From Fibrobacter sp. (GTDB lineage Bacteria > Fibrobacterota > Chitinivibrionia > Chitinivibrionales > Chitinispirillaceae): 50,528 nt of DNA. Under the pieces are notes generated by a model, which had not been told where the DNA came from, did not search any database, and saw only the letters and a list, made by a program, of their open reading frames with translations. The stretch is taken from contig JAAYIG010000187.1 in the NCBI GenBank assembly GCA_012523595.1, positions 1 through 50,528 of the forward strand, read 5' to 3'. How positions within the stretch are numbered: the stretch's first letter is position 1; each line of letters begins with the position of its first letter. Both the position numbers and the translations under genes were made by a program. This document shows positions 1 to 50,528 of this stretch, piece by piece.

Positions 1-439
1 AGACGGGACTCTGAGAGAGCGGTGACCTGATGTAAAAATCAATTTTCTGAAAAACCTGCTGCCCGTTTGTCCTCCCTGTGATAAAGTTTATGCTGTTAGC
101 TCCGGTATCACTGAATGAGAAAACAAATCTGTAAGGACCCGAACTCAGAGTCTTGCCCTCCTGAGCTCTCCTGATCACCTCACCTCCATTAAAAAGCCTG
201 TTTCCAGGAGACATTACCTTGAAATAATCTATCTTCTCCCTTACAGCCAGCATCACCATGATTGTTTCTGCTGTAAAGATCTCAAGCGTATCGCCGGGTG
301 CAAAAGTCATACCGGTTATGAGTACCTCGGAATTGGCAGGATCCTCAAAGGGGTTGTAATCTCCTATGCAGGAAAGAAGGATCACAAATCCGCAAAAAGG
401 CAGGATAAGCAGATAATTTATGCAGGCAGTTCTTTTCAT
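1..439 (-). CDS. Secreted lipoprotein of unknown function (3' end outside window)
   Basis: Partial gene: it starts with ATG at 439 and stays open to the window edge, giving about 146 codons. The N-terminus has a short positive stretch, a hydrophobic core and a lipobox-like LLSC with Cys24 as the likely lipidated residue, followed by GDYNPFEDP, a polar linker of the kind common after lipobox cysteines. The rest is beta-rich with no domain I recognise. It lies 21 bases after the stop of the beta-helix-like gene and on the same strand, so it is probably the third gene of the kinase operon. Lipoprotein export is inferred from the signal; the function is unknown. Confidence 0.75.
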   Translation of the reverse strand, partial: MKRTACINYLLILPFCGFVILLSCIGDYNPFEDPANSEVLITGMTFAPGDTLEIFTAETIMVMLAVREKIDYFKVMSPGNRLFNGGEVIRRAQEGKTLSSGPYRFVFSFSDTGANSINFITGRTNGQQVFQKIDFYIRSPLSQSPV

Positions 440-460
440 TTTTAAGTATTACAGCACAGG

Positions 461-1318
461 TCAAAATTTAAAAGACCAGGAAAATCCCGTCACTCCTATA
501 AGAACCAGACAGTATCCTGCGATAGACAATGCTTTGTTTCTGTTGAATCTGGAACGTGCGTCTTTCCAGTCACTGCTGTTTTTTGTTGTCAGATTCAGGG
601 TATCTAGACTGCTCAGAGATCTGACCTCCTTTATCGATGTACTGAGTTCATACGTAAATACTCCTCCGGCAGCCGCTCCCCCCATGGCAAGCGCCAGTCC
701 CACATACCTTAATAAGTTGCGCTTTGCAGCCTCCGGGTCCTTCAGTATCCTGATCGGTACCCCGTCAGCGGTTACATCTTTCACAGACAGGTTATACGAG
801 AAGGACGCCCCGGCAACAACCTGCTTCTCCTCTCCCTCTATAACCAGGTTTGATCGTCCGTTTTCCCTGAATACGCAGTTTGTAATCCGGATATACTTCG
901 TTTCAGAAACTATCCCCTTAACTGAGTACATTAACTTCATATTTCGCAGGTCCGTTCCAAGCCCATCCTTGTGTATGTAAATACCATTCCAGTCGTATGG
1001 AGTCGGCGCCAACTTGCTTTGCGGATTATAATCTTTATCATTTTCAGATGTTAATATTACGGGATTGAGAGATGAGCCATCTGCAATCAGCGTACCCTGA
1101 ACATGTACACCAGTAAAGTTCTTGAAGAGCATCACTGTTCCAGGCTCGATTGTCACTACCTTTCCCACCGGAACAAAAACATCGGCAACAACCAGATAAG
1201 GGGATTTTGCTGAAGAAAGCAGTTGGGGAAGATCTCCCGCAAGCTCCACCGGGCTGCCACCCCGAGCTGGCAGAGTAATAAAGAGCAGCATTGCGCTCCA
1301 TTTCACAAATCGATTCAT
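461..1318 (-). CDS. Secreted beta-helix-like protein with C-terminal membrane segments
   Basis: 285 aa. Residues 1-21 look like a signal peptide. Residues about 45-165 have the short repeating strand pattern of a right-handed parallel beta-helix (for example TIEPGTVMLFKNF, VHVQGTLIADG, then a DWNGIYIH turn), as in pectin-lyase-like envelope proteins. Two hydrophobic segments follow at about 204-224 and 263-281, so the C-terminus is probably membrane anchored. The ATG sits 6 bases after the kinase stop, and AGAGG/AAAGG upstream can serve as ribosome binding site, which argues for co-transcription with the kinase. No catalytic residues of a pectate lyase are evident. A binding or sensing role is possible but unproven. 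Confidence 0.7.
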   Translation of the reverse strand: MNRFVKWSAMLLFITLPARGGSPVELAGDLPQLLSSAKSPYLVVADVFVPVGKVVTIEPGTVMLFKNFTGVHVQGTLIADGSSLNPVILTSENDKDYNPQSKLAPTPYDWNGIYIHKDGLGTDLRNMKLMYSVKGIVSETKYIRITNCVFRENGRSNLVIEGEEKQVVAGASFSYNLSVKDVTADGVPIRILKDPEAAKRNLLRYVGLALAMGGAAAGGVFTYELSTSIKEVRSLSSLDTLNLTTKNSSDWKDARSRFNRNKALSIAGYCLVLIGVTGFSWSFKF

Positions 1319-1324
1319 TAACCT

Positions 1325-3169
1325 TTAACCTCTTGATGCGATGCGCTGCATCTCTGCATCGGCTTCTTTGTAATACCTGTGGTCTTTTGATGTCTGAAGT
1401 GCGGATTTGACCTCGTACCAACTGTCAAGTGCATCACGCTTGATAACAGCCGTGGGATTCTGATCAAACTGTCTGCTTCTGCATTGGGCAGTGAAATACA
1501 AACGCTCCAGCCGTAAAGTACTTGAATTGACATACATGCCGGGAGTTCTGGAGCAAAGGTCAAGATAATTCAAAGCCTCGGAAATCCTCCCCTGGTTGAA
1601 AAGAAACTTTGCCTTCTCCAGATAAAACTCACCATCTTTGATATCTGTCCTGGAAAACAGGGAATTGAGCTCACTTCTTCTCCCCAGACCCTTTAAAGCC
1701 CTTATTCTGAATATCATCGCTTTGTCAACTGACGATTCCTGCGGAGAAAGCGATTCGTAAACTTCCAGAGCATTTTTATACTGCCCGGATTCAACTTCCC
1801 TTGTAAAAATAGACATCAGGTCATTTGTACCATGTTTCCTCTTGAGCTGATCGATAAGTGATTCCTGTGTAGCTATGGCAACTTGTGCCGGTGCCACCGG
1901 TGCAACTTGTTTCTTTTGTGCCACTGGCGGAGTGCTTTTGATAGGACGCGGCTCAGTTTTTTTAACCTGTTCCTCAACCACTTTCGGTTCCTCAGGTTTT
2001 TTTTCTTCCGGAATTTGGGGAACCTCTACTGTCCAGGCTGGTTCAACTACCGATACAGGCAGAGGCTTCTGAGCCAGATTTGCAACAATTTTCGGAATTA
2101 ACATGCCTGTTGCAAATACCCCCAGTACTATCAGCAGTACTGCTGCTGTCATGAGAAACGGGTTTTTTCTCCGCAGGTTCACTACTATCTTCTCTCTGTC
2201 GGCTCCCATAAACCTGGCCAGCTCCTGCTCAGGAGAAAGCGGTGTGGTACTTCGATGGATCTTGCCGATTTCAGAGAGAAAACTCATCGCGTCCTGGATC
2301 CTCTTTTCCCTGTCCTGAACCATGCACATGTGAATCAGGCGGCGGAATTTAGAGGGGATTTTGATATCATAGGCATCAAGAGGTTTATAGTCGTTTTTGA
2401 TCTTGGAAAGCATCAGTTTGGAAACATTCTGTTCCGGAAAGGCCTTCATTCCAGTAACCATCTCATAGAGAATTGTCCCAAGGGAATAGATGTCGGTGCG
2501 GATATCCGGTTCTTTTCCATCAAGCTGTTCAGGCGACAGATACTGCATCGTCCCCAGTATCGCTCCATCTGTGGTATGAATAGAGGCATCAGTGGGCCGG
2601 GCGATTCCAAAATCCATCAGCTTTACAATCCCATTGCTCGACACCATGATATTGGATGGTTTCAGATCACGATGAATTACACCATGATAAGTTTTACCAT
2701 AGATAACATAATTCTGATTGTGAGCATAGCGAAGCGCTCTGCCGATCATTATTCCTATCGACATCGCCACTTCTACAGGAAGAGCACCCCTGTCCTCGAT
2801 GATTTTCTCCAGGGTCTGCCCATCTATACGCTCCATCTCTATATAGGGAAGACCATTCCACTGCCCGACTGCATGAATTTCAATAATGTTAGGATGGTGG
2901 AGTTTGGCAGTGATCTTGATTTCCGTTTGGAAACGCTGCTTTGTATCTTCAGTATAGTTAGGATGGAGGAGTTTTACCGCTCTGTTAACCTCGAGCTGCG
3001 GATTCCATATTTCATATACATTGGCCATCCCTCCGACTCCCAAAAGTCCAGTAATGACACCTGAACCCATTGGTTCTCTTTTGGTGCCGTCAGGAAGAAT
3101 AACAGCGTTCCTCATGCGCTTAATCGAACCCTGATCAGCGTCGGCTGTCCTTCTGTCTTCCGGAGTCAT
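1325..3169 (-). CDS. Membrane-anchored eukaryote-like Ser/Thr protein kinase (PknB type)
   Basis: 614 aa. The kinase domain spans about residues 36-300: Gly-rich loop GLLGVGGMANVY (41-52), ATP-binding Lys66 in AVK, catalytic HRDLKPSN with Asp168, DFG at 187-189 and an LSPEQ activation-segment motif (211-215). All key residues are present, so the enzyme is probably active. One transmembrane helix lies at about 338-360. A Pro/Glu/Lys-rich linker and a helical TPR-like region, probably periplasmic, follow. No PASTA repeats are seen. The ATG at 3169 has AGGA five bases upstream. It is the first gene of a minus-strand unit with the beta-helix protein and the lipoprotein, which may be its partners or outputs (inference). 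Confidence 0.92.
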   Translation of the reverse strand: MTPEDRRTADADQGSIKRMRNAVILPDGTKREPMGSGVITGLLGVGGMANVYEIWNPQLEVNRAVKLLHPNYTEDTKQRFQTEIKITAKLHHPNIIEIHAVGQWNGLPYIEMERIDGQTLEKIIEDRGALPVEVAMSIGIMIGRALRYAHNQNYVIYGKTYHGVIHRDLKPSNIMVSSNGIVKLMDFGIARPTDASIHTTDGAILGTMQYLSPEQLDGKEPDIRTDIYSLGTILYEMVTGMKAFPEQNVSKLMLSKIKNDYKPLDAYDIKIPSKFRRLIHMCMVQDREKRIQDAMSFLSEIGKIHRSTTPLSPEQELARFMGADREKIVVNLRRKNPFLMTAAVLLIVLGVFATGMLIPKIVANLAQKPLPVSVVEPAWTVEVPQIPEEKKPEEPKVVEEQVKKTEPRPIKSTPPVAQKKQVAPVAPAQVAIATQESLIDQLKRKHGTNDLMSIFTREVESGQYKNALEVYESLSPQESSVDKAMIFRIRALKGLGRRSELNSLFSRTDIKDGEFYLEKAKFLFNQGRISEALNYLDLCSRTPGMYVNSSTLRLERLYFTAQCRSRQFDQNPTAVIKRDALDSWYEVKSALQTSKDHRYYKEADAEMQRIASRG

Positions 3170-3223
3170 AAAATTCCTTACCAGGTTCCTGCAATAAAGG
3201 ACGGCTGTATACTATATTTAGTA

Positions 3224-3253
3224 TTGATATTCTACCATAATTGGGTGTATAAT
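3224..3253 (+). promoter_or_regulatory. Sigma70-type promoter for guaB
   Basis: TTGATA at 3224-3229 and a perfect TATAAT at 3248-3253 are separated by 18 bases. Transcription would begin near 3260 and leave a leader of about 80 bases before the guaB ATG. The DNA lies in the divergent gap between the kinase gene and guaB. Confidence 0.6.
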
Positions 3254-3270
3254 TCAATAATTTTAAACTT

Positions 3271-3299
3271 GAAAACCCGCCGGTAACAAGGCGGTTTTC
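3271..3299 (+). promoter_or_regulatory. Hairpin in the guaB 5' leader
   Basis: GAAAACCCGCC pairs with GGCGGTTTTC across an 8-base loop, about a 10-bp stem with one bulged C. It lies between the predicted start of transcription and the guaB start codon. It lacks a good U-tract after the stem, so a simple terminator is unlikely; it may stabilise the message or act as part of an attenuator. Its role is unproven. Confidence 0.4.
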
Positions 3300-3340
3300 T
3301 CTAAATAACCGGAAATTCCTGACCCATCCAAGAGGCATAT

Positions 3341-4852
3341 ATGGCTAAAATCATTGATGAAGTATCCAGAACATTTTCAGAGTACCTCCTGATTCCCCGA
3401 TTAACCAGGAAACATCATCTTCCCGAAAATGTCTCCCTGAATACACCTGTGGCAAAGTACCAAAAAGGCCAGAACTCGAGATTCTCTCTTAACCTTCCCT
3501 TCGTTTCGGCAAGCATGCAATCGGTATCCGGGTCGGAGATGGCTATAGCCCTTGCCAGAAGAGGCGGATGTGCCTTTATCTTCTGCTCACAACCCATAGC
3601 TCAACAGGCAGCCATGGTTGCAAAGGTGAAAAATCATAAAGCGGGATTTGTCCCTTCCGACTCCAATCTTCGCCCCGACAACACTCTCAGGGATGCTCTT
3701 GTCCTGCGAAAGAAAACCGGCCACTCAACTATGCCGGTAACCCATGATGGCTCAAAAGATGGAATTTTTCTGGGAATAATAACAGACAAAGATTTCTGGG
3801 AATTTGAAGATGATCTTAATGCTCCGGTTTCAGAATTTATGACCCCAAAAGAAAACGTGGTCTTCGGGATCAGTGGAATCAGCCTTCATGAAGCAAACAA
3901 ACTTCTGAGAAGCAACAAAAAAGAGTGCCTTCCTGTTCTTGACAGCAACGGGCGGCTGCTCTCACTGGTCTTCAAAAAAGACTACTTTGATCACATGACC
4001 AATCCAGATGAACTCCTTGATGATAGTAAACGGCTGGTCACTGGAGCAGGAGTCAATACTCACGATTACAAAGACAGAATCCCTGCCCTGATGGAGGCTG
4101 GTGTAGACGTTCTCTGTTTTGATTCCTCTGATGGTTATTCAGAATTCCAGATGGAAGCCATAAAGTGGACAAAAACCAAATACGGCTCCAAAGTTGTAGT
4201 CGGAGGTGGAAATGTGGTTGACGGAGATGCCTTCAGGTATCTGGTGGAGGAAGCCGATGCAGATTTTGTAAAAGTGGGCATTGGCGGAGGCTCCATCTGC
4301 ATTACCCGGGAACAGAAAGGCATTGGCCGCGGACAGGCATCGGCACTGATGGCTGTAACCGCTGAGCGGGACCGCTATTTTCAGGAAACCGGCATATATG
4401 TCCCGGTCTGCTCTGACGGAGGATTGGCAAACGATACCCAGATCATAATCGCGCTGGCAATGGGAGCAGATTTCGTAATGATGGGACGGTATTTCGCGAT
4501 GACGACCGAAAGCCCGACACCCATAGTGTCTATTGGCGGCAGAATGTACAAACCATACTGGGGTGAGGGGTCCAACAGGGCCAGAAACTGGCAGAGATAC
4601 AATCAGTCAGGTGAATCAGGAATGAAATTTGAAGAGGGTGTCGATGCTTATGTTCCAATAGTGGGATCGGTCAAAGATGTCCTTTCTGTCACTGTAGCAA
4701 AGCTTAAATCCACAATGTGCAACGTGGGCTCCACTACCCTCAAAGAATTCTCGGACAACGCTGTCCTTACACGAATCTCGGAGCAATCCTTTGTTGAAGG
4801 CGGCACATCCAACGTGCTCTCCCTTGACAAAGACCTGCCCAGAGAGGTCTGA
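3341..4852 (+). CDS. guaB: IMP dehydrogenase
   Basis: 503 aa. Oxidises IMP to XMP with NAD+, the committed step of GMP synthesis in the cytoplasm. The catalytic loop GIGGGSICITREQKGIGRGQ places the nucleophile at Cys320, and the flap motif NWQRY gives the Arg419-Tyr420 pair. A CBS-pair subdomain (about 115-225) interrupts the TIM barrel, seen as HSTMPVTHDG and SEFMTPKENV. From memory, length and sequence match the Tritrichomonas foetus-type IMPDH clade also found in some Clostridia and Bacteroidota, where the loop reads GGSICITREQ instead of the commoner GPGSICTTR. It has its own promoter and a hairpin leader, and a terminator-like stem follows the stop. Confidence 0.96.
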   Translation: MAKIIDEVSRTFSEYLLIPRLTRKHHLPENVSLNTPVAKYQKGQNSRFSLNLPFVSASMQSVSGSEMAIALARRGGCAFIFCSQPIAQQAAMVAKVKNHKAGFVPSDSNLRPDNTLRDALVLRKKTGHSTMPVTHDGSKDGIFLGIITDKDFWEFEDDLNAPVSEFMTPKENVVFGISGISLHEANKLLRSNKKECLPVLDSNGRLLSLVFKKDYFDHMTNPDELLDDSKRLVTGAGVNTHDYKDRIPALMEAGVDVLCFDSSDGYSEFQMEAIKWTKTKYGSKVVVGGGNVVDGDAFRYLVEEADADFVKVGIGGGSICITREQKGIGRGQASALMAVTAERDRYFQETGIYVPVCSDGGLANDTQIIIALAMGADFVMMGRYFAMTTESPTPIVSIGGRMYKPYWGEGSNRARNWQRYNQSGESGMKFEEGVDAYVPIVGSVKDVLSVTVAKLKSTMCNVGSTTLKEFSDNAVLTRISEQSFVEGGTSNVLSLDKDLPREV

Positions 4853-4860
4853 TTTTTCCA

Positions 4861-4878
4861 GGCCGGATTCTTCCGGCC
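4861..4878 (+). terminator. Probable terminator after guaB
   Basis: GGCCGG-ATTCTT-CCGGCC is a perfect 6-bp GC stem starting 8 bases after the guaB stop and followed by a weak T-rich ATCTTTCT. The short U-tract makes this a moderate call. Confidence 0.5.
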
Positions 4879-4923
4879 ATCTTTCTGCTCTGCAGTTCCT
4901 GTAAAAATTGCAATAATTCTTTT

Positions 4924-4937
4924 TATACGCTCGTATA
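4924..4937. promoter_or_regulatory. Operator-like palindrome upstream of htrA
   Basis: TATACG and CGTATA form a 6-bp inverted repeat separated by two bases, about 50 bases before the htrA start. No convincing well-spaced -35/-10 pair could be assigned around it, so the site may be a repressor or activator target, or chance in AT-rich DNA. Confidence 0.3.
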
Positions 4938-4986
4938 CATTTACAAAGTATTCTCAACTGGTTGTTGTATCAAAAGGAGGAACATC

Positions 4987-6543
4987 TTGAAGAAACTTAA
5001 GCCCCTAATCCCTTCTCTGGTGGCTTTGATCATTACTGCCGGACTTATTACCTATTCAACATGCTCTTTCGCTGAATCCAATCATCCCCCAAAGGGATCT
5101 GTAACTTTCGGCGCCGAGAAAAAACCTGATATCAACACTCCTCCGCAGTTAAGTGCTTTCAGCAATATGTTCGCCGATATCGCAGAAAAAGTGGTACCTA
5201 CTGTCGTCCAGGTTGTGCCCACAAAGATCGATACAGTCATATTTTCCAATAACCCCTTTTATCAATTCTTCGGTGATCCTTTTGGCTTCGATGAATTCTT
5301 TGGCAACCCTCGCCGACAATTCCGGCGTCAACCACCGGTTCAGAAAAGGGAGTTCAAGCAGCAAGGCCTGGGATCAGGGGTGATCGTGTCCAAAGATGGC
5401 TACATCTTGACCAATTTCCATGTCGTTGCCGGTGCCGATGAAATCGAAGTCAAGACTTCGGACAACCGCAGCTTCCAGGCAGAGATCGTTGGAACAGATT
5501 CTCTTTCCGATGTAGCAGTAATCAAAATTAAAGAAAAAGTAAAAAATCTCCCGGTTGCTTATCTTGGTGATTCAGACAAGCTTCGTCCGGGTGACTGGGC
5601 AATAGCCATTGGCAATCCTTTCAGCCTGGCCTCATCCGTGACAATGGGAATAATCTCTGCTCTTGGACGGACCGCAGGGGGAAATGCCAACTCCTACCAG
5701 AACTTCATCCAGACAGATGCCGCAATTAACCCGGGGAACTCCGGCGGTGCACTGGTCAACATTCATGGTGAGTTGATCGGTATCAATACAATGATCTACA
5801 CACAATCAGGCGGTTATATGGGAATTGGATTCGCCATTCCTATCAACATGGCACGCAGAATCATGGAAGATCTGATCTACGAAGGGAAAGTGTCCCGTGG
5901 ATGGCTGGGTGTGGTGATCCAGGATCTGGATGCTACAACACGTGATGCAATGAGAATCAGCCCAGAGACCAGAGGTGTTCTGATTGGAGATGTATTCAAG
6001 AATCAACCAGCAGATAAAGCGGGATTCCGCAGGGGAGATATCGTAGTTTCTGTTGGTAACAAGGCTGTTTCCAATCCAAATGAGCTGAAAAACGCCATAG
6101 CCAATATCAGACCCGGAAACAAAGTACCTGTTGAGATCCTCCGTGACGGAAAGAAAATGACTCTCCATGTCACTTTGAGTGGTCGTGATAAGAGTAAGCC
6201 GGACCAGCCCGCTGGTGCCAGTGTCCTGGAATCCTCCGAAGGTAAGGGTGATATTGTTGAGAATATGGGCATCAAAGCAGGAAATATCACTCCGGAATTA
6301 AGGGAGCAGCTTGACCTCAAGTCGGATATCAAAGGTGTTGTAGTTACACAGATCGATCCCAATTCCCAGGCGGCTCAGGAGGGATTCTCCCAGTACGATG
6401 TTATCCTGGAAGTGAACCGGAAACAGGTTACAAATGTTAAGGAATTAAAACAGGTCACGAAATCAGTTAAGACTGGTGATTCCATTCTCTTCCTTCTGCA
6501 TCGAAATGGAAACACTTTCTTCAAGGCTTTCAAAGTTCGTTGA
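4987..6543 (+). CDS. htrA: HtrA/Deg-family periplasmic serine protease with two PDZ domains
   Basis: 518 aa. Degrades or refolds damaged envelope proteins. A signal peptide ends near residue 29 (CSFA/ES). The trypsin-like domain spans about 60-295 with the triad His145 (TNFHVV), Asp175 (SDVAVIK) and Ser252 (GNSGG). PDZ1 covers about 300-398 and PDZ2 about 425-515. The Phe/Asn-rich loop at about 86-112 corresponds to the LA loop of DegP/DegQ. The start is TTG: AAAAGGAGG at 4972-4980 lies six bases before it, a near-perfect ribosome binding site, and the signal peptide begins there. It is probably monocistronic, with a strong terminator just downstream. Whether it matches DegP, DegQ or DegS cannot be settled, but two PDZ domains argue against DegS. 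Confidence 0.95.
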   Translation: MKKLKPLIPSLVALIITAGLITYSTCSFAESNHPPKGSVTFGAEKKPDINTPPQLSAFSNMFADIAEKVVPTVVQVVPTKIDTVIFSNNPFYQFFGDPFGFDEFFGNPRRQFRRQPPVQKREFKQQGLGSGVIVSKDGYILTNFHVVAGADEIEVKTSDNRSFQAEIVGTDSLSDVAVIKIKEKVKNLPVAYLGDSDKLRPGDWAIAIGNPFSLASSVTMGIISALGRTAGGNANSYQNFIQTDAAINPGNSGGALVNIHGELIGINTMIYTQSGGYMGIGFAIPINMARRIMEDLIYEGKVSRGWLGVVIQDLDATTRDAMRISPETRGVLIGDVFKNQPADKAGFRRGDIVVSVGNKAVSNPNELKNAIANIRPGNKVPVEILRDGKKMTLHVTLSGRDKSKPDQPAGASVLESSEGKGDIVENMGIKAGNITPELREQLDLKSDIKGVVVTQIDPNSQAAQEGFSQYDVILEVNRKQVTNVKELKQVTKSVKTGDSILFLLHRNGNTFFKAFKVR

Positions 6544-6554
6544 CAATCACTGTC

Positions 6555-6583
6555 CGGGGGTGGCGCATGGCTGCCCCCGTTTT
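6555..6583 (+). terminator. Intrinsic terminator after htrA
   Basis: A 10-bp stem (CGGGGGTGGC pairing with GGCTGCCCCCG, two G-U pairs) closes a GCAT tetraloop and is followed by TTTT. It starts 11 bases after the htrA stop. Confidence 0.8.
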
Positions 6584-6607
6584 CCGTTTCCCCCTCAGCA
6601 ATTCTCC

Positions 6608-6636
6608 TTGACTCTATTCTATATAGAACGTATCTT
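6608..6636 (+). promoter_or_regulatory. Candidate promoter with an operator-like palindrome in the spacer
   Basis: TTGACT at 6608-6613 and TATCTT at 6631-6636 are 17 bases apart. A perfect 12-base palindrome, TTCTATATAGAA (6617-6628), sits in the spacer where a repressor would block RNA polymerase. The leader to the next gene would be about 215 bases. Confidence 0.45.
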
Positions 6637-6856
6637 TGGTTTAATCAGGATGGTTTTCCATTGCGGAAGATTACCTCAAAGGAAAATATCAGGGACAGGT
6701 CCTGTATCCGGATACTATTTCTACATCAATAATTCGGATACAAATAACAACATTTGAAATCTTTTTCTATAACTAAAATCAATAGAATCGTTTCTTAATC
6801 CGGATAATCAGGGTTTTAATTCAAAAAATCTTACCAATCATTCAGGAGGAAAATAT

Positions 6857-7753
6857 ATGAAACGGTGGCGGGCAATCAGGATTATCAGTTTAACCGCTAT
6901 TACCGCTATTATGTCTTGCGGTGTCAGCCAGAGTTCTTTGGATCAAGCATCAAAACGCATTGATGAACTGAAAACCATGGGTGTACCTGACAGCGCTCTC
7001 TCCAGAGCAAAAGTGTTCCTTTACCAGGCCAAAGATGCCAAACAGAGAGGCAATTCCGGAATAGCCAAACTCGCCGCCGACTCTCTCCGTATCCATATCG
7101 CCAAGGCTGAGGCAATGTATAAGGATAATATCAATAACCTGCTTCCAGTAATCGATTCCATGCGCTCAGTCATAAAAATGAACAAAGCCAACTTCAGCGG
7201 TATCACACTTAAGAAACTTGACAGTCTGATGATTCCCGTAGATTCACTTATCAATATCAAGTGGTATCTCCAGGCTCATCATCTGCTCAAAGAAATCATT
7301 GCAAGATTACCTCAGTTTAAATTTGACGACGAGAGAGCAAAGGAACTCAGGCCCAGAATTCCGGGTGAGTGGACATGTATAAATGAGACAAAAAGCAAAG
7401 AAAACAAGGCAGTTCATGCCATAGAGAAGAAAATTTTCACTTTCAGAAAGGATGGAACAGTTCTGCTGGTCGAAAACAAAAAGGGTCAGAGCGGTCCATT
7501 TCTTAAAGAAGACTATGAGTTCAGGTCATGGGGTAAATACGATCTGATCGGAGATACCATAGTTCTTCTGATCGACCGCTTTGCGGCTGTAAAGCAGAAT
7601 TTTGAACGTCTCTATGTTGAAGAAGAAAAAGGGAAGAAGAAAACTGTCTGGAAAAAAGAGCCCCAGCCTACTTACGATTCTCTCATTACCGATGGAAGCC
7701 AGAACAGATTTATTACTTTCACCGATCTTAAGGAAGATTTCAAGAAAAAGTAA
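6857..7753 (+). CDS. Lipoprotein with N-terminal helical repeat region
   Basis: 298 aa. The signal ends in a lipobox-like sequence, AIMSC, with Cys21 as the lipidation site. Residues about 25-100 are amphipathic helices rich in Ala, Lys and Asp, resembling DUF4398-type envelope proteins. From about 165 a beta-rich segment begins with RIPGEWTCINE and alternates strands and turns much like a small lipocalin-like or stress-protein fold; the C-terminus is very Lys/Glu rich. AGGAGGA at 6844-6850 precedes the ATG at a good distance. A single-gene unit, bounded by the htrA terminator and its own strong terminator. Function unknown; the domain names are resemblance only. Confidence 0.75.
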   Translation: MKRWRAIRIISLTAITAIMSCGVSQSSLDQASKRIDELKTMGVPDSALSRAKVFLYQAKDAKQRGNSGIAKLAADSLRIHIAKAEAMYKDNINNLLPVIDSMRSVIKMNKANFSGITLKKLDSLMIPVDSLINIKWYLQAHHLLKEIIARLPQFKFDDERAKELRPRIPGEWTCINETKSKENKAVHAIEKKIFTFRKDGTVLLVENKKGQSGPFLKEDYEFRSWGKYDLIGDTIVLLIDRFAAVKQNFERLYVEEEKGKKKTVWKKEPQPTYDSLITDGSQNRFITFTDLKEDFKKK

Positions 7754-7777
7754 TTCATCCGGATTTATCCGCAATTA

Positions 7778-7806
7778 GTCCGCTTACCTGTTTAAGGTAA
7801 GCGGAC
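7778..7806 (+). terminator. Terminator after the lipoprotein gene
   Basis: GTCCGCTTACC and GGTAAGCGGAC form a perfect 11-bp stem with a 7-base loop, 24 bases after the stop. Only a modest T-rich stretch (ATCCTCTTGTT) follows. Confidence 0.65.
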
Positions 7807-7826
7807 ATCCTCTTGTTCCCCACACC

Positions 7827-7850
7827 GGGGTCGGTATCGGAATCGAAAAA
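7827..7850 (+). repeat. Hexamer-type intergenic repeat, copy A
   Basis: GGGGTCGGTATCGGAATCG followed by AAAAA. The six-base period (TCGGTA/TCGGAA) and the GGGG...GAAAAA borders match the left arm of the large palindrome at 27248. Confidence 0.5.
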
Positions 7851-7952
7851 TATCCTGACCAAATAAGTCTGTTAAAGAAATGATAATTTTACTGTTTAAA
7901 CTACAGAAGAAAATTTCCGGTTATTTTTTCAACATTGGAGTATCGTCTCCCC

Positions 7953-8007
7953 AAGCCCGGTTCACCGGGCTTAATATGCCCAGGGGCAGGCATTTATGCC
8001 GCCCCCC
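7953..8007. repeat. Two adjacent GC-rich hairpins
   Basis: AAGCCCGG-TTCA-CCGGGCTT (7953-7972) is a perfect 8-bp stem with a tetraloop. About ten bases later GGGGC..GGCA pairs with TGCC.GCCCC with a one-base bulge. Both lie between two convergent genes, next to the rpmA terminator. They may be extra termination or processing structures. Confidence 0.4.
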
Positions 8008-8045
8008 AAAAAAAAGGCGGTTTCACCATCTCCGGTAAAACCGCC
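8008..8045 (-). terminator. Intrinsic terminator of the rplU-rpmA unit
   Basis: Read on the minus strand: GGCGGTTTTACC pairs with GGTGAAACCGCC (12 bp, one G-U) and is followed by eight T residues. It lies 23 bases past the rpmA stop. Confidence 0.85.
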
Positions 8046-8068
8046 CCTTAAGATTTCCTGTCTGAATA

Positions 8069-8332
8069 TTATGCCTGTGCAGCCGGCACTATATCCACTC
8101 TTTTTCTGTTGCCTGCAAACCAGGAAAATTTAACCTGACCATCCACTTTGGCAAAAAGAGTGTGGTCTTTACCCTGTCCTACATTCATACCTGGAAACAC
8201 AACTGTTCCGCGCTGACGGACTAAGATGGCTCCGGCACTTACCTGTTCTCCACCAAATCTCTTCACCCCAAGCATCTTGGGATTACTGTCACGACCGTTG
8301 CGGCTGCTTCCTACACCTTTTTTATGTGCCAT
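8069..8332 (-). CDS. rpmA: 50S ribosomal protein L27
   Basis: 87 aa, normal length for L27. It binds near the peptidyl-transferase centre of the large subunit. The N-terminus [16 protein letters not shown] and the [20 protein letters not shown] segment are diagnostic. The first residues match the short form that starts directly at AHKKG, not the longer Firmicutes form that needs N-terminal cleavage. It follows rplU by 19 bases, the near-universal L21-L27 order, and ends at a strong terminator. Confidence 0.98.
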
Positions 8333-8351
8333 TTTTTTTCACTCCCTGCAA

Positions 8352-8663
8352 TCAGATTTTGATCGAAACTATTTCCAGTTTCGTGTACTGCTGACGATGA
8401 CCGTTCTTGCGGCGATAATCTTTCCTGCGCTTCCTCTTTATCACCAGCACTTTCTTAGCCTTGGTATGATCAAGAACTTTGGCTGTTACAGAAGCACCCT
8501 CAACCACCGGCGTCCCGATCTTTATTTTATCGCCATCAGCAGCCAGCAAAACTTTGTCGATGGTTATTTCCGCACCCTTCTCTGCCTCAATCAGAGGAAC
8601 CCGGATAGTAGCACCTTCTGTTACCTTGAACTGGGCACCACCTTGTTCGATAATAGAATACAT
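8352..8663 (-). CDS. rplU: 50S ribosomal protein L21
   Basis: 103 aa. A structural protein of the large subunit that binds 23S r[17 protein letters not shown] at the start and [21 protein letters not shown] near the end are the family signatures. The frame stays open upstream to 8744, but the ATG at 8663 is chosen because CAGGAG sits just before it, it gives the usual family length, and the extra 27 residues look like translated leader. Upstream there is a promoter overlapping the end of rng and about 120 bases of leader. Confidence 0.97.
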
Positions 8664-8750
8664 ATTGTCTCCTGACCCGAATATGCCAGTATATCTTAGG
8701 ATTTTTTTCTTAATTTGCTTCAACCGGGAGCTGATCATAGCCAAAACATG

Positions 8751-8766
8751 ACCAGATAATCCTGGT
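8751..8766 (-). promoter_or_regulatory. Hairpin in the rplU leader
   Basis: On the minus strand ACCAG-GATTAT-CTGGT forms a 5-bp stem followed by CATGTTTT. It lies shortly after the predicted transcription start of rplU-rpmA, where ribosomal-protein leaders often carry autoregulatory structures. The stem is short, so this is tentative. Confidence 0.3.
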
Positions 8767-8786
8767 TTTCAGAGAAAAGACTTTTA

Positions 8787-8815
8787 AATATAATTACTTC
8801 CGGATTAAAATGCAA
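8787..8815 (-). promoter_or_regulatory. Promoter for rplU-rpmA
   Basis: Minus strand TTGCAT (8815-8810) and TATATT (8792-8787) are separated by exactly 17 bases, just past the rng stop. This would let the ribosomal genes be expressed independently of sprA and rng. Confidence 0.5.
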
Positions 8816-8823
8816 GCATCTGG

Positions 8824-10356
8824 CTAATCACAGGGCTGCTCTCTTTTCTTTACCTTGCCATCCGGAACTATGTTATACTCATCCTGATCAAGCTCCTCAT
8901 CCTGTTCTATCAACAATTGATATTTATGTGCCCTCTCCAGCCTGTTTTTCATCTGTTCACCCTCTTTCAGAAGATAGGCAGCAACAGCAGGATGAACTGA
9001 GAGCTTCACCTGATTTGCCCGGACATTGGACCGCTTCAGATCACGGTCTATTCTGGAGATTACTGTCTCGGGTGAGAACACCCATCCCAACCCTTCACAT
9101 ACCGGACATACATTTGTGAAGAACTCCTGCAGCTCCGGTCTGACTCTCTTTCTGGTTATCTCCATCAGTCCGAATTTAGAGAGGCCGGTCATCGATGTGG
9201 CAGTGGGATCAGCAGCCAACGCCTTGCGCATCGCCTCCTCAATCTTCCGCCGGTTATCCGCGTTTCTCATATCTATGAAATCGACCACGATGAGTCCACC
9301 GATATCCCTTAAGCGCAACTGACGGCAGATCTCAGCCGCAGCATCGAGATTAGTCTTGAAAATAGTCTCCTCAAGGCTTGATTTTCCCACATTTCTTCCA
9401 GTGTTTACATCAATTGCCACCAGCGCCTCTGTTCTGTCAATCAGAATATACCCGCCGCTTTTCAGCCAGACTTTACGCTTGAGGAGCCGGTCGAGGTCAC
9501 GCTCGATATTGAATTTGTCAAACAGAGGCACTTTTTGATTGTAGCGGATCACCCTGTTACAGAGATCCGGCGATAGCGCCTTCAGATAATTGAGTATCTC
9601 CCTGTAGTCATCATCCTGATCAACATACACCTCAGTAACATCCTCGGAGAAAAGATCCCTGATCACCTGGGTTGTAATACCCAGTTCTCTGTAAACCAGC
9701 TTGGGCCCGGTGCCGCTGAGCGCTTCCTCCTGTGCTTTCCTCCAGGCATCGAGCAGCATGTGGATCTCCTTCACAAACTCTGTTTCTGAGACCTTCAGCC
9801 CGATAGTCCTCACTATAAAACCTACCCCCTTTGGCTTTATCTGTGAGATAAGTTTCTTGAGCCTTACCCGCTTTTTGGTGTCCTGAGTCTTTTTGGAAAC
9901 CCCAATAAAGTCGGTATCAGGTACAAGCACCAGAAAACGTCCTGCAAGACTGATCTGAGTAGTAACTTTAGCTCCTTTAGTACTTATAGGCTCCTTGGTA
10001 ACCTGAACCAGTATCTCCTGGCCGACAGTCAGCACTTTTTCTATAGGAATCCTGGCAATCCGCCGGCGCTTCGATGAATCGTTGCCTGTATAGCGCTCCA
10101 TCAATTCATTGCCGACTTCAAGAAGCAGTGACGGGTCTACATCGGTTGCATGGAGGAATGCGCATTTATCCAGACCTATATCGATGAAGGCAGCTTGTAT
10201 ACCCGGCAGTATTGAGGTAACCCGGCCACGGTATATGTTTCCAACGAGCCGGAAATGATCAGGCCTTTCTACTACCAGTTCAACAACCTTGTCGTTTTCA
10301 AGCAGGGCAGCTCTTTTTTCTGTAGGAGTAGCATTAAACAGTATTTTTTTGGTCAT
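8824..10356 (-). CDS. rng: Ribonuclease G (RNase E/G family)
   Basis: 510 aa. A single-strand endoribonuclease for rRNA and mRNA processing. The S1-type RNA-binding domain covers about 37-130 (GNIYRGRVTSILPGIQAAFIDIG). The DNase I-like catalytic domain carries the two Mg-binding Asp residues, Asp316 (AIDVNTG) and Asp359 (VVDFIDM), with the same 43-residue spacing as in E. coli RNase E. The zinc-link CPVC is at 417-420. There is no long RNase E-type C-terminal scaffold, so RNase G is the better name. It starts 8 bases after the sprA stop and precedes rplU-rpmA, a common gene order. Confidence 0.95.
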   Translation of the reverse strand: MTKKILFNATPTEKRAALLENDKVVELVVERPDHFRLVGNIYRGRVTSILPGIQAAFIDIGLDKCAFLHATDVDPSLLLEVGNELMERYTGNDSSKRRRIARIPIEKVLTVGQEILVQVTKEPISTKGAKVTTQISLAGRFLVLVPDTDFIGVSKKTQDTKKRVRLKKLISQIKPKGVGFIVRTIGLKVSETEFVKEIHMLLDAWRKAQEEALSGTGPKLVYRELGITTQVIRDLFSEDVTEVYVDQDDDYREILNYLKALSPDLCNRVIRYNQKVPLFDKFNIERDLDRLLKRKVWLKSGGYILIDRTEALVAIDVNTGRNVGKSSLEETIFKTNLDAAAEICRQLRLRDIGGLIVVDFIDMRNADNRRKIEEAMRKALAADPTATSMTGLSKFGLMEITRKRVRPELQEFFTNVCPVCEGLGWVFSPETVISRIDRDLKRSNVRANQVKLSVHPAVAAYLLKEGEQMKNRLERAHKYQLLIEQDEELDQDEYNIVPDGKVKKREQPCD

Positions 10357-10364
10357 TTTTCAGC

Positions 10365-13300
10365 CTAAAATTGTATTTCTGCGATCAGATGGAACCTGTT
10401 GTCGATAATTTTCTTGTCGTCACCCTGAACCTTTCGTTCACCATAGGTGTACTCGGCTCTTCCGGTAACATTGTCCGTAAATATATATGTGAGATGAGGA
10501 GTGAAGTAGAAGTTCGTTTCAAAAGCAGTCGTATCCGCTTTTGTGAGTTCCACCTTCTTACCGATATTTCCCTTTAACCCGACAGTTGTACGACCCTTGA
10601 CTGGAATTACCCATGTCAGCAACCTGATCTCTGAAAGACGGCTGCTTTGCTCTATCTGATAATTAATATCAATATCATGGTTCTGCAATTCGCTTCTGTG
10701 TGTCTTTATTTCAGCAGAATCCAGCGTGTGAGCTCTGGAATGGCTGAAATTATAAGTAAAACTGACAGGCAGCTTTTTCATCGATCCGGTAACTGAAAGT
10801 AGCGGCGAAAAATCGAACCTGAAATCTGTATTGTTTCCAAGTACCCCGGTGTTTCTCCTGGATTTCCTGTAGCCGAAACTGGAACTGAGATTAAGACTCT
10901 GCAAAGCATCATTTATAAAACCAATTTTCATCAGGGCCGATGTCCTGGAACCAAGTGAAAAATCCGGAAAAACTATTGCGGTGTCCATTTTGGTACTGTC
11001 CGGAACCACTTTGAAACTTCTGTTCCAACCGATACTTATGGGACTGAAACTGATTTCAAAAGGAATTTTTAAATCCAGTCCTGAAGAGATACTGTATTTC
11101 TGGTCTACAGTCCGGTAATCATTACCATAGAAGTCTTTTTTGCTGTTATTATCGTCTCTGTATTTCATTCCGCCCAGGGCCATGTCATCCATGTTTCCGG
11201 AGAAGAAGTTTCCTGCCTTCCCGCTCAACCCAAGTTGATATTTAAGAAATTCAAATTGTCCCGACCTGCCAAGCAGAGATGATTCAAGATAGTTGTTTTT
11301 CAGATCAGATCCGGCGGTATAGTTAAAGGTGATCTGCCTCAGTCCCACGTTATCGAAACCTTTGTCAAGCAATTCAAAAAACTTACCTGCTCCGTCCTTG
11401 CCTGTCGCATCCATAAATCCTTTAAGAAGCATATCGATATTCAGATTTGCGTTAAGGGAGAGAGTTGATTTTACTCCGGCACTGATATAGTCTTCGGCAC
11501 CGGTTCTCCAGTTCACCATATCGGCTCTGTAGTCGGAAACATACTCTCCTGATGTGGAAAGCCAGTCAAAGATCTGAGGGTTAAGTTTGAGGCTGGCATG
11601 CTGTGTCCTGTTCTTCTCACCCCAGAGAACCATAAGATGTTTGAAGTTCGGATCTTCATGACGGGAGAATATCCTTCCCCATTCATCGGTGGAATCATGT
11701 TGAGAATTCCTGTACATATCTCTGTCGATGCCAATGCTGTATGCCAGATCGATCAGAGGTGAAATGGGGGAATAATCGAGAGCAAAGCCATGATGCAGGT
11801 CAAAGGTACCTATGATACTCTTGTCTTCCAGACGGTTATCATCCCTGATTTCCTTTCCTTTTCTCAAATCAACAAGATCGAATTCAATCCGCTCAGGAAG
11901 CAGGGAGAATTCGTAATTTTTCAGCGGCTTTGGAATCCACTTCGATGTATCGGTTTGCAGCGGTTTCCATTTTGTCCACTCTGGCGGCTCCTGAGGATTG
12001 AGGTTGTACTTGAGCTTTCCTGAGTAGGATTCTCTGTCTGTTCTGATCACATAATCCCCGATACTGTCGGATGGAGCGGGTCCCTGCCACAGTTCATCCC
12101 TGGACCTTGTCCACTCAACCTGTGCTCCTATCCTGTCGGCGGTAAGATTGACAATAGGGTTATCGGAACGGGATGATTTACTGTAGTTGGCGAAAAGCTT
12201 GTTATTTGTGTTCTGAGTCTCATAATGCTCAGCTTTTGTCATGTCATCCCTGTCTTTTTCCCTTCTTAAAAGTATATCACCAGCATCAGAGATCATGTCC
12301 ATCAGATTGTCAGAGCGTCCGTTCTCTTTTGTAAGATAGACATCGGAGTTGGTTTTAAGCTGGGGACGGGTAACAGAGCCGGAAACGGACCCTCCCACAG
12401 GGATAGATACCCCCCACTCCGATGGAAGAAATTTGTCAAGATACAAGGTTGAACTGAAGTTACCTGTCAACGTGGAATTATCGGGTTTAAGGGAGTTTTC
12501 GGTCATCCGCCTGAAATCTCCATCCTCGTAATTGAGATCAGCGGATATATCAAGCAGGTCTGCAAATTTACTATTGAACCTGCTGCTCATGGCCCATCCG
12601 TTAAGTTTCCCTATACCGCTTACCTTCATGTCATTTACCCACAGTTCGCCCGAAGAGAGAGAATCTTCCCCTGCAGTATTCTCCTCCCTGTATACTCCTA
12701 TTCCCATCCACTGGATATTGGAAAGATTGGGCTGCCTTCCTCTGGGTGCCTTTACAAGCAGACGACCCTTTCCATAAGAGAGAGAATCGAGGATCAGAGT
12801 GTCGGGATTGGAGAGCATATAGTTGTCTTTCAGCTCCGCAATCCTGCGCAGATCGATGGAAATCTGATTCCATCCTGAATAGAGATCTCCTCTGTACTCA
12901 TAATAACAGGAATCATCTGTGCCGAACCTGAACACAAAATCCACTTTTCCCCCGTAAAGGAGTGCCTTGTCCGCATTGCTTCCGGAGGGGCTTTTTCCAT
13001 AAACGTACAGACTCAGATTCCTGTAAGCGGAAAGGTTGATATTCTGATAGGAATAATTTCTGGTTATAAGCGCAGTCTCCCCCTCCTTGACATTCTGAAA
13101 AATAAGCTTCAATGCGCTCTCCCGCTCGTAATCTCCGGTCTGTTCATCCCTTTTCCAATGGAATATATCTCCCCTGGTACTGGATCTGTATTCTGAATCT
13201 TCATGGTTATTTATAGATACAGCCTCGATCTTTGTACCGATCGAATCGTAAAGAGGCTGCCACTGATTGCCAACAAACTGCATGTCATAGAAAATGAGCT

Positions 13301-16300
13301 GCTGTTCCTTGTTAAGAGCAGTAGTGTCAAAATCGGTCCAGATAAACCTGACCATCTTTATTTCCGACCACCTGGGACTATTGACAGAATCACGCATGTG
13401 TTCATAACCTGCCAGTACCTCCTTAAGCGGAATACGTACCTTTCTCCATCCTCCGGCAGGGTTAAGCTTTGCTGTTTTATCATAGTAGGGAGCATCGGCA
13501 TCAGAGAGATCTATGGTAAACTCAAAGTACCTCTCCTGAGTGTGTGTCTGGATAGTACCGTCAAAATTGATATCCTCAGATGTCAAATAGCCATCACCCT
13601 GTTTTTTACAGGCATACCGGTAAAAATCAACATTAGTCTCATAGTTTTTATAATCATCCCTGGCAGGATCCGGAAATTTGATACTGTCGTAGTACAGCGT
13701 ATCCCAGGTGAACAGTTTTTCACCCGGAATCAGATAGTACTCATCCCTGTTTGCTTTCCGGTCCAATCCAAGATCATCTTTCTGCCGGTAAATATCGGTC
13801 CAAATCGCGCTTGTATCCTCTTTATCCGACATCTGATTCGGCGGTCCTCCGTTAAGAGAAATATCTTCTCTCATGTCACCCATCTGAATTTTCAGAACAC
13901 CCTTTCTGTCAAACCCGCCCACAGCTTTGACCATAAACTCAAAGTAGCGGTCACGCTCCTTGTTCATGAAACTGCTTGAGATCGGTGTCATTATTCCGGC
14001 CCATGCCTTGCGGAATCTCCTGATTACCTCACCCGAGGATGTGTCCGGCGCAGGTGTGGCATGCAGCCTGACAACAGTCTCATAAATCTCATCTCCTGCT
14101 GTCGGTTTCTCATTTCTGTCCCATATTTCCCTTCCATCCACCCTGTGCCTGGAGTCGACCGATCTGGGTGTAAACCAGTAAAAATCAAAAGCAGGAGGAT
14201 AAAGATACAGGGAATCGGAATGGTATGGCGGGCTTGACTGAAACCAACTGTCAAAAGTACCGCCGATAGAAAACGGCTGTTTACTCTCCTCAAAATCATC
14301 TACATATGCTTCGTTTTCCGTATTGGGATTCATCCTGCTGTGGGCCAGCTCGAAATCAAACTGTATCTTGGAAGAAGCATCAGTTTTGATTAGCGGAATC
14401 TTATTAACAAGTGCAGTCATCCATTCCGGTTCCAGATCTATTCTGGTGTTAACATCAAAAAGCACCTTGTTATAAGGCTCCTGCTCCAGCCGCGGTATAT
14501 CATCGAGAATTTTCGTATTCTGGAACAGAATACTCATACCTGTAAAAGATTTTTCGCCCAGAAAAGGAAGCTTCAGCTCGCCATGCATACCCATGAACAG
14601 CTTACGGTCAGGTACAAAAAGAGCCTCTCTCTGATACTCGATTTCCACTCTGTCTGCGGTTCTGGCAAGTGGTGATGTCAGTTCAAGAGTTCCCATATCA
14701 TAACTGATCACATAATCACGGTCTCTCTGAAGAACCTTGCCGTCTGCAATAACCCGCTCTGTTCCTTCCATTACCCCCCAGCCCAGGTCAAAAACTGTCT
14801 GTTTTTTTGTTCCCGACATAATAAGAACGTAGGGAGATCTGTAATTATCAATCCGGTCTACATTGTAACGGTAGACGAACCTGTCGCGTTCTGTCAATTC
14901 CGGATTATCAAAAGGTTCATTCCCGAAAAAGCTGGTATCATAGGGAGGAATTATAAGGACACCATTATCTTTGTCAAAAATGTCAGATCTGGTGACAAGC
15001 GGCTTTCCGTTCAGAGTCAAACCCAGTATGTCGGAAATATGAGTATTGCCCTGACGTTCCTCCCCGATTCCGCTGACAGGTGTAGTTTCTACCTTGAGGG
15101 TAAAATTGGAAAAATCAGGAACTGACAACTGATAAACGTTTCTCCACATCAGGTAAAACCTTGATGTATCCGCACTGGCTGAGTCAATCGGCGCCTCAGT
15201 CTTAAGAGTCCAGAGATTAAGAGAGGTGTCCTGTTTCTCTCCTCTGCTGATCTGAGGACTTTCTGTCCTGAGATATATCGCAACATGGTCATTTGCGCTT
15301 ATAGTTATCGAATCAAATCTTATCCATCCTTCCTCTTTGTTCAGATAATAATGCATGTCCTGAAGAAGCAGCTCGAATTTGTACTTCTGCATGTTATCAT
15401 CAGTTGTGGCTTCCCTTACAGTGCGGTTGGGCAATTTCTCGATTTCAGTCGCCTGAGCAGGATCAACTCTCCGGTACACCTCCAGAGTAGTTACCTTGGG
15501 AGGAGCCTGTGGATTTGATGGAGCACCCTTTCCATACTTGAGGTTGTAGGCAGCTCTGTAAATATTGTGAAGGAAGAAGAATTTGTTTTCCAGATACTGG
15601 TTTACTTTGTAAGGGATCCCGCCCTCCGAGCTCTGCCCTGTACTGTTCGATACTGTCAGCTTATTGGTTTCACCCTGCTCATGACTGACAATCGTTGTCA
15701 ACTTCAGAGGACCAAGCTGTGATCTTATTTTTATTCCAAACAGTCCCGCATGATTCTCCTGGTAACCGGCAAGCCCCTGCCCGGGCATCTGGAATCCTGT
15801 ATAACCGGCTATCACCTCCTGAATGATCTCATCTTCCAGTTCTCCCGGCCTGGATTCCTTGTACTCGATCTTAAAATTTTTCAGATTGTCTGTAAGCGAA
15901 ATCTCCTCTTCGCTATTGGCTTTGATATTGATATTGATAAGACGCCCCACACTTCCAACGATACTGAAATTGTACATAATGTCAAAATCCAGCCCGGTGG
16001 TGGAAGCAGTATTATCATTCAGGTCAGAATTCATCGTCTTTGAATGGTCGAAGCCCATCTTTATTGTCAGATTCCCGTCAATACTGAGACGCGGGGGATC
16101 ATTTCCAAGTACCCTCTGAGCCCAGGATGGGTACTGTACGGGAATCTCCCACTGCAGTTTCATGAGCTGGGGCTTTGTTTTCTCCTCCTGCTTCCGGGGA
16201 GCAGAAATACCCTTATGCCAGCCCTGGTAAAGGGCGAAATTTTTCCTTGATAAGAGATAATCACTGAGTTCAGGATAGTGATACTCCCACATTGTATAAC

Positions 16301-16568
16301 CCAGAGAATCCTGACGGCGGAAGGTGATCTGACGTTTCTCAAAGTCAATAACCGAAGTGTCTCTGAAAAGCTGGGTATTAAGCTCCAGTATCACCGGATT
16401 TTTATGGGCGAGCTGTGATGAGGCGTAAGGCTCTTCATCGAGCGGATGAAAGCCCTCTATTCTGGGCTTCTCAAAACGGATACCCTGCTGTCCGGATGCC
16501 ACGGAAAAGCCTGAAATAGCTGTAAACAGAAGAATATAAAGAAAGCTGCCTTTAGAGGACCCTGTCAC
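10365..16568 (-). CDS. sprA: SprA/Sov-type outer-membrane translocon protein of the type IX secretion system
   Basis: 2067 aa, one uninterrupted frame. In Bacteroidota SprA forms a giant beta-barrel that moves type IX cargo across the outer membrane. A signal peptide ends near residue 26 (VASG/QQ). The long beta-rich body contains the family-typical AYVDDFEESK at about 757, many repeated strand/turn segments and a C-terminal Phe (HLIAEIQF) expected of a barrel strand. It is somewhat shorter than the approximately 2400-aa Flavobacterium protein. The start is GTG at 16568 with only a weak GAGAAAG ahead of it. It follows the FGE-fold gene by 62 bases and precedes rng by 8, so these are likely co-transcribed. 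No other recognisable type IX gene is in the window. Confidence 0.9.
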   Translation of the reverse strand: MTGSSKGSFLYILLFTAISGFSVASGQQGIRFEKPRIEGFHPLDEEPYASSQLAHKNPVILELNTQLFRDTSVIDFEKRQITFRRQDSLGYTMWEYHYPELSDYLLSRKNFALYQGWHKGISAPRKQEEKTKPQLMKLQWEIPVQYPSWAQRVLGNDPPRLSIDGNLTIKMGFDHSKTMNSDLNDNTASTTGLDFDIMYNFSIVGSVGRLININIKANSEEEISLTDNLKNFKIEYKESRPGELEDEIIQEVIAGYTGFQMPGQGLAGYQENHAGLFGIKIRSQLGPLKLTTIVSHEQGETNKLTVSNSTGQSSEGGIPYKVNQYLENKFFFLHNIYRAAYNLKYGKGAPSNPQAPPKVTTLEVYRRVDPAQATEIEKLPNRTVREATTDDNMQKYKFELLLQDMHYYLNKEEGWIRFDSITISANDHVAIYLRTESPQISRGEKQDTSLNLWTLKTEAPIDSASADTSRFYLMWRNVYQLSVPDFSNFTLKVETTPVSGIGEERQGNTHISDILGLTLNGKPLVTRSDIFDKDNGVLIIPPYDTSFFGNEPFDNPELTERDRFVYRYNVDRIDNYRSPYVLIMSGTKKQTVFDLGWGVMEGTERVIADGKVLQRDRDYVISYDMGTLELTSPLARTADRVEIEYQREALFVPDRKLFMGMHGELKLPFLGEKSFTGMSILFQNTKILDDIPRLEQEPYNKVLFDVNTRIDLEPEWMTALVNKIPLIKTDASSKIQFDFELAHSRMNPNTENEAYVDDFEESKQPFSIGGTFDSWFQSSPPYHSDSLYLYPPAFDFYWFTPRSVDSRHRVDGREIWDRNEKPTAGDEIYETVVRLHATPAPDTSSGEVIRRFRKAWAGIMTPISSSFMNKERDRYFEFMVKAVGGFDRKGVLKIQMGDMREDISLNGGPPNQMSDKEDTSAIWTDIYRQKDDLGLDRKANRDEYYLIPGEKLFTWDTLYYDSIKFPDPARDDYKNYETNVDFYRYACKKQGDGYLTSEDINFDGTIQTHTQERYFEFTIDLSDADAPYYDKTAKLNPAGGWRKVRIPLKEVLAGYEHMRDSVNSPRWSEIKMVRFIWTDFDTTALNKEQQLIFYDMQFVGNQWQPLYDSIGTKIEAVSINNHEDSEYRSSTRGDIFHWKRDEQTGDYERESALKLIFQNVKEGETALITRNYSYQNINLSAYRNLSLYVYGKSPSGSNADKALLYGGKVDFVFRFGTDDSCYYEYRGDLYSGWNQISIDLRRIAELKDNYMLSNPDTLILDSLSYGKGRLLVKAPRGRQPNLSNIQWMGIGVYREENTAGEDSLSSGELWVNDMKVSGIGKLNGWAMSSRFNSKFADLLDISADLNYEDGDFRRMTENSLKPDNSTLTGNFSSTLYLDKFLPSEWGVSIPVGGSVSGSVTRPQLKTNSDVYLTKENGRSDNLMDMISDAGDILLRREKDRDDMTKAEHYETQNTNNKLFANYSKSSRSDNPIVNLTADRIGAQVEWTRSRDELWQGPAPSDSIGDYVIRTDRESYSGKLKYNLNPQEPPEWTKWKPLQTDTSKWIPKPLKNYEFSLLPERIEFDLVDLRKGKEIRDDNRLEDKSIIGTFDLHHGFALDYSPISPLIDLAYSIGIDRDMYRNSQHDSTDEWGRIFSRHEDPNFKHLMVLWGEKNRTQHASLKLNPQIFDWLSTSGEYVSDYRADMVNWRTGAEDYISAGVKSTLSLNANLNIDMLLKGFMDATGKDGAGKFFELLDKGFDNVGLRQITFNYTAGSDLKNNYLESSLLGRSGQFEFLKYQLGLSGKAGNFFSGNMDDMALGGMKYRDDNNSKKDFYGNDYRTVDQKYSISSGLDLKIPFEISFSPISIGWNRSFKVVPDSTKMDTAIVFPDFSLGSRTSALMKIGFINDALQSLNLSSSFGYRKSRRNTGVLGNNTDFRFDFSPLLSVTGSMKKLPVSFTYNFSHSRAHTLDSAEIKTHRSELQNHDIDINYQIEQSSRLSEIRLLTWVIPVKGRTTVGLKGNIGKKVELTKADTTAFETNFYFTPHLTYIFTDNVTGRAEYTYGERKVQGDDKKIIDNRFHLIAEIQF

Positions 16569-16630
16569 AATTCACTTTCTCTTTTTCTGCCCTTTTCCGG
16601 GCTGTATGCAAGGGAGATTTTCTATCACCA

Positions 16631-17821
16631 TCATTTCTTCTTTTTCTCCCCCGTCTCTTTTGCCTCTGGAACATCAGCACAGCAGCGAAATCCTACCGGA
16701 TTGTGCTGGTTTTGAGGATAGTAGCTGTACCTCTTATCTGAACACCCGCTCTTCTGACCACTCTGGTGAAAACCACCCTGAACATAGTAAAAACTTGTGT
16801 TCTCTCTGGCCCTGGTATCAGTCCACTCCATTAGATTTCCCGACATATCATAGACATCGAAGAAACCCCTGCACTCGGGTCTGCTCCCGGATGCCACATA
16901 AATAGTGTCATGTGTAGCACAGGCATAGGGCTCGTAAAACTGGCCATAAGGATACTTCCAACCGTGTGGTCCTGTGCAGGCAAGATACCATTCTTCTGAT
17001 GTACACAGTCTTTTTCCTGCCGCAAAACAGGAATCAGCGGCATGGTAAAAGGAAATATAGGAAAGAGGCATTACACCTTTACGGTTGGGCCATTCGTATC
17101 GGTCAATACAAAACCGGGTTGAACCCACTTTTATATACTCCATATCCGGAGGACACACTGAGGGGCTGCTTGCCTGCTCAATCTCATAGAACTCTTCCCG
17201 CGTCTCCATCCCTCTGCCGCAGGTGTCCCTTCCCTCATAAACAATCACTCCGGTTTTGCTCATCCTGACCGGATCACCACTGTAAACTGTCCAGGCTGTG
17301 TCGCCTTTGAGACGCCACCGGATTACCGCTCCCTTTTTGTTAGCGAAAAACCTGATATCCACAGGTTTACGGTGAAGTCCACCGGAGGGATCGGGATAAA
17401 CCCACAAACCTAATGTATCAAGTTCACAGGGGTCCCGGGAATCCTCTTCCTCCACAGCTACAACAGAACTGTCTTTTATCGAATCCTCTTTAACCTCCTC
17501 AGTAACCGTATCCGCTGTGATTAAACTCACTGGCGGTGCCTCCTTTCTGAGGGGCTTTTTCTCAACAGGTACCACCTTTTCCTTTGGAACCGTATCCACC
17601 GGAACCGTATCCACCACTGTATCAGCAGTTGTATCAGGCAAAGCTGCTTTTTCCTCTTTTGGAGGCTCCTCCTGTATAACCTCTTTCTGCTCCGGAAGAG
17701 AGATTTCAGGCGGCTCACACCGAAAAAGCCGGAAAACCAAAAATAACAAAAAAACCAGAAATAACAACAGTATCAGCCATATCCGGTTTTTCTTCTTTTT
17801 TTGACTTAAGCGCTTCTGCAC
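16631..17821 (-). CDS. Membrane-anchored FGE/SUMF1-fold protein, possible GldK/GldJ analogue
   Basis: 396 aa. A Lys-rich start and one transmembrane segment (about 13-32) are followed by a long Pro/Glu/Val/Thr linker (about 37-125). Residues about 150-215 resemble the chitobiase C-terminal-like module (DIRFFANKKGAVIRWRLKG). Residues about 221-382 are an FGE-sulfatase domain: CPPDMEYI, FCIDRYEWPN, ADSCFAAGKRLCTSEEWYLAC, YDMSGNLMEWT and GFRCC. The fold is shared by formylglycine-generating enzymes and by GldK/GldJ of the type IX system. Cys35 is preceded by Arg, so a lipobox is unlikely. The start is GTG. Its position directly upstream of sprA supports a secretion role (inference). Confidence 0.85.
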   Translation of the reverse strand: MQKRLSQKKKKNRIWLILLLFLVFLLFLVFRLFRCEPPEISLPEQKEVIQEEPPKEEKAALPDTTADTVVDTVPVDTVPKEKVVPVEKKPLRKEAPPVSLITADTVTEEVKEDSIKDSSVVAVEEEDSRDPCELDTLGLWVYPDPSGGLHRKPVDIRFFANKKGAVIRWRLKGDTAWTVYSGDPVRMSKTGVIVYEGRDTCGRGMETREEFYEIEQASSPSVCPPDMEYIKVGSTRFCIDRYEWPNRKGVMPLSYISFYHAADSCFAAGKRLCTSEEWYLACTGPHGWKYPYGQFYEPYACATHDTIYVASGSRPECRGFFDVYDMSGNLMEWTDTRARENTSFYYVQGGFHQSGQKSGCSDKRYSYYPQNQHNPVGFRCCADVPEAKETGEKKKK

Positions 17822-17865
17822 AACTGCAACCCGTTATCATTCTTACAGTTATCGAAATTGTACCA

Positions 17866-18705
17866 CTATGAAAAGTACTCTACTGGCAGACCTTTTTCAA
17901 TTACTGCGAGCACTTTCAGAAAATCCCGGGTTTCATCCACATCATGCACCCGGAAAATCCTGCTTCCTCTCAAATACCCCGCGGCCACAGTAGCGAGTGT
18001 CCCACATAGACGATCCTGAACTTCTTTACCGGTTATCTGACCTATAAACCTCTTTCTCGATGTACCCAGCAGGACCGGATATCCAAGCTCCGCTATTTTA
18101 TCGAGACCCCTTAAGAGAGCCAGATTATGCTCGGCGGTCTTGGCAAATGCAAATCCAATTCCCGGATCAAGTATGATTTTGTCCCTGGAGACTCCTCCTT
18201 CGATGAATTTCCTGCAGGCATCGAGAAGCTCCTCTCTCACCTCAGAAACCACATCATCATAGCCGGGATTTATCTGCATGGTCTCCGGTGTCCCACGGCT
18301 GTGCATCAGCACCATGGTACATTTCCGCCTCGCAGCCAACCTGATCATCTCCGGATCGGCTCTGCCAGCGCTGATATCATTTATCCATGATGCCCCGGCA
18401 TCCAGTGCCGCCTCTGCTACACCCGACCAGGTGGTATCAACACTTATTGGCCCGCTGAACCGGGCAGCCACCTCTTTAATCACTGGCAATATTCTTCTCT
18501 TCTCCTCCTCCTGAGGAACCGGAGAAGCTCCGGGGCGGCTGGATGCACCTCCAATATCCAGTATGTCTGCACCCTGTTCGGCAAGCCTGAGACTATGCTC
18601 CACAGCCGAAACAGTTGTATCGTGCTTTCCCCCGTCATAAAAAGAATCAGGAGTGACATTCACCACTCCCATAATCCTGAAAGGTACTTTGATTTCGTTA
18701 TTCAT
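17866..18705 (-). CDS. folP: Dihydropteroate synthase
   Basis: 279 aa. Condenses p-aminobenzoate with hydroxymethyl-dihydropterin pyrophosphate in folate synthesis; the sulfonamide target. A TIM barrel with the full motif set: NVTPDSFYDGG (16-26), DIGGASSRPGA (50-60), SVDTT near 88-92, NDIS near 109-112, LDPGIGFAFAKT (179-190) and GTSRKRF (214-220). The family's usual ...GES/A-T/S-RPG is present as GASSRPG. The ATG at 18705 gives a normal N-terminus. It follows ftsH on the same strand, as in many bacteria, but an intrinsic terminator lies between them. The anchored FGE-fold gene starts 44 bases after its stop. Confidence 0.96.
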   Translation of the reverse strand: MNNEIKVPFRIMGVVNVTPDSFYDGGKHDTTVSAVEHSLRLAEQGADILDIGGASSRPGASPVPQEEEKRRILPVIKEVAARFSGPISVDTTWSGVAEAALDAGASWINDISAGRADPEMIRLAARRKCTMVLMHSRGTPETMQINPGYDDVVSEVREELLDACRKFIEGGVSRDKIILDPGIGFAFAKTAEHNLALLRGLDKIAELGYPVLLGTSRKRFIGQITGKEVQDRLCGTLATVAAGYLRGSRIFRVHDVDETRDFLKVLAVIEKGLPVEYFS

Positions 18706-18737
18706 GGAACAGATATTTACACGTTAAAGTTGGTATA

Positions 18738-18775
18738 TTAAAAAACAAAGAGGCAGGAACAGTTTTTCTGCCCCT
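18738..18775 (-). terminator. Intrinsic terminator between ftsH and folP
   Basis: Minus strand: AGGGGCAG pairs with CTGCCTCT (8 bp, one G-U) and is followed by TTGTTTTTT. A second small hairpin (CAGATC-TTT-GATCTG, near 18805-18825) lies between this and the ftsH stop. Confidence 0.6.
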
Positions 18776-18850
18776 ACCAGCGTTGTAATTTCTCTGCCCG
18801 GGTTCAGACAGATCAAAGATCTGCCTGTATGATATCGGGCATTGTTTTTA

Positions 18851-20902
18851 TCAGTTAATACCGGCAGCAGGCTCTGTCTCCGGTCCTACTGTCACCGTAT
18901 TTTCAGGCTTCTCCGGTGCTTTCCTCAGAAGAGACCGCGTTTTCTTTACTGTCTGGAGCGTATCCCCGCTGATCACCTTCATGATTTCTTCACGGTCAAG
19001 AAGTTCATGTTCCAGAAGAGCATTTGCGAGCATTTCAAGCTGGTCACGGTGCTCAGTGAGAATCTCTCTTGCCCTCTGAGCCTGTTCCTCTATCATCACC
19101 CGCATCAGACGGTCTATCTCTTCCGCGGTTTTATCCGAGTAGTCCCTGTGACGGGAGATCTCACGTCCCAGGAAAATCTGCTCATCTTTTTCACCGTAGC
19201 TTAAGGGTCCCAGTTCATCTGTCATTCCGTAATCACAGATCAGTTTACGGACCAGATTAGTGGCCTGTTTAATATCGCTTGCCGCACCGGTCGTCTGATT
19301 CCCGAACACTATCTCCTCAGCCATCCTTCCGCCAAGCATAATGCAGATACGGTCGAGTATATACTGTTTGGAATAGCTGTGCTTATCTTCCCAGGGAAGC
19401 GAAAAGGTGACTCCCAGCGCCCGTCCCCGGGGAATAATTGTCACTTTATGAAGAGGATCGGCCTCTTCACAATAGATATTGCATATGGCGTGTCCTGCCT
19501 CATGATAAGCTGTAAGCTTTTTCTCTTTCTCGGACAGTACCATGCTTTTCCGTTCAGCACCCATCATGACCTTGTCTTTGGCTTCTTCAAAATCGAGCAT
19601 GGTGACAGTGTCCTGACCAAACCTCGCAGCCATAAGTGCCGCCTCATTGACCAGATTCGCCAGATCCGCTCCCACAAATCCCGGTGTTCCGCGGGCAATA
19701 GTGTAGAGATCAACATCAGCGCCCATAGGAATGCTCTTTGTATGCACCTGAAGGATTCCCTCTCTTCCCTTTACATCAGGAACATCCACCACTATCTGCC
19801 TGTCAAACCTCCCCGGTCTCAGAAGAGCCGGATCGAGAACATCAGGTCTGTTGGTAGCAGCAATGAGTATGACACCTGAATTCACCTCAAAACCATCCAT
19901 CTCTACCAGCATCTGGTTGAGCGTCTGCTCCCTCTCGTCATGACCGCCACCAAGCCCGGCCCCCCTCTGACGTCCAACAGCATCGATCTCATCGATGAAA
20001 ATTATGCAGGGTGAATTCCGTTTGGCTGTCTCGAACAGATCACGTACTCTTGAAGCACCCACCCCCACAAACATCTCCACAAAATCAGATCCGCTCATCG
20101 AGAGAAAAGGCACTCCAGCCTCACCGGCAACACACCTTGCAAGCAGAGTCTTTCCGGTTCCGGGAGGACCTAAAAGCAGCACACCTTTAGGAATCTTGCC
20201 ACCAAGACGCTTGAATTTCTTTGGATCCTTAAGAAAATCGATTATCTCCTGAAGTTCCTGCTTGGCTTCCTCAACCCCCGCAGCGTCAGCAAATGTTATC
20301 TGGGGACGATCCATCGGGTTAAGTTTGGCACGGCTTTTCCCGAAAGTAAATATCCCCTTCTGCCCCGCCTGCATCTGCCTCATGATAAATAACCAGACAA
20401 GAATCATCAGTACCCAGGGAAGCGCATTGAGCAGCACATCTCTCACGTCAAGCTTATCCTGCTCGAATGTGTACTGAAATCCGGCATTATCCCATTTGGA
20501 AATCATCTCACTGTCAATATAGGGAAGATTGACGGTGAAATACTTGCCAGGCGCATTATTCTTTATGGAAGGAATCTTGCTTAATGATGAAGGATCGGCC
20601 AGTTCACCGATAAAAATCGCTTTATTAAGCCCCTTCTGCAATACATCAGCTCTGACAATTTTCACTTCAGGATTTGCAAGTACCTCCTGAAATTGACTGT
20701 AACTGATCTTGACTTCTTTTCTGGTACCGAAACCCTCGATCGCACGCAGTGCAAACACAACAGCTATCGCTATGGCCAGCCACATCAGAACAGTCTTGCC
20801 AGGGTCCTTGCGCGGACCCTTCTTACCTGTATTTTCCTTCTGCTTTTTCTTTTCAGAAGACACCAGGCGGTCCTCCCTGCTTTTCTGCTTTTTTTCTTCC
20901 AA
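18851..20902 (-). CDS. ftsH: ATP-dependent zinc metalloprotease FtsH
   Basis: 683 aa. Inner-membrane AAA+ protease for misfolded and short-lived membrane or cytosolic proteins. Transmembrane helices lie at about 37-56 and 160-175 with the periplasmic domain between. Walker A GPPGTGKT (245-252), Walker B IIFIDEID (300-307), the second region of homology [15 protein letters not shown] and the zinc site HEAGH (467-471) are intact. The N-terminal cytosolic stretch is unusually long and Lys-rich (about 36 residues). The start is TTG at 20902 with AAAGGA seven bases upstream. The tilS-ftsH-folP order is widespread; hpt, often between tilS and ftsH, is absent here. Confidence 0.97.
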
Positions 20903-20970
20903 AGGCTATTCCTTTCCGACCGCGTACCGGTAAGACAGCCGCGGCTGAATAACATTTTGATTAAATATAC

Positions 20971-21001
20971 ATTATATAGTGAAAAAAGTCTTTCCCCTCA
21001 A
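20971..21001 (-). promoter_or_regulatory. Candidate ftsH promoter
   Basis: Minus strand TTGAGG (21001-20996) and TATATAAT (20978-20971) are spaced 17 to 19 bases apart depending on which T is taken as the -10 start. They lie about 70 bases before the ftsH start, in the 160-base gap after tilS. A small CCGG-GTTC-CCGG stem at 21011-21022 could end tilS transcripts, but weakly. Confidence 0.4.
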
Positions 21002-21062
21002 GAAAACTCTCCGGGAACCCGGCAAGCCGAAATCTTACAGCCCAGGTAAGCCTTACACTATT

Positions 21063-22427
21063 TCAGGCAGGTGAGCAGAGATGAGATTCGATTCTTATAA
21101 TCCGGCGAGTTGATTCTGTAACACGACTCTCATGATCTATCTGTATTCCGGGAATCCATACTATCTTATTGCTCTGATTTACTATAACTCCAAACCCTTC
21201 ACCAAGCATCCTGGGTATACCTTTACTTACCAGGTATTTTATCACTTGTTGTCCTGCTCTCATCCCTAAAGGCTGGAACCTGTCCTCTGCACTTATGCTG
21301 CGGTATAAAAGACGCTCTCCACAGCAGTTCCGGTCAAGCACAACCGACCAATTATCACTCTTTATCTTTCCATGTGGGGGATCGCCCTCTGAAACAGAAA
21401 ACCGCAAATTTACATCATGTAACTCGGTATTGCCTGGCACCGCAATCTCGTATCGGAAATCCCTCTTCTCCACTCTTTCCCGCACAAAGAAAACTCCCTC
21501 TTTCCTGGGGAAATAGTGCCATCCGCAGGGAAGAAGATACTCCTTTCCCCTGTTTCTGGAATTATAAAAAACATTCTCAACATGAGCACGATACACAGGG
21601 ATCCTGTTGCGTTCAAAGAGCGCCTTTATCCCCTCTCCCGCTTCGGGGCGCATTTCCAACCCCTCTTTTTTAAGCAGGAATGATTGGTCTGGAAAAATAA
21701 TTACGAATCTACCGATCCACTTATTGGCCTCCTGAGAGAGAATACCCCAGGAATCATGAGCTCTCCAGGCCAGTGATGAAAGGTTCTCTATTACATCGGG
21801 AACATCCCTGCTCAAAGCAGGAAGCAGCTTATGACGTATGCTGTTGCGACGAAACCGCGTCTCAGCATTGGATGAGTCAGTGCGGAAAGAGATCCCTTTC
21901 ATTGAGAGCCATTCAACCAGCTCGCTTCTTGCTATGTAAAGCAGAGGCCTGATCACCCCGTCCTCTCTGAGCGGAAGAATTCCCCGAAGACCCTTTAATC
22001 CGGTACCCCTGAATATCCTAAGCAGAACTGTTTCCGCCTGATCATCGGCAGTATGTCCGGTCGCCACAAAATCAAACCCACCACTCTCCATCACCGAGCG
22101 GAAAAACCGGTACCGCTCTCTCCTGGCCCACTGCTCTATCCCCGGATCTTCACTGTTGTACCCACTCAGATGCTTGACAAAAAATTGAAGGCCCAAACTG
22201 GATGAAAGCTCTCTTACATACTGCTCATCACCATCGGATTCCGCTCCGCGCAACCCATGATTAACATGCGCAACTGCCAGATTAGAGATCTTCAGTTCAT
22301 CCCTGAGTTCATGCAGCAAACACAGCATCGAAACGGAATCACTGCCTCCGCTTACCGCCGTCAGTACCGATGAATTCGGGAGGAGAAAACGGCTGCAGAA
22401 TAACAGGATTTTTTCAGAGGGTGACAT
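21063..22427 (-). CDS. tilS: tRNA(Ile)-lysidine synthetase
   Basis: 454 aa. Attaches lysine to C34 of the CAU-anticodon isoleucine tRNA so that it reads AUA instead of AUG and is charged with Ile. The N-type ATP pyrophosphatase loop SGGSDS is at 26-31, followed by the conserved HVNHGLRGAESDGDE, ATGHTADDQAETVLLRIFRGTGLKGL and FRRNSIRHKLLP segments. A C-terminal substrate-binding half extends to about 450 (GEGFGVIVN, IDHESRVT), so the long E. coli-like form is present. The ATG lacks an obvious Shine-Dalgarno sequence. The next feature upstream is a tRNA gene that itself carries anticodon CAU. Confidence 0.95.
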   Translation of the reverse strand: MSPSEKILLFCSRFLLPNSSVLTAVSGGSDSVSMLCLLHELRDELKISNLAVAHVNHGLRGAESDGDEQYVRELSSSLGLQFFVKHLSGYNSEDPGIEQWARRERYRFFRSVMESGGFDFVATGHTADDQAETVLLRIFRGTGLKGLRGILPLREDGVIRPLLYIARSELVEWLSMKGISFRTDSSNAETRFRRNSIRHKLLPALSRDVPDVIENLSSLAWRAHDSWGILSQEANKWIGRFVIIFPDQSFLLKKEGLEMRPEAGEGIKALFERNRIPVYRAHVENVFYNSRNRGKEYLLPCGWHYFPRKEGVFFVRERVEKRDFRYEIAVPGNTELHDVNLRFSVSEGDPPHGKIKSDNWSVVLDRNCCGERLLYRSISAEDRFQPLGMRAGQQVIKYLVSKGIPRMLGEGFGVIVNQSNKIVWIPGIQIDHESRVTESTRRIIRIESHLCSPA

Positions 22428-22486
22428 AAGCTATACAGGGGTAAACAGAGGTAACAACGGAGGAATCAACCCGATAATTGCAAATA

Positions 22487-22507
22487 TTTCGATACCGACA
22501 CCGAATC
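22487..22507 (-). repeat. Hexamer-type intergenic repeat, weak copy B
   Basis: On the minus strand GATTCGGTGTCGGTATCGAAA, the TCGGTATCGAAA end shared with the other copies. It lies between the tRNA and tilS. Only about three hexamer units are present, so membership is tentative. Confidence 0.35.
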
Positions 22508-22513
22508 AAAAAG

Positions 22514-22587
22514 TAGCAGCGGAGGGAATCGAACCCCCGACACGTGGATTATGATTCCACTGCTCTAACCGACTGAGCTACGCTGCC
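22514..22587 (-). tRNA. tRNA with CAU anticodon (Met elongator or Ile2)
   Basis: 74 bases that fold as a complete cloverleaf: acceptor GGCAGCG/CGCTGCT (first pair G-U), D arm GCTC/GAGC, anticodon stem GTGGA/TCCAC with loop ATCATAA, T arm GGGGG-TTCGATT-CCCTC, and discriminator A73. CCA is not encoded. The anticodon stem lacks the three G-C pairs of the initiator, so this is elongator Met or the isoleucine tRNA modified by TilS. Position 32 is A, where a pyrimidine is usual. The adjacent tilS makes Ile2 a live option, but identity elements cannot settle it by eye. Confidence 0.93.
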
Positions 22588-22609
22588 ACAGGACTTCGAA
22601 TGAGACTAA

Positions 22610-22638
22610 AAATTACCATTCGGAGAAAAAAAAGTCAA
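22610..22638 (-). promoter_or_regulatory. Promoter for the CAU tRNA
   Basis: Minus strand TTGACT (22638-22633) and TAATTT (22615-22610) are 17 bases apart, with the tRNA 5' end about 16 bases after the expected start point. The -35 lies immediately after the stop of the M23 gene. Confidence 0.55.
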
Positions 22639-22639
22639 A

Positions 22640-23542
22640 TTAATCCACAACCGTGTCGAATGGAATCAATACCTGAAGAGGATTTATCGGCTTGGCCATG
22701 AAACGCACCTCATAGTGAAGATGCGGACCGGTACTCTTTCCTGTATTTCCCAAAAACCCGATCAATTGTCCTGTTTTTACCTCATCCCCTCCTCTGGTGT
22801 TAATTTTCTGCAGATGGGCATAGATTGTTTGATAACCGGTTTCAGCATGATCAATTATCACTACATTACCCCATCTGGATCTGTTTCCTGCAAAGATAAC
22901 TGTACCCGCCAGAGAACTGTAAACAGGTGTCCATAATTTACCGGCAATATCGATACCGTTATGTCTGGCAGTTCCCTCATAAACCGGATCTGTTCGCATC
23001 CCGAAATGTGAAGTAATCCTCCCCTCAGCCGGACTGAGAAAGGAGAGCCGCTCCGGAAAGTTGCTCCCTTTGAAGAGCGGCCGGTCGAAAACAGCGGGTT
23101 GCAGCCTTTGTGAAAAGGGAAATATACAGTTGAAATTCTGAATCAGAGTCTTGTTGTTCTCGATTATTTCCAGCCCGGTCTTGTAAACCCCACAAACCGA
23201 ACCATCTTTGTTCTCTACAGGTTGAAAAGAACGTCTCCTTAAATCGTTTATCGTACGCGAAAGATGAATGTCCAGGATTCTGGCTCCTGAATCGTACTGT
23301 ATGTATTTTTTTTTCTCAATCTGTACACTAATGATATTTTGGGCACTTAATAACACATACAGAACCCCTCTTATCATCCCTCCCAGACTGATAAAGACTA
23401 AAATCAGACACAAGACAACGATTTTAGATGAAATCAGACCATAAAAAGAGCTGTTTTTCTCAGAAATGAAAAAGTACCTGCTTTTTACCAGCGAAAGAAC
23501 AGTTGTTGAGAGCAGACCTCTCCGCGCTTTTCCAATCATCAA
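22640..23542 (-). CDS. Membrane-anchored M23 (LytM-type) peptidase
   Basis: 300 aa. A single transmembrane segment at about 39-65 anchors a periplasmic domain. Residues about 165-295 form the M23 fold: SHFGMRTDP, HNGIDIA with zinc ligands His194 and Asp198, YAH with His243, and GPHLHYEVR with His274 and His276. All metal ligands are present, so it may be an active peptidoglycan endopeptidase rather than a degenerate activator. There is no LysM domain or strong coiled coil. It sits upstream of the tRNA and tilS and downstream of the methyltransferase. Role in cell-wall remodelling is inferred from the fold. Confidence 0.88.
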   Translation of the reverse strand: MMIGKARRGLLSTTVLSLVKSRYFFISEKNSSFYGLISSKIVVLCLILVFISLGGMIRGVLYVLLSAQNIISVQIEKKKYIQYDSGARILDIHLSRTINDLRRRSFQPVENKDGSVCGVYKTGLEIIENNKTLIQNFNCIFPFSQRLQPAVFDRPLFKGSNFPERLSFLSPAEGRITSHFGMRTDPVYEGTARHNGIDIAGKLWTPVYSSLAGTVIFAGNRSRWGNVVIIDHAETGYQTIYAHLQKINTRGGDEVKTGQLIGFLGNTGKSTGPHLHYEVRFMAKPINPLQVLIPFDTVVD

Positions 23543-23697
23543 TTGCCCCCTGAACGGGAAATTTTCGTAGAAAGCGTAGAAAATTCCGGCACATAACTAA
23601 CCTCATACCAACAACCAACACGGGTTAAGCGCAGTGCTTTAAAAAAGTATCATCGATTATGTGAGTGCAAAATATATGCCAGTCGGATGAGAGCTTT

Positions 23698-24348
23698 CTA
23701 TATTTCGAATCTGAAAATTCTCACCTCACGGGTGTGAACACCCTCAAGCTCCCTGTCCACTTCAATCCACTCGTTTAGCAGAAGCTCTATATTGTCTTTG
23801 GGAGCAAAGGGCCTGCTTCCATCGGCAATTATAATTTCTATGCCTTTTCTACGGAGATCCTTCAACAGGGCAAGCATTGATGGGGATTTGGAGCGCTCGT
23901 AAAACATGTCTACCACAAAAACCAGATCAAAGGATTCCAGAACATCCTCTTCAAGGAAATTTCTTTTTTCCAGAACCGGAGAGACACCATTGGCAAGGAA
24001 ATCTCTCTCGGCAATATGCAAGGCAACGGGATCGATATCATTTGCCACTACCCTGACCGCACCGGCTTTCGATGCGGCTATGCTCACAACTCCGCTTCCG
24101 CACCCAAGATCCAGAATGCTTTTTCCTTTTACCAGGTCGGGATTGTTGAGTATATATCTGGAAAGTGACTTTGCTCCGGGCCAGACCGCAGCCCAGAAGG
24201 GCACATCACACACCGAACCCTGCTCATGCTCCAGAGCATCCCATAAACGGTAAAAATCGGGCGCCTGATGCACTGCAATCCGGGGACAAGTACTCACCGG
24301 TGTTAAGGGGGCAAAGTCATTTAGAAGTTTTTCTGATGGTAGTTTCAC
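23698..24348 (-). CDS. Class I SAM-dependent methyltransferase, ETFB-lysine methyltransferase-like
   Basis: 216 aa. Rossmann-type methyltransferase with motif I LDLGCGSG (79-86), the acidic loop ANDIDP (102-107) and a post-motif DMFYE (147-151). PFWAAVWPGAKSLSRYI (50-66) closely resembles the conserved segment of the METTL20/ETFBKMT group, which methylates lysines of electron-transfer flavoprotein beta, and of PrmA-like enzymes. No etfB gene is in the window, so the substrate is a guess. A TATAAT hexamer (minus strand, 24380-24375) lies about 30 bases upstream of the ATG. The coding frame is complete and of ordinary length. Confidence 0.85.
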   Translation of the reverse strand: MKLPSEKLLNDFAPLTPVSTCPRIAVHQAPDFYRLWDALEHEQGSVCDVPFWAAVWPGAKSLSRYILNNPDLVKGKSILDLGCGSGVVSIAASKAGAVRVVANDIDPVALHIAERDFLANGVSPVLEKRNFLEEDVLESFDLVFVVDMFYERSKSPSMLALLKDLRRKGIEIIIADGSRPFAPKDNIELLLNEWIEVDRELEGVHTREVRIFRFEI

Positions 24349-24672
24349 AATGATAATTTAACTGAATGTGGAAAATTATACATTTTCCAGGCGAAAACTC
24401 GGGTCAAAATCCTCATAGATAAACTATATCAGGATTAGACACTTTTGTATTAAATATCTTTCATTTTTTAATACACTATTTAATTATCCCGCCCCTAACC
24501 CAGGCCTGCAGCCCGGCTTTTATATAGCGCCCATTTCAGGGCTTTCACTTCCAAAAGAAATCCTTTCAGGCAGGATACCGTGCTTTTCAACAATCAGCCA
24601 ATTATTTTATGTGTACTATTACATAGATATTTCAATACATTGAACGAAGAGCTGTTCAAACCGGGAGGATTC
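24349..24672. other. Divergent regulatory region between methyltransferase and trxB genes
   Basis: 324 bases without a gene. On the minus side a TATAAT at 24380-24375 could drive the methyltransferase. On the plus side GTATTAAA (24447-24454) and TTTAATAC (24467-24474) are perfect inverted repeats that also overlap a possible TTGTAT-17-TAATAC promoter for trxB. A few GC-rich inverted segments near 24500-24545 form no convincing structure. The reading frame before the chosen trxB ATG shows no coding signal. Confidence 0.4.
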
Positions 24673-25620
24673 ATGCCAGAACGTTTGGTAATTATTGGTT
24701 CAGGGCCGGCAGGACTCACTGCTGCTATTTATGCATCACGGGCAAACATACAACCTCTGCTCTTTGAGGGTTTTCAGTGCGGAGGAATTCCGGGCGGCCA
24801 ATTGATGATCACAAATATTGTTGAGAATTTCCCTGGCTTCCCCAACGGTATTTATGGACAGCAACTGATGGCCAATATGCGCGAGCAGGCTTTAAACAAC
24901 GGCACACGATTCATTACTGAGGATGTCATCGAGGTCGATCTGACCACCTATCCCTTTAAAATCGTATCCATGTCTGAAGAAACATACACTGCCGGCTCAA
25001 TTATCGTTGCCTCCGGAGCAACTGCCAAAAGGCTTCCTCTGGAATCAGAGAAAAAATTCTGGGGGAAGGGAGTTTCGGCCTGCGCTGTCTGTGACGGGGG
25101 TTTGCCGGTGTTCAGAAATAAGGAACTGGCAGTGATAGGCGGAGGTGATACTGCTGTAGAAGAAGCACTCCACCTTACCCAGTTCGGGTCCAGAATCTAC
25201 CTTATCCATCGCAGAGATGAACTGCGGGCAAGCAAGGTGATGCAGAAGCGGGCTCTTACTCATCCTAAAGTGCATATCCTCTGGAACAAGGTAGTAGAGG
25301 AATTTCTGGGTGATACAAAGCTTACCGGTTTAAAACTAAAAGACACTGTAACCGGAGAGATCACAGATCTGGAAGTCGTCGGTGCGTTTGAGGCTATCGG
25401 GCATCAGCCAAACACCTCCTTTTTAAAGGGTCCCCTGGAGAAAGATGAACATGGGTACATTATTACTGCCCCGGACTCGACATGTACAAATATTGAGGGA
25501 CTGTTTGCGGCAGGTGATGTTCAGGATTCCAAATACCGTCAGGCGATAGCAGCGGCCGGAAGCGGCTGCATGGCTGCCATCGAGGTAGAAAGATGGCTTC
25601 TGGAGAGAGGCGGATTATAA
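24673..25620 (+). CDS. trxB: Thioredoxin-disulfide reductase
   Basis: 315 aa, the standard length. A flavoenzyme that passes electrons from NADPH to thioredoxin. FAD-binding GSGPAG is at 9-14, the redox motif CAVC at 137-140 (the common bacterial CATC has Thr), NADPH-binding GGGDTA at 157-162, and HRRDELRA (179-186) with the Arg residues that select NADPH. The frame extends to 24580, but ATG 24673 is chosen because GGGAGGA lies just upstream and it begins with the expected MPERLVIIGSG. Its stop codon abuts the stop codon of the convergent GntR-type regulator with no bases between. Confidence 0.96.
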   Translation: MPERLVIIGSGPAGLTAAIYASRANIQPLLFEGFQCGGIPGGQLMITNIVENFPGFPNGIYGQQLMANMREQALNNGTRFITEDVIEVDLTTYPFKIVSMSEETYTAGSIIVASGATAKRLPLESEKKFWGKGVSACAVCDGGLPVFRNKELAVIGGGDTAVEEALHLTQFGSRIYLIHRRDELRASKVMQKRALTHPKVHILWNKVVEEFLGDTKLTGLKLKDTVTGEITDLEVVGAFEAIGHQPNTSFLKGPLEKDEHGYIITAPDSTCTNIEGLFAAGDVQDSKYRQAIAAAGSGCMAAIEVERWLLERGGL

Positions 25621-27138
25621 TTATCCGACATTTGAGAATGTGGTGTTTCTCACGACGAGCACGCCCTCAATTTCCACCGTGTTGTTTTCCCGGCTCTTAT
25701 GTGAGGATGGGTTTAACAGGTGAGAGAGCATGAGTTGAACCAGACCATGGATATTGAAGTTATAGGAGGTCAAGCCTCGGCGGAACGCCTCAAAAGTATC
25801 ATCAAATGCTGCCACTGCTATCCTCCTGCTCACATGCTCCTTCAGGTAATCCAGTGCCATAAATGCCACCCGGTCATTTGCGCAAACCCAGGCTGAGCAA
25901 TAGGCATCAGATGCTGCTTTTACAAACAGAGGATTAAGAAAAGCCCTCACTGCTTCATCATCGATTATCCTGGAGAGACTGGGCCTGATCCTTAATGCTG
26001 CACGCTTGAGAATCCCGTTGGCATTCCGGGGCTTCATAAGATCCTGAAAAAGAATCTCCGATGATTTCAGAGATAAGCGGAACTCATGAGAGTACCTGTA
26101 TTCATTCAGTGTAAAAGGCTGTATCACAGCTCCGTTTCCCTGTCTCTGGAAAATCTCCTGCAGACCATAAAGTCGTGCTCTTGACCAGTCAGATTTATGA
26201 AAGGGAGAAATATAGGCTGCCTTTGAGTGACCCTGCTGAAGCAGATATGAGGCAAGACTTCGTGCGGCATTTGATCCGGTTGCAATGGAAAAAATCTTCA
26301 ATCCACGATTCCTCCCTGAGGAACTGCCGAGCTGCAGCCGTGTTCCCTCCTGAAGTACTGCGATTGGCTTCTGGAAGAGATCTATCTGTGACAGAACCTC
26401 TCTGTAAAGCTCACCGGGACTCTCCGCCCACAGCAGATATCCCAGCACCGAATCATCGGATCTGAGCCGGTCAAATGTGGTACCGTTCTGGTTTGTAAAA
26501 GCAACCCTGCCATCCAGCCTGGTATATCTTATTATCTGCAAACGCACTTTCATCTGAGAGCAGAGGTTTTCGCAAATTCTCAGGAACTCCTCACCCCACG
26601 GGGTCCTGGACTGAAGCTCAATTGTCGGATCAGACCATCCCAAGAGCACAATTGATGAATGAGCTTTACTGGGAGAGAAGGAGATAACTTTGTAGGTCCG
26701 GTGCTCAGGTTGAATCACCCCTTCGACAACCAGGCTGTCAAGTGCCTTGCGCAGGGTTTGATGGCTCACGCCATAGTATGCTTTAACCTCTTTCAAGGAG
26801 GGCATCAGGGTGCCGGAAGGATAGAGACCGGTAAGGATATCTTTATGGATCCTGTCCCTGAGCCCCAGCCATCCTTTGCGAAGGGCGTTCACCGGTTCCT
26901 CAAAGCTGATACTTACCCGTGTCCCGCTCCCCTGTATCACCTCGAGTACACCTTCGGAGGCCAGTTGATTAACCGCCTTCCACATCGGGACGATGCTAAC
27001 CCGGGCAGCCTTGGCCAACTGACTGATACTGGGCAGGGGGTCACCGGGTTTCCAGCTTTTATTAAGCATGTATCTCAGGTATTTGAGAGCCTTTTCTCGA
27101 GCAGGAGAGACCTGGGATATGGAGGGTTTTTTTTGCAT
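25621..27138 (-). CDS. Transcription regulator with two GntR-type winged helices and a LacI-like ligand domain
   Basis: 505 aa. Two GntR-like DNA-binding domains in tandem: about 12-78 (PLPSISQLAKAARVSIVPM...LEVIQGSGTRV) and about 90-150 (LMPSLKEVKAYYGVSHQTLRKAL...GVIQPEHRTYKV). The second half resembles a LacI/GalR periplasmic-binding-protein fold: a beta-alpha-beta start (SSIVLLGWSDP), GSNAARSLASYLLQQGHSKAAYI, then WVCANDRVAFMALDYLKEH and IAVAAFDD. This family fold usually senses a sugar or small metabolite, though no effector can be named. One GntR helix plus a LacI-type domain is the AraR-like plan; the doubled helix is less usual. It converges on trxB, which it need not regulate. Confidence 0.85.
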   Translation of the reverse strand: MQKKPSISQVSPAREKALKYLRYMLNKSWKPGDPLPSISQLAKAARVSIVPMWKAVNQLASEGVLEVIQGSGTRVSISFEEPVNALRKGWLGLRDRIHKDILTGLYPSGTLMPSLKEVKAYYGVSHQTLRKALDSLVVEGVIQPEHRTYKVISFSPSKAHSSIVLLGWSDPTIELQSRTPWGEEFLRICENLCSQMKVRLQIIRYTRLDGRVAFTNQNGTTFDRLRSDDSVLGYLLWAESPGELYREVLSQIDLFQKPIAVLQEGTRLQLGSSSGRNRGLKIFSIATGSNAARSLASYLLQQGHSKAAYISPFHKSDWSRARLYGLQEIFQRQGNGAVIQPFTLNEYRYSHEFRLSLKSSEILFQDLMKPRNANGILKRAALRIRPSLSRIIDDEAVRAFLNPLFVKAASDAYCSAWVCANDRVAFMALDYLKEHVSRRIAVAAFDDTFEAFRRGLTSYNFNIHGLVQLMLSHLLNPSSHKSRENNTVEIEGVLVVRNTTFSNVG

Positions 27139-27247
27139 TTGATGGTTGGCGAAATTTGCAAATAGTTTTCAATCTTATATAGTGGCAAACTACAGATGAT
27201 AGGTTTGACCTTGATATCAACAGCAATCAGTCTAATCCTGTAAACCT

Positions 27248-27387
27248 CATTGTTTGTTTTTCATATCGGGGTCGGAATCGGTATCGGTATCGGTATCGAA
27301 AAAACTGTGTACATGGTGGGAAATCCCCCCGCTGGAAGTGTCGATGCCGATACCAATACCGGCCCCGACACATGAAAACAAATAGTG
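27248..27387. repeat. Approximately 140-bp imperfect palindrome built of TCGGTA-type hexamers (copy C)
   Basis: The left arm (27248-27300) reads CATTGTTTGTTTTTCAT, then GGGGTCGGAATCGG with further TATCGG units. The right arm (27341-27387) is its near reverse complement, ending in CCCCGACACATGAAAACAAA. A core of about 40 bases contains a small GGG-AAAT-CCC element. The whole region could fold into one long stem. It occupies most of the 283-base gap between the GntR/LacI-type regulator and the phospholipase D-like gene; the rest of that gap shows no gene. Confidence 0.65.
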
Positions 27388-27421
27388 TTTTCATGCTACC
27401 CCCGGCATTATTTTCTACCTG

Positions 27422-27943
27422 ATGATCGAATTTATAACTGATCAGGAAATCTACTCCAGGGTTCTTCTCCAGGAAGTCCCAGCCAGCAAAGACTTTCTCT
27501 GGCTTGCCACTTCCGACTTAAAAGACCTTCATATCAAAAAAAACAGACGCTATTTACCATTCCTGGAGGTGCTTTCCTATCTTCTGTCCCGGAATGTTTC
27601 GGTTCGTCTGATTCACGCTAAAGAACCAGGGCCGGTCTTTCGGGAAGAATTTGACAGATATCCCATTCTCGCAAAGGGGCTTGAACGATTGCTTTGTCCC
27701 AGGGTACATTTCAAATCGATCATTGTCGACGGAAAGGTTGCCTATACAGGCAGTGCGAATCTCACAGGGGCAGGGATGGGTGCAAGGAGTGAGGGAAAGA
27801 GGAATTTTGAGGCTGGAATAATAAGCTCTGATCCGAAACTTGTGGGGCAGATAATGCAGCAGTTTGATGACGTGTGGATGGGGAAGTTTTGCGGTAACTG
27901 TCATTTTTCGGATAAGTGCCCGGACCGGGATGCCATGACCTGA
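27422..27943 (+). CDS. Single-HKD phospholipase D-like protein with C-terminal Cys cluster
   Basis: 173 aa. One HKD-type motif, HFKSIIVDGKVAYTGSANLTG, with His96, Lys98 and Asp103, then the conserved NFEAGI with Glu130. The family normally needs two HKD motifs, so this would act as a dimer, as in bacterial Nuc or helicase-linked PLD proteins. The last 20 residues carry CGNCHFSDKC (Cys157, 160 and 166), which could hold a metal. There is no signal peptide, so a cytoplasmic location is likely. It could act on nucleic acid or phospholipid; the sequence does not say which. The gene stands between the palindrome and a tiny membrane ORF. Confidence 0.8.
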   Translation: MIEFITDQEIYSRVLLQEVPASKDFLWLATSDLKDLHIKKNRRYLPFLEVLSYLLSRNVSVRLIHAKEPGPVFREEFDRYPILAKGLERLLCPRVHFKSIIVDGKVAYTGSANLTGAGMGARSEGKRNFEAGIISSDPKLVGQIMQQFDDVWMGKFCGNCHFSDKCPDRDAMT

Positions 27944-28040
27944 TTTTGAAATCGCTTGACTAAACAAGAATAGTATTTTTGTCAAAAAATGGTTTGTTTT
28001 AATCTTACAGAAACAATCTTAATTGAAGAAAAGGATTGAT

Positions 28041-28130
28041 GTGAAAAAGAAAATCGTGATTGCTGGTGCAGTTGTTCTGGCTCTGATCGCCCTGGTTGTG
28101 ATCATCTCCAGAATACTTTCAAAACGATAG
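28041..28130 (+). CDS. 29-residue single-span membrane protein (candidate small gene)
   Basis: GTG start to TAG: a lysine-rich start (MKKKIVIAGA), an uninterrupted hydrophobic helix of about 20 Ile/Val/Leu/Ala residues, and a basic tail (SRILSKR). That is the classic layout of a small inner-membrane protein. AAAAGGATT lies seven to eight bases before the GTG. Its stop lies one base from the convergent rsmE stop, leaving no spare DNA, which argues for a real gene. It follows the phospholipase D-like gene after 97 bases. Function unknown, and such short frames can be chance. Confidence 0.55.
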   Translation: MKKKIVIAGAVVLALIALVVIISRILSKR

Positions 28131-28131
28131 A

Positions 28132-28845
28132 TTAGAAAAGCCGTCCAGCGAGAGCAGGGATAGCATTTTCTACTCTGAGTATCCTGGGGCCTAATGTGAC
28201 AGCCTGAAAGCCGTTTTTTTCCAGAAGCTCAATTTCAAAAGGAATAAAGCCCCCCTCAGGTCCGATTACCAGTGTAACCGCACAGTTTACATCATGCGGA
28301 CAAGCCAGGGAACTGTATGGATGTGCCACAAGGGCCATGGTTCCTTTTGCCACCGACGGAAGCTCGTCCTCAACAAATGGTTTAAACCTTTTCCTGATCT
28401 CAATTGTGGGTGGAATAGTATCTTTGGCCCCCTCCAAACCAAGAATGATATGGCTGTTGAGGTTGGCACTCTGAAGTACCGGTGAGGACCAGTAGCTTTT
28501 TTCAACCCGCCAGCTTTCTATTATGAATACTCTTTTTATCCCCAGAGCTGTAGCCACTTCAATTGATTTCTTTAGACTCTTTGGACGGGGTAAAGCCATC
28601 ACCAGTGTAAACGGCAGAGCTTGAGGAGGAGGTTCTGAGAGGCTAACCGACAGTTCTATCTTTTCATTGTCAATTGTTTCTACAATGCCGATCCCTGTAA
28701 GGCCGCCAAGTATCCCGACCTTGAGCCTGTCTCCGGGAACCGCATGGAATACACTCATGATATGTTCCCTGCGCCGACCCCTGATCTGCACTCTTTTGTG
28801 ATCACTGCCAATGAAATCACTTTCAGAAATCAAAATAAGATTCAA
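28132..28845 (-). CDS. rsmE: 16S rRNA (uracil-1498-N3) methyltransferase
   Basis: 237 aa. A SPOUT-class methyltransferase that makes m3U1498 in the decoding region of 16S rRNA. The C-terminal knot shows VIGPEGGFIPFEIELLEKNG and LGPRILRVENAIPAL, diagnostic for RsmE; the N-terminal PUA-like part contains DHKRVQIRGRRREHIMSV. The start is TTG at 28845, with GGAGGAGGTG (28860-28851) five bases upstream, far better than any nearby ATG. It runs against the 29-codon ORF, and its own promoter would lie in the region with hexamer repeat copy D. Confidence 0.95.
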   Translation of the reverse strand: MNLILISESDFIGSDHKRVQIRGRRREHIMSVFHAVPGDRLKVGILGGLTGIGIVETIDNEKIELSVSLSEPPPQALPFTLVMALPRPKSLKKSIEVATALGIKRVFIIESWRVEKSYWSSPVLQSANLNSHIILGLEGAKDTIPPTIEIRKRFKPFVEDELPSVAKGTMALVAHPYSSLACPHDVNCAVTLVIGPEGGFIPFEIELLEKNGFQAVTLGPRILRVENAIPALAGRLF

Positions 28846-28903
28846 TTATTCACCTCCTCCTGAAATTTATCACTAAAATGAGTATGTTTGATAAGATACG
28901 CTC

Positions 28904-28947
28904 TCGATATCGGAGTCGATATCGGCATCGGGATCGGTATCGTTTTT
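28904..28947 (+). repeat. Hexamer-type intergenic repeat, copy D
   Basis: About seven six-base units of TCGATA/TCGGAG/TCGGCA/TCGGGA/TCGGTA type in tandem, ending GGTATCG-TTTTT. It lies between rsmE and the second kinase gene. The TTTTT end contrasts with AAAAA in copies A and C. Confidence 0.55.
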
Positions 28948-29026
28948 AATTCCGGATAATCCTTGTTAGTATTAAATATATTTCTCTTTTCTGCTTAAAG
29001 GTTGCTTAGAGTAGGAAAGGTATTTT

Positions 29027-30892
29027 TTGAATCCCATGAGCACTGAAATTAAAAGCAACACAAAGGGAAATCCTCAGAAATTCGGGCGTTACGTTGTAAA
29101 AAGCATTCTGGGAGAGGGTGCAATGGGCCGTGTCTATCTGGCGGAAGATCCTGTTCTTCAGCGCCAGCTAGCAGTAAAAGTAATTGCTCTGGAGAAGACC
29201 CTGGATGAGACAACCCGGCGTGAATATCTGGAAAGATTTGCAATCGAGGCCAGGGCTTCTGCCAGACTCAGTCATCCTTCGATTGTAGCAGTACACGATG
29301 CGGGGCAGCAGGATGGAGTGCCGTGGATAGCATTTGAATATGTCAAGGGAGAGGGGCTGGATCAGCTTATCAGACATCACAAAAAGCTGCCTTATGAAAA
29401 AGTCCGCATTATTGCTGTCCAGATTGCCTCTGCTTTACACCATGCCCATGAACACCACATAGTTCACCGTGATGTCAAGCCGGCCAACATTCTGCTGGAT
29501 TCCCGAACCGGTATAGCCAAGCTCACCGACTTTGGAGTGGTCAAGGCTCCCTGGACAGGCCTGACCCAGTCCGGAACAAGCGTAGGTTCTCCGGGCTATA
29601 TGTCACCTGAGCAGATCGATGGTTCGAAAATCGACCACAGAAGTGACCTGTTCTCTCTTGGCGTTGTGATGTACGAGATGATCACAGGGAAACACCCCTT
29701 TGTCAGGGAAACCGTTCCTGCCACTTTTTATGCGACTATATCGGAAAACTACGAGCCTATTCTGAAAATCTGCCCGGATATTCCCCTTGAACTGGAAAAA
29801 GCTGTAAAGGGTTTATTAACCTCAAACAGAGAAAACCGTATCGCCTCAGCACTGGATCTCATAAAGCAGATCTCCCGCAAGCATGATGAACTTGGCAGCG
29901 GGCATCTTCACCTCTCAGGCAGAAAAAACCGTCCCCAATCACTTATCAGAACTATCACAGGCAGATTTAACATCCGCGAGATAGCCGTTACCATAGCAGA
30001 ATACATTAAAACCAACCGCAAACCGGCAATTCAAAAGACTCTGGAGTTGCTGGACAGCATGGGAAAACGGCTCCGGCCGGCAGTTGAATTTGTAAAAAAC
30101 CTTATAATCGAGGGAAAAAAACGTTTTCAGGACCTCCCCGAACCAGCCAGAAACAAACTGAATATCGGAGCTACAGTTCTATTCCTGGTTATAATCTCCA
30201 TTGGAACTGCAGTCACTCTTAATAAGATTTTCAAGCCTGCTCCTGAGAAAAAGCCTCTGATCCAACTCGAGCCGGAGGTCCCCTCGGAACTCCTTTACAG
30301 ATTTGATCAGTCACTTTCCAATGGCATTTTTAGTGAGGCACGGGCAATCAGGGACAGCCTCGGCCAGAATAAAGATCTCTCGAAATGGGTAAATTTTCTC
30401 AACGCCAGGATGGAACTTGTGAACGGCAGGTACAGTGAGGCAATCGACAGCTTCACTAATCTGAAAAAAACGGGTGGGAAACAGCTTATAAACAACCAGA
30501 TGCCCCGTCTGATAACGGACATAGAAAACAGATTTGTCCGTGGAAGGGCCCCGGAACCGCTTGTGTATCTCGCGACCCATGTGCTTTCCATCCACGACTA
30601 CAAAAGAGCTTCGGAGTTGCTTTATGATAATCACTACTGGAAACGATGGAATATGGTGAGAGTATTCGAATCAGCAGGGAAAAAAGTTGACATGGTTAAA
30701 ATCCATATCCTTGATCTTCAGACCGCAGCCAGTGTTTCCACCCGGAAGAGAGCGGCCGAGAAGCTGGGGGAACTGGGTGATCCCCGTGCCATTCCTGCAC
30801 TGAAAAAGGCCAGGGACAAGGGATTTCGGGACCCCTTTGTGGCCTCCGCAGCAGGCGAGATCCTTGAGCGCTATTTCAGTGATGCTGAATAG
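29027..30892 (+). CDS. Membrane-anchored Ser/Thr protein kinase with TPR and HEAT-like tail
   Basis: 621 aa. Kinase domain about 22-285: Gly-rich ILGEGAMGRVYLAED (27-41), Lys51, HRDVKPANIL (147-156, catalytic Asp149), DFG (168-170), and GSPGYMSPEQ before the P+1 loop. All key residues are present. A transmembrane helix lies at about 379-398. The tail shows TPR-like helices (about 415-560) and a HEAT-like element at the end, RKRAAEKLGELGDPRAIPALKKA. The start is TTG: AGGAAAGG at 29013-29020 is six bases upstream, whereas the ATG three codons later would be too far. It converges with the ParB-like gene with 27 bases between. The substrate is unknown. Confidence 0.9.
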   Translation: MNPMSTEIKSNTKGNPQKFGRYVVKSILGEGAMGRVYLAEDPVLQRQLAVKVIALEKTLDETTRREYLERFAIEARASARLSHPSIVAVHDAGQQDGVPWIAFEYVKGEGLDQLIRHHKKLPYEKVRIIAVQIASALHHAHEHHIVHRDVKPANILLDSRTGIAKLTDFGVVKAPWTGLTQSGTSVGSPGYMSPEQIDGSKIDHRSDLFSLGVVMYEMITGKHPFVRETVPATFYATISENYEPILKICPDIPLELEKAVKGLLTSNRENRIASALDLIKQISRKHDELGSGHLHLSGRKNRPQSLIRTITGRFNIREIAVTIAEYIKTNRKPAIQKTLELLDSMGKRLRPAVEFVKNLIIEGKKRFQDLPEPARNKLNIGATVLFLVIISIGTAVTLNKIFKPAPEKKPLIQLEPEVPSELLYRFDQSLSNGIFSEARAIRDSLGQNKDLSKWVNFLNARMELVNGRYSEAIDSFTNLKKTGGKQLINNQMPRLITDIENRFVRGRAPEPLVYLATHVLSIHDYKRASELLYDNHYWKRWNMVRVFESAGKKVDMVKIHILDLQTAASVSTRKRAAEKLGELGDPRAIPALKKARDKGFRDPFVASAAGEILERYFSDAE

Positions 30893-30919
30893 CGCTGTTT
30901 TCCAGTGTAAATTATACTC

Positions 30920-31708
30920 TCAGGGAATAAGTTCCGGAAACACCGCTCTCATCCTCCCCAGGTCCTCATCGGTGTAATCTCTGCCCCTGAGTACTTTCAT
31001 GAACGAGTAAAGATCATCGATATGGAGAGTAAAACTGTGGCCGGGGGATTTTTCCTTAAGCTTAGAGAAATGTCCCAGGACAGTTTTAAAGGTCAGCGGT
31101 TTGACTGACCGGGTCCCGGGCTGGTTCATCTCCTTTTCCAGAACATCTTTTTCTGTGCCAGCGGGAGCCTTGAGAGTCTTCTGGATTATCTCTTTTGCCC
31201 TGTTCCAGGAAATCTCCCCTTTTTCCAGCATCTCTCTCATCTTTTCGTCAACCATTGGAGCAAACCTGAGTATTTCCTCGATCCAGCCCTTACTCTTGTC
31301 AAGAAATTCGGCAATCCTTTCAGCCGACCAGTTTACATTGTTCAAGTAAATAACAGTTTCAAAATAGTCAGTGACCCTGATATCGAGCCTGTCTGCATTG
31401 AGCTTGAGATTCAGTGCCCGGATCTCATCGGGACCTCCTGCCACAACCCTCACATCCACCCTGTCAAAATATCCCGGATGGCTTTTCCTTATATTGGAAA
31501 TTGCCGCCATACGATGGAACCCACCGACCAGATAATACTCCCCTGATGTCCTTTCCCACACCATAAGAGGCTCAAGGAGACCGTTTGTGAGGATGTCTTT
31601 TTCGAGATGGCTGACTTTGGCAGGGCTGAGCTGCCTGTGATTACCGATAACCGGATGAATCGCGATCTTTTCAATCTGCAAATATTCGTATCTTTTTGTA
31701 GTTAGCAT
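30920..31708 (-). CDS. Orphan ParB/Spo0J-like DNA-binding protein
   Basis: 262 aa. N-terminal ParB domain about 8-110 with the CTP-binding-type GGFHR (62-66) and LEPLMVWERTSGEYYLVG, followed by a helix-turn-helix (about 127-150, WSAERIAEFLDKSKGWIEEILRF). The C-terminus is less conserved. No parA is adjacent, and none lies in the window. The frame extends to 31756, but ATG 31708 is chosen because GGAGATAAA precedes it and it begins right at the ParB fold. It may be a nucleoid-occlusion, plasmid-type or specific-gene regulator; the exact role cannot be read. Confidence 0.75.
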   Translation of the reverse strand: MLTTKRYEYLQIEKIAIHPVIGNHRQLSPAKVSHLEKDILTNGLLEPLMVWERTSGEYYLVGGFHRMAAISNIRKSHPGYFDRVDVRVVAGGPDEIRALNLKLNADRLDIRVTDYFETVIYLNNVNWSAERIAEFLDKSKGWIEEILRFAPMVDEKMREMLEKGEISWNRAKEIIQKTLKAPAGTEKDVLEKEMNQPGTRSVKPLTFKTVLGHFSKLKEKSPGHSFTLHIDDLYSFMKVLRGRDYTDEDLGRMRAVFPELIP

Positions 31709-31953
31709 TTTATCTCCAGGAAAAGTTAACTCTGTACGCTCTGTACGTGAAATCAAGTAAGCCTTTAATCATGCGGATCATGGTCAAAATTAATAATTGC
31801 GGCTTTTATTATCCAGCATCAGATACATGACAACCGGGAAAGTGGAAAATGCTGTTTTAGCAGCGAAGAAGGCCTCCTGTTTTTCCTGTTTCAGGATTAA
31901 TGAAGAAATGTATATATTTTTTTATATAAACCGCTGATAGCAGGATCTCTATA

Positions 31954-33666
31954 TTGGATATAAAAACCAAGATTCGCAATTTGAAGATATCCGGAGATCT
32001 AATATGGATATCTCTGTTGTTTTTATTTATTGCTGCGAACGCTTATAAATGCACTGTTTTCAGGCTGATTCTTTCTGATCTGAAAAACCCATATTTCAGC
32101 ACTGCTTTTTCATATTACTCCTCATATCTGATGCTTTGTTCCTTTGTGTTTCTTCTTTTATTCAGATTGAAGCAGTTCTGGCTCGCTGTTGTTTTTTACT
32201 CCCTTCAGTTTCTGTTTTTATCCGTCAATTTGACCTATTATTTTTTCTTCGAAAGCTACCTTCATCTCAACCAGTACATTCACCTGTTTAATGAAGCAGT
32301 TCAACTGCTCCGACACACAGCGGCTCCACTCGAGGGCAGGCTTTTCATCGTTTTTCTGGATCTTCCTCTGCTTGTGGGACTCTTTTTTTTCCGCAAACAT
32401 ATCTCCTTCCGCTCTCCGCCTCTCCGGTATGCAGTATACGCCCCCTTCCTGATTCTCCTGGTAAAGCTTTCCCTGTGGAATCCATTAAAAAGTGAGAGGT
32501 TGCGTGATATTATCGATGACCGGTACGCCGGAGAACTGCTTGCAGTTAAAAAATTCGGTATAGGCATGGTAAATCTTGTTAATCTGACCAGAATAAATCA
32601 AGACGCTAAGTACCTCAAGGCTCTTAACAATAAGGGAAAACTGATTGAGACAGCTATTGATACCTCTGCAGAAGTACCCGGTTTTTTTGTCATCCAGATC
32701 GAGTCGATGGATTCTTATGTCATCAATAAAAAACACAAGGGCAGGTTTATTACTCCCTTTCTTAACAGGCTCAGTAAAACTGCAGTTTACTACCCTTACA
32801 CACTGAGCTATCACAAAGCCGGGTCAACCTCAGACTGTGAATTCTCGGTAATAAACAGCCTGGAGCCTCTTGATCACTTCCCATCAATGAAAATAAGGAA
32901 CTATAACTTCCCCAATTCCATCGCCAGAAGCCTTGCAAAGGACAGTTTCGATGTTGCGATATTTCACGGAAACAGAGGTGAATATTTCAACAGGAGAATA
33001 GCATTCAAAAAAATGGGATTCCCCGCATTCTATGATATCTTCGACATGAAACTCAAAGAGGTACGCTGGGGTGCTCCTGATCACGAGGTTTTCAATTTTG
33101 CTCTCCGCTCTCTTCAATCGGCAAAGGATCCTTTTTTTTATTACCTGATTACCATGAGCAGTCATGAGCCTTTCACTTTTACCGAATCCTATTATCAAAA
33201 TCCTCGCTATGATGACATCGGGGGAAAAAAAGTGCGGAATTTTTTCCAGTGCATGTCTTATGTCGACAGTACTCTTAATAGTGTTGTGACAAGAATACGA
33301 GAGATGCGTCCCAACACAGTAATTTTCATCTTTGGCGATCACACTCCCGGAATTAAGAATGACCTCTACAAGCAGGCATCATTTAAGGAGTCAGGGATGT
33401 ACTTTGAGTTTACCCCCCTGTTTATAATTACCCCTGATAACCGCAAATACAGCGAAAAAAAGCGTGTTGCCTCCTTTCTGGATATCGTCCCCACCATTCT
33501 CTCGATATGCGGAAACCACCACGGAATCCACTCTTACGGTGTCAATCTGCTGGAACCAGATAAGGAGTTTGGTCCTATTCCTTACGGTGGCACGCAGCAG
33601 GACCGTAAAATCCTTTTCCAGAAGATTCACCCTTCAGACAACAAATCCCGGAAAAGGCATAACTGA
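31954..33666 (+). CDS. LtaS/OpgB-like phosphoglycerol transferase (sulfatase superfamily)
   Basis: 570 aa. Four to five transmembrane segments lie in residues about 16-175, then an extracytoplasmic alkaline-phosphatase-type domain. GSTSDCEF (290-297) carries the likely nucleophile Thr292, and Glu250 in IQIES, MSSHEPF and IFGDHTPG match metal-binding positions of LTA synthases. In monoderms LtaS builds lipoteichoic acid; in diderms relatives add phosphoglycerol to periplasmic glucans or other envelope glycans. As this organism appears diderm, a glycan or lipid substrate is more likely than LTA. The start is TTG with AGGA eight bases upstream. It has no close operon partner. Confidence 0.88.
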   Translation: MDIKTKIRNLKISGDLIWISLLFLFIAANAYKCTVFRLILSDLKNPYFSTAFSYYSSYLMLCSFVFLLLFRLKQFWLAVVFYSLQFLFLSVNLTYYFFFESYLHLNQYIHLFNEAVQLLRHTAAPLEGRLFIVFLDLPLLVGLFFFRKHISFRSPPLRYAVYAPFLILLVKLSLWNPLKSERLRDIIDDRYAGELLAVKKFGIGMVNLVNLTRINQDAKYLKALNNKGKLIETAIDTSAEVPGFFVIQIESMDSYVINKKHKGRFITPFLNRLSKTAVYYPYTLSYHKAGSTSDCEFSVINSLEPLDHFPSMKIRNYNFPNSIARSLAKDSFDVAIFHGNRGEYFNRRIAFKKMGFPAFYDIFDMKLKEVRWGAPDHEVFNFALRSLQSAKDPFFYYLITMSSHEPFTFTESYYQNPRYDDIGGKKVRNFFQCMSYVDSTLNSVVTRIREMRPNTVIFIFGDHTPGIKNDLYKQASFKESGMYFEFTPLFIITPDNRKYSEKKRVASFLDIVPTILSICGNHHGIHSYGVNLLEPDKEFGPIPYGGTQQDRKILFQKIHPSDNKSRKRHN

Positions 33667-33798
33667 ATTTAAACTATAGTTTGATTGGAATCTGGATCTG
33701 AATTTCACCTCCGGAGTGAAAAATGTACTATTAGTTAATCCCCCCGGCATACCTTTTGCAACTTCTCTTATACAAAAGATCTGTATGGGGGATCTGTT

Positions 33799-34461
33799 AT
33801 GGAAAAAACTGCTGAGCAGATACGGCAGGATGTCATAAAGCAGTTGAAATGGGATAGCCGGATCAAGTCGGAAAATATCTTTGTCGAGGTCACCGGACAC
33901 ACCGTTGTGCTGACAGGCACTGTCAGTTCAAATCTCCAGAGAATATCAGCGGAAAATGACTGCCGGTCAGTTCAGGGTGTCTCTGTTGTCGACAACAGAC
34001 TCCAAGTAATGAAACCCGCCACCGAACAAATTCCCGACGAGAAAATCAAGTGGAATATCGAGAGTGCACTCTCACTTAACAGCACAATAAATGCATCGAT
34101 GATTGAGGTGGCAGTAAATAACGGCAAGGTAATATTGGCTGGATCCGTGGATCAGTTCTGGAAAAAACTGAAAATCGAAGAGATCGTTTCCAATGTCCCC
34201 GGAGTATACGAAATAGTCAACACTCTCACCGTTGTCCCTACCAATTCCCCATTTGATCAGGCCATCTCCACAGATATCCTCAGTGCGATCAGCCGTTTAG
34301 GAAGAATCGATCCTGAATCGATACATGTTGAAGTCAACGGTGGAAGAGTCAGGTTAAGGGGAAAAGTACCTGACTGGCAGTCCTATTCAGCCGCTTATAA
34401 TATCTCAAAACATACAAACGGAGTGACAGATCTTATAAATGAACTTGTAATTTCAGAATAA
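33799..34461 (+). CDS. Triple BON-domain protein
   Basis: 220 aa, built almost entirely of three BON modules at about 5-70, 75-145 and 150-220. Each shows the alternating helix/strand plan with Gly-Val and Val-x-Asn at the module ends, for example VFVEVTGHTVVLTGTV, VNNGKVILAGSV and VNGGRVRLRGKV. BON domains occur in OsmY and in envelope proteins that bind membranes or lipids. No signal peptide or lipobox is visible, so it may be cytoplasmic or exported by another route. GGGGGA at 33787-33792 precedes the ATG. It lies between the phosphoglycerol transferase and a beta-barrel gene, suggesting an envelope theme. Confidence 0.85.
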   Translation: MEKTAEQIRQDVIKQLKWDSRIKSENIFVEVTGHTVVLTGTVSSNLQRISAENDCRSVQGVSVVDNRLQVMKPATEQIPDEKIKWNIESALSLNSTINASMIEVAVNNGKVILAGSVDQFWKKLKIEEIVSNVPGVYEIVNTLTVVPTNSPFDQAISTDILSAISRLGRIDPESIHVEVNGGRVRLRGKVPDWQSYSAAYNISKHTNGVTDLINELVISE

Positions 34462-34550
34462 CCGGCATCGAAATTGAAGCAGAAAAATTCAATACATACA
34501 ATGAATGTCTTTTTCTCTAATCATCTTAATCAGGGTATTCAGGTTATACA

Positions 34551-35135
34551 GTGGTCCAAATCAGGTTAATCATCAGTCTGATTCTGATCCTTGTATCTGT
34601 CTCTTTCTTCTCTGTAAAAGGGGAAAGTGCCACTGATAATGATACTGTAAGTACCGATACTTCCCAGGCCGAAACAACAGACGGAAATGCAGGACTGGTC
34701 AGGAAAAAAGCAGTTCCTTTCATTGCCGCCGGCTTCGGACCGGCAAACCTTGAAAACACCAATTCAGAAGGTCTCGCCTACAATTTTTACGGCGGCAGGT
34801 ACTGGGAAGTCGCACGGAATGCCGGATTAAAATTTCTTGGCGAGATTACCACTGATTTCGATGACAGTTTCCTTCTGGGAGTCGATATAGGGGCCAATCT
34901 CTACCTGCTTCCCGCCGATATCTCACCTTTTATCGGAGGAGAAATGGGATTTGGATTCACCAGAGTATCAGGTGATAATGTATTCGGATTAAGCTTCGCA
35001 GCCTCTGCCGGAGCGCAGTTTTTCCGCACCTCTGATGTGCAGCTCAATGCCGAGGTCAGAGCCGGAGTACTGCTTGGCAGATCAGAAGGAGACTTCCCGT
35101 TAAATTATATGGCCAGGCTGGGAATCTTTTTCTGA
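34551..35135 (+). CDS. Small outer-membrane beta-barrel-like protein
   Basis: 194 aa. A signal peptide (about 1-24) is followed by a low-complexity Thr/Asp/Ser-rich stretch (about 25-45) and then alternating strands rich in Gly, aromatic and polar residues (FIGGEMGFGFTRV, LNAEVRAGVLL). The last residue is Phe (MARLGIFF), the expected terminal aromatic of an outer-membrane barrel. About eight strands would fit. The start is GTG, with only a weak CAGG upstream. Its stop lies seven bases from the stop of the convergent DUF4175-like gene. Function unknown; barrels of this size often act as structural or small-molecule channels. Confidence 0.7.
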   Translation: MVQIRLIISLILILVSVSFFSVKGESATDNDTVSTDTSQAETTDGNAGLVRKKAVPFIAAGFGPANLENTNSEGLAYNFYGGRYWEVARNAGLKFLGEITTDFDDSFLLGVDIGANLYLLPADISPFIGGEMGFGFTRVSGDNVFGLSFAASAGAQFFRTSDVQLNAEVRAGVLLGRSEGDFPLNYMARLGIFF

Positions 35136-35142
35136 TCAGGCT

Positions 35143-38100
35143 TTATTTCAACTCCGCCTTATTCAAAAACATGACCCCGAGTGAATCAAAATATGCTTTT
35201 ACAGCAGAACGGTAATTTTCCGGAAAATTGCCCTGAAGAGCCTTACGCCTGATCAGATGGAAAGTATCGGGGTCATCGATTATCTCCCCGGGTTTCACCG
35301 TCTTATTCTCATTAAACACCTTCTCCGATGTCCTGGACTTTCTTTCCTCTTTACCCTCATCCTGACGGTTCAAAGAGAGTGCCGCCTGAAGCATCCTTGA
35401 CAGAAAGCGATCCTGGCGCTCAACAACCTCCTGTTTCGGTTTCTCCAGCATGGCAGCAATCCTCCTGGCCTCCTTTTCCAGTTCTTCCACACGCTTTTTT
35501 ACCTGCTCCCCGCTCTCATCGCCATATTTCTCTGCAAGTTTCTTCAGTTCCTCAGCAAGTGCCTTCTGTGCCTGCTGCGCCTCACGCCTTGCCCCCTCTG
35601 CATCACCTTCCTGCTCTCCGGATGACTGCCCTCCCTCTCCACTCATGCCCATCATCTGCCTGAGAAGTTCGGCAGTAGCGGAGTTTATCGCTGATTGCCT
35701 TCCGGAAAGCTGCCTCAATCCATCGAGCATTCCTCCGGATGAGCACGATCCGCCTGATCCCTGCTGTTCCATCATGGAAGCTGCTCCCAGAAGACTTTCC
35801 GCAAGTGAATTGAATGAATCCTGATTCTGCTTCATAGGAACTGTACTGCTGGTCTCACCCAGAGCCTTCAGTGCCTCGCGTGTTGTACCCCGTGAGTTCA
35901 TGAAATTCTCGCGAAGCTCCTGTTTCAGCGTTGGCGGTATAGTTCTGAGACTGTCGGTTTTTGAGAACAGCTTTTCCAGAGCATCACTGATCGCCTGCTG
36001 TGATCTTGCGATCTGAGTCCGCTCATCATCTCTACGCAACTGCTCCCGTACCATCTCCTGCCACTGGGAAAGGCTAAGTGCATCATGAGCCATATCAAGC
36101 AGCAGATCTCTCTCCATCTGCATCCGCTGCATTCTCCCGGAACTCATCATTTCACGGAGTTCCTGAGAGAGCGACATAAGCGACCCGCTCATCTGGTTCA
36201 TACTTTCCGATGAAGGGACCTGGTTTTGTGAAATCTCAGATTCCATTCTCTCCTTCATCGATTCAACCATATCAGAAGACCTGGTGTTTACAGGCGGATT
36301 TTCCTTTGGATTGGAAAGCTCCTTCAGGAAATTACCGATTCTGTCAAGCAGTCTTTTTTCCTCTTCCAGAGTATTCCCCCGGTCTCTTCCACGCTCAAGT
36401 TCCAATTGCTCTCCAGCCAGTTTTTCGGCCTGTAAAGCAAGAGTAGCCATCTCCCGGTCACGTTTGAGCAGTTCGAGAAACTGCAGGGTATTGTCAAGCC
36501 GCTCGTTCAATTCAGGAAGCATCTTTCCGGCCTGTTCTATCGCCTCTTTCATCTCATCCCAGGAGATCTCCTGCTTGTTCTGAAGTCCTGCAAGAAGACT
36601 GTCTCCAAAAAGTTCTATCAGTTCCTCAAGAGATTTCTGTATCTGTTCCATCTTTTCAGTGATCTCTTCTCCAAGCGTCCCTTCACTTTTAAGCCGCTCG
36701 ATATTCTCCCGCAGTGACTCCATCGCTTTCTGGAGCGTATCAGCCTGAGCCTTGATTGTTTCCTTTACGTCCTGCAAGATCTGTTTCTGATCCCACGAAA
36801 GTTCTTTCTGTCCTGTAGCTGATTTCACCAGATTTTCAAGCATGTCTTCCAGATGATCCTGCTTTTCCCTGACTTCACCTATCGACTTCTCAGCACTCTT
36901 CTCCTGCTCGACAATTTTTCTGTGAATCTCCTCAAATCCCGGTATTCTGAACCAGAAGGTGTCACTGGTGGCGGTCTGGGCAACTTTGCCCGGTTTGGAA
37001 TCACGTATTACTGCCCAGTAAAAAAGAGTGTCACCCGGATAAAGGGAAAGCTCTTTAAGATTCCAGACCAGTTCCTTTCTGATCACCTTTGGCCTTCCAG
37101 GTGAAGTGATATCCCACTGTAAAGTCGAATCCTCTCCATTTTTCCTGTAACTCAGTTTCATGCTGCTGATTCCCAGATCGTCAATGCCCTCTATCCACAG
37201 AGTCTCTACCATCGCAGGTGAAAGAGCTTTGTTGAATCCGGGTTTGAGAAAATGCACAACCGGCAGCTCATCGGGAATAATTCCGATCTGAAAAGACGGC
37301 AGTGTATCACTGAATTGATCATAGATATCTTTCAGAAGGAAGGTATATTCGGATTGTTTCCATATTGTAAATTCTCCATCCGCACCACTTTTATTTACAC
37401 TCATTCTGATAGAGTCTTTCCCGATCAGCGCCCATGCATCCGATAAGTCATCAACCCCGAGCTCCAGCTTAACCTTTGTTCCGGAATAAGCCGTAAAATC
37501 TCCCTGTCCCTGGGGAAGAGATACTTTTTTTGCACCCGTATACGCCGGCGGAAAAAGTGTCACTTGAAGGCTATAGGGCACTGGCGGAGCTATTACGGTT
37601 ACCGTTTCGGGGCCATACACCCTGCCGCCATAGGAAAACCTGTAGAGGAAACTCTCTTTGACACTGTCGATACTGAAACAGAAACTCCCGGAGCTGTCAG
37701 GCCGTAAAAACCTATTTCTGCGTATGTTTCCATCGGGTGACGTGATAGTGATTCCACAGGATGGAAATAGTGTATGAATTGGATTCAGACGCAGGTCCAC
37801 ACGCGCACCTCTTCTGATTTTAAGAGTACCCGGAGTAACATTTGCATCGGACTTGTTCAGAAAGGAAAGAGGCATTCGCCAGTAAGAAGGTACAGATGGT
37901 TCAGCGATAAAAAGAGTCAATACCCACAAGATAAGCGATCCCGGAAAGATAACAGCACAGCGGCGCATCAACATATCTTTACCCTGTTTAAAACCTGCGA
38001 TCTGCTCTGATGCTATTTTATAAACCCTGTCAACAAGGGGCCCGCTCAATTTGTCTTTGTCAAGTTCAAATGCTATCGACAGTAAAGAGTGTCCGATTTC

Positions 38101-38385
38101 ACTGTTCTTTTCCAGTTGAACCGCTGTAGAATGAAGATCCCTGAAATGAAATGTAAAGGAATCTATAATCCATCCGGCAGCAGAGATAATTGTGGCCGCA
38201 AGCAGAAAATCCCAAAGCAACGGAATAAAAACCCATGGAAAAAAAGCAAAGAAAATGTTCAGCAGTGTAGAAAAAAGAAAAAACCCGGAAAAGAGGAGCG
38301 CACTCCCTTTAATAGCCCTTTTAATAGCTGTCCGGCGGCGGACTCCGTCAACAAACTTCCAGAGTTTTTCTTTTTCCTGAATCAT
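35143..38385 (-). CDS. Large DUF4175-like membrane protein with coiled coil
   Basis: 1080 aa. Transmembrane segments at about 26-48, 50-73 and 144-161, then a beta-rich periplasmic part (about 165-480) with Ig-like strands. From about 480 to the end it is mostly long Glu/Gln/Lys/Met-rich coiled coil, including acidic and Gln-rich stretches near residues 700 and 920-960. This plan matches DUF4175-type proteins often found near MoxR/DUF58/DUF4159 gene sets. The ATG overlaps the DUF4159 stop as ATGA, so translation is probably coupled. There is no enzyme motif. It may be a scaffold or chaperone-linked envelope protein. Confidence 0.78.
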   Translation of the reverse strand: MIQEKEKLWKFVDGVRRRTAIKRAIKGSALLFSGFFLFSTLLNIFFAFFPWVFIPLLWDFLLAATIISAAGWIIDSFTFHFRDLHSTAVQLEKNSEIGHSLLSIAFELDKDKLSGPLVDRVYKIASEQIAGFKQGKDMLMRRCAVIFPGSLILWVLTLFIAEPSVPSYWRMPLSFLNKSDANVTPGTLKIRRGARVDLRLNPIHTLFPSCGITITSPDGNIRRNRFLRPDSSGSFCFSIDSVKESFLYRFSYGGRVYGPETVTVIAPPVPYSLQVTLFPPAYTGAKKVSLPQGQGDFTAYSGTKVKLELGVDDLSDAWALIGKDSIRMSVNKSGADGEFTIWKQSEYTFLLKDIYDQFSDTLPSFQIGIIPDELPVVHFLKPGFNKALSPAMVETLWIEGIDDLGISSMKLSYRKNGEDSTLQWDITSPGRPKVIRKELVWNLKELSLYPGDTLFYWAVIRDSKPGKVAQTATSDTFWFRIPGFEEIHRKIVEQEKSAEKSIGEVREKQDHLEDMLENLVKSATGQKELSWDQKQILQDVKETIKAQADTLQKAMESLRENIERLKSEGTLGEEITEKMEQIQKSLEELIELFGDSLLAGLQNKQEISWDEMKEAIEQAGKMLPELNERLDNTLQFLELLKRDREMATLALQAEKLAGEQLELERGRDRGNTLEEEKRLLDRIGNFLKELSNPKENPPVNTRSSDMVESMKERMESEISQNQVPSSESMNQMSGSLMSLSQELREMMSSGRMQRMQMERDLLLDMAHDALSLSQWQEMVREQLRRDDERTQIARSQQAISDALEKLFSKTDSLRTIPPTLKQELRENFMNSRGTTREALKALGETSSTVPMKQNQDSFNSLAESLLGAASMMEQQGSGGSCSSGGMLDGLRQLSGRQSAINSATAELLRQMMGMSGEGGQSSGEQEGDAEGARREAQQAQKALAEELKKLAEKYGDESGEQVKKRVEELEKEARRIAAMLEKPKQEVVERQDRFLSRMLQAALSLNRQDEGKEERKSRTSEKVFNENKTVKPGEIIDDPDTFHLIRRKALQGNFPENYRSAVKAYFDSLGVMFLNKAELK

Positions 38386-39050
38386 GGATTGAAAAACCAG
38401 GAGACAATATTAATACCCATTCTCAGAGCGAGTTCATGAAGCTGCTCACCGTCATTATGCACATGTAAATCTTCCATTCCGTCTCCGATGTCAGAGCTGT
38501 ACGTGTAGAAAACCACCAGTCTTCCCTCAAAGAATATGCCCAGCCCTTGTGCCGGTTTTCCATCATGCTCGTGAATTTTCGGCAGTCCCGGAAGTTTATA
38601 GAAGCTGCTGTACAGAGGATGAGTTGAAGGGAGTTCTACAAGAGGATTTTCAGGAAACAGAGAGCGAAGCTCTCTTCTCAGTGACTGATCCAGCCCGTAA
38701 TTATCATCAGCCCACAGGAACCCGCCACCGATTAAATACTTGCGGAGTCTCAGCCGCTCAGCATTTGTCAACCGGATATCACCATGCCCTGTCATATATA
38801 GAAAAGGATGGTGGAAGAGGTTTTTATCCATTATTTCGATCACAGGAATACTGTCACAGACCAGGATAGATGTCCTCTGTTTTACCGCTTTGACCAGATT
38901 AGGGAGAGAAGAAGGATTAGCGTACCAGTCACCGCCACCGCCGTATTTGAGCCTGGTGATCGCAAAACCACACTGCTGAGCGGAAACCTGCCAGAGCAGG
39001 CTGCCTGTTAGAAATAAACCTGCAAAAACTAACCTGCGGCATCTTTTCAT
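38382..39050 (-). CDS. Secreted DUF4159 protein
   Basis: 222 aa. A signal peptide about 1-25 (ending VSAQQ) and a class I glutamine-amidotransferase-like fold of the DUF4159 family: FAITRLKYGGGGDWYAN, YMTGHGDIRLT, LIGGGFLWADDNYG, and YSSDIGDGMEDLHVHND. The usual Cys nucleophile position is not evident, as in most DUF4159 members. The frame starts upstream at 39137, but ATG 39050 is preferred because the signal peptide begins there and the extra N-terminus would sit across the secF terminator. It overlaps the DUF4175-like gene by 4 bases. Confidence 0.8.
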   Translation of the reverse strand: MKRCRRLVFAGLFLTGSLLWQVSAQQCGFAITRLKYGGGGDWYANPSSLPNLVKAVKQRTSILVCDSIPVIEIMDKNLFHHPFLYMTGHGDIRLTNAERLRLRKYLIGGGFLWADDNYGLDQSLRRELRSLFPENPLVELPSTHPLYSSFYKLPGLPKIHEHDGKPAQGLGIFFEGRLVVFYTYSSDIGDGMEDLHVHNDGEQLHELALRMGINIVSWFFNP

Positions 39051-39106
39051 AATCAACTCTGATTGAGCTTTGAACGAAAACAGTATCTGCGCCCTGACGG
39101 GCACAT

Positions 39107-39135
39107 AAAAAAATGCCTCCGGTGATACCGGAGGC
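39107..39135 (-). terminator. Intrinsic terminator of secDF
   Basis: On the minus strand GCCTCCGG-TATCA-CCGGAGGC is a perfect 8-bp stem, then A and seven T residues. It lies 14 bases after the secF stop and separates secDF from the DUF4159 gene. Confidence 0.9.
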
Positions 39136-39148
39136 ACAAGGGGGATAT

Positions 39149-40066
39149 TTACTTTGTTATTGGCTTCTTATTGTGCCAAAAGATGAGAATCGGACTGGCG
39201 ATATATATTGTGGAATAGGTACCAGCAATAACACCAACAAGCATGGCAAGGGCAAAATCCTTTATAGCTTCACTACCAATAAAATAGAGAGCTGAAACCA
39301 CAAAGAGAGTAGTTACGGAGGTATTTATGGTTCTGGAGAGGGTCTGGTTGATACTGCTGTTGACCAGTTCAGGAAATTTTCTTCCTTTGAGTCCGCCCCG
39401 CATGTTTTCTCTGATTCTGTCAAAAATAACTATAGTATCATTGAGTGAGTAACCTACTATGGTCATTATTGCCGCGATAAAGGTAAGGGATATTTCAAGA
39501 TCGAAAATGATAAAAACACCCAGGGTAATGAGCACATCATGGAAAAGCGGGATAACCGAAGCCACGCCGAAGGGAAGATTAAAGCGGAAACCCACATAAA
39601 TCAGAATCGCAATCAGGGAGAGGATAGTGGCGATGATTGCATCTCTTTTCAGTTCTCCTCCGATCTTAGGTCCCACACTTTCAACCCGTCTTATATCAAA
39701 GCTGTTTTCAGGATAGTCTTTGGATAATGCATCCCGTATGATATTTGTGACATTGGTCAGTTCACTTTCCTGTTTAGCAACAGTGATCTGCAATTCATTG
39801 TTAATAATCTGTCCGATGGTCTTTACCTCGGGTGAGCCGAGTCCAAGGTCGCTCACTATCGAACGGATTTTTCCCAGATCATCTCTGACCGGCTTCTCGA
39901 ACTTCACCTGGATAAGAGTACCACCCGCGAAGTCCACCGAGAAGTTCAATCCTTTGTGAACGAACATAAAAACGATACTCACGAGTACAAAGGCGAGTGA
40001 AATGCCGATGGCCAGCTTACTAAAACCGATGAAATTGAAGTTTGTTTTCTTGAAAAATTGAACCAT
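39149..40066 (-). CDS. secF: Protein translocase subunit SecF
   Basis: 305 aa. Six-helix inner-membrane partner of SecD that uses proton flow to finish Sec-dependent export. DFAGGTLIQVKFEKP at the start of the periplasmic loop and SLNDTIVIFDRIRENM near residue 210-225 are the family motifs; C-terminal helices end with YSTIYIASPILIFWHNK. The length is normal. It follows secD by 26 bases and ends at a strong terminator, so secDF form a two-gene unit here. SecDF is a separate pair rather than the fused form seen in some Bacteroidota. Confidence 0.97.
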   Translation of the reverse strand: MVQFFKKTNFNFIGFSKLAIGISLAFVLVSIVFMFVHKGLNFSVDFAGGTLIQVKFEKPVRDDLGKIRSIVSDLGLGSPEVKTIGQIINNELQITVAKQESELTNVTNIIRDALSKDYPENSFDIRRVESVGPKIGGELKRDAIIATILSLIAILIYVGFRFNLPFGVASVIPLFHDVLITLGVFIIFDLEISLTFIAAIMTIVGYSLNDTIVIFDRIRENMRGGLKGRKFPELVNSSINQTLSRTINTSVTTLFVVSALYFIGSEAIKDFALAMLVGVIAGTYSTIYIASPILIFWHNKKPITK

Positions 40067-40092
40067 AACGATTTAGACCTCATTAATGAAAG

Positions 40093-41763
40093 TTAGATGC
40101 TCAAAGTGGTTTTTTTCTGGAAAAAGATGTTCATAATCAGACGTGATACATACAGAGCCGTAAAAAGTGACGCTACAATACCGAAGATAAGTGTAACGGC
40201 AAATCCCCTGATTGGGCCTGTGCCTTTCCACAGCAGTATAAAAGCGGTGATAAGTGTTGTCAGGTTAGAGTCCATAATTGTGACAAATGCATTTGAATAC
40301 CCTGCATCTATTGCACTTCTTACGGTTTTCCCCAGTCTGAGTTCTTCACGAACACGCTCAAAGATGATCACATTGGCATCCACACCCATACCAATAAGCA
40401 GAATGATACCCGCTATACCGGGAAGAGTAAGGGTGGCATTTACACCTGCCATCACAGCCAGCACGATTGCGATATTAATAATCAGAGCAACGAGAGCGAT
40501 AATGCCACTGAGCCGGTAGTAAAACAGCATGAAGGCAAAAACCAGTGCTGTTCCGATTATAGTAGCCAGCATACCTTTCTCTATGGAATCCTGACCAAGT
40601 GACGGGCCAACGACCCGTTCTTCTATAATTTTGACCGGTGCAGGAAGGGCACCTGCGCGCAACACAATAGCCAGATTCTTGGCTTCCTCCATCGTAAAGC
40701 TTCCGGTAATCTCCGCTCTTCCCAGAGGAATCTTCTGGATGATGCGAGGCGCGGAATAAACTGTGCTGTCAAGAACTATAGCCAGAAATTTATTTACATT
40801 CGCAGCAGTTACAGATGAAAATCTGCGGGCGCCTTTGGCATTCATCTCAAGATCAACCTTCGCTCCTCCGGCCCTGAATCCCTCCTGGTCAATCGATGCC
40901 CGGGCGTCTTTTATGAGGTCACCACGCATCTCCGGAGAACTCTTCACATAATAAAGAACCCTGTATTCTCTGCCTTCCAGTTTGGTCGTATCATGTGCCC
41001 AGAGAAACGAGTTGCCACCCAGTCCTGCCCTGTTGAGAGCCTGGCGAACATCTTCCCTTACCAGAATTTTGTTCACCTTTGGAACATTCTCCATCCTGAC
41101 ACCTACCTGATCCCCAAGCTGCACAAGCAGTTCCTTGAAGGAACGGATCTCAGTTGGTTTCTTCGGGGTTTCCTGCTCCTCTGTTTCTTCAGCTTCAGAA
41201 CCCTTGAACAATTGTTCTGCCAGCTTCTGTTTCTCTTCCTCTTTTGCCTTACTGGTGTCCACAGCCGAGACGCTATCTTTTGGCTGTTTTCCCGCGATAA
41301 CATTATCGATGAGATTAATTGCATGCTCGAGTTGAGCAGGTTCTCTTAAAAGGTTGAATTCAAGCTGAGCAGTTCTGCCTATAACGCTCTTTGCAGATCC
41401 TTCATCCTTAAGACCCGGTAATTCAACTATAATCCTGTCTTTACCCTGCTTCTGAATAGTCGGTTCTGCAACACCCAGAGCATTTATTCTGTTCTCGATT
41501 ATTGCATAAGCACGGTCAAGTACGTCTTTTTCCTGGTCCTTCTCCAGTTTTGACCTGTCAATCTCAAGCACCAGGCGCATACCACCCTGAAGATCGAGCC
41601 CCAGGTTCAGGATTTTTTTCATAGCCTGAGGATTATCCCGTAAATAGATCTCCCGCTGCTCAGGTGTCTTGGAATAAAAGGTGAATGTAGGGATCAGGAA
41701 GTAAATGGCAGCCCCAACCACCGCCAATGTCAGAAATATTGCAAGAGGACTGTTTTTTTTCAT
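40093..41763 (-). CDS. secD: Protein translocase subunit SecD
   Basis: 556 aa. First helix at about 7-27, then LGLDLQGGMRLVLEID (54-69) opening the large periplasmic P1 region, with an acidic low-complexity insert near residues 165-205 (Glu/Lys/Thr-rich). Six transmembrane helices at the C-terminus include IAGIILLIGMGVDANVIIFERVREEL, the proton-path motif. The P1 head is complete. The insert is longer than in E. coli and could tune substrate contact. It starts with ATG, is followed by secF, and lies 50 bases after the stop of the CheY-like gene. Confidence 0.97.
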   Translation of the reverse strand: MKKNSPLAIFLTLAVVGAAIYFLIPTFTFYSKTPEQREIYLRDNPQAMKKILNLGLDLQGGMRLVLEIDRSKLEKDQEKDVLDRAYAIIENRINALGVAEPTIQKQGKDRIIVELPGLKDEGSAKSVIGRTAQLEFNLLREPAQLEHAINLIDNVIAGKQPKDSVSAVDTSKAKEEEKQKLAEQLFKGSEAEETEEQETPKKPTEIRSFKELLVQLGDQVGVRMENVPKVNKILVREDVRQALNRAGLGGNSFLWAHDTTKLEGREYRVLYYVKSSPEMRGDLIKDARASIDQEGFRAGGAKVDLEMNAKGARRFSSVTAANVNKFLAIVLDSTVYSAPRIIQKIPLGRAEITGSFTMEEAKNLAIVLRAGALPAPVKIIEERVVGPSLGQDSIEKGMLATIIGTALVFAFMLFYYRLSGIIALVALIINIAIVLAVMAGVNATLTLPGIAGIILLIGMGVDANVIIFERVREELRLGKTVRSAIDAGYSNAFVTIMDSNLTTLITAFILLWKGTGPIRGFAVTLIFGIVASLFTALYVSRLIMNIFFQKKTTLSI

Positions 41764-41813
41764 GAGTCTGACAGGATCCTTTCCGAAAATTTGTCCAGAA
41801 CAGAAATAACAGT

Positions 41814-42218
41814 TTACTGGATAGTTTGGTTTTGATATCTATTGTTCAGGTACTGATTAACTTTTTCTACTATATCTTTTGGATTCTGAGGCTTAGTCAG
41901 GTATTGATCGCACCCTACTCTCTGCCCCTCATGATAATCATGATCCTGATTCAGGGCAGTGAACAGGAATACGATTATGTCTTTCGTTTCTGGATTATTT
42001 TTTATCCATTCACAAACGTCAAAGCCGGTCTGCCCGCACAGGATAACATCAAGGATTACCAGGTGCGGTTTTTCCTTACTAATTATGGAAATAGCTTGAT
42101 TGGCCGTGACAGCTTCCAGGACACTGAAACCCTCAAGTTCCAGAAACAAACGTAAGATTTTTCGTATCCCGGGCTCATCATCAACCAGCAATATCCGAAA
42201 CGGTTTCTGATCAGCCAC
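41814..42218 (-). CDS. Single-domain CheY-like response regulator
   Basis: 134 aa, receiver domain only. Acidic pocket Asp13-Asp14 (LLVDDEPG), phosphoacceptor Asp57 in LVILDVILCG, Thr87 in FLFTALN and Lys109 in YLTKPQNP. All switch residues are intact, so it should accept phosphate. No output domain and no histidine kinase nearby, so it probably acts by protein contact, like CheY or DivK. The gene is read away from the PAS gene, and the 267-base gap between them carries an 18-base palindrome. It may be co-transcribed with secD, which starts 50 bases downstream, but a functional link is not implied. Confidence 0.88.
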   Translation of the reverse strand: MADQKPFRILLVDDEPGIRKILRLFLELEGFSVLEAVTANQAISIISKEKPHLVILDVILCGQTGFDVCEWIKNNPETKDIIVFLFTALNQDHDYHEGQRVGCDQYLTKPQNPKDIVEKVNQYLNNRYQNQTIQ

Positions 42219-42289
42219 AAAAATTTCCAGTGTAAAAATGTCTCGAAACCCTGATTAGACCGCCCTCGGGGTAAATCCCGCAAAAAATA

Positions 42290-42307
42290 CATAATCTGAG
42301 GATTATG
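42290..42307. promoter_or_regulatory. Operator-like palindrome in the response-regulator/PAS gap
   Basis: CATAATC and GATTATG are perfect 7-base inverted repeats with four bases between. A TTGCAA hexamer that could be a minus-strand -35 adjoins it at 42308-42313. A dimeric regulator could bind here and control both divergent genes. Confidence 0.4.
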
Positions 42308-42429
42308 TTGCAACGAAACAGGGATTCGTAGAATTATACAATATATATTATAAATATCGCTCAATCTACAAACGATTTCAGATAAAAAAGCCTTCCCCAA
42401 TCTTTAAATACGCTCGTCCTCTCCCGGTA

Positions 42430-42458
42430 TTGATTCAGATTTGTTACTATTGTATAAT
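42430..42458 (+). promoter_or_regulatory. Sigma70-type promoter for the PAS gene
   Basis: TTGATT (42430-42435) and a perfect TATAAT (42453-42458) are exactly 17 bases apart. Transcription would begin near 42465, which rules out the upstream TTG start and supports the ATG at 42486. Confidence 0.7.
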
Positions 42459-42485
42459 GCTTTTAAACCAATCGGATATTTTATT

Positions 42486-43181
42486 ATGGCTGAAAAAAAC
42501 CAGGATCTGGTGCAGAACCTCAGAGATCAAATCTCTGCTCTGAAAAGCCGAATTGCCGAATTGGAAGAGTCGGAGAGAAAATCCAGAGAAAGAATTCAGC
42601 AGCTCACTGAAAAAGAAGCTTTCAATTTCGCTCTATTTCAATTCAACCCCGCTTTAATGGTAATCGTAGACCTCGAAGGCAGAGTAGTAAAATCCAATCT
42701 TGCCAAAAGAAATTCAGGACAGCGACTGCCCAGAATCGGGGATATAATGTATAAAGATTATGCGTCACGCCATGAAATCGATATGTATTCTGAGCTAATC
42801 GATGCGATTAAAAACAATACTGTAAAAACCTTCCCGGAACTGAAATATGAAAACCGTTATCTCTCTGTCACCATCTCCCCTTTTTCAAAGGGAGCTATTA
42901 TAATTTCTCAGGATATCACCGAACGCAAGAGAGAGCAGAATGAACAGGTCGCTCTTCTCACCAATCTAAAGCACCTGCATGAGAAACTGCTTCCTATTTG
43001 CGCCTGCTGCAAAAGAATAAGAAACGAATCCGGCAAATGGAATTCCATCGAGACCTATCTGAGCAGACATTTTAACCTCGATTTCACACACACTATCTGC
43101 CCGGACTGCATCCGGGAAACTTATCCTGAATATTGGAAGCATCTCCAGGAGAACCGGGAGGCTGCAGAGAAAACAAAGTAG
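42486..43181 (+). CDS. PAS-domain signalling protein with C-terminal Cys4-type motif
   Basis: 231 aa. An N-terminal coiled coil about 5-45 is followed by a PAS domain (about 46-150; FNPALMVIVDLEGRVVKSN, then ISQDITERKREQ as the C-terminal PAC end). Residues 170-215 carry CACCKRIRNESGKW...ICPDC with Cys172, Cys175, Cys205 and Cys208, a motif common after PAS domains in FCB and delta-proteobacterial signalling proteins and likely to bind zinc or iron. There is no kinase, GGDEF or HTH. The frame extends to TTG 42441, but the TATAAT box falls inside that extension. It may pass a signal to the divergent receiver protein. Confidence 0.82.
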   Translation: MAEKNQDLVQNLRDQISALKSRIAELEESERKSRERIQQLTEKEAFNFALFQFNPALMVIVDLEGRVVKSNLAKRNSGQRLPRIGDIMYKDYASRHEIDMYSELIDAIKNNTVKTFPELKYENRYLSVTISPFSKGAIIISQDITERKREQNEQVALLTNLKHLHEKLLPICACCKRIRNESGKWNSIETYLSRHFNLDFTHTICPDCIRETYPEYWKHLQENREAAEKTK

Positions 43182-43214
43182 AAAAGGACATTTACATCAG
43201 TCTATATTTCTCTT

Positions 43215-44252
43215 ATGAATTCTCCCTTTGAAGCAAAAAATCAGAACACGACCATTCCCGATCCATTCAGTGAGTTCCGCCCCTTCCTCTGGACTCCCGA
43301 ATCAACCGGAGAACCTATCTATTCAGTCAAGAGAAATCACGGTATCACCGGCACCTACAAACTACATAACCTGAATGATCAGATAAACGACAACAGAATT
43401 ACTTTTGATAAAGTGATTGTGGAGTATGTGATCAATGACTGCAGCTATGTGATCTTTACAGTTGCAGACCTCCTGAACTCCCCCTACCCCTTTGATCAGC
43501 AATCCGAAGGAAATATCCTTGGAGAGATTGCGGAACGGATCTCAAGGAGAATAACCAAATACTTCCTTAAGCACTGGAACAAGCGGGGTAGAACTGGTGG
43601 TATTTTCGATCAGAGATTCAATATCCGCAACTGTGAGGATTTCATTGTCGCCCATACAAATCAATATGTGCTGAAAATTCAACAATACCCCAATCTTATC
43701 ATTCTGAAAAGAACCGGAAGAGGCAAATACGGTTATGAAAATATCAAGGAACTGGATGGTTTTTTTGATTACCGTTATATGGGGAAACGGCACATACTGG
43801 TTCTCGAAAGCAAGCTTGAAAAAATAAATGTCAATTGCGATGATCTGATCAGCAATCTCTTCACCCCTCTTCGCCAGATATTCCCTGAGGCCGTTTTTCA
43901 TTATGTCCTGTTTACAGATAAATACTCTGTTTATTCCCGGAGCAATTATCAAAGGTGGAGACAGATCAAACTTCTTCCGATCAGGATTCATGAAAGACTT
44001 AACTCTGAGGGAATAGGTACACTCTTTTTCACTTTCAACGAAACAAGAGAAGACTTCGAGAAAATCAAAAACTTCCTTATGATCCAGTATCGCGCTGTAC
44101 GCAAGGAAGCACTGACACTTTTCGGAAAAACCATTATAAGTGAAAAAGAACTGACCATCTTCGATGGCGGAGAAACTCCTCATATAAAACTGGTTAAGGA
44201 CCCTCTCTCAGGGATGTGGCGTGAGATTCCTCTCAGGCACAAGAGCTATTAA
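43215..44252 (+). CDS. Uncharacterised protein with possible PD-(D/E)XK nuclease motif
   Basis: 345 aa with no domain I can name. A segment reads ELDGFFDYRYMGKRHILVLESK (179-200): Asp185, then a strand with Glu198-x-Lys200, the spacing of a PD-(D/E)XK nuclease core, preceded by a helix containing GEIAERISRRITKYFLK (103-119). This is pattern recognition only. Other features are a Lys/Arg-rich body and no signal peptide or membrane helix, so it is likely cytoplasmic. It starts 33 bases after the PAS gene stop on the same strand; no clear ribosome binding site is seen. No restriction methylase or toxin-antitoxin partner is nearby. Confidence 0.6.
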   Translation: MNSPFEAKNQNTTIPDPFSEFRPFLWTPESTGEPIYSVKRNHGITGTYKLHNLNDQINDNRITFDKVIVEYVINDCSYVIFTVADLLNSPYPFDQQSEGNILGEIAERISRRITKYFLKHWNKRGRTGGIFDQRFNIRNCEDFIVAHTNQYVLKIQQYPNLIILKRTGRGKYGYENIKELDGFFDYRYMGKRHILVLESKLEKINVNCDDLISNLFTPLRQIFPEAVFHYVLFTDKYSVYSRSNYQRWRQIKLLPIRIHERLNSEGIGTLFFTFNETREDFEKIKNFLMIQYRAVRKEALTLFGKTIISEKELTIFDGGETPHIKLVKDPLSGMWREIPLRHKSY

Positions 44253-44331
44253 ATATACACATCACAGGGAAAAATCTTATATTAATGATGAAGAATAAAA
44301 CACCATAAAAGCAATCCCTCAGGAGGTACTG

Positions 44332-44925
44332 ATGCGAAGGTTTTATATTGCAGCTCTTTCATTCCTTTTACTGGCAGTCTCCGCCAGCTACGCCCGCAAT
44401 ATTCTGGAAAAGAAAATGTTCTATCTCAGCAACACCGGAAAAACCGGGATGGCAAAATTCTGGGTCATTTACCTGGGAAATTTTGACTGCAAACTGAACC
44501 GGAAATTTCCAGGTGAACCGGAACAGAAAATCGATGCATCCATGAACTTACAATACCTCTCCAGCGGCTACATCGAGGGTAACGGTTATTCCGCAAAAGG
44601 CAAAGTCGATTGTCTGCCCACCATGTGGATCAGCAACGAAAAGGGCGAACGGATGATAAGTTCAGACAGCATCGACTTTATCTACGACTATGGACGTAAA
44701 GTCCAGATGATAGATGGAGAAAACGGTACTTTTATCATCAATGTGGAAGGCGACAAGAGAGAATCAAAGAAATTCCTCATGCGGGAGTACAAGATGCAGA
44801 TGTATTTCGGAGAAGAGATTCTTAAAGAAGGTTCCGAGGAAACTCCTCTGGCCGCTTTCGCATACAGTAAAGAGGGTCTGGCACGGGCACAAAAAGCTCA
44901 GGCAAAGCTGGATGGAAATCAGTAA
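44332..44925 (+). CDS. Secreted protein of unknown function
   Basis: 197 aa. An N-terminal signal (MRRFYIAALSFLLLAV, cleavage near SASYA/RN) and a mostly beta body with several Gly/Asp turns. No domain recognised. AGGAGGT at 44321-44327 is a strong ribosome binding site five bases from the ATG. The C-terminus is helical and Ala/Lys/Gln-rich (ARAQKAQAKL). It is followed by a strong terminator and ends in convergent orientation with rodA. Periplasmic location is inferred. Confidence 0.72.
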   Translation: MRRFYIAALSFLLLAVSASYARNILEKKMFYLSNTGKTGMAKFWVIYLGNFDCKLNRKFPGEPEQKIDASMNLQYLSSGYIEGNGYSAKGKVDCLPTMWISNEKGERMISSDSIDFIYDYGRKVQMIDGENGTFIINVEGDKRESKKFLMREYKMQMYFGEEILKEGSEETPLAAFAYSKEGLARAQKAQAKLDGNQ

Positions 44926-44951
44926 AGTAAAAAATGTAAGTATCATACCCT

Positions 44952-44990
44952 AAGGTGAGAGAGCAACGCAATGCTCCTCACCTTTTTTTT
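44952..44990 (+). terminator. Intrinsic terminator after the secreted-protein gene
   Basis: AAGGTGAG-A-GAGCA and TGCTC-CTCACCTT make a 13-bp stem with one bulged base, followed by eight T residues. It lies 27 bases after the stop, between convergent genes. Confidence 0.9.
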
Positions 44991-45048
44991 ATTCTATTAC
45001 CTTACCCGCACGTCTTAAAGAATAAATATATCTGACAAATTTTCCCGG

Positions 45049-46326
45049 TTAGAAATCATGGTCTGAGGCCCTGGTGTTAAGCATCAGACCTACTATTATG
45101 GCCATGGTAAGCACAAATGATCCGCCATAGCTGAGAAAAGACAGCGGAATCCCGGTAACCGGCATCATTCCGATAGTCATTGCAGTATTTACAAACACGT
45201 GAAAACCGATGATCGAAACTGATCCCACCATAACGAGATTAAAAAACCGGTTTCTGGAAGACTGTGTGAGTATCAGACCCCTTACTATCAGAAGAAGGAA
45301 CAGAAGTATCACAATTGTACACCCGACAATTCCAAACTGTTCCCCCAGCACCGAAAAGATAAAATCAGTGTGCTGCTCAGGAAGATAGGATAATTTCGAT
45401 TGAGTGCCTTTCAGGAATCCTTTTCCAAACAAGTGCCCCGAACCTACCGCTACCTTTGACTGAATCACCTGATAACCGGCTCCGAACGGATCAGCCTGAG
45501 GATTGATAAAAGAGATAATGCGCATTTTCTGATAATCTTTGAGAAAACTGTTCCAGACTACGGTTGTGATTGTAGCTGTAAACAGGGACGAGGCCACCAC
45601 CCCGATCATTATGAACATCGATGGTCTGGCAAAATAGAGTATTGCGCAAAGTGTCAGAAAAAAGAATCCCCATGGTATGGCACCCACTATACCCCATCCA
45701 TGGTCACTTCCGAAAGAGAGGATAAGCGGAATTGCGGAAAACACAAGTGAGAACAGGGGCGAGATAATATAGAAAACTTCCAGAACTGTCAATCCGCCCC
45801 AGAAGAACATGGGAAGAGACATGGCACAGAATACACCCGCAGTTCCCAGATCCGGCTGTTTAAGAACCAGCAGGAAGGGAACTCCGATAAGAAGCCCGGG
45901 GATAATAAATGATGTTATCCTTTCCAGACTGACTGTTTTTTCAGAAAGATAACGGGCCAGGGCCAGAAGCAGTCCTATCTTTGCGAACTCTGATGGCTGA
46001 AGTTTGAAACCGGCAATGATTATCCACCGCTCAGCTCCCTTTGCCGAAACTCCCATCACAAGCGCCATCACCAGCATCACCACCGAAATGGCATAAAAGA
46101 TATATGCGAAGCCGTAAAAAAGCCGGCCAGGAATGGAGATTATTGCCATAATAATAAAAATTGCCATCGCCACCCAGATAATCTGCTGTTTGTAAATACC
46201 AGCAAGGGGGCCGCTCTCATGAAAATAAGTGGCACTGTAAATAAGAAAAATGCCTATGATCCAGAGCGAAAGCGCCAGGAAGAACAGAGGAAAATCGAAG
46301 GACCCTTTTCTTTTGATTTCCATCAT
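45049..46326 (-). CDS. rodA: Peptidoglycan glycosyltransferase RodA
   Basis: 425 aa. SEDS-family lipid II polymerase that works with PBP2 in side-wall growth. About ten transmembrane helices; conserved GAERWIIIAGFKLQPSEFAK, LKQPDLGTA, the HTDFIFSVLGEQFG loop with the SEDS catalytic Asp region, and PVTGIPLSFLSYGGS near the end. Somewhat longer than E. coli RodA because of extended loops. The start overlaps the mrdA stop by four bases (ATGA), giving coupled translation. It is the last gene of the mre cluster. Confidence 0.96.
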   Translation of the reverse strand: MMEIKRKGSFDFPLFFLALSLWIIGIFLIYSATYFHESGPLAGIYKQQIIWVAMAIFIIMAIISIPGRLFYGFAYIFYAISVVMLVMALVMGVSAKGAERWIIIAGFKLQPSEFAKIGLLLALARYLSEKTVSLERITSFIIPGLLIGVPFLLVLKQPDLGTAGVFCAMSLPMFFWGGLTVLEVFYIISPLFSLVFSAIPLILSFGSDHGWGIVGAIPWGFFFLTLCAILYFARPSMFIMIGVVASSLFTATITTVVWNSFLKDYQKMRIISFINPQADPFGAGYQVIQSKVAVGSGHLFGKGFLKGTQSKLSYLPEQHTDFIFSVLGEQFGIVGCTIVILLFLLLIVRGLILTQSSRNRFFNLVMVGSVSIIGFHVFVNTAMTIGMMPVTGIPLSFLSYGGSFVLTMAIIVGLMLNTRASDHDF

Positions 46327-48263
46327 TGGCTTCCCTGTTCGTAAAGAGCCATCTGTTTTCTGATCGGCTCAACCATCCCATTGAGTTTTCTTATTGCAGT
46401 ACTGTCAACAGCAAGCGAACTCATCACCTTTTTTCCCTCCTCTGTCTCGGCAAAAAAATACCGCAGCACATCGCCTGCAATCGGGGCAGCTACCGAGCCG
46501 CCATGCCCTGCATTTTCCACAACTACTGCAATGGAAATCACCGGATTTTTTACCGGTGCACAAGCGATAAAAAGAGCATGCGTCAGATCCCCATGAGGAT
46601 TCTCGGCACTCCCGGTCTTTCCCCCGACCGTAATACCGGGAACGGCTGCACGTGTACCTGTACCTCCCGGCCTGACCACCGCTGCGAGCGCCTCATGAAC
46701 CATATCCCGCGTTTTCTGCTTCAGCTCAAGCCGGCTTTTTATTTCAGGGCTTTGCCTTGCAATTACATTACCGTTCCAGTCCCTTTCCTCTTTGACAAGG
46801 AATGGTTTGTAGAGAAACTCGGAGTTTCCCAGTCCACCGGCCATAAGAGCCAACTGTAACGGAGTAACAACCTGCGTCTGCCCTATAGCCATATCCAGCA
46901 CCAGTCCCCGTGTCCATTTCCAGCCCCGCCTGGCAAAACGTCTGTTGTACTCTTCCTCGCCGGAAAGCCAGCCCGCTCGCTCACCCGCAAGTTCGATCCC
47001 GGTAATACTGCCAAGCCCGAACATACGTGCATACTCATTTATATTCGCATCTCCAAGCTTCAGTCCGGCCTGGTAAAAATAGATATTACAGGAATGCTGT
47101 ACAGCCCCGATCATATTCAGACTGCCATGACCGCTCAGTTTCCAGCAATGCGCCACACGTGATCCGATCCGGTAGGCCCCTTTACATCCGGTAGGCATGT
47201 AGGATTCAGGTTCTATTAAACCGCTTTCTACCCCCGCGACACTGGTAATCAGCTTGAATGTAGAACCCGGGGTGTAGGTCCCGGAAATAGCTCTGTTGTT
47301 CAGAGGAAGATTGGGATCTGTTGCTATGGAAAGCCAGTTTTTGCTTCTAAGTGATGTAGCCATGGAGAAGATATTGGGATCAACCGAGGGACTGGAGAAC
47401 ATGAGGAGCACTTCTCCGTTGCGGGGGTCAAGTGCTACAACCGCTCCCTTCAGAGTATCAGGGAAAACAAGATCAGCCACCTTCTGGAGTCTTGAATCAA
47501 TTGTCAAGTAGACGTCATTTCCGGATTCCGGATCCAACCTGGGTATATTCGGGATCGGGCCAAGGCTCTTTCCATAGGCATTGACCTCAATATATTCCTG
47601 TCCGCATTTCCCCCTGAAAACACGTTCGAACTCCCGCTCGATTCCCGATTTGCCAATCAAGTCACCGTAATGGTACCCCTTCTCCCTGAAATCCGAAAAT
47701 TCCTCTTCCGGAATCTCTCCCATGTATCCCACAACATGGAATACCGATTTACCCAAAGTATACTCTCTCCGGGATTCGGTTTCCACAAGCACGCCAGGGA
47801 GCTCCATTGAATGCTCCTCAACTACGCTTACCAGATCCAGAGAAACATCCTCTTTCAACCGTGTTACATCAAAACGACGGCTTCTGGCCTGGTTTATGTA
47901 ACTTTCCAGTTCCGTGCTGTCAAACACCTGGCTTCCCTGCGTATCCCTGATCATGCAAAGTGAGTTTACAACCTGCTCACGGTTCCTGAGTTTGTAGGGA
48001 AGCAGACAGATAGAGTAGGATGGTCTGTTGCGGGCAAGTACCTCTCCGTTTCTGTCGAAGATTTTCCCCCTGGGAGGCACAATTACCTTCAGGCGCATGG
48101 CGTTTTCTTTTGAAAGGCGGATATTCAGTTCGGCCTGAATTATTTGTATGTAAATGAGACGCAGAACCAGAATAAGAAAAAAGAATGTGACAACGCCTAT
48201 CAGAAGATAACTCTTTTGATGCCGTATCTGCTGTTCATCCTGTATAAGCGATCCAAATGACAT
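46323..48263 (-). CDS. mrdA: Penicillin-binding protein 2 (transpeptidase)
   Basis: 646 aa. Cross-links peptidoglycan together with RodA. One N-terminal transmembrane helix (about 19-40), the dimerisation/pedestal region starting IVPPRGKIFDRNG, then the transpeptidase domain with Ser334 in GSTFK, SCN (391-393) and KTGS (549-552). Cys360 and Cys373 sit in the CKG...CW loop typical of PBP2 proteins. All three active-site motifs are present. The ATG is six bases after the mreD stop. Beta-lactam binding is expected from the family, not shown. Confidence 0.97.
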   Translation of the reverse strand: MSFGSLIQDEQQIRHQKSYLLIGVVTFFFLILVLRLIYIQIIQAELNIRLSKENAMRLKVIVPPRGKIFDRNGEVLARNRPSYSICLLPYKLRNREQVVNSLCMIRDTQGSQVFDSTELESYINQARSRRFDVTRLKEDVSLDLVSVVEEHSMELPGVLVETESRREYTLGKSVFHVVGYMGEIPEEEFSDFREKGYHYGDLIGKSGIEREFERVFRGKCGQEYIEVNAYGKSLGPIPNIPRLDPESGNDVYLTIDSRLQKVADLVFPDTLKGAVVALDPRNGEVLLMFSSPSVDPNIFSMATSLRSKNWLSIATDPNLPLNNRAISGTYTPGSTFKLITSVAGVESGLIEPESYMPTGCKGAYRIGSRVAHCWKLSGHGSLNMIGAVQHSCNIYFYQAGLKLGDANINEYARMFGLGSITGIELAGERAGWLSGEEEYNRRFARRGWKWTRGLVLDMAIGQTQVVTPLQLALMAGGLGNSEFLYKPFLVKEERDWNGNVIARQSPEIKSRLELKQKTRDMVHEALAAVVRPGGTGTRAAVPGITVGGKTGSAENPHGDLTHALFIACAPVKNPVISIAVVVENAGHGGSVAAPIAGDVLRYFFAETEEGKKVMSSLAVDSTAIRKLNGMVEPIRKQMALYEQGSQ

Positions 48264-48269
48264 GATCCG

Positions 48270-48767
48270 CTACCGTTTTACCGCTGCCTGAACATAGTTT
48301 TCCCACAGGAAGGGAGCCATACCAAGCAGCAGTGAATAAAAAGAACGCGGCAGTGTGGCGGTCAGGATCTGCATCGCGATTACCTGCATAGAACCGCCTG
48401 TCTTCACCATCTGCACCACCATAAAAACCAGATCGTTCAGCAAGAACATAAGCAAAAGCAGCACCGCTTGAAAGATCGGATCGATACGCACCAGCTTTTC
48501 ATTGAACAGGCCGGCAAAAAAACCGGCAATTGTTTTAGAAAGAGCATTCTGACCCAGTATCGATGGAGAGTAGAGATCCTGAGCCAGTCCCAGAAAAAAA
48601 CCGACATAAATTGCAGGCATCATCCCGGTTTTTATTGCCAGTATAAAAAGCACCAGCATCAGCAAATCCGGTCTTATCCCGAATATTGAAATTGCCGGAG
48701 CAAGAGTCGTTTGAAGTATAAACGCCAGAAAAAAGAGCCCAGCCCACTTCAAAATCTTTTTCAGCAT
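48270..48767 (-). CDS. mreD: Rod-shape protein MreD
   Basis: 165 aa, nearly all hydrophobic, with about five transmembrane helices (for example LKWAGLFFLAFILQTTLAPAI and LLMLVLFILAIKTGMM). MreD is poorly conserved in sequence but the length, topology and place between mreC and mrdA are diagnostic. It links MreC to the elongation machinery in the inner membrane. It starts 12 bases after mreC. Confidence 0.9.
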   Translation of the reverse strand: MLKKILKWAGLFFLAFILQTTLAPAISIFGIRPDLLMLVLFILAIKTGMMPAIYVGFFLGLAQDLYSPSILGQNALSKTIAGFFAGLFNEKLVRIDPIFQAVLLLLMFLLNDLVFMVVQMVKTGGSMQVIAMQILTATLPRSFYSLLLGMAPFLWENYVQAAVKR

Positions 48768-48779
48768 CAGAGTCCTCTT

Positions 48780-49613
48780 TTACCTTTGCAATTCCAGTGA
48801 ATCAAGCTCTTCCCTGAAAGACTGCCACTGCGGCGACAGAAGTAGCACAAAGAGATCTTCAATACGGTCAAAATCAACCGAAAGCTCAACCCAGACCCTC
48901 TTGAAGAGCGGATTCTGGGAATCGGTAATCCTATCCACCTGCCCGACTCTCAATCCCTTCGGATAGATTCCACCCAGACCCGAGGTAACGATTGTGTCAC
49001 CAATCTGCACATCTTCATGGTTACGGCACCGGAAAAAAAAGGAGCGGCCGTTTTCTGTTTCCAGTATACTTACAGTCCTGCTCCTGCGGTTTAGAATGCT
49101 GGTGCGGTTTGAGGGATCTGTTATGAGCTGCACAAGACTGAGTCCGTTCATCACCTGTATCACCTTTCCCACCACACCATTTTCACCCACCAGAGGCATC
49201 CACATCCTCACACCATCTTTATATCCGGCATTTATAATTACACTTTTGTTTTCTATTGACGGGTCGCGGGCAACAACACGCACGGGAAGGAGTTCATACG
49301 TAAAGTCCTGTGAAAGGTCAAGCAGACCTCTGAGACGCTCGTTTTCCGACTTTAACTCCTGAAGCCGCGACACTTCAGTGTTGAGACGGGCCACCTCCAG
49401 TCTTAAATGCCTGTTCTCAGAGAAGATATTTCTGATGTGCGTGAGGTTATTAAAAGTAACCTGAAAAGGATAGAAAACAGTTATTGTCAAAAAACGGGAT
49501 GCTCTGGCTTGAAACTCCGGAGGTCCTGAAATCATCCATAAGCTGAGTACGATTGTAACCAGAAAAGAACAGGAGCTGCGATGCTTTGCAACAAATTCAA
49601 CAATCCAGTGCAT
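48780..49613 (-). CDS. mreC: Rod-shape protein MreC
   Basis: 277 aa. A membrane segment at about 13-31, a coiled coil at about 62-100 (ENRHLRLEVARLNTEVSRL), then the beta-barrel pair typical of MreC: VRVVARDPSIENKSVIINAG, VGENGVVGKVIQV, ITDPSNRTSI and TIVTSGLGGIYPKGLRVGQV. It is a periplasmic scaffold that activates PBP2. Length and order (mreB-mreC-mreD) are normal. It starts 89 bases after the mreB stop. Confidence 0.95.
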   Translation of the reverse strand: MHWIVEFVAKHRSSCSFLVTIVLSLWMISGPPEFQARASRFLTITVFYPFQVTFNNLTHIRNIFSENRHLRLEVARLNTEVSRLQELKSENERLRGLLDLSQDFTYELLPVRVVARDPSIENKSVIINAGYKDGVRMWMPLVGENGVVGKVIQVMNGLSLVQLITDPSNRTSILNRRSRTVSILETENGRSFFFRCRNHEDVQIGDTIVTSGLGGIYPKGLRVGQVDRITDSQNPLFKRVWVELSVDFDRIEDLFVLLLSPQWQSFREELDSLELQR

Positions 49614-49702
49614 CTGCCGGTTGATATCGGTTGATGTTCATTTCCAGCCAGGCCCGGTTCCACTGCTGCACCAGAACCGAACTGCTGGTTTCAGAGCGCC
49701 GC

Positions 49703-50528
49703 TTATCTGCTTCTTCTGCCAGTAGGCATCAGAACGGCCGCATATTTATCGAGATCCTCGATTATCTTCAATGCTCCACGAGCTACACATGTCAATGGCT
49801 CATCGATTACATTCACCGGAAGGTTGGTTTCCTGCCTCAACCTTTCATCAAGACCCCTGAGAAGCGACGATCCGCCGGTCATTATTATACCCTTGTCGAG
49901 TATATCCGCCGACAGCTCAGGAGGCGTTTGCTCAAGTGCCTGTTTCACACCCTCGATAATGGTCGAAATAGGCTCGTTCAACGCATCACGAATCTCAGTG
50001 GAGGTTATGCGAAGAGTCTTTGGTATGCCAGCCACCAGATCCCTTCCCTTGACCTCCATCTCCAGTTCCTCTTCAAGTGGAAAAGCTGACCCGATCTGTA
50101 TCTTTATCTGCTCTGCAGTACTCTCCCCCACAAGCAGATTGTAAGTCTTCTTCAGATAAGAGACTATCGCCTCATCCATCTCATCCCCACCGATACGCAC
50201 CGACATATCACAAACCATGCCGTTAAGAGCCAGCACAGCTATCTCCGCTGTACCTCCGCCTATATCGATCACCATGTTGCCTGAAGGCTCATTGACCGGA
50301 ATTCCCATGCCTATAGCCGACGCCATAGGTTCAGCCACAAGGTGCACCTCCCTGACCCCGGCACTCTCCGCAGAGTCATGAACCGCACGCTTCTCTACTT
50401 CGGTTATTCCTGATGGAACCCCGATTACCGCCCTCGGACGAAAATAGAAACGGTATTTCTGAACTTTGCGAATGAAATACTTGAGCATCTGCTCAACGAG
50501 ATCAAAATCAGCTATAACACCATCCTTC
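49703..50528 (-). CDS. mreB: Actin-like rod-shape protein MreB (5' end outside window)
   Basis: 275 codons are in the window; the frame stays open to the edge and the N-terminal portion of the usual approximately 345 residues is missing. The ATG inside at 50488 is not the start: upstream residues DGVIADFDLVEQ continue the family sequence. Present are GVPSGITEVEKRAV, AEPMASAIG, VIDIGGGTAEIAVLALNG (phosphate-2 loop), GKGI-like region LDKGIIMTGGSSLLRG (adenosine motif) and PLTCVARGALKI. MreB forms membrane-bound filaments that guide the RodA/PBP2 synthase. First gene of the cluster. Confidence 0.97.
   Translation of the reverse strand, partial: KDGVIADFDLVEQMLKYFIRKVQKYRFYFRPRAVIGVPSGITEVEKRAVHDSAESAGVREVHLVAEPMASAIGMGIPVNEPSGNMVIDIGGGTAEIAVLALNGMVCDMSVRIGGDEMDEAIVSYLKKTYNLLVGESTAEQIKIQIGSAFPLEEELEMEVKGRDLVAGIPKTLRITSTEIRDALNEPISTIIEGVKQALEQTPPELSADILDKGIIMTGGSSLLRGLDERLRQETNLPVNVIDEPLTCVARGALKIIEDLDKYAAVLMPTGRRSR

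Follow-up and report, generated by a model that had tools for sequence, protein, structure and literature searches.

The fold of formylglycine-generating enzymes (FGE) has been repurposed in the type IX secretion system (T9SS), for which PorK, GldK and GldJ are the precedent described in the accessible part of PMC12421860. According to the same text, PorK retains neither catalytic cysteine and contains an insertion responsible for ring formation, InsH (R81-P230), and the accessible part of PMC9127263 presents GldJ as an FGE fold put to another use and lacking the active site of SUMF1. An earlier note on the DNA studied here had pointed to the fold shared with GldK and GldJ, and the published precedent bears this out. 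A T9SS has been reported as present or possibly present in Fibrobacterota (PMC11285876, PMC5837995, PMC6851124, PMC12611786), and the available sections of these four articles name neither its ring nor its motor. T9SS and gliding terms do not occur in PMC4704652, and no description of the FGE gene was found in the accessible open-access literature. Fibrobacterota include rumen cellulose degraders, and how SprA is energised in these bacteria is the question at stake.

The window analysed here is a stretch of 50,528 nucleotides, contig C187 of a 4.1 Mb source genome assembled in 260 contigs. Its minus strand carries, in this order, tilS (21063..22427; TIGR02432, 172 bits), ftsH (18851..20902; TIGR01241, 842 bits), the dihydropteroate synthase gene folP (17866..18705; TIGR01496, 321 bits), the gene of the FGE-fold protein (16631..17821; an open reading frame call of 396 aa with a GTG start; PF03781, 42 bits), the T9SS outer-membrane translocon gene sprA (10365..16568; 2067 aa; TIGR04189, 440 bits against a cut-off of 200) and rng, of the RNase E/G family (8824..10356; TIGR00757, 480 bits). 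The FGE gene lies 44 bases downstream of folP and is separated from sprA by 62 bases (16569..16630), in which a scan of the window found no terminator-like site; rng follows 8 bases past sprA. The same scan placed a minus-strand terminator-like stem of 11 pairs between ftsH and folP (18752..18778), and its reading as a terminator is only suggestive, with 18 such sites in the scan against 13.8 expected. Elsewhere, the window encodes an LtaS-like sulfatase-fold membrane protein (31954-33666, plus strand), Ser/Thr protein kinases (1325-3169, minus strand; 29027-30892, plus strand) and a 1080-aa open reading frame (35143-38385, minus strand) with no Pfam match at E<=1e-5.

The layout proposed in the earlier note for 16631-17821, an anchor followed by a linker and an FGE-sulfatase domain with sprA 62 bases on, was confirmed, as was the nature of the anchor, which is a transmembrane helix by hydropathy and charge (residues ~14-32; 17726..17782, minus strand). 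The most hydrophobic 19-residue stretch of the protein starts at residue 14, with a mean hydropathy of 3.0, and is preceded by 7 K/R and 0 D/E, which puts the positive side inward. An excess of positive charge ahead of the anchor was found in 55 of 57 orthologues, none of which (0/57) has a lipobox, and a helix spans residues 4-34 in a low-confidence predicted model. These 57 aligned sequences come from the examined loci and are a subset of the 146 genomes with relatives of the protein. The linker that follows (residues ~33-139; 17405..17725, minus strand) was delimited by composition and length. It is charged, Pro-rich and poorly conserved; that of the window protein measures ~107 aa with 17% E and 12% P, and linker length ranges from 0 to 222 aa across the 57 orthologues (median 115), the shortest values probably resulting from incomplete N-termini.

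Residues ~140-215 (17177..17404, minus strand) form a module recognised by the conserved P and G of its PDPSGG motif and by weak matches. The earlier note had called it chitobiase-like, which is the least secure part of the layout. The name is backed indirectly by six CHB_HEX_C_1 repeats in an FGE paralogue of the same genome, but Pfam searches of 26 orthologues returned nothing for the module at E<=0.1. A single orthologue gave an OmpL47-type match at this position (E 4e-4), and structural matches to PKD/Ig domains, made with a low-confidence model, were weak (best E 0.017). Ig-like module is the safer name. The compact FGE-fold domain (residues 223-381; 16679..17155, minus strand) was delimited with PF03781, which scores 42 bits over residues 242-381 (cut-off 23.3) and was found in 26/26 orthologues (E<=0.1), and with the alignment, in which it measures 156-161 aa and holds the peak of conservation, chiefly in a final YSYYPQN..NPVGFRCC motif. 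Two AlphaFold runs of three sequences each gave mean pLDDT values of 40.7 and 33.4, too poor for use, and Foldseek returned no match at E<=0.001 with the first model of the protein. We therefore infer the FGE fold from Pfam.

Ten cysteines are conserved in the FGE domain, eight of them invariant in 57/57 sequences. C273 and C381 are absent jointly, from the same 4 of the 57 sequences, as expected of a disulfide pair. The conserved cysteines thus look like structural disulfides, a pattern that fits a periplasmic protein. PF03781 was matched over model positions 82-254 only, leaving the N-terminal part of the fold unmatched. With this incomplete match and a disulfide-like cysteine pattern, the protein is probably not a working FGE. 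The catalytic cysteine pair appears to be missing, as judged against what we take to be the catalytic motif of FGE and from alignments to SUMF2 only. Searched against solved structures, the full profile retrieved SUMF2 (1y4j) first (E 1.9e-16), and catalytic FGE chains (E ~1e-7) scored slightly better than PorK (1.8e-6). A C-terminal sub-profile of 7 sequences retrieved SUMF2 as best match and PorK next; SUMF1/FGE chains were absent at E<=1, and no direct alignment to SUMF1 across the active site resulted. Close homologues were not confined to sulfatase-activating enzymes, one of the two outcomes that the earlier note had named as counting against its proposal.

We propose, as somewhat more probable than not, that the gene encodes an inner-membrane-tethered, non-catalytic FGE-fold docking protein and is a core envelope gene of Fibrobacterota. 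The single-pass anchor would hold the protein at the inner membrane, and the flexible linker would take the Ig-like module and a disulfide-stapled FGE domain into the periplasm. There the FGE domain, having most likely lost catalysis, would serve as a docking surface, as in PorK. In most of the phylum the gene belongs to an ftsH-folP-(cdaA) block, and in the window's taxonomic order, most likely Chitinivibrionales, this ftsH-folP-(cdaA)-FGE block is joined to sprA-rng. With the blocks joined, SprA and the FGE-fold protein are probably co-produced in that order.

Distribution was analysed across Fibrobacterota, in 150 genomes. Relatives of the FGE-fold protein (E<=0.001) were found in 146 of them, a few of these relatives being paralogues, and SprA in 145; with the set restricted to completeness of 90% or more and contamination of 5% or less, these numbers become 87/89 and 89/89. 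Two genomes, G022 (98% complete) and G091 (90%), have SprA and no match to the FGE-fold protein. Within the window's order, 34 of 40 genomes have sprA immediately downstream of the FGE gene in the same orientation (33 by open reading frames and G063 by coordinates). In two genomes of genus g12, G003 and G041, the genes are truly apart, and linkage was not judged in G051, G053, G065 and G075, in which a gene is missing or lies at a contig end. The gene is directly preceded by folP in 30 of 33 loci of the order; in the other three the stretch ends near the FGE gene, with folP outside.

Outside the order the picture differs. The FGE gene and sprA are adjacent in 0 of the 86 genomes of families f8 to f13 with best places for both proteins among the matches listed; 24 of the 110 genomes of these families were left out, with one protein missing, weak or unlisted. 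The two genes share a contig in 3 of the 86, at distances of 12 kb, 1.0 Mb and 1.6 Mb. In the examined loci, the gene follows folP-cdaA in f8 and f9 (L071 and L074 show only cdaA) and folP in f11 and f12. It has neither folP nor sprA close by in f10 and f13, nor in genus g12, to which G003 and G041 of the window's order belong. The ftsH-folP-(cdaA)-FGE block is found in f8, f9, f11 and f12 as well as in the window's order. For its part, sprA adjoins rng in f9, f12, f13 and one f10 genome, and not in the examined f8 loci. Since the FGE gene mostly follows folP or cdaA outside the order, its adjacency to sprA looks like a join of two blocks, ftsH-folP-(cdaA)-FGE and sprA-rng. Conservation of the pair, which the earlier note had suggested testing across Fibrobacterota, therefore holds within one order, and linkage to sprA, whose absence that note had named as adverse, is lacking only in the genomes outside it. 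Collectively, the linkage suggests co-expression in one order and not partnership.

As a near-universal protein of the phylum that has the fold of PorK and, in one order, a gene next to sprA, it is a concrete candidate in the question of how SprA is energised. We regard it as possible, and hold only tentatively, that the FGE-fold protein works with the SprA translocon as part of a T9SS without recognisable GldK, GldL, GldM or GldN; its tether would span the periplasm and its FGE domain would dock at SprA or at a ring. This possibility, raised in the earlier note, is consistent with the co-directional pair in the order, with the FGE fold of PorK, GldK and GldJ (PMC12421860, accessible part) and with a T9SS in the phylum: the source genome has SprA and 76 matches to the type IX sorting tail model TIGR04183 at E<=0.001, the best above cut-off, and such tails are present in 41/41 genomes searched. 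GldK (TIGR03525) was above cut-off in 0/150 genomes, with weak sub-cut-off matches in 149. GldL, GldM and GldN were each above cut-off in 0/150 genomes as well (weak in 7, 0 and 1, respectively), but the control genomes were silent for all three models, so that absence is not proven. Tree-distance co-variation, calculated as partial correlation for the 17 of 34 order loci and 21 of 24 f8 genomes that passed length filters, placed FGE-SprA highest of ten gene pairs in the order (0.495, p 0.001, n=17). However, the same pair gave -0.018 in f8 (n=21), where the genes are unlinked. Partnership with SprA is further weakened by the 0/86 adjacency outside the order, by the wider adjacency of sprA being with rng, and by G022 and G091, which have SprA without the FGE-fold protein.

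Several other observations concern the T9SS of this phylum. PorV-like proteins were above cut-off in 62/150 genomes. In one f9 locus, a PorV/PorQ-family gene (L050:2712-3752; NF033709, 64.6 bits, below the cut-off of 90) lies before tilS in the block of the FGE gene. Further along (L050:10361-19407; G002:C58), the FGE gene and a TPR-propeller-ExbD-ExbD-TolQ-TPR cluster, its ExbD and TolQ named by eye, are convergent, and an ExbB/ExbD-like cluster is also found near the FGE gene in L075. Such a cluster is a possible candidate for the motor in a phylum without recognised GldL and GldM.

It is unlikely, in our estimate, that the FGE-fold protein is instead a periplasmic partner of FtsH, or serves another function in membrane quality control, with its linkage to sprA an accident of operon fusion. 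The ftsH-folP block in f8, f9, f11, f12 and the window's order argues for such a role, as does the FGE-FtsH partial correlation in both groups (0.389, p 0.0135, n=17 in the order; 0.737, p 0.0005, n=21 in f8), and HflC was above cut-off in just 11/150 genomes. But FtsH, being long and slow-evolving, may do no more than follow the species tree most closely, and the same method gave 0.731 for CdaA-SprA in f8 (n=21) with no known reason. In view of this unexplained value, we consider the co-variation method noisy and do not rely on it. In addition, the terminator-like stem parts ftsH from folP in the window, and ftsH did not accompany the FGE gene in the loci examined from f10, f13 and part of f8 (L071, L074). 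Were FtsH the client, the protease would have in this protein a periplasmic partner of a new type.

A bolder version of the link to SprA, which we consider rather doubtful, is that the T9SS of Fibrobacterota has no GldK/L/M/N ring and motor, with the tethered FGE-fold protein taking the place of the ring in connecting the inner membrane to SprA. It is highly improbable that the protein is a catalytic member of the FGE family, formylglycine-generating or a related oxidase: PF03781 is above cut-off and catalytic FGE chains are retrieved by the full profile, but the model leaves the N-terminal portion of the fold without a match, the cysteines behave as structural, and the LtaS-like sulfatase-fold protein of the window is without the C-x-P-x-R motif. 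A role in sulfatase activation was rejected on this last ground, the formylglycine motif being absent from that protein. In other bacteria CdaR occupies the corresponding place, and we give very little credence to the FGE-fold protein acting in its stead to regulate the di-AMP cyclase CdaA: in the examined f8 and f9 loci cdaA immediately precedes the FGE gene, but small CdaA-type cyclases occur only in these two families, and families f10 to f13 keep the protein although the listed f10 and f11 genomes, G108 (f12) and G130 (f13) are all without a DAC domain. With CdaA missing from families that keep the protein, it is not a general client, and a CdaR-like role was discarded.

The docking protein that we favour can be set against several known relatives. 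Closest at hand are the long FGE paralogues that the same genomes encode (such as L044:1984-4425 and L045:6912-9674), which likewise have a cysteine-rich FGE domain, with a C-terminus in GFRCCK or IRCCK. They differ in their length of 770-1077 aa, in having several Ig-like, PKD or CHB repeats, and in their gene neighbourhoods, some with TPR genes. In the source genome (L044:1-10208; G000:C183), one long paralogue, in which six chitobiase-like repeats accompany a cysteine-rich FGE domain, is flanked on both sides by TPR genes, one of them of 1950 aa, and this three-gene order recurs in three other genomes (L065, L066 and L067). Among solved structures, SUMF2 (1y4j) is the best sequence match to the window protein. 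Unlike SUMF2 and FGE/SUMF1, the latter is compact, bacterial and membrane-anchored, and catalytic cysteines are not evident in it.

The earlier note had compared the protein with GldK and GldJ and suggested a divergent type IX partner. Orthology to either is ruled out by the models, the type of anchor and the length of the domain. The window protein shares with GldJ a repurposed FGE fold, but it has no TIGR03524/TIGR03530 match and no lipobox, and no gld genes were seen beside it. It differs from PorK/GldK in having no TIGR03525 match (E<=0.01) and in its transmembrane anchor, PorK/GldK being outer-membrane lipoproteins with a lipobox. InsH of PorK measures ~150 residues, for which an FGE part of 156-161 aa leaves no room; conversely, the Ig-like module and the ten conserved cysteines are additions of the window protein. 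What it has in common with PorK/GldK is an FGE-type, presumably periplasmic fold, recognised here by sequence only, which is probably non-catalytic and is encoded in a genome with SprA.
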